From the NCBI GenBank assembly GCA_002167715.1, contig NHCG01000004.1:1-53449 (forward strand): 53,449 nt of DNA. Direction: 5' to 3'. The translations under genes were made by a program, and so were the position numbers. The notes under the pieces are model-generated. The model saw only the letters and a program-made list of their open reading frames with translations. It had not been told where the DNA came from and did not search any database. This document shows, piece after piece, positions 1-53,449 of this stretch (positions within the stretch are counted from its first letter, which is position 1; each line of letters starts with the position of its first letter). The stretch is from Micavibrio sp. TMED27 (GTDB taxonomy: Bacteria > Pseudomonadota > Alphaproteobacteria > Micavibrionales > Micavibrionaceae).

Positions 1-228
1 TGCGGATCACATTTTGAGGGAACCGAAGCCTCCAAAGCAATAGTGTGGCAGTCCAATGACCACGTAGAGAATGGTGATACCGGCTAGACAAAAACGTAAT
101 CGCAGTATAGATTGCAGACTATATCCAGCACCAGTTAAACATAATTCTATTAGAGATTTAATATAGCCTATAGCCCCCCCAATGGCTGTATTTTTCTTTT
201 TTAAAAAATTAATTACGAAAATGATTTA
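1..228. other. No recognised gene; possible remnants
   Basis: This AT-rich stretch holds only short open frames. On the plus strand a frame enters from the window edge and stops at a TAG near position 90. On the minus strand a hydrophobic frame ends at a TGA near position 18. Neither resembles a family that I recognise. They may be ends of decayed mobile-element genes, but nothing in the sequence proves it. No promoter or terminator stands out. Confidence 0.3.
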
Positions 229-408
229 CTAGGCTAAAAAGTTATTACCGGCTGTTAAGTCGACCAATTCATCAATTGTCGTCGCTGTTCCATCTAGACG
301 AACGACATCCTGATAATTTTCATTTCCATTTTGTACGGTCGCAATAACTGTATCTGCACCATCAGTGTAGACATTAACGAAATCACTAAGTGTGTTGAAT
401 TCTTTAGG
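229..408 (-). pseudogene. C-terminal remnant of a type I secreted (RTX/VCBS-like) protein
   Basis: The minus strand encodes about 59 codons ending in NNFLA and a TAG stop. The string is acidic and Asn/Asp-rich, with SDFVNV, DGADTV, VVRLDG and TIDELV. This matches the style of the extreme C-terminus of large type I-secreted adhesins of the VC_A0849 subclass, which use this segment as the export signal. An in-frame TAA lies immediately upstream (409-411), so the rest of the gene is missing or out of frame. I read it as the surviving tail of a large gene cut off when the island formed. Family membership is inferred from pattern only. Confidence 0.5.
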
Positions 409-473
409 TTAATAACCTATGTAACCTCTAAATTGGCTTAGTTATAAAATTTAATTTCTTCTTTGCATCATTT

Positions 474-1343
474 CTAAAACCAGAACTTTACCCCTGTTAA
501 AAAATAGGTATTGCTGCTATCGCCGCCATCTTCTTCGATTAAATCGGCGGTTTTCCCAACATTTTGTTCCCAGCTGACACCTATATAAGGTGCAAATTTA
601 CGGCTAAATTCATAGCGGGCGCGCAAGCCCGTTTCAAACCCGGTAATGCCAGAACCGATATTATAATCTTCTGCATCATTCACCGCGAGTTCAGTTTCAA
701 ATCTTGGTTGGAGAGCAAGCCTTTGCGTGAAATACCAACTGCGCTCAACTTCCAGCACCGCAGAGGCTTTGCCCTCATCACTCAGATATGCAGTGGCGTC
801 CACTTCAAATGTATAGGGTGACATGCCTTGTACTCCGGCTGCCAGAAATGTGCGATCATCCTCATCAGGCACAAAATCGTGCCTAACACCTAACTGGGTA
901 TCCCAGAAAGGCCGGATAGCGCGGTTCCAAAAAAGTTCGGTAGATATGGTTTCAAGTTCATCGCTGCGGAAATTGTATTCTCCTTCTGATTCAAGATAGA
1001 GTTTATTATAATCTCCACCAATCCAAGCATCGCCATCCCATAAAAGAATATCATTATCCTCATTTGTGCGATATTCAAGGCGGTCTCCCAACACCTGCCA
1101 GAATAATTTATTATCATGAACAACTGTCTTGCCAAAGTTCTTAGCGGTCAGTCCGGGTTCATCTAAAGCGTATTTACGAACCTTCGCGCCTTCTGGGGGC
1201 GGCGCAGCAGGTGAATGATAATCATCAGGGAGTGGTTCTTTTCCCTGATGATGATGCGGAATTTCCGGGTTGCGCTCGTCAGCATAAGCAGCCGGTGAAA
1301 TAAAGGCAGCAGATAATAGTAGTAATGCTAAAGTTTTTCTCAT
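474..1343 (-). CDS. copB: Copper resistance protein CopB, outer membrane
   Basis: A 289-residue precursor. The start at 1343 is chosen because AAGGAG lies 8 bases upstream and because a clean Sec signal peptide follows (MRKTLALLLL, ending near AYA). The frame stays open further upstream, but that part overlaps copA. After a short His/Pro-rich linker (PHHHQGK) the protein has the all-beta CopB pattern, with alternating aromatic strands, RHDFVPDEDDR and a C-terminal aromatic residue typical of outer-membrane barrels. CopB works with the multicopper oxidase CopA in periplasmic copper tolerance, probably by binding or limiting copper at the outer membrane. The gene directly follows copA (14-base gap). 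The Met-rich N-terminal repeats of pseudomonad CopB are absent. Confidence 0.88.
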   Translation of the reverse strand: MRKTLALLLLSAAFISPAAYADERNPEIPHHHQGKEPLPDDYHSPAAPPPEGAKVRKYALDEPGLTAKNFGKTVVHDNKLFWQVLGDRLEYRTNEDNDILLWDGDAWIGGDYNKLYLESEGEYNFRSDELETISTELFWNRAIRPFWDTQLGVRHDFVPDEDDRTFLAAGVQGMSPYTFEVDATAYLSDEGKASAVLEVERSWYFTQRLALQPRFETELAVNDAEDYNIGSGITGFETGLRARYEFSRKFAPYIGVSWEQNVGKTADLIEEDGGDSSNTYFLTGVKFWF

Positions 1344-1356
1344 TTTTAATCTCCTT

Positions 1357-3141
1357 CTAAGCCACGCGTACAACTTGGAACATACCTGCTTCCATGTGAT
1401 ACAGAAGGTGACAGTGGAATGCCCAATCACCTTTTTCGATTGGTGTAACCAAAAAGGAAGCGACCTCGCCGGGCTTTAATAAATATGTATGCACAAAAGG
1501 TAATTCTTCATTACTGCGCCCTGTTTCCAGTTGCATCCACATGCCGTGTAAATGCATGGGATGTTCCATCATGGTGTGATTGACCATATATAAGCGCAAT
1601 CGTTCATTATGACGAAATAAATATGGCCCCGGATGCTCGGTGTATTTTTTACCATCAAGTGAAAAAATTCCGCGCTCCATATTGGCAGTGACATTAATAG
1701 TCAGTTCGCGATCAACTTCAGCCTTATAAGGTTGCGGCTCGGCAGACACCAAGTCTTTATAGGTCAGCACCTTCCATCCGTCCTTACCAAGGCCGATTCC
1801 CGGATCATCCATGCGCTGCTTCGGGTCCATAACAGCCATAGCAACGTCTGGATTAGTTTTATCAAGCATAAATGGCATTGGGCCTTTAGGACCGGGAATA
1901 TTTGAATCTTGCATCTGCATGCGCTTATGATGCATTTTTTTCATCATCTTCTCATCCATACCGCCAAAATATTTTCCTTTCATCATGCCCATGCCGATAT
2001 CTTCAAGTTTTCGGTCAGGTGTCTGGCGACGGCGCGGCACAGGCGCACTCATGCCCGCTGCAGGCGATAATGTACCGCGTGTAAAGCCGCTGCGATCAAG
2101 GCTTTCAGCAAAGACTGTGTATGCTTTTTCTTCTCTCGGTTTGATTATAACGTCGTAAGTTTCTGCAATACCGATGCGAAATTCGTGACAATCTACTGGC
2201 CGAACCGCTTTACCGTCTTTCATTACAACGCTCATATCAAGCCCAGGAATACGCACATCAAAATGACTCATGGCTGACGCATTAATCACCCGCAGTCGTA
2301 CAGTTTCGCCCGGTTTAAACTGCCCTGTCCAGTTCATATCCGGCGAATGTCCATTCATGAGATAGGTATAAAGCGATCCTGTAACATTCGAGAGATCACG
2401 CGGACTCATATTCATCTTGCGGAACGGGAGGAGTTCGGCATTAGCATCTGCAAAACCATCTTTTTCTATTTTGTCGAAATAATCAAAAACCGTGCGCTTG
2501 TAATAAATATAATATTCCGGATCGAGCATGATATTGCGAAAGACTGTATCCGGGTTTTCAAATGTCCAATCAGATAAGACAATCACATGCTCGCGATCAT
2601 AGTGAAACGGCTCACCGTCTTTAGGGTCAATAATGATAGGGCCGTATGCGCCTGTTTGTTCCTGAAATTTAGAATGGCTATGATACCAGTAGGTTCCGGC
2701 CTGCTGCACTTTGAAGTTATAGCGAAATGTTTCACCGGGCTGTATACCATCAAAATTCACGCCCGGTACGCCGTCCATACGAAACGGCACCAATATACCG
2801 TGCCAATGAATTGAAGCGTGCTCTGTATCTTCTAAGTGATTAGTTACATCCATTGTAACTTCTTCACCCTCGCGCCAGCGCACGAGCGGCGCAGGGACAG
2901 TTCCATTAATAGCCGTCGAGCGACCTGTCTTTCCGTTCACAACCAAAGGCGAATATCGGAAATTTAGATCAAAATAGTTTTGAGCCGGATAGTTGGTAAC
3001 CCCTTCATGAATATTGCGCGGAGATGTTACCGCCCATGCTGGAAGCGGCAAGGCCGCTTGTATCCCCGTAACAAATATACCACCGGCTACGCCGCCTAAA
3101 AACTGTCTACGCGACAAATTATTTTTTGTAAGTGTGCTCAT
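1357..3141 (-). CDS. copA: Copper-resistance multicopper oxidase CopA (Tat-exported)
   Basis: This 594-residue protein is a periplasmic multicopper oxidase, thought to oxidise Cu(I) and sequester copper. The start at 3141 has AGAGG seven bases upstream; the in-frame ATG at 3162 has no such site. The N-terminus carries a twin-arginine signal (SRRQFLGG). Copper ligands are complete: HWHG near residue 112, HSHS near 154, HPMHLHG, and HCHLLYHMEAGM at the C-terminus with the type 1 Cys, His and Met. A Met/His-rich insert between residues about 380 and 415 (GMGMMKGK, MMKKMHHKRMQMQ) is typical of CopA of the cop/pco type. It lies downstream of a truncated outer-membrane efflux gene and upstream of copB, so the original promoter was probably lost or displaced by the IS3 event. 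Confidence 0.95.
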   Translation of the reverse strand: MSTLTKNNLSRRQFLGGVAGGIFVTGIQAALPLPAWAVTSPRNIHEGVTNYPAQNYFDLNFRYSPLVVNGKTGRSTAINGTVPAPLVRWREGEEVTMDVTNHLEDTEHASIHWHGILVPFRMDGVPGVNFDGIQPGETFRYNFKVQQAGTYWYHSHSKFQEQTGAYGPIIIDPKDGEPFHYDREHVIVLSDWTFENPDTVFRNIMLDPEYYIYYKRTVFDYFDKIEKDGFADANAELLPFRKMNMSPRDLSNVTGSLYTYLMNGHSPDMNWTGQFKPGETVRLRVINASAMSHFDVRIPGLDMSVVMKDGKAVRPVDCHEFRIGIAETYDVIIKPREEKAYTVFAESLDRSGFTRGTLSPAAGMSAPVPRRRQTPDRKLEDIGMGMMKGKYFGGMDEKMMKKMHHKRMQMQDSNIPGPKGPMPFMLDKTNPDVAMAVMDPKQRMDDPGIGLGKDGWKVLTYKDLVSAEPQPYKAEVDRELTINVTANMERGIFSLDGKKYTEHPGPYLFRHNERLRLYMVNHTMMEHPMHLHGMWMQLETGRSNEELPFVHTYLLKPGEVASFLVTPIEKGDWAFHCHLLYHMEAGMFQVVRVA

Positions 3142-3211
3142 AAAAATCCTCTTTATATTCAACGTTAACAGATGGATATGGTTCCGTTTTGTCCTGGACT
3201 ATATCCATTTT

Positions 3212-3385
3212 TTAAATATCTTCGTTCCATCCGCCGCCCATTGCTTTGAACAATTCGATGCGTGCCGCCAGTGTTTCATATCGCGCCCGCTCATGTTGAT
3301 CTTCGGACTCCAGCAAAACGCGCTGCGCATCCAAAACACCCTGAAACTCCATAACGCTCAAAGAATATTGTTGTTCGGCGATTGG
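3212..3385 (-). pseudogene. C-terminal fragment of an outer-membrane efflux protein (NodT/CusC type)
   Basis: The minus strand reads about 57 codons with the hallmark C-terminus of RND outer-membrane factors: EFQGVLDAQRVLLESED, then ARYETLAARIELFKAMGGGW and a TAA stop. The N-terminal part is gone: the frame runs directly into the IS3 transposase end at about 3385. It would have been the outer channel of a tripartite pump transcribed ahead of copA and copB. The break coincides with the end of the insertion element, so an IS-associated deletion is the simplest explanation. Family assignment is by motif. Confidence 0.75.
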
Positions 3386-4309
3386 TCAACCCCCATTTTT
3401 TAATCCAGTTGTAAGTTCGTAATGTTCGCAGTTGTTCTGGTGTAAGGGGAGATGTTTGAGCAGCGTAGCGGAGCAAATATCTCCCCTTACATGCATCATC
3501 GGTATGGGCGGTTTATAACCCAGTGAGCTGTGTGGCCTGATGTGATTATAATGTCGTCGCCAGTCCTCAATAATGACTTGCGCCTCTTTGAGGCTGTAAA
3601 ACATCTCGCCATTCAGGCATTCATCGCGCAAACGCCCATTAAAGCTCTCGTTGTAGCCATTCTCCCACGGACTGCCTGCCTCTATAAAGGCTGTTTTCAC
3701 CTTCAATTTATGCAGCCAGTCCTGCAAGATTTTAGCGGTAAATTCGGAGCCGTTATCAGAACGAATGTAATCCGGCAGCCCTTCAGTGATAAACAAATGA
3801 CTGAGCGTTTCCAGCACATCATCTGACTTTAAAGCGCGCTCGGTACGGATCGCCAGACATTTGCGGCTAAACTCATCAATCACGGTGAGCATGCGGATTT
3901 TCTTACCGTTGCTCAGGCGATCCGCCACAAAGTCATAGCTCCAAACATGGTTTTTCCAGTGCGGGCGAAGACGTATGCATGAGCCATCATTCAGATAAAG
4001 ACGCTTACGTTTCTTCTGCTTTTGCGGCACTTTTAAGCCTTCTTCACGCCAGATGCGCTCAACACGCTTGTGATTTACATGCCAGCCTTCGGCGCGCAGA
4101 AGTGCTGTAATTCGACGATAACCATACCGACCATACTTCAATGCCAGACGTAGAATATCCTCTCGCAAAGCCTCTTCGTCATGACCTTTGCGCAGCCGGT
4201 AGCGAACACTATCACGGTTTATATCAAGAGCCCGGCACGCACGGCGCTCAGATACATCATATCGTTGCTGCGCATAAATAACGCTTTGGCGCTTACGTTC
4301 CGTGCTTAG
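3386..4309 (-). CDS. IS3-family transposase OrfB (DDE integrase)
   Basis: OrfB of an IS3 element, normally made as an OrfAB fusion by frameshifting from orfA. The frame is open from 4309, just behind the orfA stop, and lacks a strong start of its own. It has the HTH_21-like region (KYGRYGYRRITALLR), then an rve integrase core with the catalytic triad: Asp in WSYDFVADRL, Asp in RSDNGSEF, and Glu in NGYNESFNGRLRDE. The terminal HSSLGYKPP motif is followed by an unusual tail of about 40 residues, which may be read-through into the element's end. The core looks intact, but with orfA truncated the fusion transposase cannot be made normally. Confidence 0.88.
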   Translation of the reverse strand, partial: LSTERKRQSVIYAQQRYDVSERRACRALDINRDSVRYRLRKGHDEEALREDILRLALKYGRYGYRRITALLRAEGWHVNHKRVERIWREEGLKVPQKQKKRKRLYLNDGSCIRLRPHWKNHVWSYDFVADRLSNGKKIRMLTVIDEFSRKCLAIRTERALKSDDVLETLSHLFITEGLPDYIRSDNGSEFTAKILQDWLHKLKVKTAFIEAGSPWENGYNESFNGRLRDECLNGEMFYSLKEAQVIIEDWRRHYNHIRPHSSLGYKPPIPMMHVRGDICSATLLKHLPLHQNNCEHYELTTGLKNGG

Positions 4310-4494
4310 AAGTTTCCCGAAGCAACATCCTTCAGGATTTGATTGTCCAGACTGAGATCAGCCACAACCCGCTTAAGCCGCGCATTCTCGGTCTCCAGTT
4401 CCTTTAAACGACGCGCCTGATCCATGCCCATCCCGCCATACTCCTTGCGCCATTTGTAATAGGTCGCATCCGACACGCCAAGCTCCCGACATAT
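4306..4494 (-). pseudogene. IS3-family OrfA, N-terminally truncated
   Basis: In this frame the sequence encodes CRELGVSDATYYKWRKEYGG, which is the second half of the OrfA helix-turn-helix. It is followed by the leucine-zipper-like stretch LKELETENARLKRVVADLSL and a TAA stop at 4306. The usual first helix and start codon are missing; a TAG lies immediately upstream in frame. Intact IS3 OrfA proteins have about 90-100 residues and this retains about 62. Overlap with orfB in the -1 frame is as expected. Confidence 0.8.
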
Positions 4495-4572
4495 CTACCA
4501 ACCGCTTTGATCTGACCTTGAGCGCAGTTGAGACGTGATATTGCAGCCGCTTTTTTATTGTCTTTAAGCATG
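4489..4572 (-). pseudogene. CsoR/RcnR-family repressor, N-terminal fragment
   Basis: An ATG overlaps the stop of the upstream membrane-protein gene (ATGCTTAA) and starts a frame reading MLKDNKKAAAISRLNCAQG followed by QIKAVGRYV. This is the conserved first helix of CsoR/RcnR-type (DUF156) metal-sensing repressors, where RL..(x)GQI/L.A(V) is nearly invariant. After 28 codons the sequence changes to IS3 orfA, so the metal ligands and the rest of the fold are lost. It was the last gene of the long minus-strand operon. Loss of a copper-type repressor here could leave target promoters constitutively active. The identification rests on about 28 residues. Confidence 0.6.
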
Positions 4573-5046
4573 ATCTTTATTCATCCTCCCTCGTGCCCAC
4601 CAGAATGATGCCAGCGGTATAACCAACCATTGCAAAAGTGGGGTCAGACCTATCTCAAAGCTTGCAAAAGGCAGTACGGGCATCTGATCGGCATAAGCCC
4701 AGCTTTCACGCCAATAAACATTCAACCATTCGCTATAAACCGTGTAAGCCAGGCCAAAGACTATCGCCCAAATCGCCACAGCCCTGTAGCCTTTGTGAGG
4801 CCAGCAATTATTACCAACAACAACCAGCGCCAACATTAGACTGGCCAGAGCAATGAGAATATCCCCGCCCGTACAATGCAGCACTGCAAAAAGGATTTGT
4901 TTCCATGTCCCCTCGTACCAGATTGTATAAAGCGGCATGTGCAGCGCCTCCCAGACCAGATTACCAAGCGCGATCACCAGAAAATAGCGCCGCATGAAAC
5001 TCAGCCAGGCGTAAAACTCATTTTTGTTTTCTATTATGCTTACCAT
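4564..5046 (-). CDS. Hypothetical integral membrane protein
   Basis: A 160-residue protein with four or five predicted membrane segments. The start at 5046 follows AGGTAGGGG and sits 5 bases after the preceding gene's stop; a longer frame to 5085 overlaps that gene without a better ribosome site. Conserved-looking polar residues lie within the membrane (WEALHMPLY, HCTGGDILIAL, YSEWLN, WAY..MP). I do not recognise a named family. It belongs to the end of the long operon and overlaps the start of the csoR fragment, so the two were translationally coupled. Nothing shows a substrate. Confidence 0.7.
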   Translation of the reverse strand: MVSIIENKNEFYAWLSFMRRYFLVIALGNLVWEALHMPLYTIWYEGTWKQILFAVLHCTGGDILIALASLMLALVVVGNNCWPHKGYRAVAIWAIVFGLAYTVYSEWLNVYWRESWAYADQMPVLPFASFEIGLTPLLQWLVIPLASFWWARGRMNKDHA

Positions 5047-5051
5047 CGCCC

Positions 5052-5738
5052 CTACCTGAAGATCTCCGGGCATTCCCGGCAGCATTTATTGTGAACGATG
5101 ATATAAATCAGATGCAGGGTCGCCACGCCCGCCAGCAGGCAGAAAAACGAGATATAGGCGTAGGACAGGAATATCCAGACCACCGCAATGACGGCAATCA
5201 GCGTCAGGCCGAATAGCCGCATGTGAAAATAGGTGGAAATCAGCGGCGGTGTGACGATCAGAAACACGTAAATCAGATAGGTCAGCTCACGCGGAATAAA
5301 ATAATCCAGAAACATCGTATCTTCATAGGCAATGGAATGGTTGTTGATGGCGACCTTGACCCAGTCGGGATTGGCCAGATGGGGAATGTATAAAGTCAGG
5401 CCCAGCGCCAGCCCCGACAGCGCAAACATCAAAAGCGTTCGCTTGCGCTTGCTGCCGGGCGGCTCCAGAAAATAAATCGCAAAAGGAATCCAGGTCGGCC
5501 ACATCAGCCATGAAAAAAAGATGAACCCCATCGCGCCCCACCAGACCATATCCGGGTCGGCATCGTTTAAGCCCATCCAGACATGGCCTTCCATCATTTG
5601 CTGAATACCCGCCAGCACCGGCATCAGCGCCACGGGGAAATAGCGCATATTGATCTTATAGGCTTTCCACGCTGCATAAGCTCCGCCTGCGAGCAGCATG
5701 CCTCCGGCCACAAAACTGACGGGTTCGGACATGCACAT
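5052..5738 (-). CDS. DUF6629-family integral membrane protein
   Basis: A 228-residue membrane protein with about seven hydrophobic helices. The N-terminus MCMSEPVSFVAGG has the Cys-x-Ser, Ser-Phe-x-Ala-Gly pattern of the DUF6629 family, whose function is unknown. GIQQMMEGHVWMGL in the second helix region (with an acidic and a His residue inside the membrane) also fits. A late CCRECPE motif at the C-terminus could bind a metal, but that is only a suggestion. The gene starts 3 bases after the PRPP synthetase stop and belongs to the same transcript. Confidence 0.7.
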   Translation of the reverse strand: MCMSEPVSFVAGGMLLAGGAYAAWKAYKINMRYFPVALMPVLAGIQQMMEGHVWMGLNDADPDMVWWGAMGFIFFSWLMWPTWIPFAIYFLEPPGSKRKRTLLMFALSGLALGLTLYIPHLANPDWVKVAINNHSIAYEDTMFLDYFIPRELTYLIYVFLIVTPPLISTYFHMRLFGLTLIAVIAVVWIFLSYAYISFFCLLAGVATLHLIYIIVHNKCCRECPEIFR

Positions 5739-5741
5739 GGG

Positions 5742-6626
5742 TTATCCTTCCCTTTCTTTCAGATGTTCGGCGAGCAAACGGCTGAGATCGATTTCATTGC
5801 TCGGATGCGGAATTGTATTGCAAGTCACAATCTTTCCTGCCCCTGCTTCTTGCAGGGCTTCATAGCCATCACCCGCAAAGACGGCATGAATGCCTATACA
5901 AGCAGGCGGCTTCATTCCGGCGTCCTTTAAATGTCCGGCGGCGGCAATCATGGTCCGGGCGGTGGAGATAATATCATCGACCAGCACGGGCGTATGATCC
6001 GCGTATTGATCAACATCCGGCACGGAAACCTCGACATCCTTATCACCATGGCGGGTTTTCGTCAGCACCGTATAAGCCGCTCCGGCGCGCTGCGCGACAT
6101 CCGATACCCATTGATCGCTTTCCTCATCCGGGCCGATCAGAACAGGCTTGTCTATATTGTCTTTAATCCAGTCCGCAATCGCGTCCGCCGCGTGAATAAC
6201 CTGCGCCGGGATGGTGTATATTTCCTTCATCTCTTTATGGCGATGCAAATGCGGATCGACGGTGATCAAACTGTCAAAATGCTGCGAAAGAAAGGCTGCA
6301 AAGATATTGGAGGTTATGGCTTCACCTTCATGGAAACGCTTATCCTGGCGCATATAACCCAGATAAGGCGTAATCAACCCGACCGATTTTGCGCCCAGCT
6401 CTTTGGCCGTCCTCGCAAAGAACATGATCGTCATCGCCTTGCTGTCGGGCTGATTGAGGGAACAAAACAAAATCACGTCCCGGTTTTTAACATCCGTTTC
6501 CAACTGTAGAAGGGTTTCACCATCGGGGAAATGATGGATGTCTATTGCCCCCAGCTCATATCCCGCTTCTTTGGCCAGCAATACGGCCTGTTCTTCGTTG
6601 TCCGGATAGCTAAATAAAAGACTCAT
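5742..6626 (-). CDS. prs: Ribose-phosphate pyrophosphokinase (PRPP synthetase) paralogue
   Basis: A 294-residue member of the PRPP synthetase family, which interconverts ribose 5-phosphate plus ATP with PRPP plus AMP. Visible motifs are the ATP region PYLGYMRQDKRF, the metal-binding DPHLHRH and the PRPP loop VLVDDIISTARTM. The loop differs from the usual DDIVDTGGT form, and the protein is shorter than the 310-320 residues of housekeeping Prs, so this is an accessory paralogue of the short class found in archaea and in bacterial AMP-phosphorylase clusters. Its ATG overlaps the stop of the phosphorylase gene (ATGA), with AAGGAG upstream, so the two are coupled. This pairing suggests a role in nucleotide breakdown rather than biosynthesis. 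Confidence 0.85.
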   Translation of the reverse strand: MSLLFSYPDNEEQAVLLAKEAGYELGAIDIHHFPDGETLLQLETDVKNRDVILFCSLNQPDSKAMTIMFFARTAKELGAKSVGLITPYLGYMRQDKRFHEGEAITSNIFAAFLSQHFDSLITVDPHLHRHKEMKEIYTIPAQVIHAADAIADWIKDNIDKPVLIGPDEESDQWVSDVAQRAGAAYTVLTKTRHGDKDVEVSVPDVDQYADHTPVLVDDIISTARTMIAAAGHLKDAGMKPPACIGIHAVFAGDGYEALQEAGAGKIVTCNTIPHPSNEIDLSRLLAEHLKEREG

Positions 6627-8143
6627 GATGGTTCTCCTTCTATGTCTATGATCCCGTCCTGCTCTTCGAGATAGCCAAGCGCATAATCAAGTTCGCCCGG
6701 CGAATGAGCATGGACGGTAAAAAGCGGCGCGCCTTTTTCAAGATGAGTGCCGACAGGCGTATGAAGATCAACACCCGCCACTTTATCGGCAGGCGCCCCG
6801 GCCAGTTTGGCCACGCGGGCAATGCGGCGGTTATCAATGGCTGTGACCTGTCCCGCTTTATCCGCTTCAATGACGTGGGTATATTTGGCACTTGGTATGT
6901 CCTTCATACCGCCCTGGGCATCACAGATTGCCTGGAACTTCGCCCAGGCTTTGCCGCTATTTAAAAGCTCTGCCGCCAATATCCGGCCTTGCCCGTTCTT
7001 CACATCCGACGAAAACTCCAGAATGTGTCCGGCCAGATCCAGCGCTCGTTCCCGCAAATCCTGCGGTGCATCCTTGGTGTTTTGCAAAACAGCCACCAGA
7101 TCACGCGCTTCCAGTGCCGGACCAATACCGCGCCCGACCGGCTGACTGCCGTCACTAGTATGAACACGCACGCCAATACCCATCGCCGCGCCTGTTTGCT
7201 CCAGATAGCGTGATAAATCCTCCGCCATCTCCATGCTGCGGATCTTGGCGGTCGGGCCAACTGGCATATCAATTAAAACATGTGAAGATCCGGCGGCAAT
7301 TTTCTTGGACAAAACAGAAGCCACAAGTTGCCCTTCGCTATCAAGATCCAGCGCCTTTTCCACGCGGATCAGCAGATCATCCGCCGGACTTAAAGAGACA
7401 GAGCCGCCCCAGACTACGCAGCCCTGTTCCTGCTCCACGACCTTGCGCATGACCGGCACATCCAGATCGACAGCGGTGAGCACTTCCATCGTATCCGCCG
7501 TGCCTGCAGGGGAGGTAATGGCGCGGGAAGAGGTTTTAGGCATGGTCAGGCCGTGCGCGGCGACAATCGCCACCACAATCGGGGTTGTCCGGTTGCCCGG
7601 CAAACCGCCAACGCAGTGCTTATCGACAACCAGATCTTGTCCCCAATCCAGCCTATCGCCGCTATCAACCATGGCACGGGTCAGGTGAACGATCTCTTGC
7701 TCATTGAGCCGCCCGCCCGCGCATGCTGTTAAAAAAGAAGACACATGGATATCCGAATAATATCCGGCGACAATATCATCGACAATCGACTGGAGCTGCT
7801 CGCCTTGCAATTCATTGCCGTAAATTTTGGATCGCATATGGCTGAGCGAATGCACAGGCGGCGCGTGCGAAACGTGAATATCAGCGCCGTCTTTTGCCCC
7901 CAGTTTCGCCCAGGCATATTCCGACAGAGCCGCTTCACCGGGCTTCAACAGGCCGTCCCGGATCATATTCAGCGTGGCGATCATAGATTGCCCGTTTAAA
8001 CTCACCAGCACACGGGTTTGAACCTCAAAGCCTTCAGCGCGGCAGACATGGCAATCTTCGCGCATGTAAATGACGGCTTCCTTATAGGTGTCGATGCCCA
8101 GGCGGCGCAGTTTCAATATGGGTTTTGGTCTATCCTGTTGCAT
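6623..8143 (-). CDS. AMP phosphorylase / thymidine phosphorylase-family protein
   Basis: A 506-residue phosphorylase of the DeoA superfamily, of the long form seen in archaeal AMP phosphorylases. The first about 85 residues form an extra N-terminal domain absent from ordinary thymidine phosphorylase. The catalytic part has DKHCVGGLPGNRTTPI (phosphate loop), KTSSRAITSPAGTADTMEVL and KKIAAGSSHVLIDMPVGPTAK. Archaeal relatives cleave nucleoside monophosphates with phosphate to give ribose 1,5-bisphosphate and base. Neighbouring genes encode a beta-CASP nuclease and a PRPP synthetase, which fits breakdown of RNA or nucleotides. The start overlaps the nuclease stop and has GAGGAG upstream. Substrate (AMP against thymidine) is inferred from length and context. 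Confidence 0.82.
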   Translation of the reverse strand: MQQDRPKPILKLRRLGIDTYKEAVIYMREDCHVCRAEGFEVQTRVLVSLNGQSMIATLNMIRDGLLKPGEAALSEYAWAKLGAKDGADIHVSHAPPVHSLSHMRSKIYGNELQGEQLQSIVDDIVAGYYSDIHVSSFLTACAGGRLNEQEIVHLTRAMVDSGDRLDWGQDLVVDKHCVGGLPGNRTTPIVVAIVAAHGLTMPKTSSRAITSPAGTADTMEVLTAVDLDVPVMRKVVEQEQGCVVWGGSVSLSPADDLLIRVEKALDLDSEGQLVASVLSKKIAAGSSHVLIDMPVGPTAKIRSMEMAEDLSRYLEQTGAAMGIGVRVHTSDGSQPVGRGIGPALEARDLVAVLQNTKDAPQDLRERALDLAGHILEFSSDVKNGQGRILAAELLNSGKAWAKFQAICDAQGGMKDIPSAKYTHVIEADKAGQVTAIDNRRIARVAKLAGAPADKVAGVDLHTPVGTHLEKGAPLFTVHAHSPGELDYALGYLEEQDGIIDIEGEPS

Positions 8144-9510
8144 TAAAGCTCCTCCGTTTGTGCATATTCGGGCACGTCCGCCTGCCAGCCGAATTTTTTC
8201 TCGATCCTGTCCTTCATACTTTGTGCAGCACTGGCTTCACCGTGGACAACAAATACTTTGCGCGGCGGGTTGTTAAAATTCTCCATCCAGTTCAAGATCT
8301 CGCCGTAATCAGCATGGGCTGACATATTGTCCAGCTTCTCGATCTGCGCTTTGACAGGAAACATCTGGCCGTGGATTTTAATCTCCTTCTCGCCCCGTGC
8401 CAGCCGGTCGCCGCGCGTGCCGCCTGCCTGAAATCCGGCCAAAAGAACCGTATTGCGTTCATCGCCGATATAATGTTTGAGATGGTGCAGAACCCGTCCG
8501 CCTGTCGCCATGCCGCTGGCTGAGATAATAATTTTCGGCATGTTGTTGTTCTTGTTATAAATCGCCTTGGATTTTTCGACCTTGCGGGTATAGGTGGCAA
8601 TGCCGCACACATCCATACATAAATCATGCGGCATACGGTGATCGTTTAAATGCTTGCACAATAAGTCCGAAGCGCTGATTGCCATAGGGCTGTCCAGAAA
8701 AACGGGAAGACTTGAGGGAATGCGCCCTTCGGTTTTGAGCTTGTGAATATAAAACATGATGGCTTGTGCCCGACCGACAGCAAAAGCCGGGATGACAACG
8801 GTGCCGCCGCGTGCCGCCGTTTCATTGACAATGCGCTCAATATCCTCGGTCGGATCGTCCTTGTCATGCAGCCGGTCGCCATAGGTCGATTCAACAACCA
8901 GATAATCGGCATCTTGAATCTTCGCAGGCGCCTTCATCACCGGATCGTTAAGTCGCCCGATATCGCCGGAAAATAATATAGATGTGCCGCCTGTATCGCT
9001 GATCCGGACAAAAGCCGCGCCCAGAATATGCCCGGCGCGGTGCAGGGTAAATTCAAGCTCCTCAGTCAGTTTGCAGGGCTGGCCGAAATCAACCGGTTTG
9101 AAATACTGAAATGTATCACGCGCTTCTTTCTCATTATAAAGCGGCAGAGCGGGTTTATGTTTTGTATAGTGATAACGGTTGGCGCGCTCCGCATCCTCTT
9201 CCTGAATATGGCCGCTATCGGGCAGCAGGATTTTACACAGATCAAACGTGGCTTCGGAACAATAGATCGGGCCTTTAAACCCCGCCTTGACCAGCTTGGG
9301 GATATAGCCGCTATGATCCAGATGGGCATGTGTCAGGAGCAAGGCATCAATATCGCGCGGATTGACCGGCAAGCCTTTCCAGTTGCGCAGGCGCAGCTCC
9401 TTATGCCCCTGAAACAACCCGCAATCAATCATGATCTTTTTGCCGCCGTCTTCGAGCAGATATTTCGATCCGGTCACCGTGCCGGTTGCGCCTAAAAATG
9501 TTAGTTTCAT
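8143..9510 (-). CDS. MBL-fold beta-CASP RNA-processing exonuclease family protein
   Basis: A 455-residue metallo-beta-lactamase-fold hydrolase with a beta-CASP insert, the CPSF73/YSH1-like class. Zinc ligands are visible in LLTHAHLDHSGYIPKL, in HRAGHILGAAF, in LFSGDIGR and in VVHGE near the C-terminus. The beta-CASP and late motifs include DSPMAISAS, ISASGMATGGR and NMSAHADYGE. These proteins cut RNA endo- or exonucleolytically. The gene lies directly between phosphoketolase and AMP phosphorylase with overlapping stop and start codons, which suggests that it feeds mononucleotides into the next step. That coupling is inference. Confidence 0.88.
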   Translation of the reverse strand: MKLTFLGATGTVTGSKYLLEDGGKKIMIDCGLFQGHKELRLRNWKGLPVNPRDIDALLLTHAHLDHSGYIPKLVKAGFKGPIYCSEATFDLCKILLPDSGHIQEEDAERANRYHYTKHKPALPLYNEKEARDTFQYFKPVDFGQPCKLTEELEFTLHRAGHILGAAFVRISDTGGTSILFSGDIGRLNDPVMKAPAKIQDADYLVVESTYGDRLHDKDDPTEDIERIVNETAARGGTVVIPAFAVGRAQAIMFYIHKLKTEGRIPSSLPVFLDSPMAISASDLLCKHLNDHRMPHDLCMDVCGIATYTRKVEKSKAIYNKNNNMPKIIISASGMATGGRVLHHLKHYIGDERNTVLLAGFQAGGTRGDRLARGEKEIKIHGQMFPVKAQIEKLDNMSAHADYGEILNWMENFNNPPRKVFVVHGEASAAQSMKDRIEKKFGWQADVPEYAQTEEL

Positions 9511-11961
9511 TTAACTCTCCTTATTATTTGTTTTTGTAATCACACCATCCGGTGAACGGGTTCCATTCAGAGCCTGACGTTCCTCATCGCTCAAAATATT
9601 CTCTTCATTGATGCCGAGCAGCGTTGCGGTTTCGCGCAGAATATGCGCCCAGCTGCAGCCATTGACGAAATGCATGCCTTCAACATCCAGCGTGCCGCCC
9701 TGATTGATAAAGCCTAGAGCTTTTACACTTTTTCCAGACCATAAAGGCTGCAACGTCCCCAGCATCACTTCCGGGCGGGTATGGCTCATCATCAATATAT
9801 GACGGCTTGCAGGCGGAACAATGACATCACGCACGGCCTCAGGCACGATATGTTCCGCTTCACCGTCATTACGCGGCGTGCGGAACCGCCCAGGCTCAAT
9901 CAAATAGGAAACGCTGTGGGCAATATCGCGCTCTTTCAAACGCGCAGAGGCTTTTAAAACTTCGACCAGCTGATAGGCACCAATCGCCACCAGGCCTATC
10001 TCGGCTTTATCCGCCTCATGCCCGGCCCAGCTGATCTGGATGCCGCCATCATTCAGCAGCTTTTGCGATTCCTCTTCAGAAAACAAAACCGGCATTGCGC
10101 GTTTCGGGATGACCAGCGTCCAGATTTGCCCTTGCGTTTGATACAGCCGGGCAAGCGTTTCAGCGGCGCTGTTATAATCAGCCGGAAATAAAACACGGGA
10201 AATATCGGATGTTTCCGAGAGCATACTTTCCGCTAAAGACGGGTCCTGGTGGGAAAGTTCGTTCTTGCCGTTCTCCCATGTGTTGGATGTCAATACCAAG
10301 GGCACGGACAGCCACCCGGCCGGTTTGCCGATATCTTTTTGGTGTTTGGAAAAAATCACCTCCTGGCGCGCACCGCCGAACATCTTGGCGCCGAACGCCT
10401 CATAGGTGACAATCATATTAATGCCGCCTTTATTGCCGAACGCCGCTCCGGCCACCGCTTCTTCATTGAGCGCTGTGATCACTTTGCCCAGCGTAGATTC
10501 CTCTAATCCTTCCTCCGCATCCACTACGCGAAACTCCAAAGCCTCCAGCGTATCATCCATACGGTTGGACAGCATTTCATCGGGGTTACCAACGCGCGGT
10601 CTGAGATGCGGATTGGCTTTAACAGTCTTTAAAAACCCTTCATCAATCGCATCCATGGGGCTGATCTCTTCCCAAATTTGCGGGTCGTTTGTTTGTGAAG
10701 TGATGGCCTTAAAATTCAGATCAGGAAGGGTTTTTAAGCGGACATCACGATTGCCGGCCGGATGTTCCCGCTCTTTCACGCGATCTGATTTCTCGTGATG
10801 TTGAAACAGGGAAACAGAGTCCTGCAACTCAGCAAAAGGCACATAAAGTTTTTTGGCGTGAGTATTAAAACGCTTGGCCGCCACCTCATTGATATGTGGG
10901 TTATCGACCAAGGGTAGATTATGTGCGTAATTTGTGCCTTCATTGTAAAACCCCGCGCCTTTGGGCGCAACGGCAATGCCATAGGGCACGGGCACATGGT
11001 AATGCTCAACGGAATTCAGATTAGCTGCATATTCGCGCAGGCGGCGTTCTTGTTGCCAGATCGCCCAAGCAAAAGCCGCCGGATCGCGCCCGTCGAAAAC
11101 AAGCGGCTCAAAGCCGTGCAGCTCAAGATGTTTGATAAACCATTCCACGCCGCCTTCCTGCGACATGGTGGTGCGCTGATCGATCCTGCGGCCATTGGCA
11201 ATCATGATCGGCACAACTTCGCCGCAATCCTCGGCGCGCCACCAGCGCGGTGTCCAGTCCGCGCCGCGTTGTTCTTCAAATGCGCCGTCACTTAAGAACG
11301 CCACCAGAGATTCACCGGGCAGCGGCATATGCGCATATTGAACCGAGGCAAAACCAAGATAGCCGCCTTCCAAATGCCCGCCGCCCGTATGCGGATTGAC
11401 ATGACTGCCCAGCGGCGAGTCCTGTCTTCCGTCTTCATTCAGGCTGTAGGAATAAAAATCGCGCGCAAAACGGGTTAAGCCGTCTTCACTTAAAGCATAA
11501 CGCGCCGCATGTTCCTCCGTCATATTGCCGAGCAATAAATTAACGCTATCGATGGCCGCCACGGCATGGCCTTGCCCCATCACCCAGCTGCGCGTTGTGC
11601 CCGTCAGCGCATTGGCTAGCATGTATCCGACATAGGCCGGGATCATATTGAGCGAACCGCCAAGATGGCCTTGCGGGTCTTTTTTGAAATCATCCGTCTT
11701 TAAATCGCGGCCATCAGTATAGATATGGGCAGCATAAGTCTGATTGACCGCAAGCCACATTGCCGCATTGGCAATCCGGTCTGCCGCCGCCAGCACATCA
11801 TAAAAAGCTACGCCGTCCCCGGCGGTGTTTTCAGCCGATAGCGTTGCCGCCATCTCAGCAATACGCTTGCGGGTTTCGGCAGAATGCGCAATAACCCCGT
11901 AGCCCTCAAACCACTCTTTTTCTGAAACCGTTTCCTGCGTGCTTGTTAATTGATCCTGCAT
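9511..11961 (-). CDS. xfp: Phosphoketolase (Xfp)
   Basis: An 816-residue thiamine-diphosphate enzyme that splits xylulose 5-phosphate (and often fructose 6-phosphate) with phosphate to give acetyl phosphate plus glyceraldehyde 3-phosphate (or erythrose 4-phosphate). Family length is about 790-830. Motifs include GHLGGSLNMIPAYVGYM, MGQGHAVAA, SHVNPHTGGGHLEGG, FLSDGAFEEQRG for the cofactor, and WSGKSVKALGFINQGGTLDV in the C-terminal domain. AAGGAG precedes the ATG. With acetate kinase, the MaoC-phosphotransacetylase fusion and PHA synthase in the same run, its acetyl phosphate can become ATP plus acetate, or acetyl-CoA for polymer. Confidence 0.95.
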   Translation of the reverse strand: MQDQLTSTQETVSEKEWFEGYGVIAHSAETRKRIAEMAATLSAENTAGDGVAFYDVLAAADRIANAAMWLAVNQTYAAHIYTDGRDLKTDDFKKDPQGHLGGSLNMIPAYVGYMLANALTGTTRSWVMGQGHAVAAIDSVNLLLGNMTEEHAARYALSEDGLTRFARDFYSYSLNEDGRQDSPLGSHVNPHTGGGHLEGGYLGFASVQYAHMPLPGESLVAFLSDGAFEEQRGADWTPRWWRAEDCGEVVPIMIANGRRIDQRTTMSQEGGVEWFIKHLELHGFEPLVFDGRDPAAFAWAIWQQERRLREYAANLNSVEHYHVPVPYGIAVAPKGAGFYNEGTNYAHNLPLVDNPHINEVAAKRFNTHAKKLYVPFAELQDSVSLFQHHEKSDRVKEREHPAGNRDVRLKTLPDLNFKAITSQTNDPQIWEEISPMDAIDEGFLKTVKANPHLRPRVGNPDEMLSNRMDDTLEALEFRVVDAEEGLEESTLGKVITALNEEAVAGAAFGNKGGINMIVTYEAFGAKMFGGARQEVIFSKHQKDIGKPAGWLSVPLVLTSNTWENGKNELSHQDPSLAESMLSETSDISRVLFPADYNSAAETLARLYQTQGQIWTLVIPKRAMPVLFSEEESQKLLNDGGIQISWAGHEADKAEIGLVAIGAYQLVEVLKASARLKERDIAHSVSYLIEPGRFRTPRNDGEAEHIVPEAVRDVIVPPASRHILMMSHTRPEVMLGTLQPLWSGKSVKALGFINQGGTLDVEGMHFVNGCSWAHILRETATLLGINEENILSDEERQALNGTRSPDGVITKTNNKES

Positions 11962-11965
11962 GTTT

Positions 11966-13174
11966 TTAACTCCTTACTTTTACGGGATTATATTCGGACT
12001 TTGGCAGGCTCAAATGCAGCCAGATATATCCGGCAACGGCAGAGATCAGCGAGGCAATCAAGATCGCCAGTCTGCCGATTTCCGGATTGCCGTTATGGGG
12101 AAAAGCCAGCGTGTTTAAAAACAGCGCCATGGTAAAACCGATCCCGCCCAGAAGCGCTACACCAAAGATCTGCCGCCAGTTGATATGGTCAGCCAGACGC
12201 GCCAAGCCGGACAGATGCGCCAGAAATGCAAAGGTAAAAATACCCAGCGGCTTGCCCAAAACCAGCCCGGCGATGATGCCCAGCGAAAGCGATGATCCCA
12301 GATGATGCGGGGAAATATCGGTGAGGACGATCCCGGCATTAAAAAAGGCAAAAAGCGGCACAATGAAAAACGCCACCCACGGATGCAACCCATCCTCGAC
12401 AAAGCGCAGCGGGATATAGGCGCATGATTTTTTAAGCCGCAGCGGCAGAGCCAATCCGACTGCCACACCGGCCATGGTCGGGTGAATACCGGATTCCTGA
12501 AAGGTCGCCCATAACACGATGCCCATGACGATATAGAGCGAGGCATGGGTGACACCGAAACGGTTGAGCACAAATAAGGCGGCAATGCCGAGCAATGAGA
12601 AGAGAAGAACGCTCACGGTCAGATGGCTGCCATAAAATAATGCGATGATCAGAATGCCGCCCAGATCATCAAATATGGCCAGCGCCGCCAGAAACAGCTT
12701 CAGCTCAACCGGCACACGCTTACCCAGTAAAGAAAGTACGCCGAGGCTGAGCGCAATATCGGTAGCGGTCGGAATCGCCCAGCCCTGCATGAGTGTGGGG
12801 TTATCACGATTGAAAAACAGGTAAAACGCCGCCGGAACCGCCATCCCACCCAGCGCCGCAAAGGCAGGCAACAGCATTTGCCTTGTTCCGGATAGATGGC
12901 CGTCCAGAATCTCGCGCTTGATTTCAAGGGTCACAGCCAAAAAGAAAAACGCCATCAACCCTTCATTAATCCAGAACACCAGCGGCTTTTGCAGGATAAA
13001 GTCCCCGAAACTGATCACGACAGGCGTGTGGTGAAAAATATCGTAAGCGAGTTTCAGCGGCGAATTCACGCACAGCAACGCAATGCCGAGCGCGCCGATC
13101 ATCATGAGCGCGGCCCACTGATCGGCGCTGGCGGTTTTACCCGCTATAGCAAAATGGCGTTTACGCTTTTGCAT
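11966..13174 (-). CDS. nhaA: Na+/H+ antiporter NhaA
   Basis: A 402-residue inner-membrane antiporter with about twelve helices. Family motifs are clear: NEGLMAFFFLAVTLEIKRE, ATDIALSLGVLSLLGKRVP, the two adjacent transport aspartates in AIFDDLGGI, and GGIGFTMALFLNTLAF near the C-terminus. NhaA exchanges external protons for internal Na+ and supports pH and salt homeostasis. I place the start at 13174, a canonical ATG; the preceding TTG also fits. It sits between a small membrane protein and phosphoketolase with short gaps and no separate promoter visible. Its presence suggests that the operon addresses acid or cation stress. Confidence 0.94.
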   Translation of the reverse strand: MQKRKRHFAIAGKTASADQWAALMMIGALGIALLCVNSPLKLAYDIFHHTPVVISFGDFILQKPLVFWINEGLMAFFFLAVTLEIKREILDGHLSGTRQMLLPAFAALGGMAVPAAFYLFFNRDNPTLMQGWAIPTATDIALSLGVLSLLGKRVPVELKLFLAALAIFDDLGGILIIALFYGSHLTVSVLLFSLLGIAALFVLNRFGVTHASLYIVMGIVLWATFQESGIHPTMAGVAVGLALPLRLKKSCAYIPLRFVEDGLHPWVAFFIVPLFAFFNAGIVLTDISPHHLGSSLSLGIIAGLVLGKPLGIFTFAFLAHLSGLARLADHINWRQIFGVALLGGIGFTMALFLNTLAFPHNGNPEIGRLAILIASLISAVAGYIWLHLSLPKSEYNPVKVRS

Positions 13175-13184
13175 CAACCCTCAC

Positions 13185-13460
13185 TTATTCAGGAAAGATA
13201 TGATGGTTAGCATCATCGGCATTATGCTGCATCAGATGGATGGTCTTGTTTACAGGGCTGTAAAAAACACCGGCCTCGTGATATTTGAACCACCAGTAGC
13301 CCGTGCAAATCAACCCCAGAATGCCGCCGATTAGCATGACATACGCGCCAACCTTCATCAGCTTCGAGCCTTCCTTGCCCGCGTAATACAGCACTACCAG
13401 CCCCGCGCCGATCAGCGCGATTTCCAGCATGGCAGCTATATCGCCTGTAAATTGGTCCAT
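13185..13460 (-). CDS. Small two-helix membrane protein
   Basis: A 91-residue protein with two hydrophobic helices (IALIGAGLVVLYYAGK and VGAYVMLIGGILGLICTGYWW) and a hydrophilic His-rich tail (HLMQHNADDANHHIF). GGAAAA precedes the ATG. I recognise no family. It follows the periplasmic YYGCC protein gene closely and precedes nhaA. The C-terminal His residues could touch metal on one side of the membrane, which is only a possibility. Confidence 0.65.
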   Translation of the reverse strand: MDQFTGDIAAMLEIALIGAGLVVLYYAGKEGSKLMKVGAYVMLIGGILGLICTGYWWFKYHEAGVFYSPVNKTIHLMQHNADDANHHIFPE

Positions 13461-13481
13461 GGTTTTTTCCTTTCTTGTGCC

Positions 13482-13925
13482 TTACTGTTGATCAGCCATT
13501 TGTGTATCAAACAGCTTCAGATTTTGTTCGTTTTCAAAATAATAAACTGCGCCGTCAGGCCCCGAACCAATCACGGCAATGGCCTTGTCAACAATGTCGC
13601 CGCTAATCGGATCTCTGCCCTCTCTTATTTCTTGGACGTTTTCAAGTTTGGCTTTACACATTTGACAGCAGCCGTAATAGGTTTTCCCGTTCACTTCGAC
13701 AGGGATTTGTACATTGGGAAATTTCTGGTCATTCACCATGCAAACATATTCCGGCTCAACTTTTTCTAACCAGCTATATTCATAGGCTTTGGAAGAAGAG
13801 TGCGCGTGTTCAGTGCCCGCTCCTGTCTCCGCCAAAGCGGGGAAGGAAAAAGCTAGAAATAATGTCAAAAAAATCGCCAGAAACAGCTGATTTTTTTCAG
13901 GATTGAACGTTTTTTTTATATGCAT
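13482..13925 (-). CDS. Periplasmic TRASH-like (YYGCC) metal-binding protein, copy 1
   Basis: A 147-residue exported protein, with AAGGAG before the ATG and a signal peptide ending near ALA. The mature part has the pattern EYVCMVND, then about 20 residues, then GKTYYGCCQMCKAKLE, followed by DPISGDIVDKA, AVIG, and VYYFENEQN. One Cys, a spacer of about 20, then CCxxC resembles the TRASH/NosL-like metal-chelating knuckle. A clear paralogue lies at 28657-29109. I infer periplasmic copper or heavy-metal binding or delivery. It sits between phaC and a small membrane-protein gene inside the long operon, downstream of genes for a copper ATPase. Confidence 0.75.
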   Translation of the reverse strand: MHIKKTFNPEKNQLFLAIFLTLFLAFSFPALAETGAGTEHAHSSSKAYEYSWLEKVEPEYVCMVNDQKFPNVQIPVEVNGKTYYGCCQMCKAKLENVQEIREGRDPISGDIVDKAIAVIGSGPDGAVYYFENEQNLKLFDTQMADQQ

Positions 13926-13939
13926 GTTTTTTCTCCTTT

Positions 13940-15775
13940 TTATTTCATCAAAACATAGTCGCCCGGTGCATCACGCAAAGGCTTGTAACCCTTTTTGGCC
14001 GCGCCCATAGACGGCGGCTTAACTTTATCGCCGGAGTGTCCCGCCAGCCATTTTTGCCATTCCAGCCACCATGAGCCGTCATGGGAGGGCGTTTCCGCGC
14101 ACCACTCATCGGGCGGCGTAAACTTGTCCGCATTCTTTTGTGTAGCAATCTGGTAGGTGCGGCGTGGATGTCCCGGTTCGCTGACGATCCCCGCATTATG
14201 CCCGCCGCTGGCTAGAGCAAAGGTGACATCGGTATCGGCAAACAGGTGTATTTTATAGACCGAGCGCCACGGCGCGACATGATCGCGCTGCGTGGAAACA
14301 GCAAAAACCGGCACACGAATATCGGTAAGCGCAACCGGCTTGCCCTCAATTGCAAACCGGCCTTCGGCCAGATCGTTATTCAGGAACAGGCTGCGCAAAT
14401 ATTCGCTATGCATCTTATAAGGCATGCGCGTGACATCGGCATTCCAGGCCATCAAATCATTCGGCGGCCTGCGTTCCCCCAGCATATAATTCTCCACAGC
14501 CCGCGACCAGATGAGATCACGGGAGCGCAGCATCTGGAAGGTTCCGGCCATATGCTTGCCGCTCAGATAGCCTTTTTCCCACATGGTGTCTTCCAGCCAT
14601 GCGAGCTGACTCTCATCAGTGAACATCGAAAGCTCGCCCGCTTCTTCAAAATCAACCTGCGTGGTAAACAGGGTCAGGGATTTTAGGGAATCCCCATCAT
14701 CTCGCGCCAATGCCGCCGCCGCAATCGCGGCCAGCGTCCCACCCAGGCAATAGCCCGCCAGATGCACTTTCTGATCCGGAACGATTGTCTTGATGGCCTT
14801 AAGCGCCTCCATAATGCCCAACTCAAGATAATCCTCAAACCCGAGATCGCGCTCTTCAGCGCCGGGATTATTCCATGAAATCATGAACACTGTATGGCCC
14901 TGATCGACCAGATATTTGACCAGAGAATTTTCCGGGGAGAGATCGAGAATGTAATATTTCATGATCCAAGCCGGAGTGATCAGCACAGGCTCGGCATAGA
15001 CCTCTTTTGTGGCCGGTGCATACTGGATCAACTCAATGAGGCGGTTTTGATAAACCACCTTGCCCTTGGTCACAGCTATATTTTCACCGACCTTATAGTC
15101 TTCCATCCCGGCAGCTTGCTGGCCGGTTATCTGCTGCATCCAATCATCCATGAAATTCTGAGCGCCCCTGAAAAAATTAAACCCGCCTTGTTCGGTGGTG
15201 GCTTTGACAACATGCGGATTGGTCAGCGGGAAATTGAGCGGTGAGAACATATCCAGCATTTGCCGCGCCATAAAGGGCAGCACGGCTTCATGATGCCGAG
15301 TTACGCCGCGCACATCTGTGGCTTCCTGCCACCATTGCTCGGTCAGCAAATACGCCTGTTTATAGAGGCTGTAAGGCCATTCATCCCAATCTTCTCCTTT
15401 AAAGCGGTGATCCTGCGGCAATGGCTCGGCACAACATTCCGCATGATCATGTCCTGAAATCTGACAACGGATAAAAGACGCAAAAAGCGCGGCTCTGTCT
15501 GCTGCGCTGCGCGCCAGCTCCGCCTGCCGCCCGGGAGACAGCGCCAGATGAGTCAGCCAATCGGCATAAGCCAGACCCAGCGAAGTCGGAGACAGACCGG
15601 AAATCTTGCTCATCCCGGCATGCAGCATGCGGTCAGCCAGCGGCACATCTTCGGCCACAGGCATTGGCGGCAGTTTCATATGCGGGCCGCAAAATGTATG
15701 CTCCGCTGCGGCGTCCTTGTTTTCAGCAGGGAAGCTGGAAATATTACTTTGTTTTTGTTTTGCGGTTTTTGTCAT
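13940..15775 (-). CDS. phaC: Class I poly(3-hydroxyalkanoate) synthase PhaC
   Basis: A 611-residue polymerase that joins hydroxyacyl-CoA units into polyhydroxyalkanoate granules. The N-terminal PhaC domain includes NFPLTNPHVVKATTEQGG. The alpha/beta-hydrolase core has the modified lipase box GYCLGG with nucleophile Cys343, Asp498 in QRDHVAPW, and His526 in GGHNAG. The length fits class I, with no PhaE partner in the window. The conserved end region SWWLEWQKWL is present. No phaA or phaB lies nearby, so 3-hydroxybutyryl-CoA must come from elsewhere or through the MaoC-type hydratase encoded in the same operon. The ribosome site is weak, and translation may depend on the upstream gene. Confidence 0.94.
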   Translation of the reverse strand: MTKTAKQKQSNISSFPAENKDAAAEHTFCGPHMKLPPMPVAEDVPLADRMLHAGMSKISGLSPTSLGLAYADWLTHLALSPGRQAELARSAADRAALFASFIRCQISGHDHAECCAEPLPQDHRFKGEDWDEWPYSLYKQAYLLTEQWWQEATDVRGVTRHHEAVLPFMARQMLDMFSPLNFPLTNPHVVKATTEQGGFNFFRGAQNFMDDWMQQITGQQAAGMEDYKVGENIAVTKGKVVYQNRLIELIQYAPATKEVYAEPVLITPAWIMKYYILDLSPENSLVKYLVDQGHTVFMISWNNPGAEERDLGFEDYLELGIMEALKAIKTIVPDQKVHLAGYCLGGTLAAIAAAALARDDGDSLKSLTLFTTQVDFEEAGELSMFTDESQLAWLEDTMWEKGYLSGKHMAGTFQMLRSRDLIWSRAVENYMLGERRPPNDLMAWNADVTRMPYKMHSEYLRSLFLNNDLAEGRFAIEGKPVALTDIRVPVFAVSTQRDHVAPWRSVYKIHLFADTDVTFALASGGHNAGIVSEPGHPRRTYQIATQKNADKFTPPDEWCAETPSHDGSWWLEWQKWLAGHSGDKVKPPSMGAAKKGYKPLRDAPGDYVLMK

Positions 15776-15791
15776 CCAAATCTGTCCGGCC

Positions 15792-16271
15792 CTATTTGTT
15801 TAATCGGGAAGTATGCTGCATATACTCCTTCACGGTAATTTGCTCGTCTTCATTGTGATCCATCCGTTCAAAATGGGCGCTGAAATAGGAAAGATATTCT
15901 GCTTGCGAAACCATCCCGTCTTTATCGAGATCCACAGCCTTAATTTTTTTACCCAGATGCACGCCATGGTGATCAACCCATTTGCCGAAATGATCGCCTT
16001 TTTCCTCAAAGCGCGAGACCGTGTCTCTGGTTTCGTCATAAGAGATCTGGCTGTCTTGATTACGGTCGGCCTCTTCAAATTTTTTCATCATCACAGAGCG
16101 GCGCTCTTCAAGCTGCAATACGCCATCTTCATTGAGATCGTGTTTTCTGATTTCCAGCTCCCGCCCTTCATATTGCGGTTTTGAAGGATCGGCACTTTTA
16201 TTCTCCTCTCCATGTCCGGCCCAGGCCAGAGACGGTGAAAGCGCGGCTAAAATAATCAATAAACGAAACAT
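15792..16271 (-). CDS. Secreted EF-hand calcium-binding protein
   Basis: A 159-residue precursor with a signal peptide (MFRLLIILAALSPSLAWA). AAAAGGAG-like sequence precedes the chosen ATG at 16271; the longer frame overlaps the DUF3141 gene. Four EF-hand loops are visible: DLNEDGVLQLEE, DRNQDSQISYDE, DLDKDGMVSQAE and DHNEDEQITVKE. Loops one and three follow the consensus best. These proteins bind Ca2+ in the periplasm or outside the cell. The gene lies between DUF3141 and phaC, and its role in a PHB context is unknown to me. Confidence 0.85.
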   Translation of the reverse strand: MFRLLIILAALSPSLAWAGHGEENKSADPSKPQYEGRELEIRKHDLNEDGVLQLEERRSVMMKKFEEADRNQDSQISYDETRDTVSRFEEKGDHFGKWVDHHGVHLGKKIKAVDLDKDGMVSQAEYLSYFSAHFERMDHNEDEQITVKEYMQHTSRLNK

Positions 16272-16297
16272 GGTCTTCTCCTTTTTTCGATGTATCC

Positions 16298-18073
16298 CTA
16301 TCCGTAAATGGCCTTGAACACAGCGTTCTGCCATTTTTTGTGGTAATCCGACATGGTTTCGATGGTGGCTTCAATGCGCTCAGCCGTCTGCCGCTCCATC
16401 TCTTTAAACGGGTTATCTTCTGCCGCCGCTTTGCGGTTATCTCTGACAGTCTGGGCGGCAAGAGGCAGGGGCAGCATGGCCGGATTGAGCTGCTCTGAAA
16501 ATATCTTGCGGCTGGCACGCATCGGGTGCGCTGTTTTCAAAACTTCAGCCGTTAACGGATTGGCGAAAGCCTCTACAAAAGGCCGCGCAAACTGTTTGTA
16601 ACGCTCATCATTCTTTTCCGATACGCTGCGTACCGCCTCAAAAGAGTCTTGCGGCACGCTCTCACAGATATCCTCGACAAGGCGCTCTTCAAAACGCACC
16701 TCATATTGATCGCGGCTGCAATCGGGATCGCCTGTCGGATTATCGATGATCATCTCGTAAAGCCCCGGTTTAAGACTTTCAATATCCGCCGTGTTTTCAA
16801 GAATGGCACGGTGCTCCAGCTTAGCGACCTTGGCCGAAACGAAAATCCCCAGATGGCCGACATGCGGATTAATCAGATAGACAATGCGCTGTCCGGCCTT
16901 TTTGAGCGCTTTGGTGTCGGGGTAAACGGCGCGTATCCAGTGCAATGCCTGACGCGGCGGCGTAATCTCATCGCCTTCCGATGCAAAGATAAGCAGCGGG
17001 TTTTTAATGTCTTTAAGGTCAACGGCGCAATGCTCGTCCAGCACCATCTCGCCGCGCTCGATCTTGTTGCCGATAAACAAATTTTCGACCGTGGCTGTAA
17101 TTTCCTCTTCACTGAGGGAATAAAACCCGTTCCACCAACGCTCGAAGGATAGAAACCGCTCGCTTTCTTTATCAACATTGGCGAACAGATTGTAATATTT
17201 ATCCCAGATCGCTTTGGCAGGATTAAGCTGTTCGAAATTATGCACGAGCCACGCCCCGTCAAAAATGCCATTGCTCATATCGCTCATCATCCGGGTGAGC
17301 CAGACACCACCTGACAAGCCGCCCCGCACCTGCATCGGGTTCATCTCTTCACCGCCAGCCCAATAGGATAAAGGCGAGCCGTTCATCACAGCGGGACCGA
17401 CCAGCCCGGAACAATCCGCCGACAGCAAAGCCAGCATCCATCCGGCCTGACAATTGCCGTACAGAACGGGCGGCTTGTTATCGTGCCAGGCGGAAACCTC
17501 TTCGACAAATTTGCGCAAAGCCGCCAACACATCGCCCATTGTCTGATCCGGCTCCGGGTCGGGATAGAAAATAACGAAATAAACCGGATGACCTTCATGC
17601 AGAGCTATGCCTACTTCAGAATCCCTTTTAAATCCACCAATACCGGGGCCGTGCCCGGCGCGTGGATCGACAATCATCACGGGCGGTTTGTCGGGATCAA
17701 GGCAGTCTTCAAGACAATCCTCGCCTGCCTCGGTTATTTTCAAAAGCGCGTAATTGGCAGGACGCTCAAATTTTCTGGCATCCAGAACCATTTCATACTT
17801 GAAATCCAGCAGCGGCGGCATTCCGGCCTTTTCATGCTCCAGCATATTGTCAGCCCGCTGGCGCAGCGTATCGAAAAACAACACAGAGCGCTGAAAAGCA
17901 TCAATCTGATACTCCATCAAATCACTCCAGACACCGAACGGGGAAGCCGCCTGATCATCCGTCTTGTCTTCTTCCTTGGCTTTAAAAAGAGAAGCCGGTG
18001 CGTTATCCTGTTTGATCTCTGGTTTTTTGATCTTCACCTTGGTTTTTTCCTTCTTCTTAACGGCCTGTGCCAT
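16298..18073 (-). CDS. DUF3141-domain alpha/beta-hydrolase-like protein
   Basis: A 591-residue cytoplasmic protein. After a Lys-rich, low-complexity N-terminus of about 40 residues comes a domain related to PHA synthases and alpha/beta hydrolases: MIVDPRAGHGPGIGGF, then YGNCQAGWMLALLSA at the nucleophile elbow, with Cys in G-N-C-Q-A-G. The catalytic Asp candidate is in FASEGDEITPP, and HVGHLGIF supplies a His. This matches the DUF3141 family, often encoded beside phosphotransacetylase and acetate kinase genes in proteobacteria. The activity is not established. Its start overlaps the acetate kinase stop by 17 bases. Confidence 0.85.
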   Translation of the reverse strand: MAQAVKKKEKTKVKIKKPEIKQDNAPASLFKAKEEDKTDDQAASPFGVWSDLMEYQIDAFQRSVLFFDTLRQRADNMLEHEKAGMPPLLDFKYEMVLDARKFERPANYALLKITEAGEDCLEDCLDPDKPPVMIVDPRAGHGPGIGGFKRDSEVGIALHEGHPVYFVIFYPDPEPDQTMGDVLAALRKFVEEVSAWHDNKPPVLYGNCQAGWMLALLSADCSGLVGPAVMNGSPLSYWAGGEEMNPMQVRGGLSGGVWLTRMMSDMSNGIFDGAWLVHNFEQLNPAKAIWDKYYNLFANVDKESERFLSFERWWNGFYSLSEEEITATVENLFIGNKIERGEMVLDEHCAVDLKDIKNPLLIFASEGDEITPPRQALHWIRAVYPDTKALKKAGQRIVYLINPHVGHLGIFVSAKVAKLEHRAILENTADIESLKPGLYEMIIDNPTGDPDCSRDQYEVRFEERLVEDICESVPQDSFEAVRSVSEKNDERYKQFARPFVEAFANPLTAEVLKTAHPMRASRKIFSEQLNPAMLPLPLAAQTVRDNRKAAAEDNPFKEMERQTAERIEATIETMSDYHKKWQNAVFKAIYG

Positions 18074-19214
18074 GACGCATCTCCTTGTCTATATTGGTTA
18101 CAGCTTTGCTACGCAGAATATTTTCAGCCTCTCTGGCGATCATCCATTGCTCACGGGTTTGCGTGACAATGACTTTGACTTTCGCATTATCTTTTTGAAT
18201 TTGCGGCGCTTCAAAACCGTCAAGCTTAACAGCTGCATTTTTCTTTTCATCAAAGTCCAGCCCCATAAAATCCAGACCCTCACAAATGCGTTTGCGCATG
18301 GCGGCGGAATGCTCGCCAATGCCACCTGTAAAGGCCAAGACATCAGCGCCATCCATCACGGCGGCATAGGCACCGATATATTTACGGACGCGGTAGGCAT
18401 AGATATCAAGCGCCAACTGCGCTTTTTTATCGCCATCCGCTGCTTTATCCTCAATCACGCGCATATCATTGCTTCCGGCCAGCGCTTTCAGGCCGCTCTC
18501 GCTATAAAGGCTTTTTTCGATCTGATCCGCTGTTAAGCCTTGCGTGCGGTAAAGAAAAGCAAACAGGCCGGGATCGACATCGCCGGAGCGCGTGCCCATT
18601 ACCAGGCCTTCCAGCGCCGTCATGCCCATCGAGGTATCGACCGATATCCCCTTATCAATCGCGCAAATCGATGCACCATTGCCCAGATGGCAGCTAATGA
18701 TGCGCAAATCTTCCGGACTTTTGCTTAGCTCTTCCGCTACGCGCTGCATCACATATTTATGCGATGTGCCGTGAAACCCGTAACGCCGCAAGCCCAGATC
18801 ACGCCACTCCTGCGGCACGGCGTATGTGATCGCTTTTTGCGGCATGGTCTGGTGAAAGGCCGTATCAAACACGGCCACTTGCGGTAAATCCGGCCAGGTT
18901 TTCTGCACAATGCGGATACCAGTCAGATTGGGCGGGTTATGCAGCGGCGCCAGCGGCACGCAGCTTTCAATGGCGCTGATCACCTTGCTGTCAATAATAC
19001 AGGCCTCTCGGAAAACCTCACCGCCATGGGCAATACGGTGGCCTATGGCATCAAAATTCTTATAACCGTTTTCTTTCAGAATACCGGGAATTTTTTCCAG
19101 CGCCGGTTCAATATGCTCAAGTCCGTCCAGCGAGTGTTTAAAGACATGCGCGCCACCCTCAAAAACACCAAACTTGACCGAGGAGCTGCCTGCATTGATA
19201 ACCAGAATGCGCAT
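18057..19214 (-). CDS. ackA: Acetate kinase
   Basis: A 385-residue acetate/propionate kinase, interconverting acetyl phosphate plus ADP with acetate plus ATP. Signature sequences are VINAGSSSVKFGVF at the N-terminus, AHGGE, FDTAFH, RRYGFHGTSH, ISCHLGNGASICAI, MGMTALEGLVMGTRSGDVDP and TGGIGEHSA. The length agrees with the family (about 390-400). It lies 1 base downstream of the MaoC-phosphotransacetylase gene. Together with phosphoketolase it completes a short route that yields ATP from sugar phosphates without oxygen. Confidence 0.95.
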   Translation of the reverse strand: MRILVINAGSSSVKFGVFEGGAHVFKHSLDGLEHIEPALEKIPGILKENGYKNFDAIGHRIAHGGEVFREACIIDSKVISAIESCVPLAPLHNPPNLTGIRIVQKTWPDLPQVAVFDTAFHQTMPQKAITYAVPQEWRDLGLRRYGFHGTSHKYVMQRVAEELSKSPEDLRIISCHLGNGASICAIDKGISVDTSMGMTALEGLVMGTRSGDVDPGLFAFLYRTQGLTADQIEKSLYSESGLKALAGSNDMRVIEDKAADGDKKAQLALDIYAYRVRKYIGAYAAVMDGADVLAFTGGIGEHSAAMRKRICEGLDFMGLDFDEKKNAAVKLDGFEAPQIQKDNAKVKVIVTQTREQWMIAREAENILRSKAVTNIDKEMRHGTGR

Positions 19215-19215
19215 A

Positions 19216-20667
19216 TCACCATCCTCCTTCTACCACGTTCGGCGCAGTATCATGATGGCATTCGGTTCCTTGTTTTTGACCTTTACTATCCCGCACCGTT
19301 AAAAGTGCCAGCGCACAGGAGGCTTTACGGGCAATGGCACTGCTGGCGCGGCTGGTCAGGATGATCGGCACCTGCGCCCCCATGACGATCCCAGCCATAT
19401 GCGCACCGGACAGCAAGACAAGTTGCTTGAATAAAATATTGCCGGATTCCAGATCGGGCACGACCAGAATATCAGCCTTGCCTGCTACCTGGGAGCGGAT
19501 GCCCTTGATATCGGCGGCCTCTTCGGAAATCGCATTATCAAAGGCCAGCGGGCCATCCAGCAATGCCCCGGTAATCTGTCCGCGTTCGGCCATCTTGCAC
19601 AGGGCCGTGGCATCGAGCGTGGAGGGAATATCCTGATTAACCGTTTCCACCGCCGAGAGCAAAGCCACGCGCGGCACCGTCTTGTTTACTGCTAAAAACA
19701 GATCAATGGCGTTTTGAACAATATCGACTTTCTGTGTTAGATTGGGCTGAATATTGATCGCCGCATCCGTCACATATAGAGGCCGGGGGAATTTCGGGAT
19801 ATCGAGCATGGCGACATGGCTCATCCGCCGCCCTGTACGCAGTCCTTTTTGTTTATCCATCACCGCCAGCATCAGCTCATCAGTATGGAGCTTGCCTTTC
19901 ATCAGGGCTTCCACCTTACCCTCATGCACCATTTGCACGGCCATCTCCGCCGCCGCATGGCTGTGCGGTGTGGGAATGATGGTATAGGGCGAAAGGTCTA
20001 TATTTTCCTCTTCCGCCACCGCTCTAATTTTATCCTCCGGCCCGACCAACACAGCTTCGATAATACCGTCTTCCGTGGCTTCAACAGCGCCCCTTAAGGA
20101 CACGGCATCAGCCGGATGAACCACAGCAGTTTTTAAAGGCTCCAGCCCGTGCACCATGCAAATCGCCTGATGATGGTGTGGACATTCTTCATCCTTGAAC
20201 TCGATTTCCGGCAATCTGATCCGTTTGCGCTTAACTTTTTCGGTAGGCGCTATGACTTCCGCTTCGCCCGTAATCACTTCCTTACCATCCTGATTGAGGC
20301 AGACGCAATCCAGTATCAGACGTTTTTTCTTCTCATCCTTGCTTTTGACCGTGACCCGCGCCGTTACCGTATCGCCGATGCCCACAGGCTTTAAAAACCG
20401 GAAGGTCTGACCCAGATAGATCGTGCCCGGACCCGGCAGTTGCGTGCCCAGCACGGTTGAAATCAGCGAGCCGCCCCACATGCCGTGGGCGATGATTTCA
20501 TGAAACATATCGCTTCTTGCATATTCTTCATCCAGATGCGCCGGATTAACATCGCCGGACATGACGGCAAAAAGCTGGATATCCTTTTGCGTCAGCATAT
20601 GTTCGACCGAAGCGGTATCGCCGATATCGATCTCATCAAAAATTTTGTTTTGGATTATGCCGTTCAT
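19216..20667 (-). CDS. Bifunctional enoyl-CoA hydratase (MaoC) / phosphate acetyltransferase
   Basis: A 483-residue fusion. Residues about 1-150 form a MaoC hotdog dehydratase domain, with catalytic Asp and His in SGDVNPAHLDEEYA and AHGMWGGSLIS. Residues about 170-470 form a PTA/PTB domain (LKTAVVHPADAVSLRGA, LMKGKLHTDELM, DAAINIQPNLTQK, GPLAFDNAIS, LVVPDLESGNILFKQL). Known proteins of this architecture are annotated as bifunctional enoyl-CoA hydratase/phosphate acetyltransferase. In this operon it could turn acetyl phosphate into acetyl-CoA and hydrate crotonyl-CoA to 3-hydroxybutyryl-CoA for PhaC. AAGGAATGAG precedes the ATG. The actual substrates are inferred from context. Confidence 0.9.
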   Translation of the reverse strand: MNGIIQNKIFDEIDIGDTASVEHMLTQKDIQLFAVMSGDVNPAHLDEEYARSDMFHEIIAHGMWGGSLISTVLGTQLPGPGTIYLGQTFRFLKPVGIGDTVTARVTVKSKDEKKKRLILDCVCLNQDGKEVITGEAEVIAPTEKVKRKRIRLPEIEFKDEECPHHHQAICMVHGLEPLKTAVVHPADAVSLRGAVEATEDGIIEAVLVGPEDKIRAVAEEENIDLSPYTIIPTPHSHAAAEMAVQMVHEGKVEALMKGKLHTDELMLAVMDKQKGLRTGRRMSHVAMLDIPKFPRPLYVTDAAINIQPNLTQKVDIVQNAIDLFLAVNKTVPRVALLSAVETVNQDIPSTLDATALCKMAERGQITGALLDGPLAFDNAISEEAADIKGIRSQVAGKADILVVPDLESGNILFKQLVLLSGAHMAGIVMGAQVPIILTSRASSAIARKASCALALLTVRDSKGQKQGTECHHDTAPNVVEGGW

Positions 20668-20678
20668 CTTCTCATTCC

Positions 20679-21452
20679 TTACGCCGCCATAATGTTAAAG
20701 CCCGCATCGATATAAACCGTGCTGCCGGTCACCAGCCGCGCTTCATCACTCACCAGAAATCTTGCGTACGCGCCCACACAATCCGTGCAGATCAATTCAT
20801 GCGCAGGCGACTGTTCGCGCGCTTCTTCCAGCAATTTATCAAAATGGGCAATCCCGCCCGCCGCGCGCGTGGCCACTGGTCCAGGTGATAAGGCATTGAC
20901 GCGGATTTTCTTTTCGCCCAGCTCGGCGGCCATATATTTCACCATGCCTTCCAGCGCCGCCTTCACCGGACCCATCACGCCGTAATGCTCAACGACTTTC
21001 TCGCCACCGTAATAGGTGGTGGTCAGCAGGCAGCCGCCGTCAACCATCAGCGGTTCGGCCAGATGCGCCAGCCGCGCAAAGGAATGACAGGAAATATCCA
21101 TTGCCGTGAGAAAACCCTCTTTCGAGCAATCCGTCACCCTTCCATGCAGATCCTCCTTTGGCGCAAAAGCAATGGCGTGCAGCAAGAAATCCAGCTTCCC
21201 CCATTGATTGCCGATCATCTCGAACAGCCCCTGCATTTCCGTCTCGTTGGTCACATCCAGCGGCACAATAATCGGAGCATTAACCTGCTCGGCCAGCGGG
21301 CGCACATAAGGCGCCGCCTTTTCATTGAGGTACGTAATCGCCAGCTCCGCTCCGGCACCATGGAAGGCTTTTGCACAGCCCCAGGCAATTGAATGTTCAT
21401 TGGCAATGCCAACGATCAAGCCTTTCTTTCCTTTAAGCACATCCGTTGTCAT
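20679..21452 (-). CDS. fabI: Enoyl-[acyl-carrier-protein] reductase (NADH), FabI type
   Basis: A 257-residue short-chain dehydrogenase of the FabI type. GIANEHSIAWG is the characteristic nucleotide-binding loop. The catalytic pair is Tyr157 and Lys164 in YGVMGPVKAALE, with Tyr147 ten residues before, matching the FabI Y-x9-Y-x6-K spacing. SPGPVATRAAGGI and GSTVYIDAGFNIMA also fit. It reduces enoyl-ACP in fatty-acid synthesis. Because it lies in an accessory operon with MaoC-Pta, AckA and PhaC, it is probably a second copy that may act on short enoyl thioesters; this is inference. Confidence 0.92.
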   Translation of the reverse strand: MTTDVLKGKKGLIVGIANEHSIAWGCAKAFHGAGAELAITYLNEKAAPYVRPLAEQVNAPIIVPLDVTNETEMQGLFEMIGNQWGKLDFLLHAIAFAPKEDLHGRVTDCSKEGFLTAMDISCHSFARLAHLAEPLMVDGGCLLTTTYYGGEKVVEHYGVMGPVKAALEGMVKYMAAELGEKKIRVNALSPGPVATRAAGGIAHFDKLLEEAREQSPAHELICTDCVGAYARFLVSDEARLVTGSTVYIDAGFNIMAA

Positions 21453-21463
21453 GGCTTATCTCC

Positions 21464-23725
21464 TCATACTTTCACCCGCCGCAAACGCAGCGCATTAAGG
21501 ACAACCGAGATCGAAGATGCGCTCATGGCAAAAGCAGCAAACATCGGACTGATTAAAATGCCGAAGAATGGGAACAAAAGCCCTGCCGCCACCGGCACGC
21601 CCGAAGCGTTATAAACCAGAGCAAAGAACAGATTCTGACGGATATTGCGCATCGTGGCGCGCACCAGGCGGCGGGCACGGACAATGCCATCCAAATTGCC
21701 TTTGATCAGGGTAAAGCCCGCGCTTTCAATCGCCACATCGGCGCCGGTGCCCATAGCAATACCCACATCGGCCTGTGCCAGTGCAGGCGCATCATTGACC
21801 CCATCACCGGCCATGGCAACCTTGAAACCCTGTTCCTGAAGCTCGCGGATAATCCGGGCTTTGTCCTCGGGCAGAACATCAGCGCGGATCTCATCAATGC
21901 CCAGCTTTGCCGCCACGGCTTTGGCTGTGCGTTCATTATCACCGGTCGCCATAATAATCCGGAAGCCCAGCCTGTGTAACTCTTTCAGAGCCGCAGGCGT
22001 TGTCTCCTTGACCGGATCGGCCACACTGACCAGTCCGGCAATCGCATTATCAAGCACGACAAACATCACCGTCTCACCTTCATCACGCCTTGCATTGGCG
22101 GTTTCAGAAAGCTTTCCACCATCCAGCCCCATATCAGAGATCAGCTTGGCATTGCCGAGCGCCACAGCGCGGCCATCGACCACGCCTTTCACGCCTTTAC
22201 CGGTAACCGCTTCAAAATCCGTTGCATCTGCCATATCAACGCCGCGCTCTTCCGCGCCGTTTACTATAGCCTCAGCCAAGGGATGCTCAGAGCCGCGCTC
22301 AAGCGATGCGGCCAGGCGCAACACTTCAGCCTCGTCATGCCCCTCTTCGGGAAGTACGGCCACCAGTTTTGGTTTGCCTTCGGTCAATGTGCCGGTCTTA
22401 TCGACGATCAGCGTATCGACTTTTTCAAAACGCTCCAGCGCTTCGGCGTTCTTGATCAAAACACCAGCCTGCGCGCCACGTCCGGTCGCCGTCATAATCG
22501 ACATCGGCGTAGCCAGCCCCAAAGCGCAGGGACAGGCGATAATCAGCACCGCCACAGCAGAAACAAGGCCATAGGAGAGCGCCGGGGACGGTCCCCAGAT
22601 TGCCCAGGAAATGAATGAAGCAATCGCAACTAGAATAACCACGGGCACAAAATACCCGGCGACCATATCAGCGTATTTCTGGATCGGCGCGCGCGATCTT
22701 TGCGCATTGGCCACCATTTCAACGATCTGGGAGAGCATGGTATCTGAACCCACGCGCGTCGCTTCAATAATCAAGCTGCCCGTGCCGTTGATCGTCGCAC
22801 CGGTCACATTATCACCTTCTACTTTTTCAACAGGGACAGGTTCACCGGAGATCATGGATTCATCGATGGAAGAGCGGCCTTCGAGCACAACACCATCCAC
22901 CGGCACCTTATCACCGGGGCGCACGCGCAATTTGTCACCAACCTGCACATCTTCTAAAGGAATCTCTTCTTCGCTGCCGTCTTCGCGGATCACGCGTGCG
23001 GTTTTAGCTGCCATATCCAGCAGCGCCTTAATGGCAGAACCGGTACGTTCGCGCGCCCGAAGCTCCATAACCTGCCCGAGAAGAACCAGCGTGACAATCA
23101 CAGCCGCTGCTTCGAAATAAACCCCGACATGACCTTCGGCGTCACGGAAACCGTCAGGGAAGATTTCGGGCATAATCACCGCAATGATACTGAAAATATA
23201 AGCCGCACCCGTACCCATGCCGATCAGGCTGAACATGTTCAAATTCATCGTGCGGAAGGAATGATAACCGCGCTCAAAGAACGGCCAGCCCGACCAGAGG
23301 ATCACGGGCGTGCCCAGCAGTAATTCAATCCAGAGTGTCGTACGTTCGCCGAAAAACTCCCTGATTGCGCCCAATCCAACATAGGGCGACATGGCTAAAA
23401 TAAGCAGCGGCACCGTCAACACTGCACCGACCCAAAAACGGCGGGTAAAATCGATCAGCTCCAAATTCGGACCTTCATCACCCGTGCCAGTCGATGTATC
23501 AGCTTCAAGCCCCATCCCGCAGATCGGACATGACCCCGGACCCGGATTGCGCACTTCAGGATGCATCGGACAAATATAAACCGTACCGGTAAAACCTTCC
23601 GGCACTTTGTCATACTTTCCACCGGTTACCGGCTCACCGCCAGATTTGTGATGGTGATCGCCGTGATGGGAACAGCCGGAATGATCTTCGGCTTTTTTGG
23701 TCTGGCCATGTTGATGTGAGGTCAT
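21464..23725 (-). CDS. copA: P1B-type copper-translocating ATPase with N-terminal heavy-metal-binding domain
   Basis: A 753-residue ATPase that exports Cu+ (or Ag+) from the cytoplasm. The His-rich N-terminus ([17 protein letters not shown]) is followed by a heavy-metal-binding domain ([25 protein letters not shown]). Next come the phosphatase motif GEPVP, the transmembrane CPC motif ([13 protein letters not shown]), the phosphorylation site DKTGTLTEG, the SEHPLAEAI nucleotide motif and [10 protein letters not shown]. The HMA domain is absent, as in the SilP/CopA-like subgroup. Final-helix residues such as [11 protein letters not shown] and [15 protein letters not shown] support Cu+ specificity. 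It lies in the long minus-strand operon between fabI and the small Cys-pair protein. Confidence 0.95.
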
Positions 23726-23740
23726 GTCTTTTCTCTCTTT

Positions 23741-23920
23741 CTACTTATGGCCGCCGCCGCAACAGCCGCCTTGTTTTTCTGTTTTTTCCTTTTCAGGCTT
23801 TTGGTCTTTGCTGTCGCAGCAACCGTCCTTTTCTTTTTCCGCTTCTTGTTTCGGAGGGCTGTGCTCGTGGTGTTTATCACCGCCACAGCAACCACCTTGT
23901 TTATGGTCGTGATGCGTCAT
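23741..23920 (-). CDS. 59-residue Cys-pair/His-rich small protein (GGCCGG)
   Basis: The minus strand encodes a 59-residue protein beginning MTHHDHKQGGCCGGDKHH and ending KQGGCCGGGHK. Three CC pairs (two GGCCGG, one GCC) are spread at roughly 20-residue intervals and separated by highly charged Lys/Glu spacers. AGGAG-like sequence (AAAGGAGCAAAATC) precedes the ATG. The start overlaps the methyltransferase stop by 4 bases, and the stop lies 15 bases from the copper-ATPase start, which makes a real gene very likely. I infer a cytoplasmic metal-buffering or metallochaperone role with Cys pairs and His residues as ligands. It is not a known metallothionein family as far as I can tell. Confidence 0.8.
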   Translation of the reverse strand: MTHHDHKQGGCCGGDKHHEHSPPKQEAEKEKDGCCDSKDQKPEKEKTEKQGGCCGGGHK

Positions 23921-24582
23921 GATTTTGCTCCTTTCTGAGAGGCTGGTTTTGATGAAAATCTGGGAATAAAGGCCGGAACATGCGCGGCGTAATCATCCCA
24001 GGCTTCGCCGAACCGTTCTTTGGAATCCTTTTCCTCGTGCTTTGCCAGCCTGACATACATATAGGTCAGGATTGGAAACAGCACCAAAGTTGGGATAGTC
24101 GGCCATTGCAGCAGGAAGCCGAACATAATGGCAATAAAGCCGATATATTGTGGATGCCGCACTTTTTCATACAGGCCTGTCACCGCCATTTTTCCTTCGC
24201 GCTGCGCCTTGTAGAGTACATTCCAGGCGGCAGACAAAATCCAGAAACCGCCGCCGATAAAGACAAAGCTCAGCATATGGAAGGGACCGAAATGCGGATT
24301 GCCTTCCCAGCCCAGCGTCATCTCCAGCAAGTGACCAGAATCATGGGCAAGCCAGTTGATATCGGGATAACTGGTCTGCAGCCAACCGGAAAGCAGATAA
24401 ATGGTCAGCGGAAAACCGTACATCTCGGTAAACAGCGCCACCAGAAAGGCTGAAAACGCCCCGAAACTGCGCCAGTCGGTTTTGGTTTGCGGTTTGGCAA
24501 AGCTAAAAGCGAAAATAATAAATATCGCCGAGTTTAAAATAACCAGTGACCAGAGGCCGTATGAGTCCATTCCATGTTCCAT
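23917..24582 (-). CDS. Isoprenylcysteine carboxyl methyltransferase-family membrane protein
   Basis: A 221-residue membrane protein with about six helices. The C-terminal half has the ICMT/PEMT signature: GLYEKVRHPQYIGFIAIMFG and a late LAKHEEKDSKERFGEAWDDY with VPAFIPR. Members methylate lipids or prenylcysteine; in bacteria the substrate is usually unknown. The family often appears together with DUF2933 proteins and copper ATPases in metal-resistance regions, as here. GGAAAAATAATC precedes the ATG. Confidence 0.85.
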   Translation of the reverse strand: MEHGMDSYGLWSLVILNSAIFIIFAFSFAKPQTKTDWRSFGAFSAFLVALFTEMYGFPLTIYLLSGWLQTSYPDINWLAHDSGHLLEMTLGWEGNPHFGPFHMLSFVFIGGGFWILSAAWNVLYKAQREGKMAVTGLYEKVRHPQYIGFIAIMFGFLLQWPTIPTLVLFPILTYMYVRLAKHEEKDSKERFGEAWDDYAAHVPAFIPRFSSKPASQKGAKS

Positions 24583-24584
24583 GA

Positions 24585-24851
24585 TTATTTTTCCTCTTCA
24601 TCGTTAGAGCGTTTGTGATTACCATGACCGCCGTGGCCTCCATGCCCACCATGACCGCCATGCATGAAGATGTGCATCAGCGGACAAAGCAGGAGGATCA
24701 ACAAAATCCAGTTCTCAGCGATATGCGCAGAATGTTCTTTAATCAGAAAATATCCGCCGACAGCAAAAAGAACGATCAACAGCATGCCGCTCGATGTTTG
24801 CCACCAGGGCTTTTTGTGTGCCGGTCTGTGGTGATGTTCATGATGATCCAT
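24585..24851 (-). CDS. DUF2933-domain small membrane protein, His/Gly-rich tail
   Basis: An 88-residue protein: His-rich start (MDHHEHHHRPAHKK), two membrane helices (GMLLIVLFAVGGYFLIKE and WILLILLLCPLMHIFMHG) and a tail with GGHGGHGGHGGHGNH repeats. The CPLMHxFMHGGHGGH core is the DUF2933 signature. The His-Gly repeats probably bind a metal such as copper or nickel. It lies 2 bases from the methyltransferase gene, a pairing that recurs in metal islands. Function is unknown. Confidence 0.85.
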   Translation of the reverse strand: MDHHEHHHRPAHKKPWWQTSSGMLLIVLFAVGGYFLIKEHSAHIAENWILLILLLCPLMHIFMHGGHGGHGGHGGHGNHKRSNDEEEK

Positions 24852-24889
24852 TTTTTAAGTCTCCTTATTCCAGTGTTTATCTCTTAAGC

Positions 24890-25357
24890 TCAATCGCATC
24901 CCTTACAGAATTTGGTTTCTATGCCGTGCGCTTCCCACATTTTCTGAACGGAAAAATAGGTGAAGGCCGCCGACCATGTAATCAGGATCAACCCGTTAAT
25001 CGCTTCTACGCCCGTCAAAAAACGCAAACCTTCGGCTGGGAACACATCACCCACACCAAGCGAGGAATAACTCGTGGCAGAAAAATATAAATAGGTCGGA
25101 AAATGATCCGGGATATGGCCGGATAAATCTGCAAATCCGGCGTAATGAATGAGCGCCCAGAATATAACGGCATAGACCAATATAGAGATGGCATGAGCCA
25201 CAAAAATACCACCGATCATGACAAACATAATCGGCCGGTGCTTCGTTGTCATGCCAGAGACAAAGCGGGAAATCAGGCACAGACATTCATAAAACAGCGC
25301 TGTTGCAATAAACACAGCAGCAAAGGAGGCCAGCAATACAATAACAAATTGCTCCAT
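24890..25357 (-). CDS. Two-pore-helix potassium channel-like protein (Ion_trans_2)
   Basis: A 155-residue membrane protein. I place the start at 25357 (or the adjacent GTG), about 9-12 bases after GGGAGG at the end of the EamA gene; the longer frame overlaps that gene. Helix one is VIVLLASFAAVFIATALF. The pore region reads TSYSSLGVGDVFP, similar to the K+ filter T-x-G-(Y/F)-G-D but with Leu-Gly-Val-Gly-Asp. A final helix (INGLILITWSAAFTYF) and a CKGC pair at the C-terminus follow. No cytoplasmic RCK domain is present. Ion selectivity is inferred. Confidence 0.75.
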   Translation of the reverse strand: MEQFVIVLLASFAAVFIATALFYECLCLISRFVSGMTTKHRPIMFVMIGGIFVAHAISILVYAVIFWALIHYAGFADLSGHIPDHFPTYLYFSATSYSSLGVGDVFPAEGLRFLTGVEAINGLILITWSAAFTYFSVQKMWEAHGIETKFCKGCD

Positions 25358-25364
25358 CACGCGC

Positions 25365-26252
25365 TCATGCCTCCCTGCCTGTGGTCTTTTTTCCCGGCCG
25401 GTTGACCAGAACAATGCCCAGCACCGTCAGGACGATACCGCCCGCTGTTAAAAACCCGATGCTTTCCTGATAGAACAGTACGCCCATAGCCAGCCCAAAG
25501 ATGGGCACCAGAAAACTGAAGGCGTTGGCGCGGTTGAGTTCGACCTCTCCCAAAACGCGATACCAAAGCCAATAGGCCAGCGCCGTGCCCGGCAGGGCCA
25601 GCCCCAGCAGGCTCAGAATGAAGGGCGCATTCCATGTCACGGCGCTCATATCCTCTGTAAAGAGGGCGATAACGGCCAGAAACAAACTTCCGATGACCAG
25701 CTGCCAACCCATCGCGCTCAAGGCGTCGATGCGCCGCGCCATATACCGGATTAAAACATTGCTGAGCGTAATGCCCACAGCGCCCAGAATGATGTAGAAA
25801 ATCCCCAAAGCGTAATTGCCGCCCGTATCCGAAAGCAGCGAGGGCAGCGCGATCAGGACAATGCCTGTAAAGCCGAGCAACAACCCGGCTTTGCCTTTGC
25901 CGTCCAGATGTTCTTTTAAGACTGCAGCGGCCAGTACGGCGGCCATGAGAGGTTGTGTGTTGGCGATCACCGTGGCGATGCCCGGCGAGACGAATTCCGA
26001 GGCGTGGAACATACCGAAAAAGCCCAGTGTTGTCGCGCCCAGTCCGATCCCGCACAGCATCAACCAGCTTTTGAGATCGCGCGGTTGCCTGCGTTTCATG
26101 ATCATGGCAGGGATCAGCAGGGCAATCCCGGCCAGAAACGCCCGCATCGCGGCGAAAGTCAAATGCGGCGCATGGGGCAACCCCATCACGATCAAAGGAA
26201 AGCAGATCGCCCATAAAAACATCACAATTATGATTTGCAAGGTATGTGACAT
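25365..26252 (-). CDS. EamA/DMT-superfamily transporter
   Basis: A 295-residue inner-membrane protein with ten helices in two EamA repeats. Each repeat ends with the typical pattern: first GIATVIANTQPLMAAVLAAAVLKE, then LNRANAFSFLVPIFGLAMG followed by FYQESI. It exports an unknown small metabolite or amino acid. AAAAGGATGCG precedes the start. It lies between the CDF-like gene and the channel gene in the long operon. Confidence 0.88.
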   Translation of the reverse strand: MSHTLQIIIVMFLWAICFPLIVMGLPHAPHLTFAAMRAFLAGIALLIPAMIMKRRQPRDLKSWLMLCGIGLGATTLGFFGMFHASEFVSPGIATVIANTQPLMAAVLAAAVLKEHLDGKGKAGLLLGFTGIVLIALPSLLSDTGGNYALGIFYIILGAVGITLSNVLIRYMARRIDALSAMGWQLVIGSLFLAVIALFTEDMSAVTWNAPFILSLLGLALPGTALAYWLWYRVLGEVELNRANAFSFLVPIFGLAMGVLFYQESIGFLTAGGIVLTVLGIVLVNRPGKKTTGREA

Positions 26253-26275
26253 CGCATCCTTTTCTTTGTTTTCCG

Positions 26276-27247
26276 TTATTTTTTTTCACGGTCTTTTTCT
26301 CCCGCAAAATCTATGACTTTCGCCTCTTCCGGCGCCCGGCAGGTTTTTTCCACCTGCAACGTTGTAAAGTAAAAACTGAACGTATTTTTTAACATATCAT
26401 ATGCGCGATCAAGAACTGTTTCGTGATCGGCTTTGGAGCCAATTTTTACATGAGCCATAAACAGGTTTTTTCCTGAAGTCAGTGTCCAGGCGTGAACATG
26501 ATGTACATCCTCCACACCTTCTATTTTTCGCAATCCGTCTATTACATCTTCGACATTGACATCCCGCGGCGCAGACTCCAACAAAATATCAAAGCTCTCC
26601 CTGATAATCCCCCATGACGCCCAGAACAGCACAAGCCCGAACGCCATACCAAGAATGGGGTCAATCGGATTCCAGCCCGTCAGCTGGATCACCAGCGCGG
26701 CCACGATAATGATGATGCTGCCGACGAAGGTCTGCATCACATGCCAAAAGGCCCCTTTCATATTGATGTTACCCTTCAGGCTTTTCCACATAAGACCCAT
26801 GGAAATAAACTCGGTGATCAGGCCGCCCGCCGCAGAAAGAAACATAATGCCTGTCGGCAGTTCAATGCTCGTTTGCAGACGGTTATAGCCCATCCACAAA
26901 ATGTACAGCGCCATTAACAGCAAAAAGACCCCGTTCAACAACGCGCCGGCGATTTCCGCCCGCATCATGCCGAATGTATGAGCGCTGCCGGGCGGGCGCA
27001 TGGCGATGCGGTTGGCGACCAGCGCAATCAGAACACCACCGACCGCTGAAAATGTATGAAACGCATCCGAGATAACGGCAACCGAGCCGGAGTAAAATCC
27101 CAGCCCCAACTCGATCAGAAAATAAATCCCGGTCAGCCAGCCGACAATTTTCAGGGTGCGCGCATCCGCCTCCATGCCGTGAAAACCATGGCCGGATTTT
27201 TCGGACCCCTGTTCGGAATTACCATGCTGTCCATGTTTTTCGGTCAT
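26276..27247 (-). CDS. Cation diffusion facilitator-like protein with altered metal site
   Basis: A 323-residue CDF-family protein: His-rich start (KHGQHGNSEQ, KSGHGFHGME), six helices, and a cytoplasmic domain after residue 230 (VNVEDVIDGLRKIEGVEDVHHVHAWTL). In ordinary members helix 2 carries HxxxD and helix 5 HxxxD, forming the Zn/Cd site. Here helix 2 reads SDAFHTFSAVGG (Ala in place of Asp) and helix 5 reads FWHVMQTFVGS (Thr in place of Asp). The His residues and the first Asp remain. Transport chemistry may therefore be altered, or the protein may have another role. It follows the DUF1269 gene in the operon. Confidence 0.85.
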   Translation of the reverse strand: MTEKHGQHGNSEQGSEKSGHGFHGMEADARTLKIVGWLTGIYFLIELGLGFYSGSVAVISDAFHTFSAVGGVLIALVANRIAMRPPGSAHTFGMMRAEIAGALLNGVFLLLMALYILWMGYNRLQTSIELPTGIMFLSAAGGLITEFISMGLMWKSLKGNINMKGAFWHVMQTFVGSIIIIVAALVIQLTGWNPIDPILGMAFGLVLFWASWGIIRESFDILLESAPRDVNVEDVIDGLRKIEGVEDVHHVHAWTLTSGKNLFMAHVKIGSKADHETVLDRAYDMLKNTFSFYFTTLQVEKTCRAPEEAKVIDFAGEKDREKK

Positions 27248-27273
27248 GCAGTTTTCTTTCTTTCAAAGCGTTT

Positions 27274-27786
27274 CTACGCGGCCTTTTCGCTTTGCAGGGC
27301 TTGTTGTAATTTTTCTTCTACATCTTTCGACAAGGAGGTTTTAATGATGGTGCCGCCTGTGCCTTCCAATTCATCCAAAACCTTATCCACCGTCATTTTG
27401 CGGGTCAGGATAAACAGGGCCGAACAGCACGGCTCCAGCTCCTTGCTTAGATCCTTGATAAAATCATCATCAATGCCGTAATCAGTGGAATACCCAGCCA
27501 GCGCACCGAAGCCCGCACCGATACCGCCGACAACCAGCCAGCCCATAGGTCCGGTAAACAGGAAGCCGATCAGCAATCCCCAGAACGCACCATTCCACGC
27601 CCCTGCGCTTGTCAGGTTGACGGATTGTGTGAGCCTGACTTTGCCGTCCTCACGGCGATGGGCAATCACCGCATCTTCCAGATCAATCAAATATTCGCTT
27701 TCAAGAGAACGCAGCTTTTGCAGCGCTTTTTCCGCGCCGTCCTCTTCGTGCTTAAATATAATGGCGATTAAAGTATTCATAGACAT
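27274..27786 (-). CDS. DUF1269-domain membrane-associated protein
   Basis: A 170-residue protein with a two-helix glycine-rich hairpin (AFWGLLIGFLFTGPMGW and VVGGIGAGFGALAGYSTDYG) inside soluble alpha/beta flanks, as in the DUF1269 family. The C-terminal part (LEPCCSALFILTRKMTVDKVLDEL) also matches. The function is unknown; relatives are often stress-induced. AAAGGAGAAAACC precedes the ATG. It is the second gene of the long operon, after a small basic protein. Confidence 0.8.
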   Translation of the reverse strand: MSMNTLIAIIFKHEEDGAEKALQKLRSLESEYLIDLEDAVIAHRREDGKVRLTQSVNLTSAGAWNGAFWGLLIGFLFTGPMGWLVVGGIGAGFGALAGYSTDYGIDDDFIKDLSKELEPCCSALFILTRKMTVDKVLDELEGTGGTIIKTSLSKDVEEKLQQALQSEKAA

Positions 27787-27815
27787 GGTTTTCTCCTTTT
27801 CATTAAAAATATCGT

Positions 27816-27998
27816 TTAATCCGTTGCCATATCGCAGGCCTGCCGTTCTTTGGGTAAAAGCGCATGCGATTTAGGTCGCAAGGGTTGAGGTTTGGTATTT
27901 TTGGTCACTTTAAAAACCGGAGCCTTGTTTTTTCGCTCCGAATTTTTCTGGAAAAGCCGCAAAGGCTCTCGCTCTATGTGTTTCGGCGCTGTCTGCAT
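27816..27998 (-). CDS. Small basic hypothetical protein, first gene of the long operon
   Basis: A 60-residue, strongly basic and Pro-rich protein (EREPLRLFQKN, KNTKPQPLRPKSHALL) without a membrane segment. It has a very strong ribosome site, AGGAGG, 6 bases from the ATG. The start lies 29 bases downstream of the CGTA element of a candidate ECF promoter. These signals make a real gene likely although I recognise no family. It could be a small regulatory or nucleic-acid-binding protein, or mainly a leader that couples translation of the operon. Confidence 0.65.
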   Translation of the reverse strand: MQTAPKHIEREPLRLFQKNSERKNKAPVFKVTKNTKPQPLRPKSHALLPKERQACDMATD

Positions 27999-28026
27999 AA
28001 TAGGCCTCCTATAACGGTGTTTCTTA

Positions 28027-28052
28027 TACGGTCCATTGGTATTGATCTCTCA
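28027..28052 (-). promoter_or_regulatory. Candidate ECF-sigma promoter of the long metabolic/metal operon
   Basis: Read on the minus strand: a T-tract, TGAGAG (28052-28047), 16 bases, then CGTA (28030-28027). It matches the TGAGGG-N16-CGTA pattern found at four other sites, with one mismatch in the -35 element. The CGTA element is 29 bases upstream of the ATG of the small gene that begins the 23-kb co-directional run. Confidence 0.65.
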
Positions 28053-28058
28053 AAAAAA

Positions 28059-28487
28059 TTAACGTTCATGCGCGGCTCCCGATTGTTTTGGATATAAATA
28101 ATCAAGGATCGGGCACTCGCTCAGCGGCATATCCCCGCCCGGGCAGGCTTCGGAAAGCTTCTCCAGCGCATCATGCATTTTATTAAGCTGTTTAATATTC
28201 TGCCTGGCCTCATCCAACTTTTCATCAGTACGCTCCAGCATGTCCTGACAGGTGGCTGTTTCAGAGGCCTTAAGGGTTAAGAGCGTTTTGATCTCCGCCA
28301 GTTTAAAGCCCAAATCTTTGGAACGGCGGACAAACTGAACAAGGCGGATACTGTCCTCACTATAAAGCCGGTATCCCGCCTCAGAACGGCCTTCAGGATG
28401 GATCAGGCCCAATTGCTCGTAATAGCGAATTGTATCCGTGCGCACGCCGCTTTCCTTTGCCAATTGTCCTATGGTTAAATTGCCCAT
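28059..28487 (-). CDS. MerR-family heavy-metal-responsive regulator
   Basis: A 142-residue MerR protein: winged HTH (LTIGQLAKESGVRTDTIRYY, EAGYRLYSEDSIRLVQFVRR), a coiled dimerisation helix and a metal loop at the C-terminus with ACPGGDMPLSECPIL. Two Cys separated by nine residues resemble the CueR/ZntR-type sites. Another Cys (TATCQDM) lies at the start of the long helix, as in ZntR/MerR. The second of two adjacent ATGs has better spacing to GAGGAA. A textbook MerR promoter with a 20-base spacer lies just upstream, so it probably controls itself, and perhaps the YYGCC gene further upstream. The metal is not certain: Zn, Cd, Pb, Hg and Cu are all possible. Confidence 0.9.
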   Translation of the reverse strand: MGNLTIGQLAKESGVRTDTIRYYEQLGLIHPEGRSEAGYRLYSEDSIRLVQFVRRSKDLGFKLAEIKTLLTLKASETATCQDMLERTDEKLDEARQNIKQLNKMHDALEKLSEACPGGDMPLSECPILDYLYPKQSGAAHER

Positions 28488-28510
28488 CATTTCCTCTTCT
28501 TTCAGACCGG

Positions 28511-28542
28511 ATCCTACACCTTTGAGTACACTCCAAGGTCAA
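28511..28542 (-). promoter_or_regulatory. MerR-type promoter/operator of the MerR gene
   Basis: Minus strand: -35 TTGACC (28542-28537), a 20-base spacer containing the dyad TTGGAGTGTACTCAA, and -10 TAGGAT (28516-28511). The spacer is longer than the usual 17 bases, the feature that MerR activators correct by twisting DNA. The start codon lies about 25 bases further on. Confidence 0.85.
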
Positions 28543-28656
28543 TCCAAAAAATTTTAATATTCTATATTTATGGGTTTTCCTGTCATTTTGTTACAGACGC
28601 ACTCCATGAGCTTGTGTTGCTTCACGTTTTTTTGGTCATCTTTGATTAAGCCTCTT

Positions 28657-29109
28657 TCAATTTCTATGCGGCATCCCGCTCATAGAGTCATGTTCATCTG
28701 CTTTGGGCATTAAGCCTGCGGCATAAGTGTAAAAATTTTCTTCGTTTTCGAAGTAGTAAACTGTCCTATCGGGACTTGTGCCAATCACAGCTTCAGCCTT
28801 ATCTACGGTATTGCCACTGACCGGATCGGTAGCGCTGCGCATGGCCGGAACTTTTTCAAGTTTCGTTTTGCACATCGGGCAACAGCCGTAATATGTTTTG
28901 CCTTCAACTTCGACAGAAATTTGCGGACTGTCATAGCTTTGGTTATTCACCATGCAAACATATTGCGCTTCAACCGGCTTCAGCCAACTGCTGTGCGCTT
29001 CGTGACTCTGCCCGCCTGGTTCGGCATGCGCTACAAAAGGAATGGTTAATAAGCCCGACAAAAACAAGCCTCCTGTAACAAATAGCAGTTGCATCAGTTT
29101 TTTCATCAT
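28657..29109 (-). CDS. Periplasmic TRASH-like (YYGCC) metal-binding protein, copy 2
   Basis: A 150-residue precursor; the start at 29109 has AAAAGGAG seven bases upstream and gives a proper signal peptide ending near AHA. The mature protein has the same layout as the protein at 13482-13925: AQYVCMVNN, then GKTYYGCCPMCKTKLEK, DPVSGNTVDKA, EAVIG and VYYFENEEN. It ends with a Met/His-rich tail (EHDSMSGMPHRN). I infer a periplasmic metal-binding role. A MerR-like dyad (29139-29153) nearly identical to that of the downstream merR gene lies in front of it, so regulation by that MerR protein is likely. Confidence 0.78.
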   Translation of the reverse strand: MMKKLMQLLFVTGGLFLSGLLTIPFVAHAEPGGQSHEAHSSWLKPVEAQYVCMVNNQSYDSPQISVEVEGKTYYGCCPMCKTKLEKVPAMRSATDPVSGNTVDKAEAVIGTSPDRTVYYFENEENFYTYAAGLMPKADEHDSMSGMPHRN

Positions 29110-29138
29110 TTTCTCCTTTTCTCTTATAATGTAAGGGT

Positions 29139-29153
29139 TTGAGCGCACTCCAA
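29139..29153 (-). promoter_or_regulatory. Candidate MerR operator upstream of the YYGCC gene
   Basis: TTGGAGTGCGCTCAA on the minus strand differs at only two of 15 central positions from the operator inside the merR promoter (28522-28536). It is followed by TACATT as a possible -10, 5 bases beyond the dyad, and preceded by CTGGTC as a weak -35 with a 20-base spacer. The weak -35 is compatible with activator dependence. Confidence 0.6.
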
Positions 29154-29163
29154 GACCAGGCCT

Positions 29164-29298
29164 TTAATGGCTGTGACCGCCATGACCGCCACTTTGATGC
29201 TGCCCACCGGGAGGCACATAGCCCTTGTCCGAACAGGCTGTAACAGTGGTGCCCACCAAAAATAAAAGTGCGATAGCGAATAAAGATTTTTTCATCAT
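29164..29298 (-). CDS. Small His/Gly-rich lipoprotein
   Basis: A 44-residue precursor with a lipoprotein signal (MMKKSLFAIALLFLVGTTVT then A-C-S). The mature part is only about 22 residues: CSDKGYVPPGGQHQSGGHGG and HSH. AGAAGGAAACACT precedes the first of two ATGs. His-Gly tails of this sort bind copper or nickel. It follows the DUF2231 gene and precedes the YYGCC gene region on the same strand. I recognise no named family. Confidence 0.65.
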   Translation of the reverse strand: MMKKSLFAIALLFLVGTTVTACSDKGYVPPGGQHQSGGHGGHSH

Positions 29299-29335
29299 AG
29301 TGTTTCCTTCTCGTTTGGTTGTGTGTGTTTTAAAC

Positions 29336-29884
29336 TCAGTGATCATGTGAACCGTGCCCGTCTTCTTCAGCGGCATTATCATTATGCGCTTCGTTTGAAC
29401 CGCCATGAGAATGGCTGCCATGATCGCCGTCTCCCTCAATCTGCGGCATCGACATCACGCCCAGACCGTAACGGTAAACGGCTTCGCCACCCTTAAATCC
29501 GGTTACACCCAGCAAGCCCGTAGCCAGCAGGATAAGAACGACAAAACCGGAGCTGACGGATTTAGCGCCGCGATGCTTCGCCATAGACCAGAGCGCCAAT
29601 GCGCCAAATATCGTGGCTGTCACCAGCGCCCAGTTTTTATGATCCGTCATGGCGGCATGAGAGGGCGCATCATGCGCCACAGTGTTATAGGCATAGAAAC
29701 CGGCCAAAACGGTCCCGATGGTGATAATTGCACCAATCCAAAGGTTCCACCTCGCAACCAGCAGCAGATTGGCATTTTTAAGAGCCCGTCCAGCCAGATA
29801 GAGCAGCCCCGATATGCTTAAAAGCGCGACAGTAAAATGCACCAGAATCGGATGCCAGTTCGGTATGATTTCTATGTCCATCAT
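29336..29884 (-). CDS. DUF2231-like membrane protein with His/Asp-rich tail
   Basis: A 182-residue membrane protein of four helices. The start at 29884 has GAGAGGAA upstream. The first segment NWHPILVHFTVALLSISGLLY carries the conserved HPxxVHFxVAL motif of DUF2231, possibly involved in heme or metal. The tail contains many His and Asp residues (DGDHGSHSHGG, NEAHNDNAAEEDGHGSHDH). It lies directly behind the cupredoxin-CusF gene and presumably in its transcript. Function is unknown; membrane redox or copper handling are guesses. Confidence 0.75.
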   Translation of the reverse strand: MMDIEIIPNWHPILVHFTVALLSISGLLYLAGRALKNANLLLVARWNLWIGAIITIGTVLAGFYAYNTVAHDAPSHAAMTDHKNWALVTATIFGALALWSMAKHRGAKSVSSGFVVLILLATGLLGVTGFKGGEAVYRYGLGVMSMPQIEGDGDHGSHSHGGSNEAHNDNAAEEDGHGSHDH

Positions 29885-29908
29885 GGCTGTTATTCCTCTC
29901 AATTGATA

Positions 29909-30714
29909 TTAGTGATCATGACCGCCATGGCCGTCTCCGTTATCGCCCCCGTGCTTCATGCCCTCATGCATGGGACAATCCATACCGGGTTTGCACTGTT
30001 TGGGATCATGCTGACCGTTTGATTTCATGATTTTGGTAATGCGGTAAACCTTGTCATCGTCAAGTTCGATATGAAATTTGATCTTTTCATCCGGAGCCAG
30101 AGCTTTTAGATCAACCCCCTCAGCAACATCAAGATCCATGGTCATTTCCGGCCAGCTCAGCGCAGGGATTGGTTCATGTGAGAGGTTGATTTTATTGTTA
30201 GCCAGATCAACGCTATGAATAACGCCTGTTCCCATGGCACTTTTTGAAGCGCTTGCTTTGTTGTCGCCATGGTTGCTATGACCATGTGCGCCGTGATCAT
30301 GATTGTGAGCGCCCCCTTGCATCTCTTCCGGCGCAGAAGGCGCACCGACTGTAATCATACCTTTCATACCGGCCGCAGCATGCGGATGACAGTGATAGCT
30401 ATAGGTTCCTGCCGTATTGAAAGTGTAAGACCAGCTCGCGCCTTCTTCCTCCAGCATCGGGCTTTCAAAAAACTCCGCGCCTTTGGGCACAGCATCGGCC
30501 ATGGCGTTGTGCATGTCTTCCTGCACATTCACCCATTTGATGGTGTCTCCTGGTTGGATCGTAAGTTCGGCTGGCTCAAAATAATAAACCTGCTCGGCAT
30601 CCAGATTGGTGACCATTTTAACGGTGTATTCCTTGGCCATGGCTTGCGATCCAACAGCCGTAAAGGACATCAGAACAGCCCCCAAAGCCAGTGTTTTTTT
30701 TTAATAAAATTCAT
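29909..30714 (-). CDS. Cupredoxin-CusF fusion, copper-binding periplasmic protein (frameshift in A9 tract)
   Basis: The mature protein has a plastocyanin-like cupredoxin domain: FEPAELTIQPGDTIKWVN, a His ligand in MHNAM, and the type 1 site YSYHCHPHAAAGMKG. A His-rich linker (HNHDHGAHGHSNHGDNK) leads to a CusF-like domain with the Cu(I) site WPEMTM, and a Met/His-rich tail. The natural start is the ATG at 30712-30714, with AAGGAG upstream. From there the frame reads MNFIKKK and breaks in a run of nine A (30694-30702 region); one extra A would give a perfect signal peptide (KTLALGAVLMSFTAVGS, then AMA). The uninterrupted frame starts at a TTG at 30685. It could be phase variation, a decayed allele or a sequencing error. 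Confidence 0.8.
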
Positions 30715-30761
30715 GTGTAACGCTCCTTACAACGGTTGAAAAAACGAACTTGTAAGACTGT

Positions 30762-30787
30762 TACGAACCGGGTTGGACTACCCCTCA
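30762..30787 (-). promoter_or_regulatory. Candidate ECF-sigma promoter of the cupredoxin-CusF gene
   Basis: Minus strand: T-tract, TGAGGG (30787-30782), 16 bases, CGTA (30765-30762). The natural ATG follows 48 bases downstream. It matches the shared pattern exactly. Confidence 0.7.
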
Positions 30788-30850
30788 AAAAAATTTAAAA
30801 ACATAAATGATGTAATGGAAGTCATTTGATCACGATAAATATCGCGCCAA

Positions 30851-30887
30851 AAGGGAATGCAGACCATTGCTGTTGCTACATTCCCTT
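30851..30887 (-). terminator. Candidate hairpin terminator
   Basis: AAGGGAATG and CATTCCCTT form a perfect 9-bp stem with a 19-base loop that has further pairing potential. It lies 25 bases after the stop of the small secreted-protein gene at 30912. The 3' side is CCCTTTTGG, so the U-run is poor. It may end that transcript before the next ECF promoter. Confidence 0.45.
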
Positions 30888-30911
30888 GAATTGGGCGATG
30901 TCATAAAAAAT

Positions 30912-31145
30912 CTAGTTATTATAACGCTCACTCTTTTCATGTGCCGCTTTGTTATCCGTAGTCTTTTTGGATTTGGCTTCATGAGATTTTTTGTGCTGTG
31001 CCTTCTCACTTTGCACGACATATTGTGCAACGCCTTCCGGATTATTGCCCGGAATCGTCTGCGGATTTCCACCCGCATAAGCAACATTGGCAAGCGCCAC
31101 CGTGCCGATGGCAAGAACAGCTGTATGTAGAACATGTCTGGTCAT
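30912..31145 (-). CDS. Small secreted Lys/His-rich protein
   Basis: A 77-residue precursor with a signal peptide (TAVLAIGTVALANVAYA) and a mature part that is Lys/His-rich and polar (EKAQHKKSHEAKSKKTTDNK). AAAAGGAG lies about 7 bases before the ATG. A full match to the shared ECF promoter pattern lies 52 bases upstream, so expression with the copper regulon is likely. I recognise no family. The composition suggests an unstructured periplasmic peptide. Confidence 0.65.
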   Translation of the reverse strand: MTRHVLHTAVLAIGTVALANVAYAGGNPQTIPGNNPEGVAQYVVQSEKAQHKKSHEAKSKKTTDNKAAHEKSERYNN

Positions 31146-31196
31146 TTTTAGAACTCCTTTTCATCTGTAATGAACAAAAACAACGTACATATATTC

Positions 31197-31222
31197 TACG
31201 GTGCGGTGGGGCTTACCCCTCA
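31197..31222 (-). promoter_or_regulatory. Candidate ECF-sigma promoter of the small secreted-protein gene
   Basis: Minus strand: TGAGGG (31222-31217), 16 bases, CGTA (31200-31197). The start codon of the 77-residue protein follows 52 bases downstream. Exact match to the shared pattern, preceded by an A/T-rich tract. Confidence 0.7.
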
Positions 31223-31302
31223 GATTTTTTCTTTTGTAGAAAATTGAGATATCTGGGTTTATCTGATAAAGATGAAACTCAATCAAAATCATGGAAGATC
31301 GT

Positions 31303-31533
31303 ATGGTTGATGAACTCAAACCCATTGAAAAAAGCTGGTTTACTGATCGTATACGCCTTGGAGAGCGTTACTTAAAAGATTGTATTGATAAGATTGCCAA
31401 TAAAAACGCTTACACCAAAAATAAAATCAAGAAACGGCAGGAAAAAGATGAGCCGGAAGACGGTAACCCTTCGCCCTATGAAGGCCTGAGTATTTCAAAA
31501 GAAAAACCACATTCTCTCGATGAAGAAATTTAG
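31303..31533 (+). CDS. Small charged hypothetical protein
   Basis: One of few plus-strand genes: 76 residues, highly charged (KNKIKKRQEKDEPEDGNP) with an ordered-looking first half (IEKSWFTDRIRLGERYLKDCI). I prefer the ATG at 31303, which has GGAAG five bases upstream, to the ATG at 31291. It ends 4 bases before the stop of the convergent dsbA-like gene. The codon pattern appears coding, but no family is recognised. Confidence is limited. Confidence 0.5.
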   Translation: MVDELKPIEKSWFTDRIRLGERYLKDCIDKIANKNAYTKNKIKKRQEKDEPEDGNPSPYEGLSISKEKPHSLDEEI

Positions 31534-31536
31534 ACT

Positions 31537-32259
31537 TCATCCTTCAGATTTTTTGAGCAAAACATCAATGACCCGGCGCATGGCCTTAAAGCGCTTCTGA
31601 CCGCTATAGAGTCTGCCATTGATAAAAACAGTCGGCGTGGAGCTTATATTGAGAGTCTCGCGCGCTTTTTGCTGTTCGGCGGCTAGGGCTTCTTTTTGTT
31701 CGTCGTTATTCAGACAACGCTCTATGTCTGCACCGCTCATTCCAGCTGCCTTAAAATAATCTCTGAGATGGCTGCGCGGATCATCGGCCACCGCCCATAT
31801 ATCCTGATTGGCAAATAATGTGTCGATCACAGGCTTGGCTCTTTCGGACGGAAGGCAGGTTAAAAGCAAAGCGCCGTCCAGCGCCGGGGCATTGAGCGGA
31901 TAATGCCGGAAAACATAACGAACCTGACCGTTGCGTATATATGAAGGTTCAAGCGGTTTGACGGCTTCTGCATGAAAATGTTTACAGCTTCCGCAGGTCA
32001 GAGAGGCATATTCAACAATCGTCACGGGCGCATCTTCATCCCCGTAAGCAATTTCAAACGGGCGGCTTTGTTCCATAAAGGCCGCGTCAGCAGGTGTGCT
32101 GCTTAAAGGCAAGCGCGTCTCTTTCCATACGATAAAGCCTACAATCACCAAAATTCCCGTGCCTATAAGCAAGAGCCATGAATATTCTTCCCACCATGGG
32201 GCGGAAGGGTGCGTGATTGTTTTTTTATAGCGTGCCCGCCGCTTGCGTCTATTGGCCAT
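31537..32259 (-). CDS. Membrane-anchored DsbA/Com1-like thiol oxidoreductase
   Basis: A 240-residue protein with a basic N-terminus, one membrane helix (YSWLLLIGTGILVIVGFIVW) and a periplasmic thioredoxin fold. The active site is SLTCGSCKHFH (CGSC), and the cis-Pro loop is SSTPTVFINGR, as in DsbA/DsbG-type Com1 proteins. It should oxidise or isomerise disulfides of exported proteins, such as Cys-rich copper proteins. The start overlaps the tlpA stop, and it is the last gene of the cusCBA operon. Confidence 0.9.
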   Translation of the reverse strand: MANRRKRRARYKKTITHPSAPWWEEYSWLLLIGTGILVIVGFIVWKETRLPLSSTPADAAFMEQSRPFEIAYGDEDAPVTIVEYASLTCGSCKHFHAEAVKPLEPSYIRNGQVRYVFRHYPLNAPALDGALLLTCLPSERAKPVIDTLFANQDIWAVADDPRSHLRDYFKAAGMSGADIERCLNNDEQKEALAAEQQKARETLNISSTPTVFINGRLYSGQKRFKAMRRVIDVLLKKSEG

Positions 32260-32761
32260 GAGGACTCTCCACTGCCAGCAAGAATTTTTCTATATCTTGA
32301 TCCAACCAATCCAGCGGTCCGGAAACCCGCGCGACTTCCTGGCCATTCGTGTTCACAATTACCGTTGCAGGCAGACCGTTAAAACCCAGATCAAAACCGA
32401 GGCTACGTGTGCTGTCCCAGTAAAGCGGCAGGGCATCAATCCCGGTTTTCTTATAAAAGGTTCGTGCTTTTTCTATCGAGCGATCCATGGACACCGTGAC
32501 AATTTCAACGCCCTGATCGCTTAAACGTTTTTGCAATTCATTAAGATCCGGCATTTCCGTGACACACGGCGCGCACCATGTCGCCCAGAGATTGAGAACG
32601 ACGGTTTTGCCCTTAAAATCACCCAGGCTCACAGTGCTGCCATTCTCATCCTGAAATGCAATTTCCGGCAATGGTTGGGCTGTCGAAACCTCAAAGCCTT
32701 CCGGCGCCGCCCATGCCGGAAATGAGAAAACCAGCGCTGCAATAAAAAGAAAAGCCTTCAT
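32249..32761 (-). CDS. TlpA/ResA-like periplasmic thioredoxin
   Basis: A 170-residue precursor with signal peptide (MKAFLFIAALVFSFPAWA). The fold is TlpA-like: VSLGDFKGKTVVLNLWATWC, the active site WCAPC, and the cis-Pro region FNGLPATVIVNTNG. It probably keeps thiols reduced, for example in copper-protein or cytochrome maturation. Stop and start codons overlap on both sides (permease upstream, DsbA downstream), so it is part of the operon. Confidence 0.9.
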   Translation of the reverse strand: MKAFLFIAALVFSFPAWAAPEGFEVSTAQPLPEIAFQDENGSTVSLGDFKGKTVVLNLWATWCAPCVTEMPDLNELQKRLSDQGVEIVTVSMDRSIEKARTFYKKTGIDALPLYWDSTRSLGFDLGFNGLPATVIVNTNGQEVARVSGPLDWLDQDIEKFLLAVESPHGQ

Positions 32762-34092
32762 TATTCTGCACTCTTGGAATGATCAGCATGTGAGTAGGAT
32801 CTCAGGAACAGCCGCTCGCCTATAAAAATAAAAGCGATGGCAGCTATAGAAACATAAATCACCAGCATATCAGTCTGGGCTTTAATCATCAGAAACGCGC
32901 CCAGCACCACAACATCCATGACAATGGCCGCAATCAATATAAAAGCGTTGGCATTGATTTGCTTGCGCAAATACCGAAACACGCCCCAATGCACGGCTAT
33001 GTCCATAATGATGTAGAAAATCGCGCCCAGTGATGCGATGCGGCTCAAATCAAAAAACACGGTCAGGAACATCGCCAATGCAATCGTATAAACCAGCGTA
33101 TGTTTTTGAATGTCTCCAGGCATGCCGAAATGACGATGCGGCACCAGCTTCATATCAGTCAGCATCGCCAGCATCCGCGAGACGGCAAAGGCGCTCGCAA
33201 TCACGCCGGAAACAGTGGCGATAATGGCCAGCACGACTGTAAACCACAGGCCGAAATCGCCAAAGGCCGGGCGCGCCGCTTCAGCCAGCGCAAAATTCCT
33301 CGCTGCGATAATCTCCGGCAGCGTCAAATTTCCAGCCACGGCCATGGCGACCAGAAAATACACAACAACACAAATCACGATAGAAAGAATAATCGCCCGC
33401 CCAACATTGCGGTGCGGATCGACAATCTCAGAGCCGCTATTGGTGATGGTGGTAAAGCCTTTATAGGCCAGAATGGCCAGCGCCACGGCGGCCAGAAATC
33501 CGCTTGCACCTTGCGGCTCTGCAGGAGCAATCGTGAAGCTTTCCAGAGAAAATCCGGACAGCCATAGGCCAACCACACCAAAAGCGGCAATCCCGCCGAT
33601 TTTAAGCACGGACATAATCAATGAAAACATACCAATCATGCGGTTGCCGGAAACATTGATTAAAAACGCAAAGATCAATAGCCCTACGCCCAAAGCCGGA
33701 ACAAGCCAGCTCTCATCACCAATATCAAAGAGCTGCAAGGTATAGGAGCCAAACGTGCGGGCGACCAAACTCTCATTGATCACCATCGAGAAATACATCA
33801 GCAGCGCTCCGGCTGCCGTGATCGTGCCTCTGCCGTAGGCTTTCTCCAGAAACATGGCAATGCCGCCTGCGGACGGAAATGCATTGGACAGTTTCACATA
33901 GGAATAAGCACTAAAAGCGGTCACAACAGCCGCAACCAGAAAGGCCAGGGGAAACCACTGCCCGCCCAGCTCGGCAATCTGTCCGGTCAGTGCAAAGATC
34001 CCTGCACCAATGATGACCGCTGTCCCCATAGAGACAGCCCCAACCAGACTTAAGCTGTTTTCTTTATATTGCGTGGAATGATCATGCTTCAT
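32761..34092 (-). CDS. APC-family amino acid permease
   Basis: A 443-residue membrane protein with about twelve helices. Helix 1 reads VSMGTAVIIGAGIFALTGQ, the glycine-rich APC substrate-binding start. Others include FPSAGGIAMFLEKAYG and LAILAYKGFTTITNSGSEIVDP. Members import amino acids or amines. Why a permease lies in a copper efflux operon is unclear; it follows the bufferin-like gene by 25 bases and precedes tlpA. Confidence 0.88.
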   Translation of the reverse strand: MKHDHSTQYKENSLSLVGAVSMGTAVIIGAGIFALTGQIAELGGQWFPLAFLVAAVVTAFSAYSYVKLSNAFPSAGGIAMFLEKAYGRGTITAAGALLMYFSMVINESLVARTFGSYTLQLFDIGDESWLVPALGVGLLIFAFLINVSGNRMIGMFSLIMSVLKIGGIAAFGVVGLWLSGFSLESFTIAPAEPQGASGFLAAVALAILAYKGFTTITNSGSEIVDPHRNVGRAIILSIVICVVVYFLVAMAVAGNLTLPEIIAARNFALAEAARPAFGDFGLWFTVVLAIIATVSGVIASAFAVSRMLAMLTDMKLVPHRHFGMPGDIQKHTLVYTIALAMFLTVFFDLSRIASLGAIFYIIMDIAVHWGVFRYLRKQINANAFILIAAIVMDVVVLGAFLMIKAQTDMLVIYVSIAAIAFIFIGERLFLRSYSHADHSKSAE

Positions 34093-34117
34093 ACGCCAGC
34101 GCTCCTTTTTTTAGCGT

Positions 34118-34417
34118 CTAGCGCTCTTCAGCCTGAGCCGTGTCAGCCTCTGCCAAAGCCCCGCCGACCAGCTTGTCACAAAGACCGCTTGGCAGTTTGA
34201 TCCATTCATTTGGATCAGCATCGGCTTTAGCCATGCCTGCACAGCCATGCTTACCGGCTTTGGAAGAACAGTCATTCTTACCGGCTTTAACAACGCCGTA
34301 GCATTTTTCCATGTCTTCGCCTTTTTTAGGTTCCAGATGCGCCAACGCACCCGTTGCAGATAATCCCAATATTGCGGCGCTAATAGCAGCAGAGATTGCC
34401 AGGTTTTTATTTTTCAT
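34118..34417 (-). CDS. bufA1: Bufferin-like copper-binding peptide precursor (DUF2282, BufA1)
   Basis: A 99-residue precursor; the start at 34417 has AAAGGAAATG upstream and overlaps the cusA stop by 11 bases. The signal peptide ends near GALA. The mature part has the DUF2282 arrangement of four Cys: EKCYGVVKAGKNDC, then HGCAG, then LPSGLCDKLVGG. DUF2282 proteins are bufferins, ribosomally made peptides whose Cys residues are changed to thiooxazoles by an MNIO (DUF692) enzyme with a BufC partner, and which buffer copper in the periplasm. No DUF692 or BufC gene is in this window. Here the gene sits at the end of cusCBA and is probably induced with it. Confidence 0.85.
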   Translation of the reverse strand: MKNKNLAISAAISAAILGLSATGALAHLEPKKGEDMEKCYGVVKAGKNDCSSKAGKHGCAGMAKADADPNEWIKLPSGLCDKLVGGALAEADTAQAEER

Positions 34418-37400
34418 GATCATTTCCTTTGAGTTGATTGGGTTGGGCTTGTTTAAATCTTCGGCCTTCCCAGAGGTAATAGACAACCGGGATGACGATA
34501 AGCGTGAGAAGTGTTGTTGTTGTCATGCCTCCAATCATTGGCAGAGCAATACGTCGCATAACATCAGAACCCAAACCTTCCGTGATAAAAATCGGGGCGA
34601 GACCAACCATTGTTGTACACACAGTCATAAGCTTTGGTCGCACACGCAATACAGCTCCATGCATGACAGCATCAAATAAATCATTAAGATTTTTTGGAGG
34701 ATGCTCACGCACTTGCTGGTCAATATAAAGTAACATCACCACAGCAGTCTCCACCGCTATACCGGCCAATGCAATAAAGCCAACAGCCACTGCTACAGAA
34801 AAATTATATCCGGCCAGATACAGTGCCCAAACGCCACCGATCAAGCCGAATGGCAGCGAAAGCATAATAATAAGCGTCCTATCGACTCGCCCAAAATGAA
34901 CCATCAGCAATGTAAAGATAATAAAGATAGCAGCAGGCACGGCGATTTTCATACGCGCAGCGGCCTCTAACATCTGTTCAAACTGCCCCGACCAGATCAG
35001 CGCATAGCCAGCAGGTAAATCGACCTTTTCCGCTACAACTTTTTGTGCATCCTTGACGTAGGAGCCAATATCTCGGTCTTCGATATCGACAAACCCCCAG
35101 CCGGTCAGGCGGGCATTTTCAGACTTGATCATCGGCGGGCCTTCGACAAATTCGATTTTGGCCAATTCACCCAATGGAATATGCTGGCCTTGCGGTGTTG
35201 GCACGAGAATATCGGATAAATCCTCTGGATCTTCACGAAACGGACGGTCATAGCGCAACATGATGTTATAACGCTCACGCCCTTGAATAGATTCCGCTAC
35301 TTTCATACCGCCCAGCGCCGTCTGAATAATCTTCTGAAACACGCCAAGATCGATATTTCGCCGCGCCAGCTCGTCCCGGTCGGGTTCAATCTCCAGATAT
35401 TTTCCGCCTGTGACCCGGTCGGCAAAAGCAGAACGTGTGCCTGGCACATCTTTGAGAGCCGCCTCAATATCCAATGCCACGCGACCGATCACATCCAGAT
35501 CATCTCCGGCAATCTTGATACCGATGGGTGTACGAATTCCGGTGGAAATCATGTCCATGCGGATTTTAATCGGATAGCCCCAGCTATTCACCACACCTGG
35601 AATTTTAACGCGGGTATTCAGCTCCTTGATCAGCCCGTCAGCATCCAGCCCCTTGCGCCACTCATCACGCGGCCTTAGCCGTATCCATGTTTCAATCATC
35701 GAAATCGGGGCGGGGTCTGTAGCGCTGTCGGCACGGCCCACCTTGCCGAAGACATGATGCACTTCGGGAATGGTTTTGATCAGACGGTTAGATTGCTGCA
35801 AAATCTCTTTAGCCTTGGTAATTGACACGCCCGGCAAGGTGGTCGGCATATAGAGCAATTCACCTTCATAGAGCGCAGGCATAAATTCTGATCCGGTTTT
35901 AGCCACAGGAACAACCATTGAACCTAAAAGTCCGGCGGCGATCAAAACCGTCAGCCATTTACGTTTTAACGCCAAGTTTAAGACCGGTTCATAAATATGA
36001 ATAAACCAACGATTTATGGGATTTTCTTCTTCTTTGCGGATCTTGCCGCGAATCAGCCAAAACATCAGTACAGGCACCACCGTCACCGATAGGATAGAGG
36101 CAAACGCCATTGCGTAAGTCTTTGTGAATGCTAGCGGCGCAAATAAACGATAAGATTGACCGGTCAAAGCAAAGACGGGTAGAAATGAGACTGTAATAAT
36201 CAATAATGAGAAAAACAATCCGGGCCCAACCTCTTTGGTTGCCAATAAAATCGCCGCGTTCTTCTCCTCGCGCGTTGCATCTTTGGACATCTCCGAGAGA
36301 TTCCTATGGGCATTTTCAACCATGACAATCGAGGCATCCACCATCGCGCCAATCGCAATCGCAATCCCCCCCAGTGACATAATATTGGCTGTGATTCCTT
36401 GTGCAGACATGACAATGAGAGAAGCCAAGATTGCCAAAGGCAAAGTGATGATGGCTACAAGCGCAGATCTAGCATGAAGAAGGAAGATCAAAGAAACCAG
36501 AGCGACCACAATACCTTCTTCAATCAGTTTTTCTACAAGATATTCAATAGCGCCTTCAATCAAAGGCGCGCGGTCATAAACTGTTACAATCTCGATCCCT
36601 TCGGGCAGGCCGTGCTGTAATTCCTCAATCTTTTCCTTTACGCCTTCAATCACATGCAGGGCGTTTTCTCCGGCGCGCATCACCACGACACCGGCCACCA
36701 CTTCACCTTCACCATTCAGCTCAGTCACGCCGCGCCGCAGCTCCGGTCCTTCAATCACGCGGGCGACATCCTGCAGCCTTACAGGCGCGCCGTCCTGAGC
36801 ATAGACCACAACCTTCTGAAGTTCATCCAGTTTGGTGACATAGCCTTTGGAGCGGATCATCATCTCCATCTCGCCCTTTTCAATGACCCGGCCACCGGCT
36901 TCCATACTGGCATTTCTGACCGCTTCCATCAGCCGTTTCAGCGGCACGTTAAAGGCGCGCAAACGGTTAGGATCGATCAAGACCTGATATTCCTTCACAA
37001 ACCCACCGACCGAAGCCACCTCCGACACGCCGGGCACAGTCGCCAGCTCAAATTTTAAGAACCAATCCTGCAGGCTGCGCAGCTGTGCCAAATCATAAGT
37101 GCCACTTTTATCAACAAGCGCATATTGATACACCCAGCCGACACCGGTGGCATCCGGCCCGATTTGCGGCTTGGCCGCATCCGGCAAATCGCCCTGGATC
37201 TTGGATAAAGCCTCGATGACACGGCTTCGCGCCCAGTATTGATCAACATCATCCTCAAAAATGATATAAACAAAAGAACTGCCAAACATGGAAAAACCGC
37301 GCACGTCCTTGGTTTTTGGCAATCCAAGCATGGTGGTGGAAAGCGGATAGGTTACCAGATCCTCGACAATCTGCGGCGATTGCCCGGCAAAATCGGTGCG

Positions 37401-37613
37401 GATAATCACCTGCGTATCCGACATATCGGGGATGGCATCCAGCGGTGTTTTCTGCACGGCCAATATGCCTGCTACCAACAGCGCAAGCATCATCATGCCG
37501 ACAAGCAGCTGATTATGCACCGACCAGTCTATAACTTTGGCAACAAAAGATTTCGTCGGGTCGTGAGAAAGATGATCGTCTCCGCCCGGCGCCTGGTTAT
37601 CAATGTCCGCCAT
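34407..37613 (-). CDS. cusA: Copper/silver RND efflux pump CusA
   Basis: A 1068-residue inner-membrane RND transporter of the heavy-metal (HME) class. The start at 37613 has AGGAGG at ideal spacing; earlier starts overlap cusB. Features: first helix followed by TPLDAIPDMSDTQVIIRT, porter domains, and the charged fourth-helix region (IAIAIGAMVDASIVMVENAH). The three methionines that carry Cu(I)/Ag(I) in CusA have equivalents: LLYMPTTLPG, PISMIETW and RMDMISTGI. This supports monovalent copper rather than Co/Zn/Cd. It forms the pump with CusB and CusC encoded upstream with overlapping genes. Confidence 0.95.
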   Translation of the reverse strand: MADIDNQAPGGDDHLSHDPTKSFVAKVIDWSVHNQLLVGMMMLALLVAGILAVQKTPLDAIPDMSDTQVIIRTDFAGQSPQIVEDLVTYPLSTTMLGLPKTKDVRGFSMFGSSFVYIIFEDDVDQYWARSRVIEALSKIQGDLPDAAKPQIGPDATGVGWVYQYALVDKSGTYDLAQLRSLQDWFLKFELATVPGVSEVASVGGFVKEYQVLIDPNRLRAFNVPLKRLMEAVRNASMEAGGRVIEKGEMEMMIRSKGYVTKLDELQKVVVYAQDGAPVRLQDVARVIEGPELRRGVTELNGEGEVVAGVVVMRAGENALHVIEGVKEKIEELQHGLPEGIEIVTVYDRAPLIEGAIEYLVEKLIEEGIVVALVSLIFLLHARSALVAIITLPLAILASLIVMSAQGITANIMSLGGIAIAIGAMVDASIVMVENAHRNLSEMSKDATREEKNAAILLATKEVGPGLFFSLLIITVSFLPVFALTGQSYRLFAPLAFTKTYAMAFASILSVTVVPVLMFWLIRGKIRKEEENPINRWFIHIYEPVLNLALKRKWLTVLIAAGLLGSMVVPVAKTGSEFMPALYEGELLYMPTTLPGVSITKAKEILQQSNRLIKTIPEVHHVFGKVGRADSATDPAPISMIETWIRLRPRDEWRKGLDADGLIKELNTRVKIPGVVNSWGYPIKIRMDMISTGIRTPIGIKIAGDDLDVIGRVALDIEAALKDVPGTRSAFADRVTGGKYLEIEPDRDELARRNIDLGVFQKIIQTALGGMKVAESIQGRERYNIMLRYDRPFREDPEDLSDILVPTPQGQHIPLGELAKIEFVEGPPMIKSENARLTGWGFVDIEDRDIGSYVKDAQKVVAEKVDLPAGYALIWSGQFEQMLEAAARMKIAVPAAIFIIFTLLMVHFGRVDRTLIIMLSLPFGLIGGVWALYLAGYNFSVAVAVGFIALAGIAVETAVVMLLYIDQQVREHPPKNLNDLFDAVMHGAVLRVRPKLMTVCTTMVGLAPIFITEGLGSDVMRRIALPMIGGMTTTTLLTLIVIPVVYYLWEGRRFKQAQPNQLKGNDHEK

Positions 37614-39450
37614 GACCGCCTCCTGCTGAACGTTCTGCCGCTTCCGCCTCTTTAGGGGCTTCTGTATCATTTGCGGCTTCAACCTTATCCGGCCAGTCCA
37701 TCTTCATCGGATGACCTTCGCCGTAGGGGTTTTGCACCTCTTCATCCAGCTGCAGCCAGTATTTATCCAGACCGTGCGCCATATAAAGCTTTAAGCCCTT
37801 ATCCTTGTAATATTGCGGGCGGCCCTCCAGCAGCCACGGTTTTAAGGCCGTCACTAGTTCATTCAGGCTGGTTTGCCATTCCATATCGGTCAGGCTGTCC
37901 TTGGCTTTCATGAGCGCATCTTCCGCATCTTCCAGAACAAATTGCAGTTTCGTGCCCCGGAAGACCGGCATCAAATGATCGCCCAGCGTTATCGCCGGCA
38001 TGATCATTTTCGGGTTGGGTGTGCGCCCCGCCATTAATTCTTCATGAATATACAGCGCAGAATCGGCCAGATGGTCAATCATTGCCATCTGGTCATCACC
38101 GACTTCAAGCAGATGCAGCGGTCTTTGCATGCGCTGCATCTTGCGGAAGGACTCCCGCAGCGAACTTTCGGAATCAATCAGGAACTGTCCGCTAACCACG
38201 ACATTATCATTCTCGGCCAGCCCTTTGAGCACTTCCGTCCGGCCTTTATATTTCAGACCGGCCAGAATTTTGCGCGGCTGAAATCGGGATTCATTCAAGG
38301 CCACCACGACAAAATCGCCATCCTTGCTTTTCAGGATCGCATCGCTTGGGATAGACAGGCGGCGCTCCACACCGGTTTCAAATTCTACATCAGCATAGGC
38401 ACCAGGCTTTAAGATGTTATCCGGATTATCCAGCACCAGCCGCACACGGCCAGTGCGCGTGGCACGGTCAATGGTGGGGTAAATATAATCAATCTTCGCC
38501 CGCGTTTCCTGAATGCCAAGATTGGGGAAAGACACCATAACCTTGGTCGTTTCATCAATATAAGGAATATCCTGTTCGGCAATGCTGACCTCGGCCCAGA
38601 CGGAGGCATAATCCTGTATCTGCATCACCATCATGCCGGGCTTCACATAGGTGCCTTCACGAATGCTGATCATGCTGATCACGCCGTCGCTTTCCGCATA
38701 AAACGGCATATAGATTTCAGCCTTGCGGTTTTTGCGGATCGTCTTAATCACAGAGTTCTGCACGCCGAGTGAACGCAGCCGTCTTTCCGCCGCGCCGATC
38801 CGTCCCTGAACGCCTGTTTGCAGGGCGCTGATATAATCCTGCTGCGCCGAGATCAACTCCGGGCTATCCAGCGTAAACAGCAACTCGCCTTTTTTAACCT
38901 CATCGCCTTCTGCCTTAAATTTCAAATCCTGCACCCAGCCGGATACGCGCCCCGCAATATCTGTTTGCAGACGGACATTTTCCGTCACATCGCCATAGCT
39001 GCGCACAGCGGTACCGAAACTCGCCATTTGCGCTTGCTCCGTCCGCACGCCTGTATTTTGAACGGTCTCAGGCGCAATTGTGACTGCCGTTCGTGCGTTA
39101 GGGTCTTTCTTTTTGCCCTCGCTGCTATCACCATAAACCGGCACCAGATCCATGCCCATCGGTGATTTTCCCGGTTTATCGCTTCTGTAATTCGGGTTCA
39201 TCGGGGCTTGCCAGTAGAGAATTTTTTTCTCACCGGATGAAGATGTTGATGATGCCTCCGCATCAACAGCCTCGCCACTATCTTCTTCTGCATCAAGAGC
39301 AACCAGATCCATGCCGCAAATCGGACAGCTGGCTGGTCGGTCAGCGATGTAATGCGGATGCATCGGGCAGGTGTATTTTTGCCCTTCCGCCAAAGCGGGC
39401 ATCGAAAAGAAGGCCATGACCAGAAACAGGGCCGGGATTATTTTTCTCAT
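37600..39450 (-). CDS. cusB: CusB-type periplasmic adaptor with two metal-binding domains
   Basis: A 616-residue adaptor of the RND pump with a signal peptide (ALFLVMAFFSMPALA). After it come a heavy-metal-binding domain (YTCPMHPHYIADRPA, SCPICGMDLV) and a second degenerate one (YWQAPMNPNYRSDKPG, SPMGMDLVPVYG). Then the adaptor core: VTENVRLQTDIAGRVSGWV, a helical hairpin around residue 215, and a beta-barrel. The C-terminal about 170 residues (KMIMPAITLGDHLMPVF) resemble the DUF3347 domain. Met-rich entry motifs fit copper transfer to CusA. The ATG overlaps the cusC stop (ATGA). Confidence 0.94.
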   Translation of the reverse strand: MRKIIPALFLVMAFFSMPALAEGQKYTCPMHPHYIADRPASCPICGMDLVALDAEEDSGEAVDAEASSTSSSGEKKILYWQAPMNPNYRSDKPGKSPMGMDLVPVYGDSSEGKKKDPNARTAVTIAPETVQNTGVRTEQAQMASFGTAVRSYGDVTENVRLQTDIAGRVSGWVQDLKFKAEGDEVKKGELLFTLDSPELISAQQDYISALQTGVQGRIGAAERRLRSLGVQNSVIKTIRKNRKAEIYMPFYAESDGVISMISIREGTYVKPGMMVMQIQDYASVWAEVSIAEQDIPYIDETTKVMVSFPNLGIQETRAKIDYIYPTIDRATRTGRVRLVLDNPDNILKPGAYADVEFETGVERRLSIPSDAILKSKDGDFVVVALNESRFQPRKILAGLKYKGRTEVLKGLAENDNVVVSGQFLIDSESSLRESFRKMQRMQRPLHLLEVGDDQMAMIDHLADSALYIHEELMAGRTPNPKMIMPAITLGDHLMPVFRGTKLQFVLEDAEDALMKAKDSLTDMEWQTSLNELVTALKPWLLEGRPQYYKDKGLKLYMAHGLDKYWLQLDEEVQNPYGEGHPMKMDWPDKVEAANDTEAPKEAEAAERSAGGGHGGH

Positions 39451-40697
39451 TCTTGTGTCTCCTTAAAACCGCCGATATTTTGAGAGGCAATGTTGGAATT
39501 AAATTCTGCCGTTTTGGCTATATGTGATGCCTTGACCTGCGCTAGCTGCGCCTGAATATTGAGCCTGTCAATTTTGGCCAGCAACACGCGGTCGAGATCT
39601 TCGGTTCCAGCCTCGTAGTTGCGCTGCGCCGCATCGATCTTGCCCTTCATCGCGTGGTCCTTATCCTGCAACACCGCCACATTCTTCGCGGCAGCATCGC
39701 GCGCACTCTCAATCGCTGTCATCTGCTTGACCCACATCCGGCTCACATCGTCATAGGCAAACATGGCGCCGCGCTGTCTGTCCTTGGCCGCCTTTAATTT
39801 TGGCTTTTGATTGCTGGAGGCCCAGAGCGGAATGCTCACCTGCACCTGCACAGAAAACCAGTCATCGCCTGCAAAACTGCCATTCTCGCCATCTTCACGT
39901 TGCTTATAGACCGCATTCACACCGAAGTTTGGCAGGAACGCCGCATCGGCGATACCCACATCTTTCTTGGCAATATCGATATCCTCGGCGGCAATCAAAA
40001 CCGCATAAAGATCATTGGGGTTTTTATCCCAGAGCGTGTCTGATGCAATCTCCGGCATTTCAATCTGCGGCACTTCACCAACCAACCGGACAAACTCTGC
40101 TTCAATTGCGGTTTGTTGTGCTTCGAGATCATTCAGTTTACGCTCGGCTTCGGCACGTTCTACATCCACTTCGGAAAAACGCTGATAAACGGCGCGGCCG
40201 GATTCAATCTGGCCTTTAAACGTATCCTCCAATTCATGATAGTAACCAAGCTGGGTTTTGATCAGTTTCTTTTGCGTTTTGACGCTTTCATATTCGGCCA
40301 GTTTTGAGATCAGCATAAAGCGCAGCCGGGCATTGGTGTAATCCGCCATCAGCTTTTGCTTTTCCGACATTTGCTCCAGCTTTTCGGATTTCGCGCCGCG
40401 CAAAGCCGGGTTCGGAATAGCCTGAGAGAATCCAATAACTTTTGAAGTTGGTAAGAAACGATCAAAAGCCGGATCGGAAATCGGCACATTATCGACACCG
40501 ATCATCACCATGGGATCAGGCAAGCCCAGCTCGCCTTGCGCCTGCGCTTTAGAGGCCTCACTCTCGGCCAGAATACTCTCGACCTGCGGGTGTTCGCCCA
40601 GGCGCTGCACATATTCTTCAAATGAAGAAGCGAAGGCAGATCCGGATGTAAAAAGAATGAAGGCAGTGCTGAGCGTTAAAAGTCTTTTAAATTTCAT
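39447..40697 (-). CDS. cusC: Outer-membrane efflux channel CusC (TolC family)
   Basis: A 416-residue outer-membrane factor, signal peptide up to SAFA. Two TolC-type repeats of long helices are visible (residues about 95-200 and 290-400), with the typical LGLPDPMVMIGVDNVP near the start. The lipoprotein Cys of E. coli CusC is lacking. It is the first gene of the cusCBA-bufA1-permease-tlpA-dsbA operon; GGAGAAAGCC precedes the ATG, and an ECF promoter match lies 33 bases upstream. Confidence 0.88.
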   Translation of the reverse strand: MKFKRLLTLSTAFILFTSGSAFASSFEEYVQRLGEHPQVESILAESEASKAQAQGELGLPDPMVMIGVDNVPISDPAFDRFLPTSKVIGFSQAIPNPALRGAKSEKLEQMSEKQKLMADYTNARLRFMLISKLAEYESVKTQKKLIKTQLGYYHELEDTFKGQIESGRAVYQRFSEVDVERAEAERKLNDLEAQQTAIEAEFVRLVGEVPQIEMPEIASDTLWDKNPNDLYAVLIAAEDIDIAKKDVGIADAAFLPNFGVNAVYKQREDGENGSFAGDDWFSVQVQVSIPLWASSNQKPKLKAAKDRQRGAMFAYDDVSRMWVKQMTAIESARDAAAKNVAVLQDKDHAMKGKIDAAQRNYEAGTEDLDRVLLAKIDRLNIQAQLAQVKASHIAKTAEFNSNIASQNIGGFKETQE

Positions 40698-40729
40698 GGC
40701 TTTCTCCGAAATACGGTCGTTAATCCTAT

Positions 40730-40755
40730 TACGAAGAGTATAGCCTAATCCCTCA
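40730..40755 (-). promoter_or_regulatory. Candidate ECF-sigma promoter of cusCBA
   Basis: Minus strand: T-tract, TGAGGG (40755-40750), 16 bases, CGTA (40733-40730). The cusC ATG follows 33 bases downstream. Exact match to the shared pattern. Confidence 0.75.
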
Positions 40756-40762
40756 AATTTTT

Positions 40763-41152
40763 TTAGGGGTCTTCACAAGCGATGCATGCGCTTGCCTTTA
40801 CCGGCCAGATATTCCAGACAGAAGCCGCCAGTAACAAGCCGACCCCCGCATAGAATAAGGCCGAATGATCAATCCAGAATTTCCCTGCCAGAATAAGTGC
40901 TGCTCCCAAAATACCTGCAAAAAGTGGCTTATAGCCCCATCTTTGTTTGGCCTTCCACAACAAAGGTATGAGGGAAACAACCAGCAATCCAGCCGTCACA
41001 GGCAGCAGATAGGGTGTGTAATCGACAAATCCCAACCCCAATGCACCCAGTAATCCGGCATAAAGCGGCCAGCAGGCCGGGCAGGTTAACACAGGGAGAG
41101 CCGCTACGCCGGACGCTACAACAGACGGCACAGCCATAAGAGCTTTTTTCAT
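40763..41152 (-). CDS. MerC-like small membrane transporter
   Basis: A 129-residue membrane protein with four helices. The first helix region carries LPVLTCPACWPLYAGLLGALG, a CPAC motif like that in MerC/MerT mercury-uptake proteins, and the C-terminus ends with ACIACEDP, a second Cys pair. The ATG overlaps the stop of the GCPN-protein gene. Together with the MerR-type gene upstream it makes a mercury-operon-like trio, but merA is absent. The metal moved is unknown. Confidence 0.7.
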   Translation of the reverse strand: MKKALMAVPSVVASGVAALPVLTCPACWPLYAGLLGALGLGFVDYTPYLLPVTAGLLVVSLIPLLWKAKQRWGYKPLFAGILGAALILAGKFWIDHSALFYAGVGLLLAASVWNIWPVKASACIACEDP

Positions 41153-41454
41153 GACGGCGCCATTTTTTCAAGCGCTGCCCTGATCATCCCGACATCCGGC
41201 GCACCTTTGCCGTTTCCATAGATACGGCAGGATTTCGCCTGACAGCATGAGCCTGGACCGCCCGCAATGTCTTTACCATTTACCAATATACTGGGAGATC
41301 CGAAAGCTTTGACACGATTGGGAACAGAGCTGTCATTCTGATCCCATTCCTGCCAGGCCGCCGCTATACCCAGTTCGTCGCAGGCTTTGCTGAGGTTTTC
41401 CCGTGCCGCATCTGCATTTGGGCACCCTTCAAAATAAACAAGTTCTATCATCAT
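41149..41454 (-). CDS. Thioredoxin-like small protein with GCPNA motif
   Basis: A 101-residue cytoplasmic protein starting MMIELVYFEGCPNADAAREN, which places a Cys at the end of the first strand as in thioredoxin/glutaredoxin folds. A central FGSPSILVNGKDIAG has the cis-Pro pattern, and GSCCQAKSCRIY adds a three-Cys cluster. Such proteins are often encoded in mercury-like operons and probably pass metal between regulator and membrane protein. Start and stop overlap both neighbours. Confidence 0.75.
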   Translation of the reverse strand: MMIELVYFEGCPNADAARENLSKACDELGIAAAWQEWDQNDSSVPNRVKAFGSPSILVNGKDIAGGPGSCCQAKSCRIYGNGKGAPDVGMIRAALEKMAPS

Positions 41455-41858
41455 GGTTTTTTCTCCTTTCCATCAAGTGCGTCCACAATCGGACATGAAT
41501 TTACAGAGGCCTCCGCATCGGTGCATTCCTTCAAAAGGCCGGTCAGGTCTTTTTTCATGGCCTGAAGCACTTTGATTTTAGCGAGCACGTCTTCCAGTTT
41601 TGTTTCCGCTAACATACGCACCTGACCGCATGTTGTATCGGGATCATCTCTTAAAGATAACAGGTCGCGGATTTCCTTCAGTGAAAAACCAAGCTGCTTG
41701 GCTCGTATCACAAAACGCAATCTGTCCGCCGTCGTTTCATCGAATTCACGGTAACCGGACTCACGCACAGACAACGGCTCAATAAGCCCCTCACGTTCGT
41801 AATAGCGGATGGTATCGATGCTCACATCCGCCTTTTTTGCCAAATCACCAATCAGCAT
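41451..41858 (-). CDS. MerR-family heavy-metal-responsive regulator
   Basis: A 135-residue MerR protein: HTH (MLIGDLAKKADVSIDTIRYY), second wing (ESGYREFDETTADRLRF), coiled helix and C-terminal cysteines in ECTDAEASVNSCPIV, with another Cys at DTTCGQV in the long helix. Three Cys in these positions fit Hg, Cd or Pb sensors more than CueR. A promoter with a 20-base spacer and an interrupted dyad lies directly upstream. It heads an operon with the GCPN and MerC-like genes, overlapping the former. Confidence 0.9.
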   Translation of the reverse strand: MLIGDLAKKADVSIDTIRYYEREGLIEPLSVRESGYREFDETTADRLRFVIRAKQLGFSLKEIRDLLSLRDDPDTTCGQVRMLAETKLEDVLAKIKVLQAMKKDLTGLLKECTDAEASVNSCPIVDALDGKEKKP

Positions 41859-41878
41859 GCTTTAACCTCCATATATTC

Positions 41879-41910
41879 AGTCTGGACTCTTGACCATACT
41901 CCAGAGTCAA
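41879..41910 (-). promoter_or_regulatory. MerR-type promoter/operator
   Basis: Minus strand: -35 TTGACT (41910-41905), 20-base spacer, then CAGACT as a weak -10. The spacer overlaps a perfect 6-bp dyad GACTCT-N12-AGAGTC (41885-41908). Long spacer plus dyad is the MerR arrangement, and the regulator gene begins about 20 bases downstream. Confidence 0.72.
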
Positions 41911-41934
41911 CATAAAAATTTTGCGGAGTTGAAC

Positions 41935-42543
41935 CTACAGGCTTTGCGCCAGTTTCTGCATCAGCAGCTTGCGCGCCCGGTAAACCCGCGTTTCAACCGT
42001 TTTTGGTGTCACGCCGAGGATGCGGGCGCATTCTTCCTGTGAATGGTCTTCAAGGGCAAAGAGAATAAGAGCCGTTTTGAGCTTGTGCGGCAATTTATCG
42101 ATGTGTTTGTCCAAAAGCTTCAGAGTTTGACGGTGTTCGGTCAAGCTTTCGATATTTTCACCGCTAGCCAACACATCATGCAATGACCCTTTATCCTCAT
42201 CATCCGTCCAGGCATCGAGAGAAACAAGCGATTGCAGCTTTTTCTTGCGCGCATAATCGCGGCACAGATTGAGCGCAATTTGATAAAGCCAGGTCTTAAA
42301 CCTGTAGGAGGGATTATAGGTTTCAGCGCGATCATAAACACGGAAGAAGGCTTCCTGCACGATATCATAAGACGTGTCTTCGTCGCGGGTGTAGCGGGTT
42401 ACAAAATAGAAAAGCGGTTGTTTGTGGCGTTTCATCAACTCGTCAAGAGCCGCATCCCGGCCGTTTTGCAAGGCCAGCATCAGCTCCCCATCGGGAAGCT
42501 CCGGGATCGGTTTATTGTCCGGCGTTCCGGTAGAGTTGCTCAA
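41935..42543 (-). CDS. ECF sigma factor, CnrH-like
   Basis: A 202-residue sigma-70 family member of the ECF type. Region 2 reads LPDGELMLALQNGRDAALDE and DTSYDIVQEAFFRVYDRAE, with PSYRFKTWLYQIALNLCRDY. Region 4 reads KTALILFALEDHSQEECARI followed by LGVTPKTVETRVYRARKLL. I prefer the TTG at 42543, preceded by GAGGAG, to the ATG at 42579. The gene overlaps the CnrX-like sensor gene, giving the order anti-sigma, sensor, sigma of cnrYXH. A motif shared by five upstream regions, including that of its own operon, is its likely target promoter. Confidence 0.92.
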   Translation of the reverse strand: MSNSTGTPDNKPIPELPDGELMLALQNGRDAALDELMKRHKQPLFYFVTRYTRDEDTSYDIVQEAFFRVYDRAETYNPSYRFKTWLYQIALNLCRDYARKKKLQSLVSLDAWTDDEDKGSLHDVLASGENIESLTEHRQTLKLLDKHIDKLPHKLKTALILFALEDHSQEECARILGVTPKTVETRVYRARKLLMQKLAQSL

Positions 42544-42967
42544 CCACTTTCTCCTCAAGCTGCCTGTTTTGCTTTTCACTCAGAATGCCCTGCATATCGG
42601 CGAGATGTTGCAGCGTGAGTTTTTGCAGTTCACCCATCGCCCCATGGATTTTGTCCACGGCCTCCTGCACCTGAGAAGAATAATAACCGCTGCCTTTAAT
42701 CGCTTCGGCAAGCTCCATATTGGCAAGCTTCATCTGCTCTTCATACAACGCCCTTTGGCGGCGGAAGTCTTTTTCGATGACTGCCAGTTTTTTATCCTGC
42801 TGCGCATTCAAATTCAGATCGTGATGAAAAAGCGCGTGCATATCGCCCGCTGCATGGTGGTGGACGCTGCTGCTTTTGCCTAAAAAGTTTTGACCAATCA
42901 ATACGCCGCCGATGGCGGCACAGGCCACGATCATAAGAAAGAAAAGAATCTGCCAAAATTGTTTCAT
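42512..42967 (-). CDS. CnrX-like periplasmic metal sensor (Metal_resist family)
   Basis: A 151-residue membrane-anchored periplasmic sensor: one N-terminal helix, then a long-helix hairpin. By my count His44, His48, Glu65, His121 and Met125 have exactly the spacing of the CnrX Ni/Co ligands His42, His46, Glu63, His119 and Met123 (offset +2 throughout). A preceding HHH cluster (36-38) adds binding capacity. In the known system, metal binding by CnrX makes CnrY release the sigma factor CnrH. Start and stop overlap the anti-sigma and sigma genes. Whether it senses Ni, Co or Cu here is open. Confidence 0.88.
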   Translation of the reverse strand: MKQFWQILFFLMIVACAAIGGVLIGQNFLGKSSSVHHHAAGDMHALFHHDLNLNAQQDKKLAVIEKDFRRQRALYEEQMKLANMELAEAIKGSGYYSSQVQEAVDKIHGAMGELQKLTLQHLADMQGILSEKQNRQLEEKVVEQLYRNAGQ

Positions 42968-43296
42968 GAAGGTACCGGATCCGGGTAAGAAATTGTTGAG
43001 GTTATCAGATAAGGCGCACTGGTCGAAAATACCTCAAGCCCCAGAGTATCAGATTGCGCCTTAACTGGCGATAGCTGCGAGGCCATAAGACCAGCCACAA
43101 GCGCCAGTACCAGTGAAGCATAGCGCAGTTGAGCACCTGCACCAAAAGCTGGAAAAGCCCAAATAGAGGCTTGCGGCGCGGCTTTACTCTGCCGTATGCG
43201 CGACCAAACGTCGGATTCCAACTGGTCAAGACGGGAATAATCCGGCTCTTTCTGGAAGGATCGCTCCAGTAATTTATCTATAGCTTTCAACAACAT
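42964..43296 (-). CDS. CnrY-like anti-sigma factor
   Basis: A 110-residue single-pass membrane protein. The cytoplasmic N-terminus of about 55 residues (EPDYSRLDQLESDVWSRI) would bind the sigma factor; the helix LRYASLVLALVAGLMASQL follows, then a short periplasmic tail. The start at 43296 has GGAG 8 bases upstream. Little sequence similarity is expected in such short anti-sigma factors; the call rests on topology and on its place as first gene of a YXH-ordered operon. A motif match for the proposed sigma promoter lies 34 bases upstream, so autoregulation is likely. Confidence 0.78.
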   Translation of the reverse strand: MLLKAIDKLLERSFQKEPDYSRLDQLESDVWSRIRQSKAAPQASIWAFPAFGAGAQLRYASLVLALVAGLMASQLSPVKAQSDTLGLEVFSTSAPYLITSTISYPDPVPS

Positions 43297-43329
43297 GGCT
43301 TTTACTCCGCTCAATTATCTTACCTCTAA

Positions 43330-43355
43330 TACGTTAGATATGCCACTTTCCCTCA
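43330..43355 (-). promoter_or_regulatory. Candidate autoregulated ECF-sigma promoter of the YXH operon
   Basis: Minus strand: T-tract, TGAGGG (43355-43350), 16 bases, CGTA (43333-43330), 34 bases before the anti-sigma start. Autoregulation is usual for ECF operons, so this copy anchors the assignment of the shared motif to this sigma factor. Confidence 0.78.
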
Positions 43356-43456
43356 AAAAATGAATAAATTTAGTGAATATAATTTATATAATACACCTAT
43401 TAAATTTCTTAACTCGTATTTTTCAAAAAAACAATTAGAATGAGGCTGTCATGTTA

Positions 43457-43640
43457 TTAAGGCATGGCCGAGCTTTAGTAGGCTTGTCTAAAGACGTTCA
43501 GCAAAACGAAATTTGCTGCTCTCTGGCTTATGGCCGGAGGGCGGCAGCGTATGTCCAGAGCCTCGGCTTAAAGGCTGTCGCGGCTGTTCTTTAGCGGTCT
43601 ACTAACCTCCGGCCACCATGCCTTAAATAGGCATGGTGGC
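43457..43640 (+). ncRNA. Candidate structured RNA / regulatory leader with two alternative stems
   Basis: No gene covers this stretch. TTAAGGCATGG (43457-43467) pairs perfectly with CCATGCCTTAA (43616-43626), and the bases inside continue an imperfect long inverted repeat. Inside lie further stems, for example CTTTAG/CTAAAG (43473-43492) and CTCTGG/CCAGAG. The same right arm also fits a competing hairpin: GCCACCATGCC (43612-43622) with GGCATGGTGGC (43630-43640), an 11-bp perfect stem with a 7-base loop, ending 8 bases before the ribosome site of the next gene. Two exclusive pairings suggest a switch, but a decayed mobile element end is possible too. Confidence 0.5.
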
Positions 43641-43661
43641 TAACAAGAAAGGAGACCAGCC

Positions 43662-43883
43662 GTGAAAATGACGATTGATGAAATTTTAGATTTAATTGAT
43701 GAAACAAAAACTGCCGATGAAGCCGCAAATTTCTTGATAGAACGCTTAGGCGATCAATCTTTAGAAGTAAGCCAAGACATAGCAAATATTTTTAAATCGA
43801 GTGAAAATCTAGAAAGGCATGAGTATTGGACAGACGTATCAAAAATTATTGATAAAAATACTGCCCAAGATAATCACCGTTGA
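43662..43883 (+). CDS. Small acidic hypothetical protein
   Basis: A 73-residue protein starting at a GTG with AAAGGAG seven bases upstream; an in-frame ATG follows two codons later. The sequence is helical and acidic (MTIDEILDLIDETKTADEAA, FLIERLGDQSLEVSQDI). I recognise no family. It lies behind the strong hairpin at 43612-43640, which could control its translation, and ahead of IS30 debris, so it may be cargo of a mobile unit. Confidence 0.6.
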   Translation: MKMTIDEILDLIDETKTADEAANFLIERLGDQSLEVSQDIANIFKSSENLERHEYWTDVSKIIDKNTAQDNHR

Positions 43884-44009
43884 CCCACATTTTAACGTAA
43901 TGGGGTTTGGGTCTTAGAGTTGCTTGATAATTTTCACAACGAAAATTATTTTGCTGATACTGTTGTGGCGCACATTGAGTACGATAGCATGCGGCCTCTG
44001 TAGCGCGGT

Positions 44010-44382
44010 AGAAAAAGGTTCAAAAGAAAACCACGTCATTTGCGTGGCATTCCACATAAATGGAGCATTCACAATCGCCCTGAGGCTGTCAGTGATCGCT
44101 CAAACTTCGGTCATTGGGAAGGTGATTTGATCATTGGCAAAGACCACGGCAGCGCCGTTGGCACACTGGTCGAACGCAAGAGCCGTTATGTATTTCTGCG
44201 ATCCCAGATCGCCATGGCAAAAAGGCACGGTCGAAAACACAAACGGCCTGATCCGCCAGTTTCTGCCCAAAGGCTCCGATTTATCGTATGCTTCTCAGGA
44301 ACAACTTGATGAAATATCACATCTGCTCAATATCAGGCTCAGAAAATCACTCGATTACCAACGCCAAGAGAGATTTACATGA
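44010..44382 (+). pseudogene. IS30-family transposase remnant
   Basis: The first frame reads LRGIPHKWSIHNRPEAV, then [20 protein letters not shown] and [12 protein letters not shown], the IS30 catalytic region. It then jumps by deletion and frameshift to [40 protein letters not shown] and the C-terminus RLRKSLDYQ. The N-terminal DNA-binding part and the middle of the catalytic domain are missing. It is not functional. A short unrelated frame (FADTVVAHIEYDSMRPL) precedes it. Confidence 0.85.
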
Positions 44383-44556
44383 AAGAATTTAAGCAATATC
44401 ATCCAATTTATTGAAGGTGTTGCGCTTGCTCGTGGAATCTACCGATTGATTGCAATCCTCTAGGTGATTTAACAGATGGGATTCTTGAGATTGAAGAAGG
44501 CTATTAAGAAAAAGAAGTTCTAAAAAGCTTTATCTGACCGTCTCAAATAATATCCT
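44383..44556. other. Gene-free spacer
   Basis: AT-rich sequence between the IS30 remnant and the stop of the SQR gene. It has only short broken frames; I see no promoter or convincing terminator. It probably contains decayed mobile-element sequence. Confidence 0.4.
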
Positions 44557-46257
44557 CTATTTTCCCGTTTGTTCTGGTATAACTTTATCAGAACTCATAC
44601 TAGGACGAACCATCCATTCACGCCCCTTAAGCATCGCTTTCCAATATATAGGTGGTAAAATTCTCTCTTTTAATAACCAAGACAGTCGCGATGGCCTTGT
44701 TCCATCAATAATAAATTTAGGAAAGCTCGGCATCAGCGTACCTCCATATCCAAACTCGGCCAAAACAATCTTGCCACGCTCAACAGTCAGTGGACATGCA
44801 CCATAACCGTCATAAATAGCGCGCTCATAAGTATGCCCCATATCATGCAGTACATTAATAGCAACTGTTGGGGCTTGTTTTCTTGCCGCCGCTACCGTTT
44901 TAGCATTGGGGGCATTCATAACATCTCCTAAGCTGTAAATATTTTTATATTTACGGTGGCGTAGCGTGCTGTGGTCGACGTCCACCCATCCGGCTTCATC
45001 AACCAAGGGACTGACACGCACAAAGTCAGGTGCGGTTTGCGGTGGGACAACGTGGATCATATCAAAATCAATTTCAACGATTTCAGGGTCTTTTCCTTCC
45101 ACTACTTTTTTGAACCACGCCTTTTTGGCTACACCATCAATTTTGAAGAGCGTATGGTCAAAATTTAAATTGGCATTATATTTTTCAACATATTCCATCA
45201 AAGCAGGGACATATTCTTTGACGCCAAACAAAACCCCGATAGCATTGTAAAACTCAATATCAATTTTTTTAATTGTGCCAGACCTGAACCAATGATCAGC
45301 AGACATATACATTGCTTTTTGAGGCGCTCCTGCACATTTAATCGGCATAGGCGGTTGACAAAAAACTGCCTTTCCAGATCGGAGATTTTGGACAAGCTCC
45401 CAAGTATAAGAGGCAAGATCATAACGATAGTTCGACGTCACACCATTCTTTCCTAGAGTTTCCTCTAATCCTTCAATCTGCTTCCAATCCAGCTTTAAAC
45501 CCGGGCAAACGATCAAATGTTTGTAGTGAACAACCCGGCAGCCATTTAAAATGATGGCGTTGTTATCAGGCTCAAACGCAGCAACGGCGGCTTTAATCCA
45601 TTTGGCCTGTTTTGGGATAAGGGACGCTATCGTTTTTACCGTTTGTTCGGGCGCAAATACACCTGCTCCAACCATGGTCCAACCAGGCTGATAATAATGA
45701 ATTTCTGCCGGATCAATGATAGCAACATCCAAGTCTTTTTTACGTTTCAGAAGGCTTGAAGCGACAGCAATACCTGCGGCTCCGGCCCCTATGATCACAA
45801 CATCATGCGTGATACCGGCAACATCTGTAGGCGTTTTTCCTCCATTTACTATTCGGCGCACCACACTAGACATGTCATAACCTGCCGCTTTGGTCATTTT
45901 TAAAATTTCAGATGGCTTACGATGTTTTGAGGCTTGACCCAAAGACCAGAGCGTTATAGACCGCGTACCAGTTCTACAATATGCCAGTAAAGGCGCTGGA
46001 AGCTCTCGTAGTTTCACTTTAAATTTCTCCGCGTCCTCATCTGTAATTTTTCTGCTCACAACAGGAAGGTAGACGACATCAATATTGTATTTTTTCGCTT
46101 CTGCTTTTATTTCAACAAAATTGGGCTGGCCAGGGTCCTCCCCGTCTGGGCGGTTACAGATAATAGATTTAAACCCTAGCTCAGCCAGTGTTTTTACATC
46201 CTCTAATTGAATTTGAGGAGAAACCGAAACATAATTTGTAACTTTATTAATTTGCAT
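44557..46257 (-). CDS. DUF442 phosphatase-like / sulfide:quinone oxidoreductase fusion
   Basis: A 566-residue fusion. The first about 140 residues form a DUF442 (TIGR01244) domain with the phosphatase-like loop AYCRTGTRS near residue 95. From about residue 152 follows a flavoprotein of the sulfide:quinone reductase type: VVIIGAGAAGIAVASSLL binds FAD, cysteines lie in IVCPGLKLDW, FCQPPMP and IKCAGAPQK, and NIYSLGDVMNAPNAKT closes the FAD site. SQR oxidises sulfide to persulfide at the membrane. The start overlaps the dioxygenase stop by 11 bases. Such DUF442-SQR fusions occur next to persulfide dioxygenases in other bacteria. Confidence 0.9.
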   Translation of the reverse strand: MQINKVTNYVSVSPQIQLEDVKTLAELGFKSIICNRPDGEDPGQPNFVEIKAEAKKYNIDVVYLPVVSRKITDEDAEKFKVKLRELPAPLLAYCRTGTRSITLWSLGQASKHRKPSEILKMTKAAGYDMSSVVRRIVNGGKTPTDVAGITHDVVIIGAGAAGIAVASSLLKRKKDLDVAIIDPAEIHYYQPGWTMVGAGVFAPEQTVKTIASLIPKQAKWIKAAVAAFEPDNNAIILNGCRVVHYKHLIVCPGLKLDWKQIEGLEETLGKNGVTSNYRYDLASYTWELVQNLRSGKAVFCQPPMPIKCAGAPQKAMYMSADHWFRSGTIKKIDIEFYNAIGVLFGVKEYVPALMEYVEKYNANLNFDHTLFKIDGVAKKAWFKKVVEGKDPEIVEIDFDMIHVVPPQTAPDFVRVSPLVDEAGWVDVDHSTLRHRKYKNIYSLGDVMNAPNAKTVAAARKQAPTVAINVLHDMGHTYERAIYDGYGACPLTVERGKIVLAEFGYGGTLMPSFPKFIIDGTRPSRLSWLLKERILPPIYWKAMLKGREWMVRPSMSSDKVIPEQTGK

Positions 46258-47116
46258 GATCAAACATCCCCACTGGTATTTTAATGTATCTAAAACCTGT
46301 TACTTCGGATTTTTCACCAAAATCACCTAAGCGAATGTTAGTTTGTATCGAAGGAAAAAGAAGTTTAGGGACCGCTAAAGTATTATCACGTGCTGTTCTT
46401 TTTTCTACATATTCTTCACGGGCTGTATTTCCGTTGAGCATAATATTATTTTTCTTTTGCTCACCTATAGTAGTTCTTACAAGCGGCTGATCATCCCCTT
46501 TCGGATAGTCATGACAAAGATATATAAAGGTATCCTCTGGAAGCGCATAAATCCGCTGGATAGATTGATAAAGATCATCAGCACTCCCTCCAGGAAAATC
46601 GCAGCGCGCAGTTCCTAAATTCGGGTTAAAAACAGTATCACCAACAAAAACAGAATCTTCAATGTGGTAGGTTGAGCAGGCTGGTGTATGTCCAGGCGTT
46701 TGAAAAACTTCTGCATTGAGCGTACCGATATTAAATTTTTCACCGTCTTCAAAGAGCTTATCAAACTGTTCGCCCGATAAAGGCACTTCATCAACTAACT
46801 CAAATATCGGCACCCATAGCTCAAGAACCTCTTTAATCCGTGTTCCAATCGCAGTTTTACCGCCAATTTTGCCTTTAAGGTAAAAAGCACCTGTGATGTG
46901 ATCAGCATGGATATGCGTTTCCAATATCCATTCATTTTCAAGGTTATTATCTTGAATATATTGAACAACTTTATCCGCGCTTTCAGTATAGAATCGTCCC
47001 GCATCCTGATCATAATCAAGCACGGAGTCTATTGTGGCGCATTTCTTTGTTTCCTCATCGACAACAACATGAGTCAATGTTGATGTTCTCGTATCGTAAA
47101 AGCTTTCTACATGCAT
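46247..47116 (-). CDS. blh: Persulfide dioxygenase / Blh-type MBL-fold hydrolase
   Basis: A 289-residue MBL-fold protein of the ETHE1/Blh class, which oxidises glutathione persulfide to sulfite. Metal ligands appear in THIHADHITGAF, TPGHTPACSTYHI and FVGDTVF, with the GTARCDFPGG loop typical of persulfide dioxygenases, then LCHDYP. It uses the persulfide formed by the downstream SQR fusion. The gene lies 16 bases from tauE. The BigR repressor usually beside blh is absent; regulation by the MerR at the operon head is more likely here. Confidence 0.9.
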   Translation of the reverse strand: MHVESFYDTRTSTLTHVVVDEETKKCATIDSVLDYDQDAGRFYTESADKVVQYIQDNNLENEWILETHIHADHITGAFYLKGKIGGKTAIGTRIKEVLELWVPIFELVDEVPLSGEQFDKLFEDGEKFNIGTLNAEVFQTPGHTPACSTYHIEDSVFVGDTVFNPNLGTARCDFPGGSADDLYQSIQRIYALPEDTFIYLCHDYPKGDDQPLVRTTIGEQKKNNIMLNGNTAREEYVEKRTARDNTLAVPKLLFPSIQTNIRLGDFGEKSEVTGFRYIKIPVGMFDHAN

Positions 47117-47132
47117 GGTTTACTCCTTTCGA

Positions 47133-47924
47133 TTAGGTTAATTCCTTGACAAAAATTATGAAGGCAACAATCAGCGTAAAATACGCAAAGACTTGCTGTA
47201 GCTTTTTGCCGTCAAATTTGTGTGAAATAAGGGTTGCTGCAAACATACCGGCGAACGTTGCAATGAAGAAAAATACCAACATCGGCATCTGAAATTCAAT
47301 GCCTGATTGAATATCACCGATAAAGCCAATGAGGGATTTTAAAGCGATGATAAATAAAGAAGCGCCTACCGCTCGCTTCATATCCATACCCATCAATAAA
47401 ACAAGAGCAGGTATAATTAAAAATCCACCCCCAGCGCCCAAAATACCAGTAGCAACACCGACAACAGCCCCCTCAACTACAATTAAAATTGAATGATGAT
47501 GGTAATCATCTTTAAGTGGGGTCAGATTTTTAGAATTGCGCAACATCATAATTGCCGCAGCTACCATTAATATTGCAAATAAAACCATAATGGCAATGTC
47601 TTTGCTAACTACAAAAGGGACGCTTGTAATCTGGTCAGGAATTGCTGGCATCAGGAAAGCACGGGTCAAATAAACAGCAACGATAGAAGGAATTGCGAAC
47701 GTAATCGCTGCCTTCATATCAATAAGACCTTGGCGATAATAACGAAAAGCACCAAAAGCTGCTGCCGATCCTACAATTAAAAGTGAGTATCCTGTTGCAG
47801 TGACAGGTGTTACACCCATAAGATAAACAAGAATTGGAACTGTCAGGATTGAACCGCCGCCGCCGATACTTCCCAATGTGACGCCCATAATAAAGGCGGC
47901 GATATATCCCAGAATTTCCATCAT
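47133..47924 (-). CDS. TauE/SafE-family sulfite exporter
   Basis: A 263-residue membrane protein of eight or nine helices with two repeats, each starting with a glycine-rich motif: LGSIGGGGSILTVPILVYLMG and GILGAGGGFLIIPALVLLMG (both shortened here to the core). It presumably exports sulfite produced by persulfide oxidation. The ATG at 47924 overlaps the stop of a 56-residue gene (ATGATG), suggesting coupled translation. It completes a sulfide to sulfite export module. Confidence 0.9.
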   Translation of the reverse strand: MMEILGYIAAFIMGVTLGSIGGGGSILTVPILVYLMGVTPVTATGYSLLIVGSAAAFGAFRYYRQGLIDMKAAITFAIPSIVAVYLTRAFLMPAIPDQITSVPFVVSKDIAIMVLFAILMVAAAIMMLRNSKNLTPLKDDYHHHSILIVVEGAVVGVATGILGAGGGFLIIPALVLLMGMDMKRAVGASLFIIALKSLIGFIGDIQSGIEFQMPMLVFFFIATFAGMFAATLISHKFDGKKLQQVFAYFTLIVAFIIFVKELT

Positions 47925-48091
47925 ACTGCACAAGCCTTTTTTTTAGAGGAGCAATAATCAGAGTCTGAAAACATGTCATTAAACAGCAAAACATAATAGC
48001 CAAACCCACTTAAGCAACTAGCGGCTACAGCCCGCCATAAGCGTTTTTCACCTAATTCAAACAAATATCCGTGTGAATGTCCGTGTCCCAT
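47921..48091 (-). CDS. 56-residue small protein with HGHSHG start
   Basis: A short gene between the CDF and tauE genes: MGHGHSHGYLFELGEKRLWR, a hydrophobic helix (AVAASCLSGFGYYVLLFND) and a Cys-containing tail ending KKKACAV. AAAGGAAAG at the end of the CDF gene serves as ribosome site, and its stop overlaps the tauE start. Tight packing on both sides is the main support. The His start and two late cysteines suggest metal contact at the membrane. No family is recognised. Confidence 0.72.
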   Translation of the reverse strand: MGHGHSHGYLFELGEKRLWRAVAASCLSGFGYYVLLFNDMFSDSDYCSSKKKACAV

Positions 48092-48093
48092 AT

Positions 48094-48717
48094 TTACTTT
48101 CCTTTTTTAATTTCGGACAAGGCTTGTCGCGTGATTTTGACGGATGAGTGCATGAACAATCCGGCGATCACAAAAGCAACGATGATATCCGGCCACGCCG
48201 TGCCGCTTGCAAAAACGCCCGCTCCGGCCAGTATCACAGCAACATTGCCGATAGCGTCATTGCGGCTGCACAGCCAGACCGAGCGAATATTGGAATCCCC
48301 TTCGCGGTATTTCAACAAAAGTAGGACGCTAACCATATTGGCTAACAGCGCCAAAAAGCCTATCGCCCCCATTGTCAATGGTTCCGGCTCACCAATGACA
48401 ACAACGCGGTACAGGGTAAAGCCAAGCACAAACAGCGCCATTGCACCCAGGCTCAAGCCTTTGAGCAGAGCCGCCATTGCCCTTGTTTTTAAAGATTTAC
48501 CGATCACCAGAAGCGTCACTCCATAGGTGGCGGTATCTCCAAGAAAATCAAGCGCATCAGCTTTCAGGGCCGTTGAGTCGGCCAGAAACCCTGCGATAAT
48601 TTCAACCAGAAACATCAGGCCGTTAATCGCAACCACCACCCATAAAATTTTCTTATAAGTATCCGAAAGCCCCTCAAAAGACTGGCTACCGCATGAATCG
48701 CCGCATTTATCGGCCAT
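48094..48717 (-). CDS. Short CDF-family cation transporter
   Basis: A 207-residue membrane protein of six helices, without the C-terminal cytoplasmic domain of full CDF proteins. Helix 2 has KADALDFLGDTATYG with the DxxxD pair; helix 5 has SRNDAIGNVAVI with Asp and Asn. The N-terminus carries a CGDSCGSQS pair of cysteines. It resembles the short czcD-like cation transporters next to lspA and merR genes in resistance transposons. Zn, Cd, Co or Pb are candidate substrates. Its start overlaps lspA by 1 base. Confidence 0.85.
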   Translation of the reverse strand: MADKCGDSCGSQSFEGLSDTYKKILWVVVAINGLMFLVEIIAGFLADSTALKADALDFLGDTATYGVTLLVIGKSLKTRAMAALLKGLSLGAMALFVLGFTLYRVVVIGEPEPLTMGAIGFLALLANMVSVLLLLKYREGDSNIRSVWLCSRNDAIGNVAVILAGAGVFASGTAWPDIIVAFVIAGLFMHSSVKITRQALSEIKKGK

Positions 48718-49226
48718 TATTCTTCCCCCTTTAAATCTTCAAGCTTTGACGTTTTGAAAAATTCATAAAACATGAGCAGTGTTACACCGCCGACAATGGC
48801 GCTGTCTGTCAGGTTGAAAGCAGGCCAGTGATAGCCATAGACATGAAAATCCAGAATGTCGATCACATGACCGTAAGCCAGCCGCTCAAACGTGTTACCG
48901 AGTGCACCGCCGATAATCAGACCAAGCGCGACACTGACCCATAGGGATTGTGTCCGCAGCAGCCAGATAAAGAAAAAGCCTGTAATGATAAAGGCAAAGG
49001 CGGAAAGCAGCCATTTGCCATACGCCAAGCCCTGCAACATGCCGAAGCTAATACCGTCATTGCCTGTCCAGACCAGATTAAAAAACGGCGTGATTTCTAT
49101 GAACCCTTCCGAATCCTGCAAATACAGCGCAACGGCTTGTTCGGTGAGGCGGTCTATCACAATAACCAAAGCGGCCAGCATGAGCGCTATGGCGGGCAAG
49201 CGATATTTTGAGAAAAAGCGTTTCAT
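48717..49226 (-). CDS. lspA: Accessory lipoprotein signal peptidase LspA
   Basis: A 169-residue signal peptidase II with four helices. Motifs: FFNLVWTGNDGISFGML, GGALGNTFERLAYGHVIDIL and WPAFNLTDSAIVGG. The two catalytic Asp (in HVID and NLTD) are kept, but the usual GNxxDR reads GNTFER. LspA copies occur in metal islands next to CDF transporters (as with pbrC in lead operons), so this is probably not the housekeeping copy. It lies 1 base after the DsbD-like gene and overlaps the CDF gene. Confidence 0.9.
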   Translation of the reverse strand: MKRFFSKYRLPAIALMLAALVIVIDRLTEQAVALYLQDSEGFIEITPFFNLVWTGNDGISFGMLQGLAYGKWLLSAFAFIITGFFFIWLLRTQSLWVSVALGLIIGGALGNTFERLAYGHVIDILDFHVYGYHWPAFNLTDSAIVGGVTLLMFYEFFKTSKLEDLKGEE

Positions 49227-49227
49227 G

Positions 49228-50175
49228 CTATATCCCCGGCCTGATAAACACTTTTAAAATAACCGCATCTTCACCCCTGTCGGACTCCTTGCGTAGATGA
49301 ATCGTAGGCTCGGATAAAAGATAATGGCTGCGCGGGCTTTGATAGGAGGTGTCTCCATCCACAACGAGTTCTTTTAAGCCCAATAAATTCGTGCATTCTC
49401 CGTCCAGCAACTCTTGCCCTGTCGCCAGCAGACGCGCTTGCTCCTCTGGATTATCCGTGCGCCAGACAACCGAGTGAGACATAAGCTCCATATCAGATAC
49501 AGGCTCCATCATAATGAGCGACATATATGATTTTTGATCGTCCAGCATCAAAGAAAACGGTGAAGCCTTTGCCCCTTCTCGGCCATGCGGAATATGATGT
49601 TCGCCGCCCAACTGATTTTCAAAAAGATAATCGGCAGCTTGCAGGATTTTTTGTAAGCCAGGACAAAAGGCATCAGCTTGTTGTTCCAAAGCCGCACTCT
49701 GCTTTGCCACAGGCAGCGATAAAGACAATTCAGCGGATTCGGGAATGCATGTTTTTTCACAGACCATCCAGTCCACCTTTGCTGTGAGCATCACGGTGCC
49801 GGAGGGTGTATCTTTCGGCGGGGTGATTGTTATCGGCAGGGAAACTTTTCCGCTATAGCCGTAGGTGGTGAAGCCAAAATCCTTATATGTTTCCGTTGGC
49901 GGCCATTCAATCGCTCCGGCCTTGAAATCAGGCGGCAATGTCCACGCGACCCTGACAGGCAGACCTGAATCGCCAGGGGGATCGGCATAAGTGTGCCAGC
50001 CCTCCGTCAGATCAAAGTCCAGAAACACCTTAAATGGTGTATCAAGCTGAAGGGCCTCCACATCTGTCCGCAGTTTTACCTGTGTAAACTCAGAGCGGAA
50101 ACCGTCTGTTTCCTGCGCGAAGGACGGTGCTTGCAGAAATATTAAACCAAACAGAAGGAAAGCAAATTTTTTCAT
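49228..50175 (-). CDS. DsbD alpha-domain/ScsB-like periplasmic protein without membrane part
   Basis: A 315-residue exported protein with a signal peptide (FAFLLFGLIFLQAPSFA). The N-terminal part matches the DsbD alpha-like domain of ScsB: FDLTEGWHTYADPPGDSG, WPPTETYKDFGFTTYGYSG and the Cys pair in VDWMVCEKTCIPE. The usual eight-helix transmembrane DsbD part does not follow; instead about 130 residues without a recognised domain end the protein. It may accept electrons from another DsbD/CcdA and work with the DsbA-like protein encoded just upstream. The two genes overlap by 4 bases. Confidence 0.78.
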   Translation of the reverse strand: MKKFAFLLFGLIFLQAPSFAQETDGFRSEFTQVKLRTDVEALQLDTPFKVFLDFDLTEGWHTYADPPGDSGLPVRVAWTLPPDFKAGAIEWPPTETYKDFGFTTYGYSGKVSLPITITPPKDTPSGTVMLTAKVDWMVCEKTCIPESAELSLSLPVAKQSAALEQQADAFCPGLQKILQAADYLFENQLGGEHHIPHGREGAKASPFSLMLDDQKSYMSLIMMEPVSDMELMSHSVVWRTDNPEEQARLLATGQELLDGECTNLLGLKELVVDGDTSYQSPRSHYLLSEPTIHLRKESDRGEDAVILKVFIRPGI

Positions 50176-50909
50176 GGTTTATTTTCCCCCAGAGCCGCAT
50201 CAAGAGCTTTGGTCAGCCTTGCGACACTGTTCAGGCTTTCCGTTTTTTCGCCGTTTAACACAAAGCTCGGTGTGGAATTGATGGCGAATTTCTCGCTGCC
50301 GTCCTGCATCCGTGCCATGATTTTTTCCTGTAGCTGTTTATCCGCTACACAGGCATCGAATTGCTCTTGCGTGACCCCGTATTGCTTGCCGTATGCGGCC
50401 AGATCGGACATGAAATCTTGGTCAAACGCCCATTTTTCCTGCTCTGCAAACAGCGTATGTACAACATCGTAATAGCTGTCCTTACCCGCGCATCGCGCCA
50501 GAATAGAGCCGTGTAAAGCGGAGGCATTGAGTGGAAAATCACGTAAAATAAATTTCACTTTTCCGGTGTCGATGTATTTTGTTTTCAGTTCGGGAAACAC
50601 CTCATTGCTAAACTTGGCGCAGTGTCCGCAAGACAGGGATGCATATTCAATAAGCGTTACGGGGGCGTTATCATCCCCCAAAACCACATCTTCATCGGTG
50701 GGCTGCGCGGCAAGCTGCGCCTGCTGTTTTTCATGGGCCTCCAGTGAAGCGACCAACGCCTCCGGGTGCGCGGCGATATAGGTTTCCACTTTTTTCTCCA
50801 TCATAGCTTCAAGCTCTGCCTGTTGCTCCGGTGTAAAGTTTGATTGCGGATTTTGGGCATGTGCCGCCGAAGCGACAAGCACGACAAGTGCGGCCAATAG
50901 GGTTTTCAT
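50172..50909 (-). CDS. DsbA/Com1-like periplasmic thiol oxidoreductase
   Basis: A 245-residue exported protein with a signal peptide (LLAALVVLVASAAHA), an N-terminal helical segment of about 60 residues (dimerisation in ScsC/DsbG relatives), then a DsbA-like fold with active site SCGHCAKFS and the cis-Pro loop NSTPSFVLNGEK. The pairing with a ScsB-like protein suggests an ScsBC-type system for copper-stressed thiols. It begins 4 bases after the merR stop and is the second gene of the operon. Confidence 0.9.
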   Translation of the reverse strand: MKTLLAALVVLVASAAHAQNPQSNFTPEQQAELEAMMEKKVETYIAAHPEALVASLEAHEKQQAQLAAQPTDEDVVLGDDNAPVTLIEYASLSCGHCAKFSNEVFPELKTKYIDTGKVKFILRDFPLNASALHGSILARCAGKDSYYDVVHTLFAEQEKWAFDQDFMSDLAAYGKQYGVTQEQFDACVADKQLQEKIMARMQDGSEKFAINSTPSFVLNGEKTESLNSVARLTKALDAALGENKP

Positions 50910-50912
50910 GGT

Positions 50913-51335
50913 TTAAGTCCTTTCTTTTGTTGTCTCGGTGCAAAGCGCCTCGATAATGCTACATGTGGCATTTTTCTCATTGGGACAGGCGTTAATCATG
51001 GCGCTCAGTTCTTTTTCCAGTGCGCTGAGGCTGGCTTTATCTTTTTTAATTTTCTCAAGATGCCGTTTGGCGATAGCGCTGGCCTTTTCGCAGGAGGCGT
51101 CGGGATTTTCGCTGAGTTCAAAAAGTTCGCGGATGTCCTCAATAGAAAATCCAAGCTCGCGTCCGCGCCGGATGAAAACCAGAAGATTAATATGATAATC
51201 GCTGTAAAGCCTGTGATTGCCGTCTGTTCGCTTCGGTGGCGGTAGCAGCCCAATGGATTCATAATGACGGATGGTTTGAATATTGCAGCCGCTTTGCTGT
51301 GAAAGAACCCCTATAGCCAGTTTTTGCTGTTGCAT
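50913..51335 (-). CDS. MerR-family regulator
   Basis: A 140-residue MerR protein starting at 51335; a longer frame upstream is the shadow of the divergent Met-rich gene. HTH: LAIGVLSQQSGCNIQTIRHY, then GNHRLYSDYHINLLVFIRRG. The C-terminal loop has MINACPNEKNATCSII with two Cys, and another Cys (DASCEKA) starts the dimer helix. It heads a tight operon of nine genes ending with the SQR fusion. A perfect 9-3-9 dyad lies just upstream, shared with the divergent gene. A likely sensor of Cu, Zn, Cd or Pb. Confidence 0.9.
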   Translation of the reverse strand: MQQQKLAIGVLSQQSGCNIQTIRHYESIGLLPPPKRTDGNHRLYSDYHINLLVFIRRGRELGFSIEDIRELFELSENPDASCEKASAIAKRHLEKIKKDKASLSALEKELSAMINACPNEKNATCSIIEALCTETTKERT

Positions 51336-51352
51336 ATTATGCTCCTTGAAAA

Positions 51353-51373
51353 AATCTACAATAGTTGTAGATT
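51353..51373. promoter_or_regulatory. Perfect dyad operator between divergent merR and Met-rich gene
   Basis: AATCTACAA, TAG, TTGTAGATT is a perfect 9-3-9 inverted repeat. On the plus strand it lies between TTGAAA (51346-51351) and a TTTTATAC tract, a spacing longer than 17 bases as for MerR-activated promoters. It therefore probably drives the Met-rich gene in response to metal and represses or tunes merR. Confidence 0.75.
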
Positions 51374-51425
51374 TTATACGCATACTGCGATAAAAAGACA
51401 AGACGAAAATAAAAGGAGACTCACA

Positions 51426-51866
51426 ATGAAACACAAAACTATATTGACGATGGCGTTGGCCGGAGCGTTGTTTGCTTTTCCAATAGCCAGTGTCGTAGCA
51501 CAAGCCCCGCAGGGACAAGAAACCCAAAGCCAGCAAGCTCCATGGCAGGGCATGATGGGTATGGGAAAAAACATGATGGGCGGAATGGGAAACATGTCTA
51601 TGGGGTGTACAGGGATGAAAAATTGTCCCTGTCCCATGATGCGGGGGCAAGGGCCGATGGCTCCGGTTGACACGCTGACCGAAGATCATGTCCGCACCAT
51701 GCTTGAAAATGATTTGTCGTGGCAGGGTAATACACGCCTTAAAGTCGGTACTGTGAAAACAGGCGAAGAGGGCAATATCGTGGGCGATATTGTGACGCAG
51801 GATGGCGCACTTGTTGACCGCTGGAGCGTTGACCCTAAAACGGGTGCTATGCAGCGCATGCAATAA
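51426..51866 (+). CDS. Secreted Met/Cys-rich copper-binding-like protein
   Basis: A 146-residue precursor with AAAGGAGACTCACA before the ATG and a signal peptide ending near VVA. The middle is extremely Met/Gly-rich (WQGMMGMGKNMMGGMGNMSM then GCTGMKNCPCPMMRG) with four Cys in total across GCTGMKNCPCP. The C-terminal about 70 residues form a separate domain (LKVGTVKTGEEGNIVGDIVT, DRWSVDPKTG). Met clusters bind Cu(I)/Ag(I), so periplasmic copper storage is likely. It is divergent from a MerR gene whose operator sits in its promoter. Confidence 0.78.
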   Translation: MKHKTILTMALAGALFAFPIASVVAQAPQGQETQSQQAPWQGMMGMGKNMMGGMGNMSMGCTGMKNCPCPMMRGQGPMAPVDTLTEDHVRTMLENDLSWQGNTRLKVGTVKTGEEGNIVGDIVTQDGALVDRWSVDPKTGAMQRMQ

Positions 51867-51885
51867 TGATATGCTTTAACCGTAT

Positions 51886-51924
51886 ACAAAAGGGCATTCA
51901 AATTCTGCAAGAATGTCCTTTTGT
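51886..51924. terminator. Bidirectional terminator hairpin between convergent genes
   Basis: ACAAAAGGGCATTC and GAATGTCCTTTTGT form a long stem (one G-T pair) with an 11-base loop, flanked by A- and T-tracts. It lies between the stop of the Met-rich gene and the stop of the CDF-like gene, and can serve both strands. Confidence 0.75.
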
Positions 51925-51926
51925 GT

Positions 51927-53449
<1,523 letters not shown>

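Follow-up and report, generated by a model that had tools for sequence, protein, structure and literature searches.

Four tightly packed genes in Micavibrio sp. TMED27 raise the question of how ribose from nucleotides could be passed into central metabolism in a bacterium whose genome yielded none of the archaeal enzymes for ribose 1,5-bisphosphate (R15P). To our knowledge, the fate of R15P in bacteria that lack RuBisCO is largely unexplained. The genes lie in the window (the whole stretch of 53,449 nucleotides that was analysed, contig NHCG01000004.1), within a minus-strand run of about 19 kb that also encodes acetate kinase, a MaoC-phosphotransacetylase, FabI and a PHA-synthase-like protein. 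On balance, we favor reading the gene set as a mobile operon, serving stress and energy needs, for the recovery of nucleotide ribose. No published account of the function of this module was found in the literature searched.

Gene content of the run

The four genes, all on the minus strand, encode a divergent phosphoketolase-like protein (9511-11961, 816 aa; PF03894 and PF09364 above cut-off), a TTHA0252-like beta-CASP RNase of the metallo-beta-lactamase (MBL) fold (8143-9510, 455 aa; PF00753, PF10996 and PF07521 above cut-off), a candidate long nucleoside-monophosphate (NMP) phosphorylase with an N-terminal domain (6623-8143, 506 aa; NF003338 and TIGR02645 above cut-off), and a dedicated Prs-like enzyme (5742-6626, 294 aa; NF005537, 419 bits, cut-off 322). 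The tight packing described in an earlier note on this DNA was recovered at the same positions, with 0, -1 and -4 bp between successive open reading frames, and the family matches confirm the genes. RNase TTHA0252 is the closest solved structure to the MBL protein, and membership in this family suggests RNA as the input of the module.

The run opens with a heavy-metal (copper-type) P-type ATPase gene (21464..23725; TIGR01525 and TIGR01511 above cut-off), with a 191-bp gap ahead of it and 11 bp between it and the gene for the enoyl-ACP reductase FabI (20679..21452; NF005717, 420 bits, cut-off 337). The remaining minus-strand genes above the four encode a MaoC-phosphate acetyl/butyryltransferase fusion (19216..20667; NF006045, 718 bits, cut-off 282), the acetate kinase AckA (18057..19214; TIGR00016, 431 bits, cut-off 293), a DUF3141, PHA-synthase-like alpha/beta hydrolase (16298..18073; PF11339, 667 bits), a PHA-synthase-like protein of class I type (13940..15775; TIGR01838, 542 bits, under the cut-off of 623) and the Na+/H+ antiporter NhaA (11966..13177; TIGR00773, 405 bits, cut-off 254). 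AckA is a possible sink for acetyl phosphate. Downstream of the four, also on the minus strand, are two small proteins (4564..5738), one with DUF6629 (PF20334 on 5052-5738) and one without a family match; DUF6629 is likewise found downstream of the module at loci L039 and L166. The module of the window is set in copper-resistance surroundings.

The phosphorylase

The phosphorylase scores 699 bits on NF003338 (cut-off 434). On the AMP phosphorylase equivalog TIGR03327 it scores 488 bits, below the curated cut-off of 535, and a haloarchaeal enzyme scores 611 bits; the match begins at residue 10 of 506 and model position 2, so the extra N-terminal domain is present. In the PDB it matches the long enzyme 4ga5 best, at 344 bits; the top-scoring short pyrimidine-nucleoside phosphorylase reaches 145. 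In 32 alignment columns, 63 module phosphorylases agree to 90% or more and three archaeal AMP phosphorylases have the same residue, which is found in at most 5% of 23 short enzymes. These columns include the thymine contacts Tyr168 and Arg171 of DeoA (E. coli numbering), where the enzyme of the window has Ile259 and Glu262, the Ile and Glu also seen in archaeal AMP phosphorylases. The earlier assignment to the AMP phosphorylase type thus stands for the active site, judged by the 32 columns, with the curated family cut-off missed. Judging from these residues, the enzyme probably splits NMP and phosphate to base and R15P. The phosphopentomutase DeoB was not found in the 2.5-Mb genome (96.4% complete), and identity as a thymidine phosphorylase was rejected on the active-site residues together with this absence. 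Such phosphorylases carry the public name 'thymidine phosphorylase family protein'.

The Prs-like enzyme and the ribose 1,5-bisphosphate step

The earlier note took the fourth gene for an ordinary short Prs. It belongs instead to a subfamily (NF005537) that is tied to the phosphorylase and altered beside a catalytic Asp. This subfamily is present in 25 of the 337 genomes of the class; 24 of the 25 also carry the phosphorylase, the two genes being adjacent in 19 of the 24 (Fisher p about 2e-22 for co-occurrence over the 337 genomes, uncorrected for kinship). A canonical second Prs is encoded on another contig, C12, of the same genome. The Gly-Gly pair that follows the Mg-ligand Asp170, in the diphosphate loop, is replaced by Glu169-Ser170 in 64 of the 65 module rows, the remaining row having a gap. 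The residues of E. coli Prs given in PMC9232217 as touching ribose 5-phosphate, Mg or nucleotide (F35, D37, H131, D170, D220, D221, T225 and T228) are kept in the Prs-like rows, with Thr in 38 and Ser in 26 at T225. At the position of Arg99, described there as a beta-phosphate contact, the protein of the window has Lys; 35 of the 65 rows have Lys and 14 have Arg, and the others differ.

R15P isomerase and RuBisCO were both reported absent from the window, and a search of all 2.5 Mb of the genome found neither (at 96.4% completeness a gene could have been overlooked); the archaeal route through these two enzymes is therefore rejected for this genome. The ribose 1,5-bisphosphokinase PhnN gave nothing above its cut-off of 156 in the same 2.5 Mb. 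Its two weak matches, at 36 and 33 bits, are probably guanylate-kinase-like proteins, and PhnN elsewhere in the genome was set aside as a candidate. The link once proposed between phosphorylase and phosphoketolase, Prs run in reverse, is not supported in the form given: its substrate is PRPP and not R15P, and the genome has no above-cut-off PhnN to supply PRPP.

For phosphorylases without a Prs, 20 neighbors at ten loci were listed, and profile scans were run on NadC and the PhnN-phosphorylase fusion of L151, the nicotinate-phosphoribosyltransferase (NAPRT)-like protein of L160 and the PhnN gene of L132. PhnN is fused to the phosphorylase in two genomes, each time immediately after nadC, and in one case a PhnN gene lies head to head with the phosphorylase gene. 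These arrangements tie the phosphorylase family to R15P. The two fusions, which are neighbors on a separate branch of the phosphorylase tree, may represent a single event because they are adjacent there.

For the R15P step, the leading candidate is the Prs-like enzyme. A bolder proposal, which we put forward only tentatively, is that the NF005537 'Prs' is something other than a PRPP synthase and acts on R15P itself, either by transferring its C1 phosphate onto ADP or AMP with release of ribose 5-phosphate or by forming PRPP as PhnN does. If so, this protein would complete an ATP-yielding pathway from NMP to acetyl phosphate with no need for R15P isomerase or RuBisCO.

The phosphoketolase

On the XFP family PF03894 the phosphoketolase scores 128 bits (cut-off 22), with PF09364 also above cut-off, versus at most 147 bits on NCBIfam phosphoketolase models whose curated cut-offs are at least 777. 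By these scores it is of a very divergent type, and its identity to three canonical phosphoketolases from plasmids is 21-23%. Three active-site positions are changed, presumably Gln321, Gln546 and His548, with the numbering matched by motif. Most positions of the active-site His/Glu/Tyr/Asn set are kept, as that set is listed in PMC10547157. Its relatives on plasmids carry the annotation 'xylulose 5-phosphate 3-epimerase'.

The divergent phosphoketolase occurs in 15 plasmid records, 14 of them with the phosphorylase and 12 with it within 1.5 kb; these 12 span seven genera, although several of the plasmids look closely related. The exception is an Alteromonas plasmid, on which the phosphorylase was not found and the start of the phosphoketolase gene is overlapped by one for an acetate/propionate-family kinase (242 bits; the ackA cut-off is 293), pointing to acetyl phosphate as the product. 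Canonical phosphoketolases adjoin the module, differently arranged, on plasmids of Criblamydia, L. fallonii and Shinella.

Conservation, mobility and regulation

Neighborhoods were counted over 98 loci, including 47 class-sample loci, 27 de-duplicated genome-contig loci and 8 order loci; seven genome-contig loci that duplicated order loci were left out beforehand. Among the 98, phosphorylases sharing 97% identity or more come from a single pair of loci, L037 and L041, each a copy of the window's island. A Prs gene is found no more than 300 bp from the phosphorylase in 60 of the 98 loci (18 of 47 in the class sample) and an MBL gene in 56 (21 of 47), and NhaA is within 10 kb in 7 of 8 order loci. 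The divergent phosphoketolase is near the phosphorylase in none of the 47 class-sample loci, only 27 of which have 9 kb on both flanks, and in none of the 27 genome-contig loci; both order loci that have it, of eight, are the window's own island. It is thus outside the core, and its place as a constant member had to be given up. A four-gene neighborhood conserved elsewhere is therefore borne out for phosphorylase, Prs and MBL, and for the phosphoketolase only on plasmids and this island. The cluster is a real, recurrent module with a conserved core of phosphorylase, Prs-like and MBL proteins; phosphoketolase and AckA recur as an addition to this core, both on plasmids and on the window's island. 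That island was recently transferred, since its DNA shares 99% identity with a copy in a different genus, one with a chromosomal Prs of 67% identity.

In Bradyrhizobium, as annotated in the tables of PMC6515984 and PMC9104804, the unit bll3117-bll3116-bll3115 comprises phosphorylase, Prs and MBL as in the window, whereas phosphoketolase and an AckA-family kinase form a separate unit, bll2518-bll2517, which by locus numbers is not a neighbor. Table 2 of PMC9104804 gives both units a putative FixK2 box and lists bll3115, bll3117, bll2517 and bll2518 of B. diazoefficiens as decreased in both fixK2 mutants. In Table 2 of PMC6515984, microoxia raises transcript and protein of bll3115, bll3116, bll3117 and bll2518, and the column for direct FixK2 targets has '-' for the module-related genes. 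The parts of the two papers available to us assign the bll3117-3116-3115 unit no function. B. septentrionale also carries the trio, its NF005537 Prs scoring 370 bits. FNR/FixK-type boxes are not enriched in the window (11 sites versus 7.8 expected), and control through such boxes there was discarded.

Proposed pathway and alternatives

In the salvage reading that we favor, the beta-CASP RNase would supply 5'-nucleotides, the long phosphorylase would convert NMP and phosphate to base and R15P, as its active site suggests, and the Prs-like enzyme would act at the node of R15P and PRPP to give usable pentose 5-phosphate, PRPP or ATP. The pentose phosphate, once isomerised, would be cleaved by the divergent phosphoketolase to acetyl phosphate, which AckA would turn to ATP and which the MaoC-Pta, FabI and PHA-synthase-like genes of the run could direct to acetyl-CoA and storage polymer. 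Carbon would then flow from nucleotides toward acetyl phosphate. In favor of this reading stand the active-site columns of the phosphorylase, its pairing with the Prs subfamily, the close spacing of Prs and MBL over the 98 loci, the plasmid linkage of the phosphoketolase, the shared regulation in Bradyrhizobium and the PhnN arrangements. Against it weigh the class-sample and genome-contig loci that have no phosphoketolase nearby, the missed TIGR03327 cut-off, the failure to find a known R15P-processing enzyme in the genome, the lower share of class-sample loci with Prs or MBL close by, the variable Arg99 position, the '-' marks for direct FixK2 targets and the lack of box enrichment in the window.

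Thymidine or pyrimidine-nucleoside salvage, which the NCBIfam name of NF003338 and the annotations of relatives imply, is very improbable given the Ile/Glu pair, the closer match to 4ga5 and the missing DeoB. PRPP-forming nucleotide or cofactor salvage is possible, though we doubt it: the NMP phosphorylase, paired with the Prs-like enzyme here and with PhnN in other genomes, would recycle the ribose phosphate of surplus nucleotides into PRPP for nucleotide or NAD synthesis, with the phosphoketolase a separate energy enzyme that is merely co-regulated. The nadC gene ahead of both PhnN fusions encodes a PRPP-using enzyme, a NAPRT-like gene (under the family cut-offs) adjoins the L160 phosphorylase, and the class-sample loci lack a nearby phosphoketolase, all as such salvage would have it. 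However, a canonical Prs is already encoded elsewhere in the genome, the fusions sit side by side on another branch and perhaps reflect one event, and phosphoketolases of two kinds have come to stand with the core in several arrangements, which is hard to explain as chance.

A gathering of unrelated stress functions, with phosphorylase-Prs-MBL and phosphoketolase-AckA as passengers on copper-resistance islands and plasmids, would fit the recent transfer of the island, the presence of a copper-type P-ATPase gene within 10 kb of most plasmid phosphorylases (10 of 16) and the numerous other stress genes close by. It is unlikely in view of the 12 of 15 divergent plasmid phosphoketolases close to the phosphorylase in seven genera, even with several plasmids seemingly related, and of the fixK2 dependence of both units in Bradyrhizobium, where they are not neighbors (PMC9104804).

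Relation to known systems and meaning

The archaeal pentose bisphosphate pathway, or NMP shunt, of T. kodakarensis uses NMP phosphorylase, R15P isomerase and RuBisCO, as outlined in PMC9700705. The window shares its phosphorylase superfamily, N-terminal domain, active-site residues and expected product, R15P, but its genome has a Prs-like partner in place of the two later enzymes, joined by a phosphoketolase on some mobile elements. The PhnN route to PRPP is linked to relatives of the phosphorylase by fusion or proximity, whereas here the Prs-like gene takes the position of the partner. As in the phosphoketolase-acetate kinase shunt of B. diazoefficiens, the run holds phosphoketolase and AckA, together with Pta, although the enzyme is remote from the canonical plasmid ones.

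Bacterial relatives of AMP phosphorylase carry thymidine phosphorylase annotations, and this widespread, often plasmid-borne gene set offers a concrete, assayable R15P route and puts forward an enzyme that may carry out the missing step. The module may connect the turnover of nucleotides or RNA with ATP, acetate and storage polymer when cells are under stress.

The window is the complete contig C22 (53,449 bp) of a 2.5 Mb genome that is 96.4% complete. All four genes that the earlier note proposed as a nucleotide-to-acetyl-phosphate salvage module are present, encoding the divergent phosphoketolase P0004 (9511-11961), a beta-CASP RNase of the metallo-beta-lactamase fold (MBL, 8143-9510), the long phosphorylase P0002 (6623-8143) and the short Prs-like enzyme P0001 of family NF005537 (5742-6626), all on the reverse strand with intergenic distances of 0, -1 and -4 bp. 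The run extends beyond them with gaps of at most 21 bp as far as a copper-type P-ATPase (21464-23725), past which lies a 191-bp gap; from the P-ATPase to the four genes it includes FabI, a MaoC-phosphotransacetylase fusion, acetate kinase, DUF3141, an EF-hand protein, a PHA-synthase-like protein, two small proteins and NhaA. The phosphoketolase thus shares one run with the two usual acetyl-phosphate consumers, acetate kinase and phosphotransacetylase, which were absent from that account.

The EF-hand protein (15792-16334), which adjoins the PHA-synthase-like genes, has weak similarity to lanmodulin. The operon is flanked by copper/heavy-metal genes (474-3162 and 21464-41858) for CopB, multicopper oxidase, P-type ATPase, CDF transporter, CusA, CusB and CusF/plastocyanin-like proteins, with MerR-like regulators recognized by eye among them. 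A TIGR01244-type sulfur transferase domain is fused to a sulfide:quinone reductase-like protein at 44557-46263, the latter part being closest to the selenoprotein-subtype type III and under that cut-off, and the C-terminal part of a CusA/CzcA pump (52538-53293), truncated or cut by the assembly, lies close to the contig end.

The gene island is mobile. Window positions 1-17,420 share 99.0% DNA identity with part of the genome G097, which belongs to another genus, and positions 6809-20700 (13.9 kb) share 97.2% with G060, of the same genus; the chromosomal canonical Prs proteins of G097 and G060 are 67% and 82% identical, respectively, to that of the window's genome. An IS3-type integrase/transposase is encoded at 3386-4168, and the operon has copper genes on either side. 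Among 72,556 plasmid records, 115 carry phosphorylase relatives (45 of these records predicted to be conjugative), and 8 of 142 genomes of the window's order, its own included, have a phosphorylase over the curated cut-off.

P0002 was proposed to be an AMP phosphorylase, and its active-site columns are of the archaeal AMP type, but it scores 488 bits against a curated cut-off of 535 and by that test falls outside the equivalog. Thirty-two columns of the alignment reach 90% conservation or more across 63 module phosphorylases, show the same residues in three archaeal AMP phosphorylases (one aligned as residues 51-494 only) and recur in at most 5% of 23 short enzymes, E. coli DeoA among them. 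DeoA Tyr168 and Arg171, which contact thymine, correspond to Ile and Glu in both the module and archaeal enzymes. The public label "thymidine phosphorylase family protein" is likely to mislead.

Linkage was assessed in 98 loci, annotated with profiles built for this analysis after seven duplicates were dropped. At a distance of no more than 300 bp from the phosphorylase, 60 loci have a Prs gene (order 6/8, genome contigs 23/27, class sample 18/47, plasmids 13/16) and 56 an MBL gene (7/8, 17/27, 21/47 and 11/16, respectively); the genome contigs are a biased set because they were recovered by N-terminal peptide patterns, and the 16 plasmid loci were hand-picked among the 60 best-listed plasmid matches to the phosphorylase. 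In the automatically drawn class sample of 337 genomes, 48 hold the phosphorylase (E <=1e-100) and 25 hold an NF005537 Prs; 24 of these 25 hold both (Fisher p ~2e-22, kinship ignored), the odd one out scoring below the family cut-off. Of the 24, 19 have the two genes side by side and 5 have them on separate contigs, and 24 of the 48 phosphorylase genomes have no NF005537 Prs. The expectation of a conserved neighbourhood therefore holds for phosphorylase, Prs and MBL, but for the phosphoketolase only on plasmids and on the window's island. On two plasmids, from Legionella anisa (L111) and Novosphingobium (L181), the phosphorylase-Prs pair is followed downstream by F1F0-ATPase genes, which in L111 carry the name alternate F1F0.

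P0004 shares 46-53% identity with its plasmid relatives and only 21-23% with three canonical plasmid phosphoketolases. It retains the active-site motifs GHxGG, GQGH, GSH...EGGxLG, AHN, DE..SN, NEE, YEAF and KNExSHQDP (canonical GHWG, GPGH, GSH...EGGELG, SHQ, DETASN, SEH, YEAF and HNGFSHQDP). At Gln321, Gln546 and His548, which are among the phosphoketolase sites listed in PMC10547157, it has Asn, Asn and Lys, with numbering aligned by motif rather than structure. Tblastn found the divergent phosphoketolase on 15 plasmid records, 14 of which also carry the phosphorylase, within 1.5 kb in 12 and at 9 kb (Acidovorax) and 58 kb (Phenylobacterium) in the others; the 12, several of which look closely related, span Paracoccus, Sulfitobacter, Agrobacterium, Ciceribacter, Rhizobium, Novosphingobium and Pseudorhizobium. 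The fifteenth, an Alteromonas plasmid, lacks the phosphorylase throughout its record, and an acetate/propionate-family kinase gene, whose 242 bits fall short of the ackA cut-off (293), overlaps its phosphoketolase start. A hypergeometric value calculated for the plasmid records is too strong, since it counts each of them as independent. A phosphoketolase of either type lies within 10 kb of the phosphorylase in 6 of 16 plasmids, in differing gene orders, versus 0 of 47 class-sample loci, 0 of 27 genome contigs and 2 of 8 order loci (both the window's own island), counts limited by contig ends since flanks reach at least 9 kb on both sides in 27/47 class-sample loci and 16/27 genome contigs. The phosphoketolase is therefore a recurrent yet optional partner of the core module (phosphorylase, Prs and MBL). 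On a chlamydial plasmid, from Criblamydia (L114), a single run comprises phosphoketolase, glgP, an ATP-cone protein, MBL, phosphorylase, Prs and acetate kinase.

P0001 keeps the E. coli Prs positions F35, D37, H131, D170, D220, D221, T225 and T228, reported to touch R5P, Mg or nucleotide; at Arg99, a reported beta-phosphate contact, just 49 of 65 module Prs rows have Lys or Arg (contacts as described in PMC9232217). At the T225 position, 38 rows have Thr and 26 have Ser. At least 93% of the 65 rows, which count locus L115 twice, agree at eighteen positions where E. coli Prs and the genome's own canonical Prs both have a different residue; several look archaeal-Prs-like by eye (e.g. FPD and the Ser of DDIIS). 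The pair Glu169-Ser170, which immediately follows the Mg-binding Asp in what is presumably the diphosphate-binding loop, is not archaeal-like (Gly-Ala in M. jannaschii). As the genome encodes a separate canonical Prs, P0001 is unlikely to be required for housekeeping PRPP.

In Bradyrhizobium diazoefficiens under microoxia, bll3115, bll3117, bll2517 and bll2518 are lowered in both C183D-fixK2 and delta-fixK2 strains, with predicted operons bll3117-bll3116-bll3115 and bll2518-bll2517, and FixK2-type motifs precede bll3117 and bll2518 (PMC9104804, Table 2). The first operon is annotated as phosphorylase, Prs and MBL, the second as phosphoketolase and an AckA-family kinase. Table 2 of PMC6515984 gives positive microoxic-versus-oxic protein and transcript values for bll3115, bll3116, bll3117 and bll2518, which its section text and table headings place among 71 genes raised at both levels, and marks them "-" as direct FixK2 targets. 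The USDA110 genes are known here from these publications, the trio sequences being from a related B. septentrionale plasmid. FixK2-type motifs show no excess within the window.

The best reading of the core module is ribose salvage with ribose 1,5-bisphosphate at its centre, the compound that an NMP phosphorylase is expected to release (PMC9700705). The absence of ribose-1,5-bisphosphate isomerase and RuBisCO noted for the window holds in searches of the whole 96.4% complete genome, which likewise gave no match to DeoB, nor any PhnN reaching the cut-off. Alternatively, the core module would recycle PRPP for nucleotide or NAD synthesis. PhnN is a ribose 1,5-bisphosphokinase that forms PRPP, and this reading is supported by PhnN-phosphorylase fusions on a Variovorax SRS16 plasmid (L178:9242-11395) and in the alphaproteobacterial genome G206 (L151:9251-11437), by nadC directly upstream of both, and by a nicotinate-phosphoribosyltransferase-like gene, under family cut-offs, upstream of a phosphorylase without a Prs partner (L160). 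Such a fusion unites, in nature, two enzymes that act around ribose 1,5-bisphosphate; the two fusions are neighbours in the phosphorylase tree, on a different branch from the window's enzyme, and so may be a single event. In another genome, G305, PhnN and phosphorylase genes stand head to head. Both G206 and G305 are outside the 25 genomes with an NF005537 Prs, an alternation that suggests, without proving, that the Prs-like enzyme takes the place of PhnN.

The choice between PRPP recycling and acetyl-phosphate formation hinges on the reaction of the Prs-like enzyme. Under the ribose-salvage reading, the window's island and several plasmids couple the core module to a phosphoketolase that would be expected to give acetyl phosphate, and ATP and acetyl-CoA could then come from nucleotides during respiratory failure.
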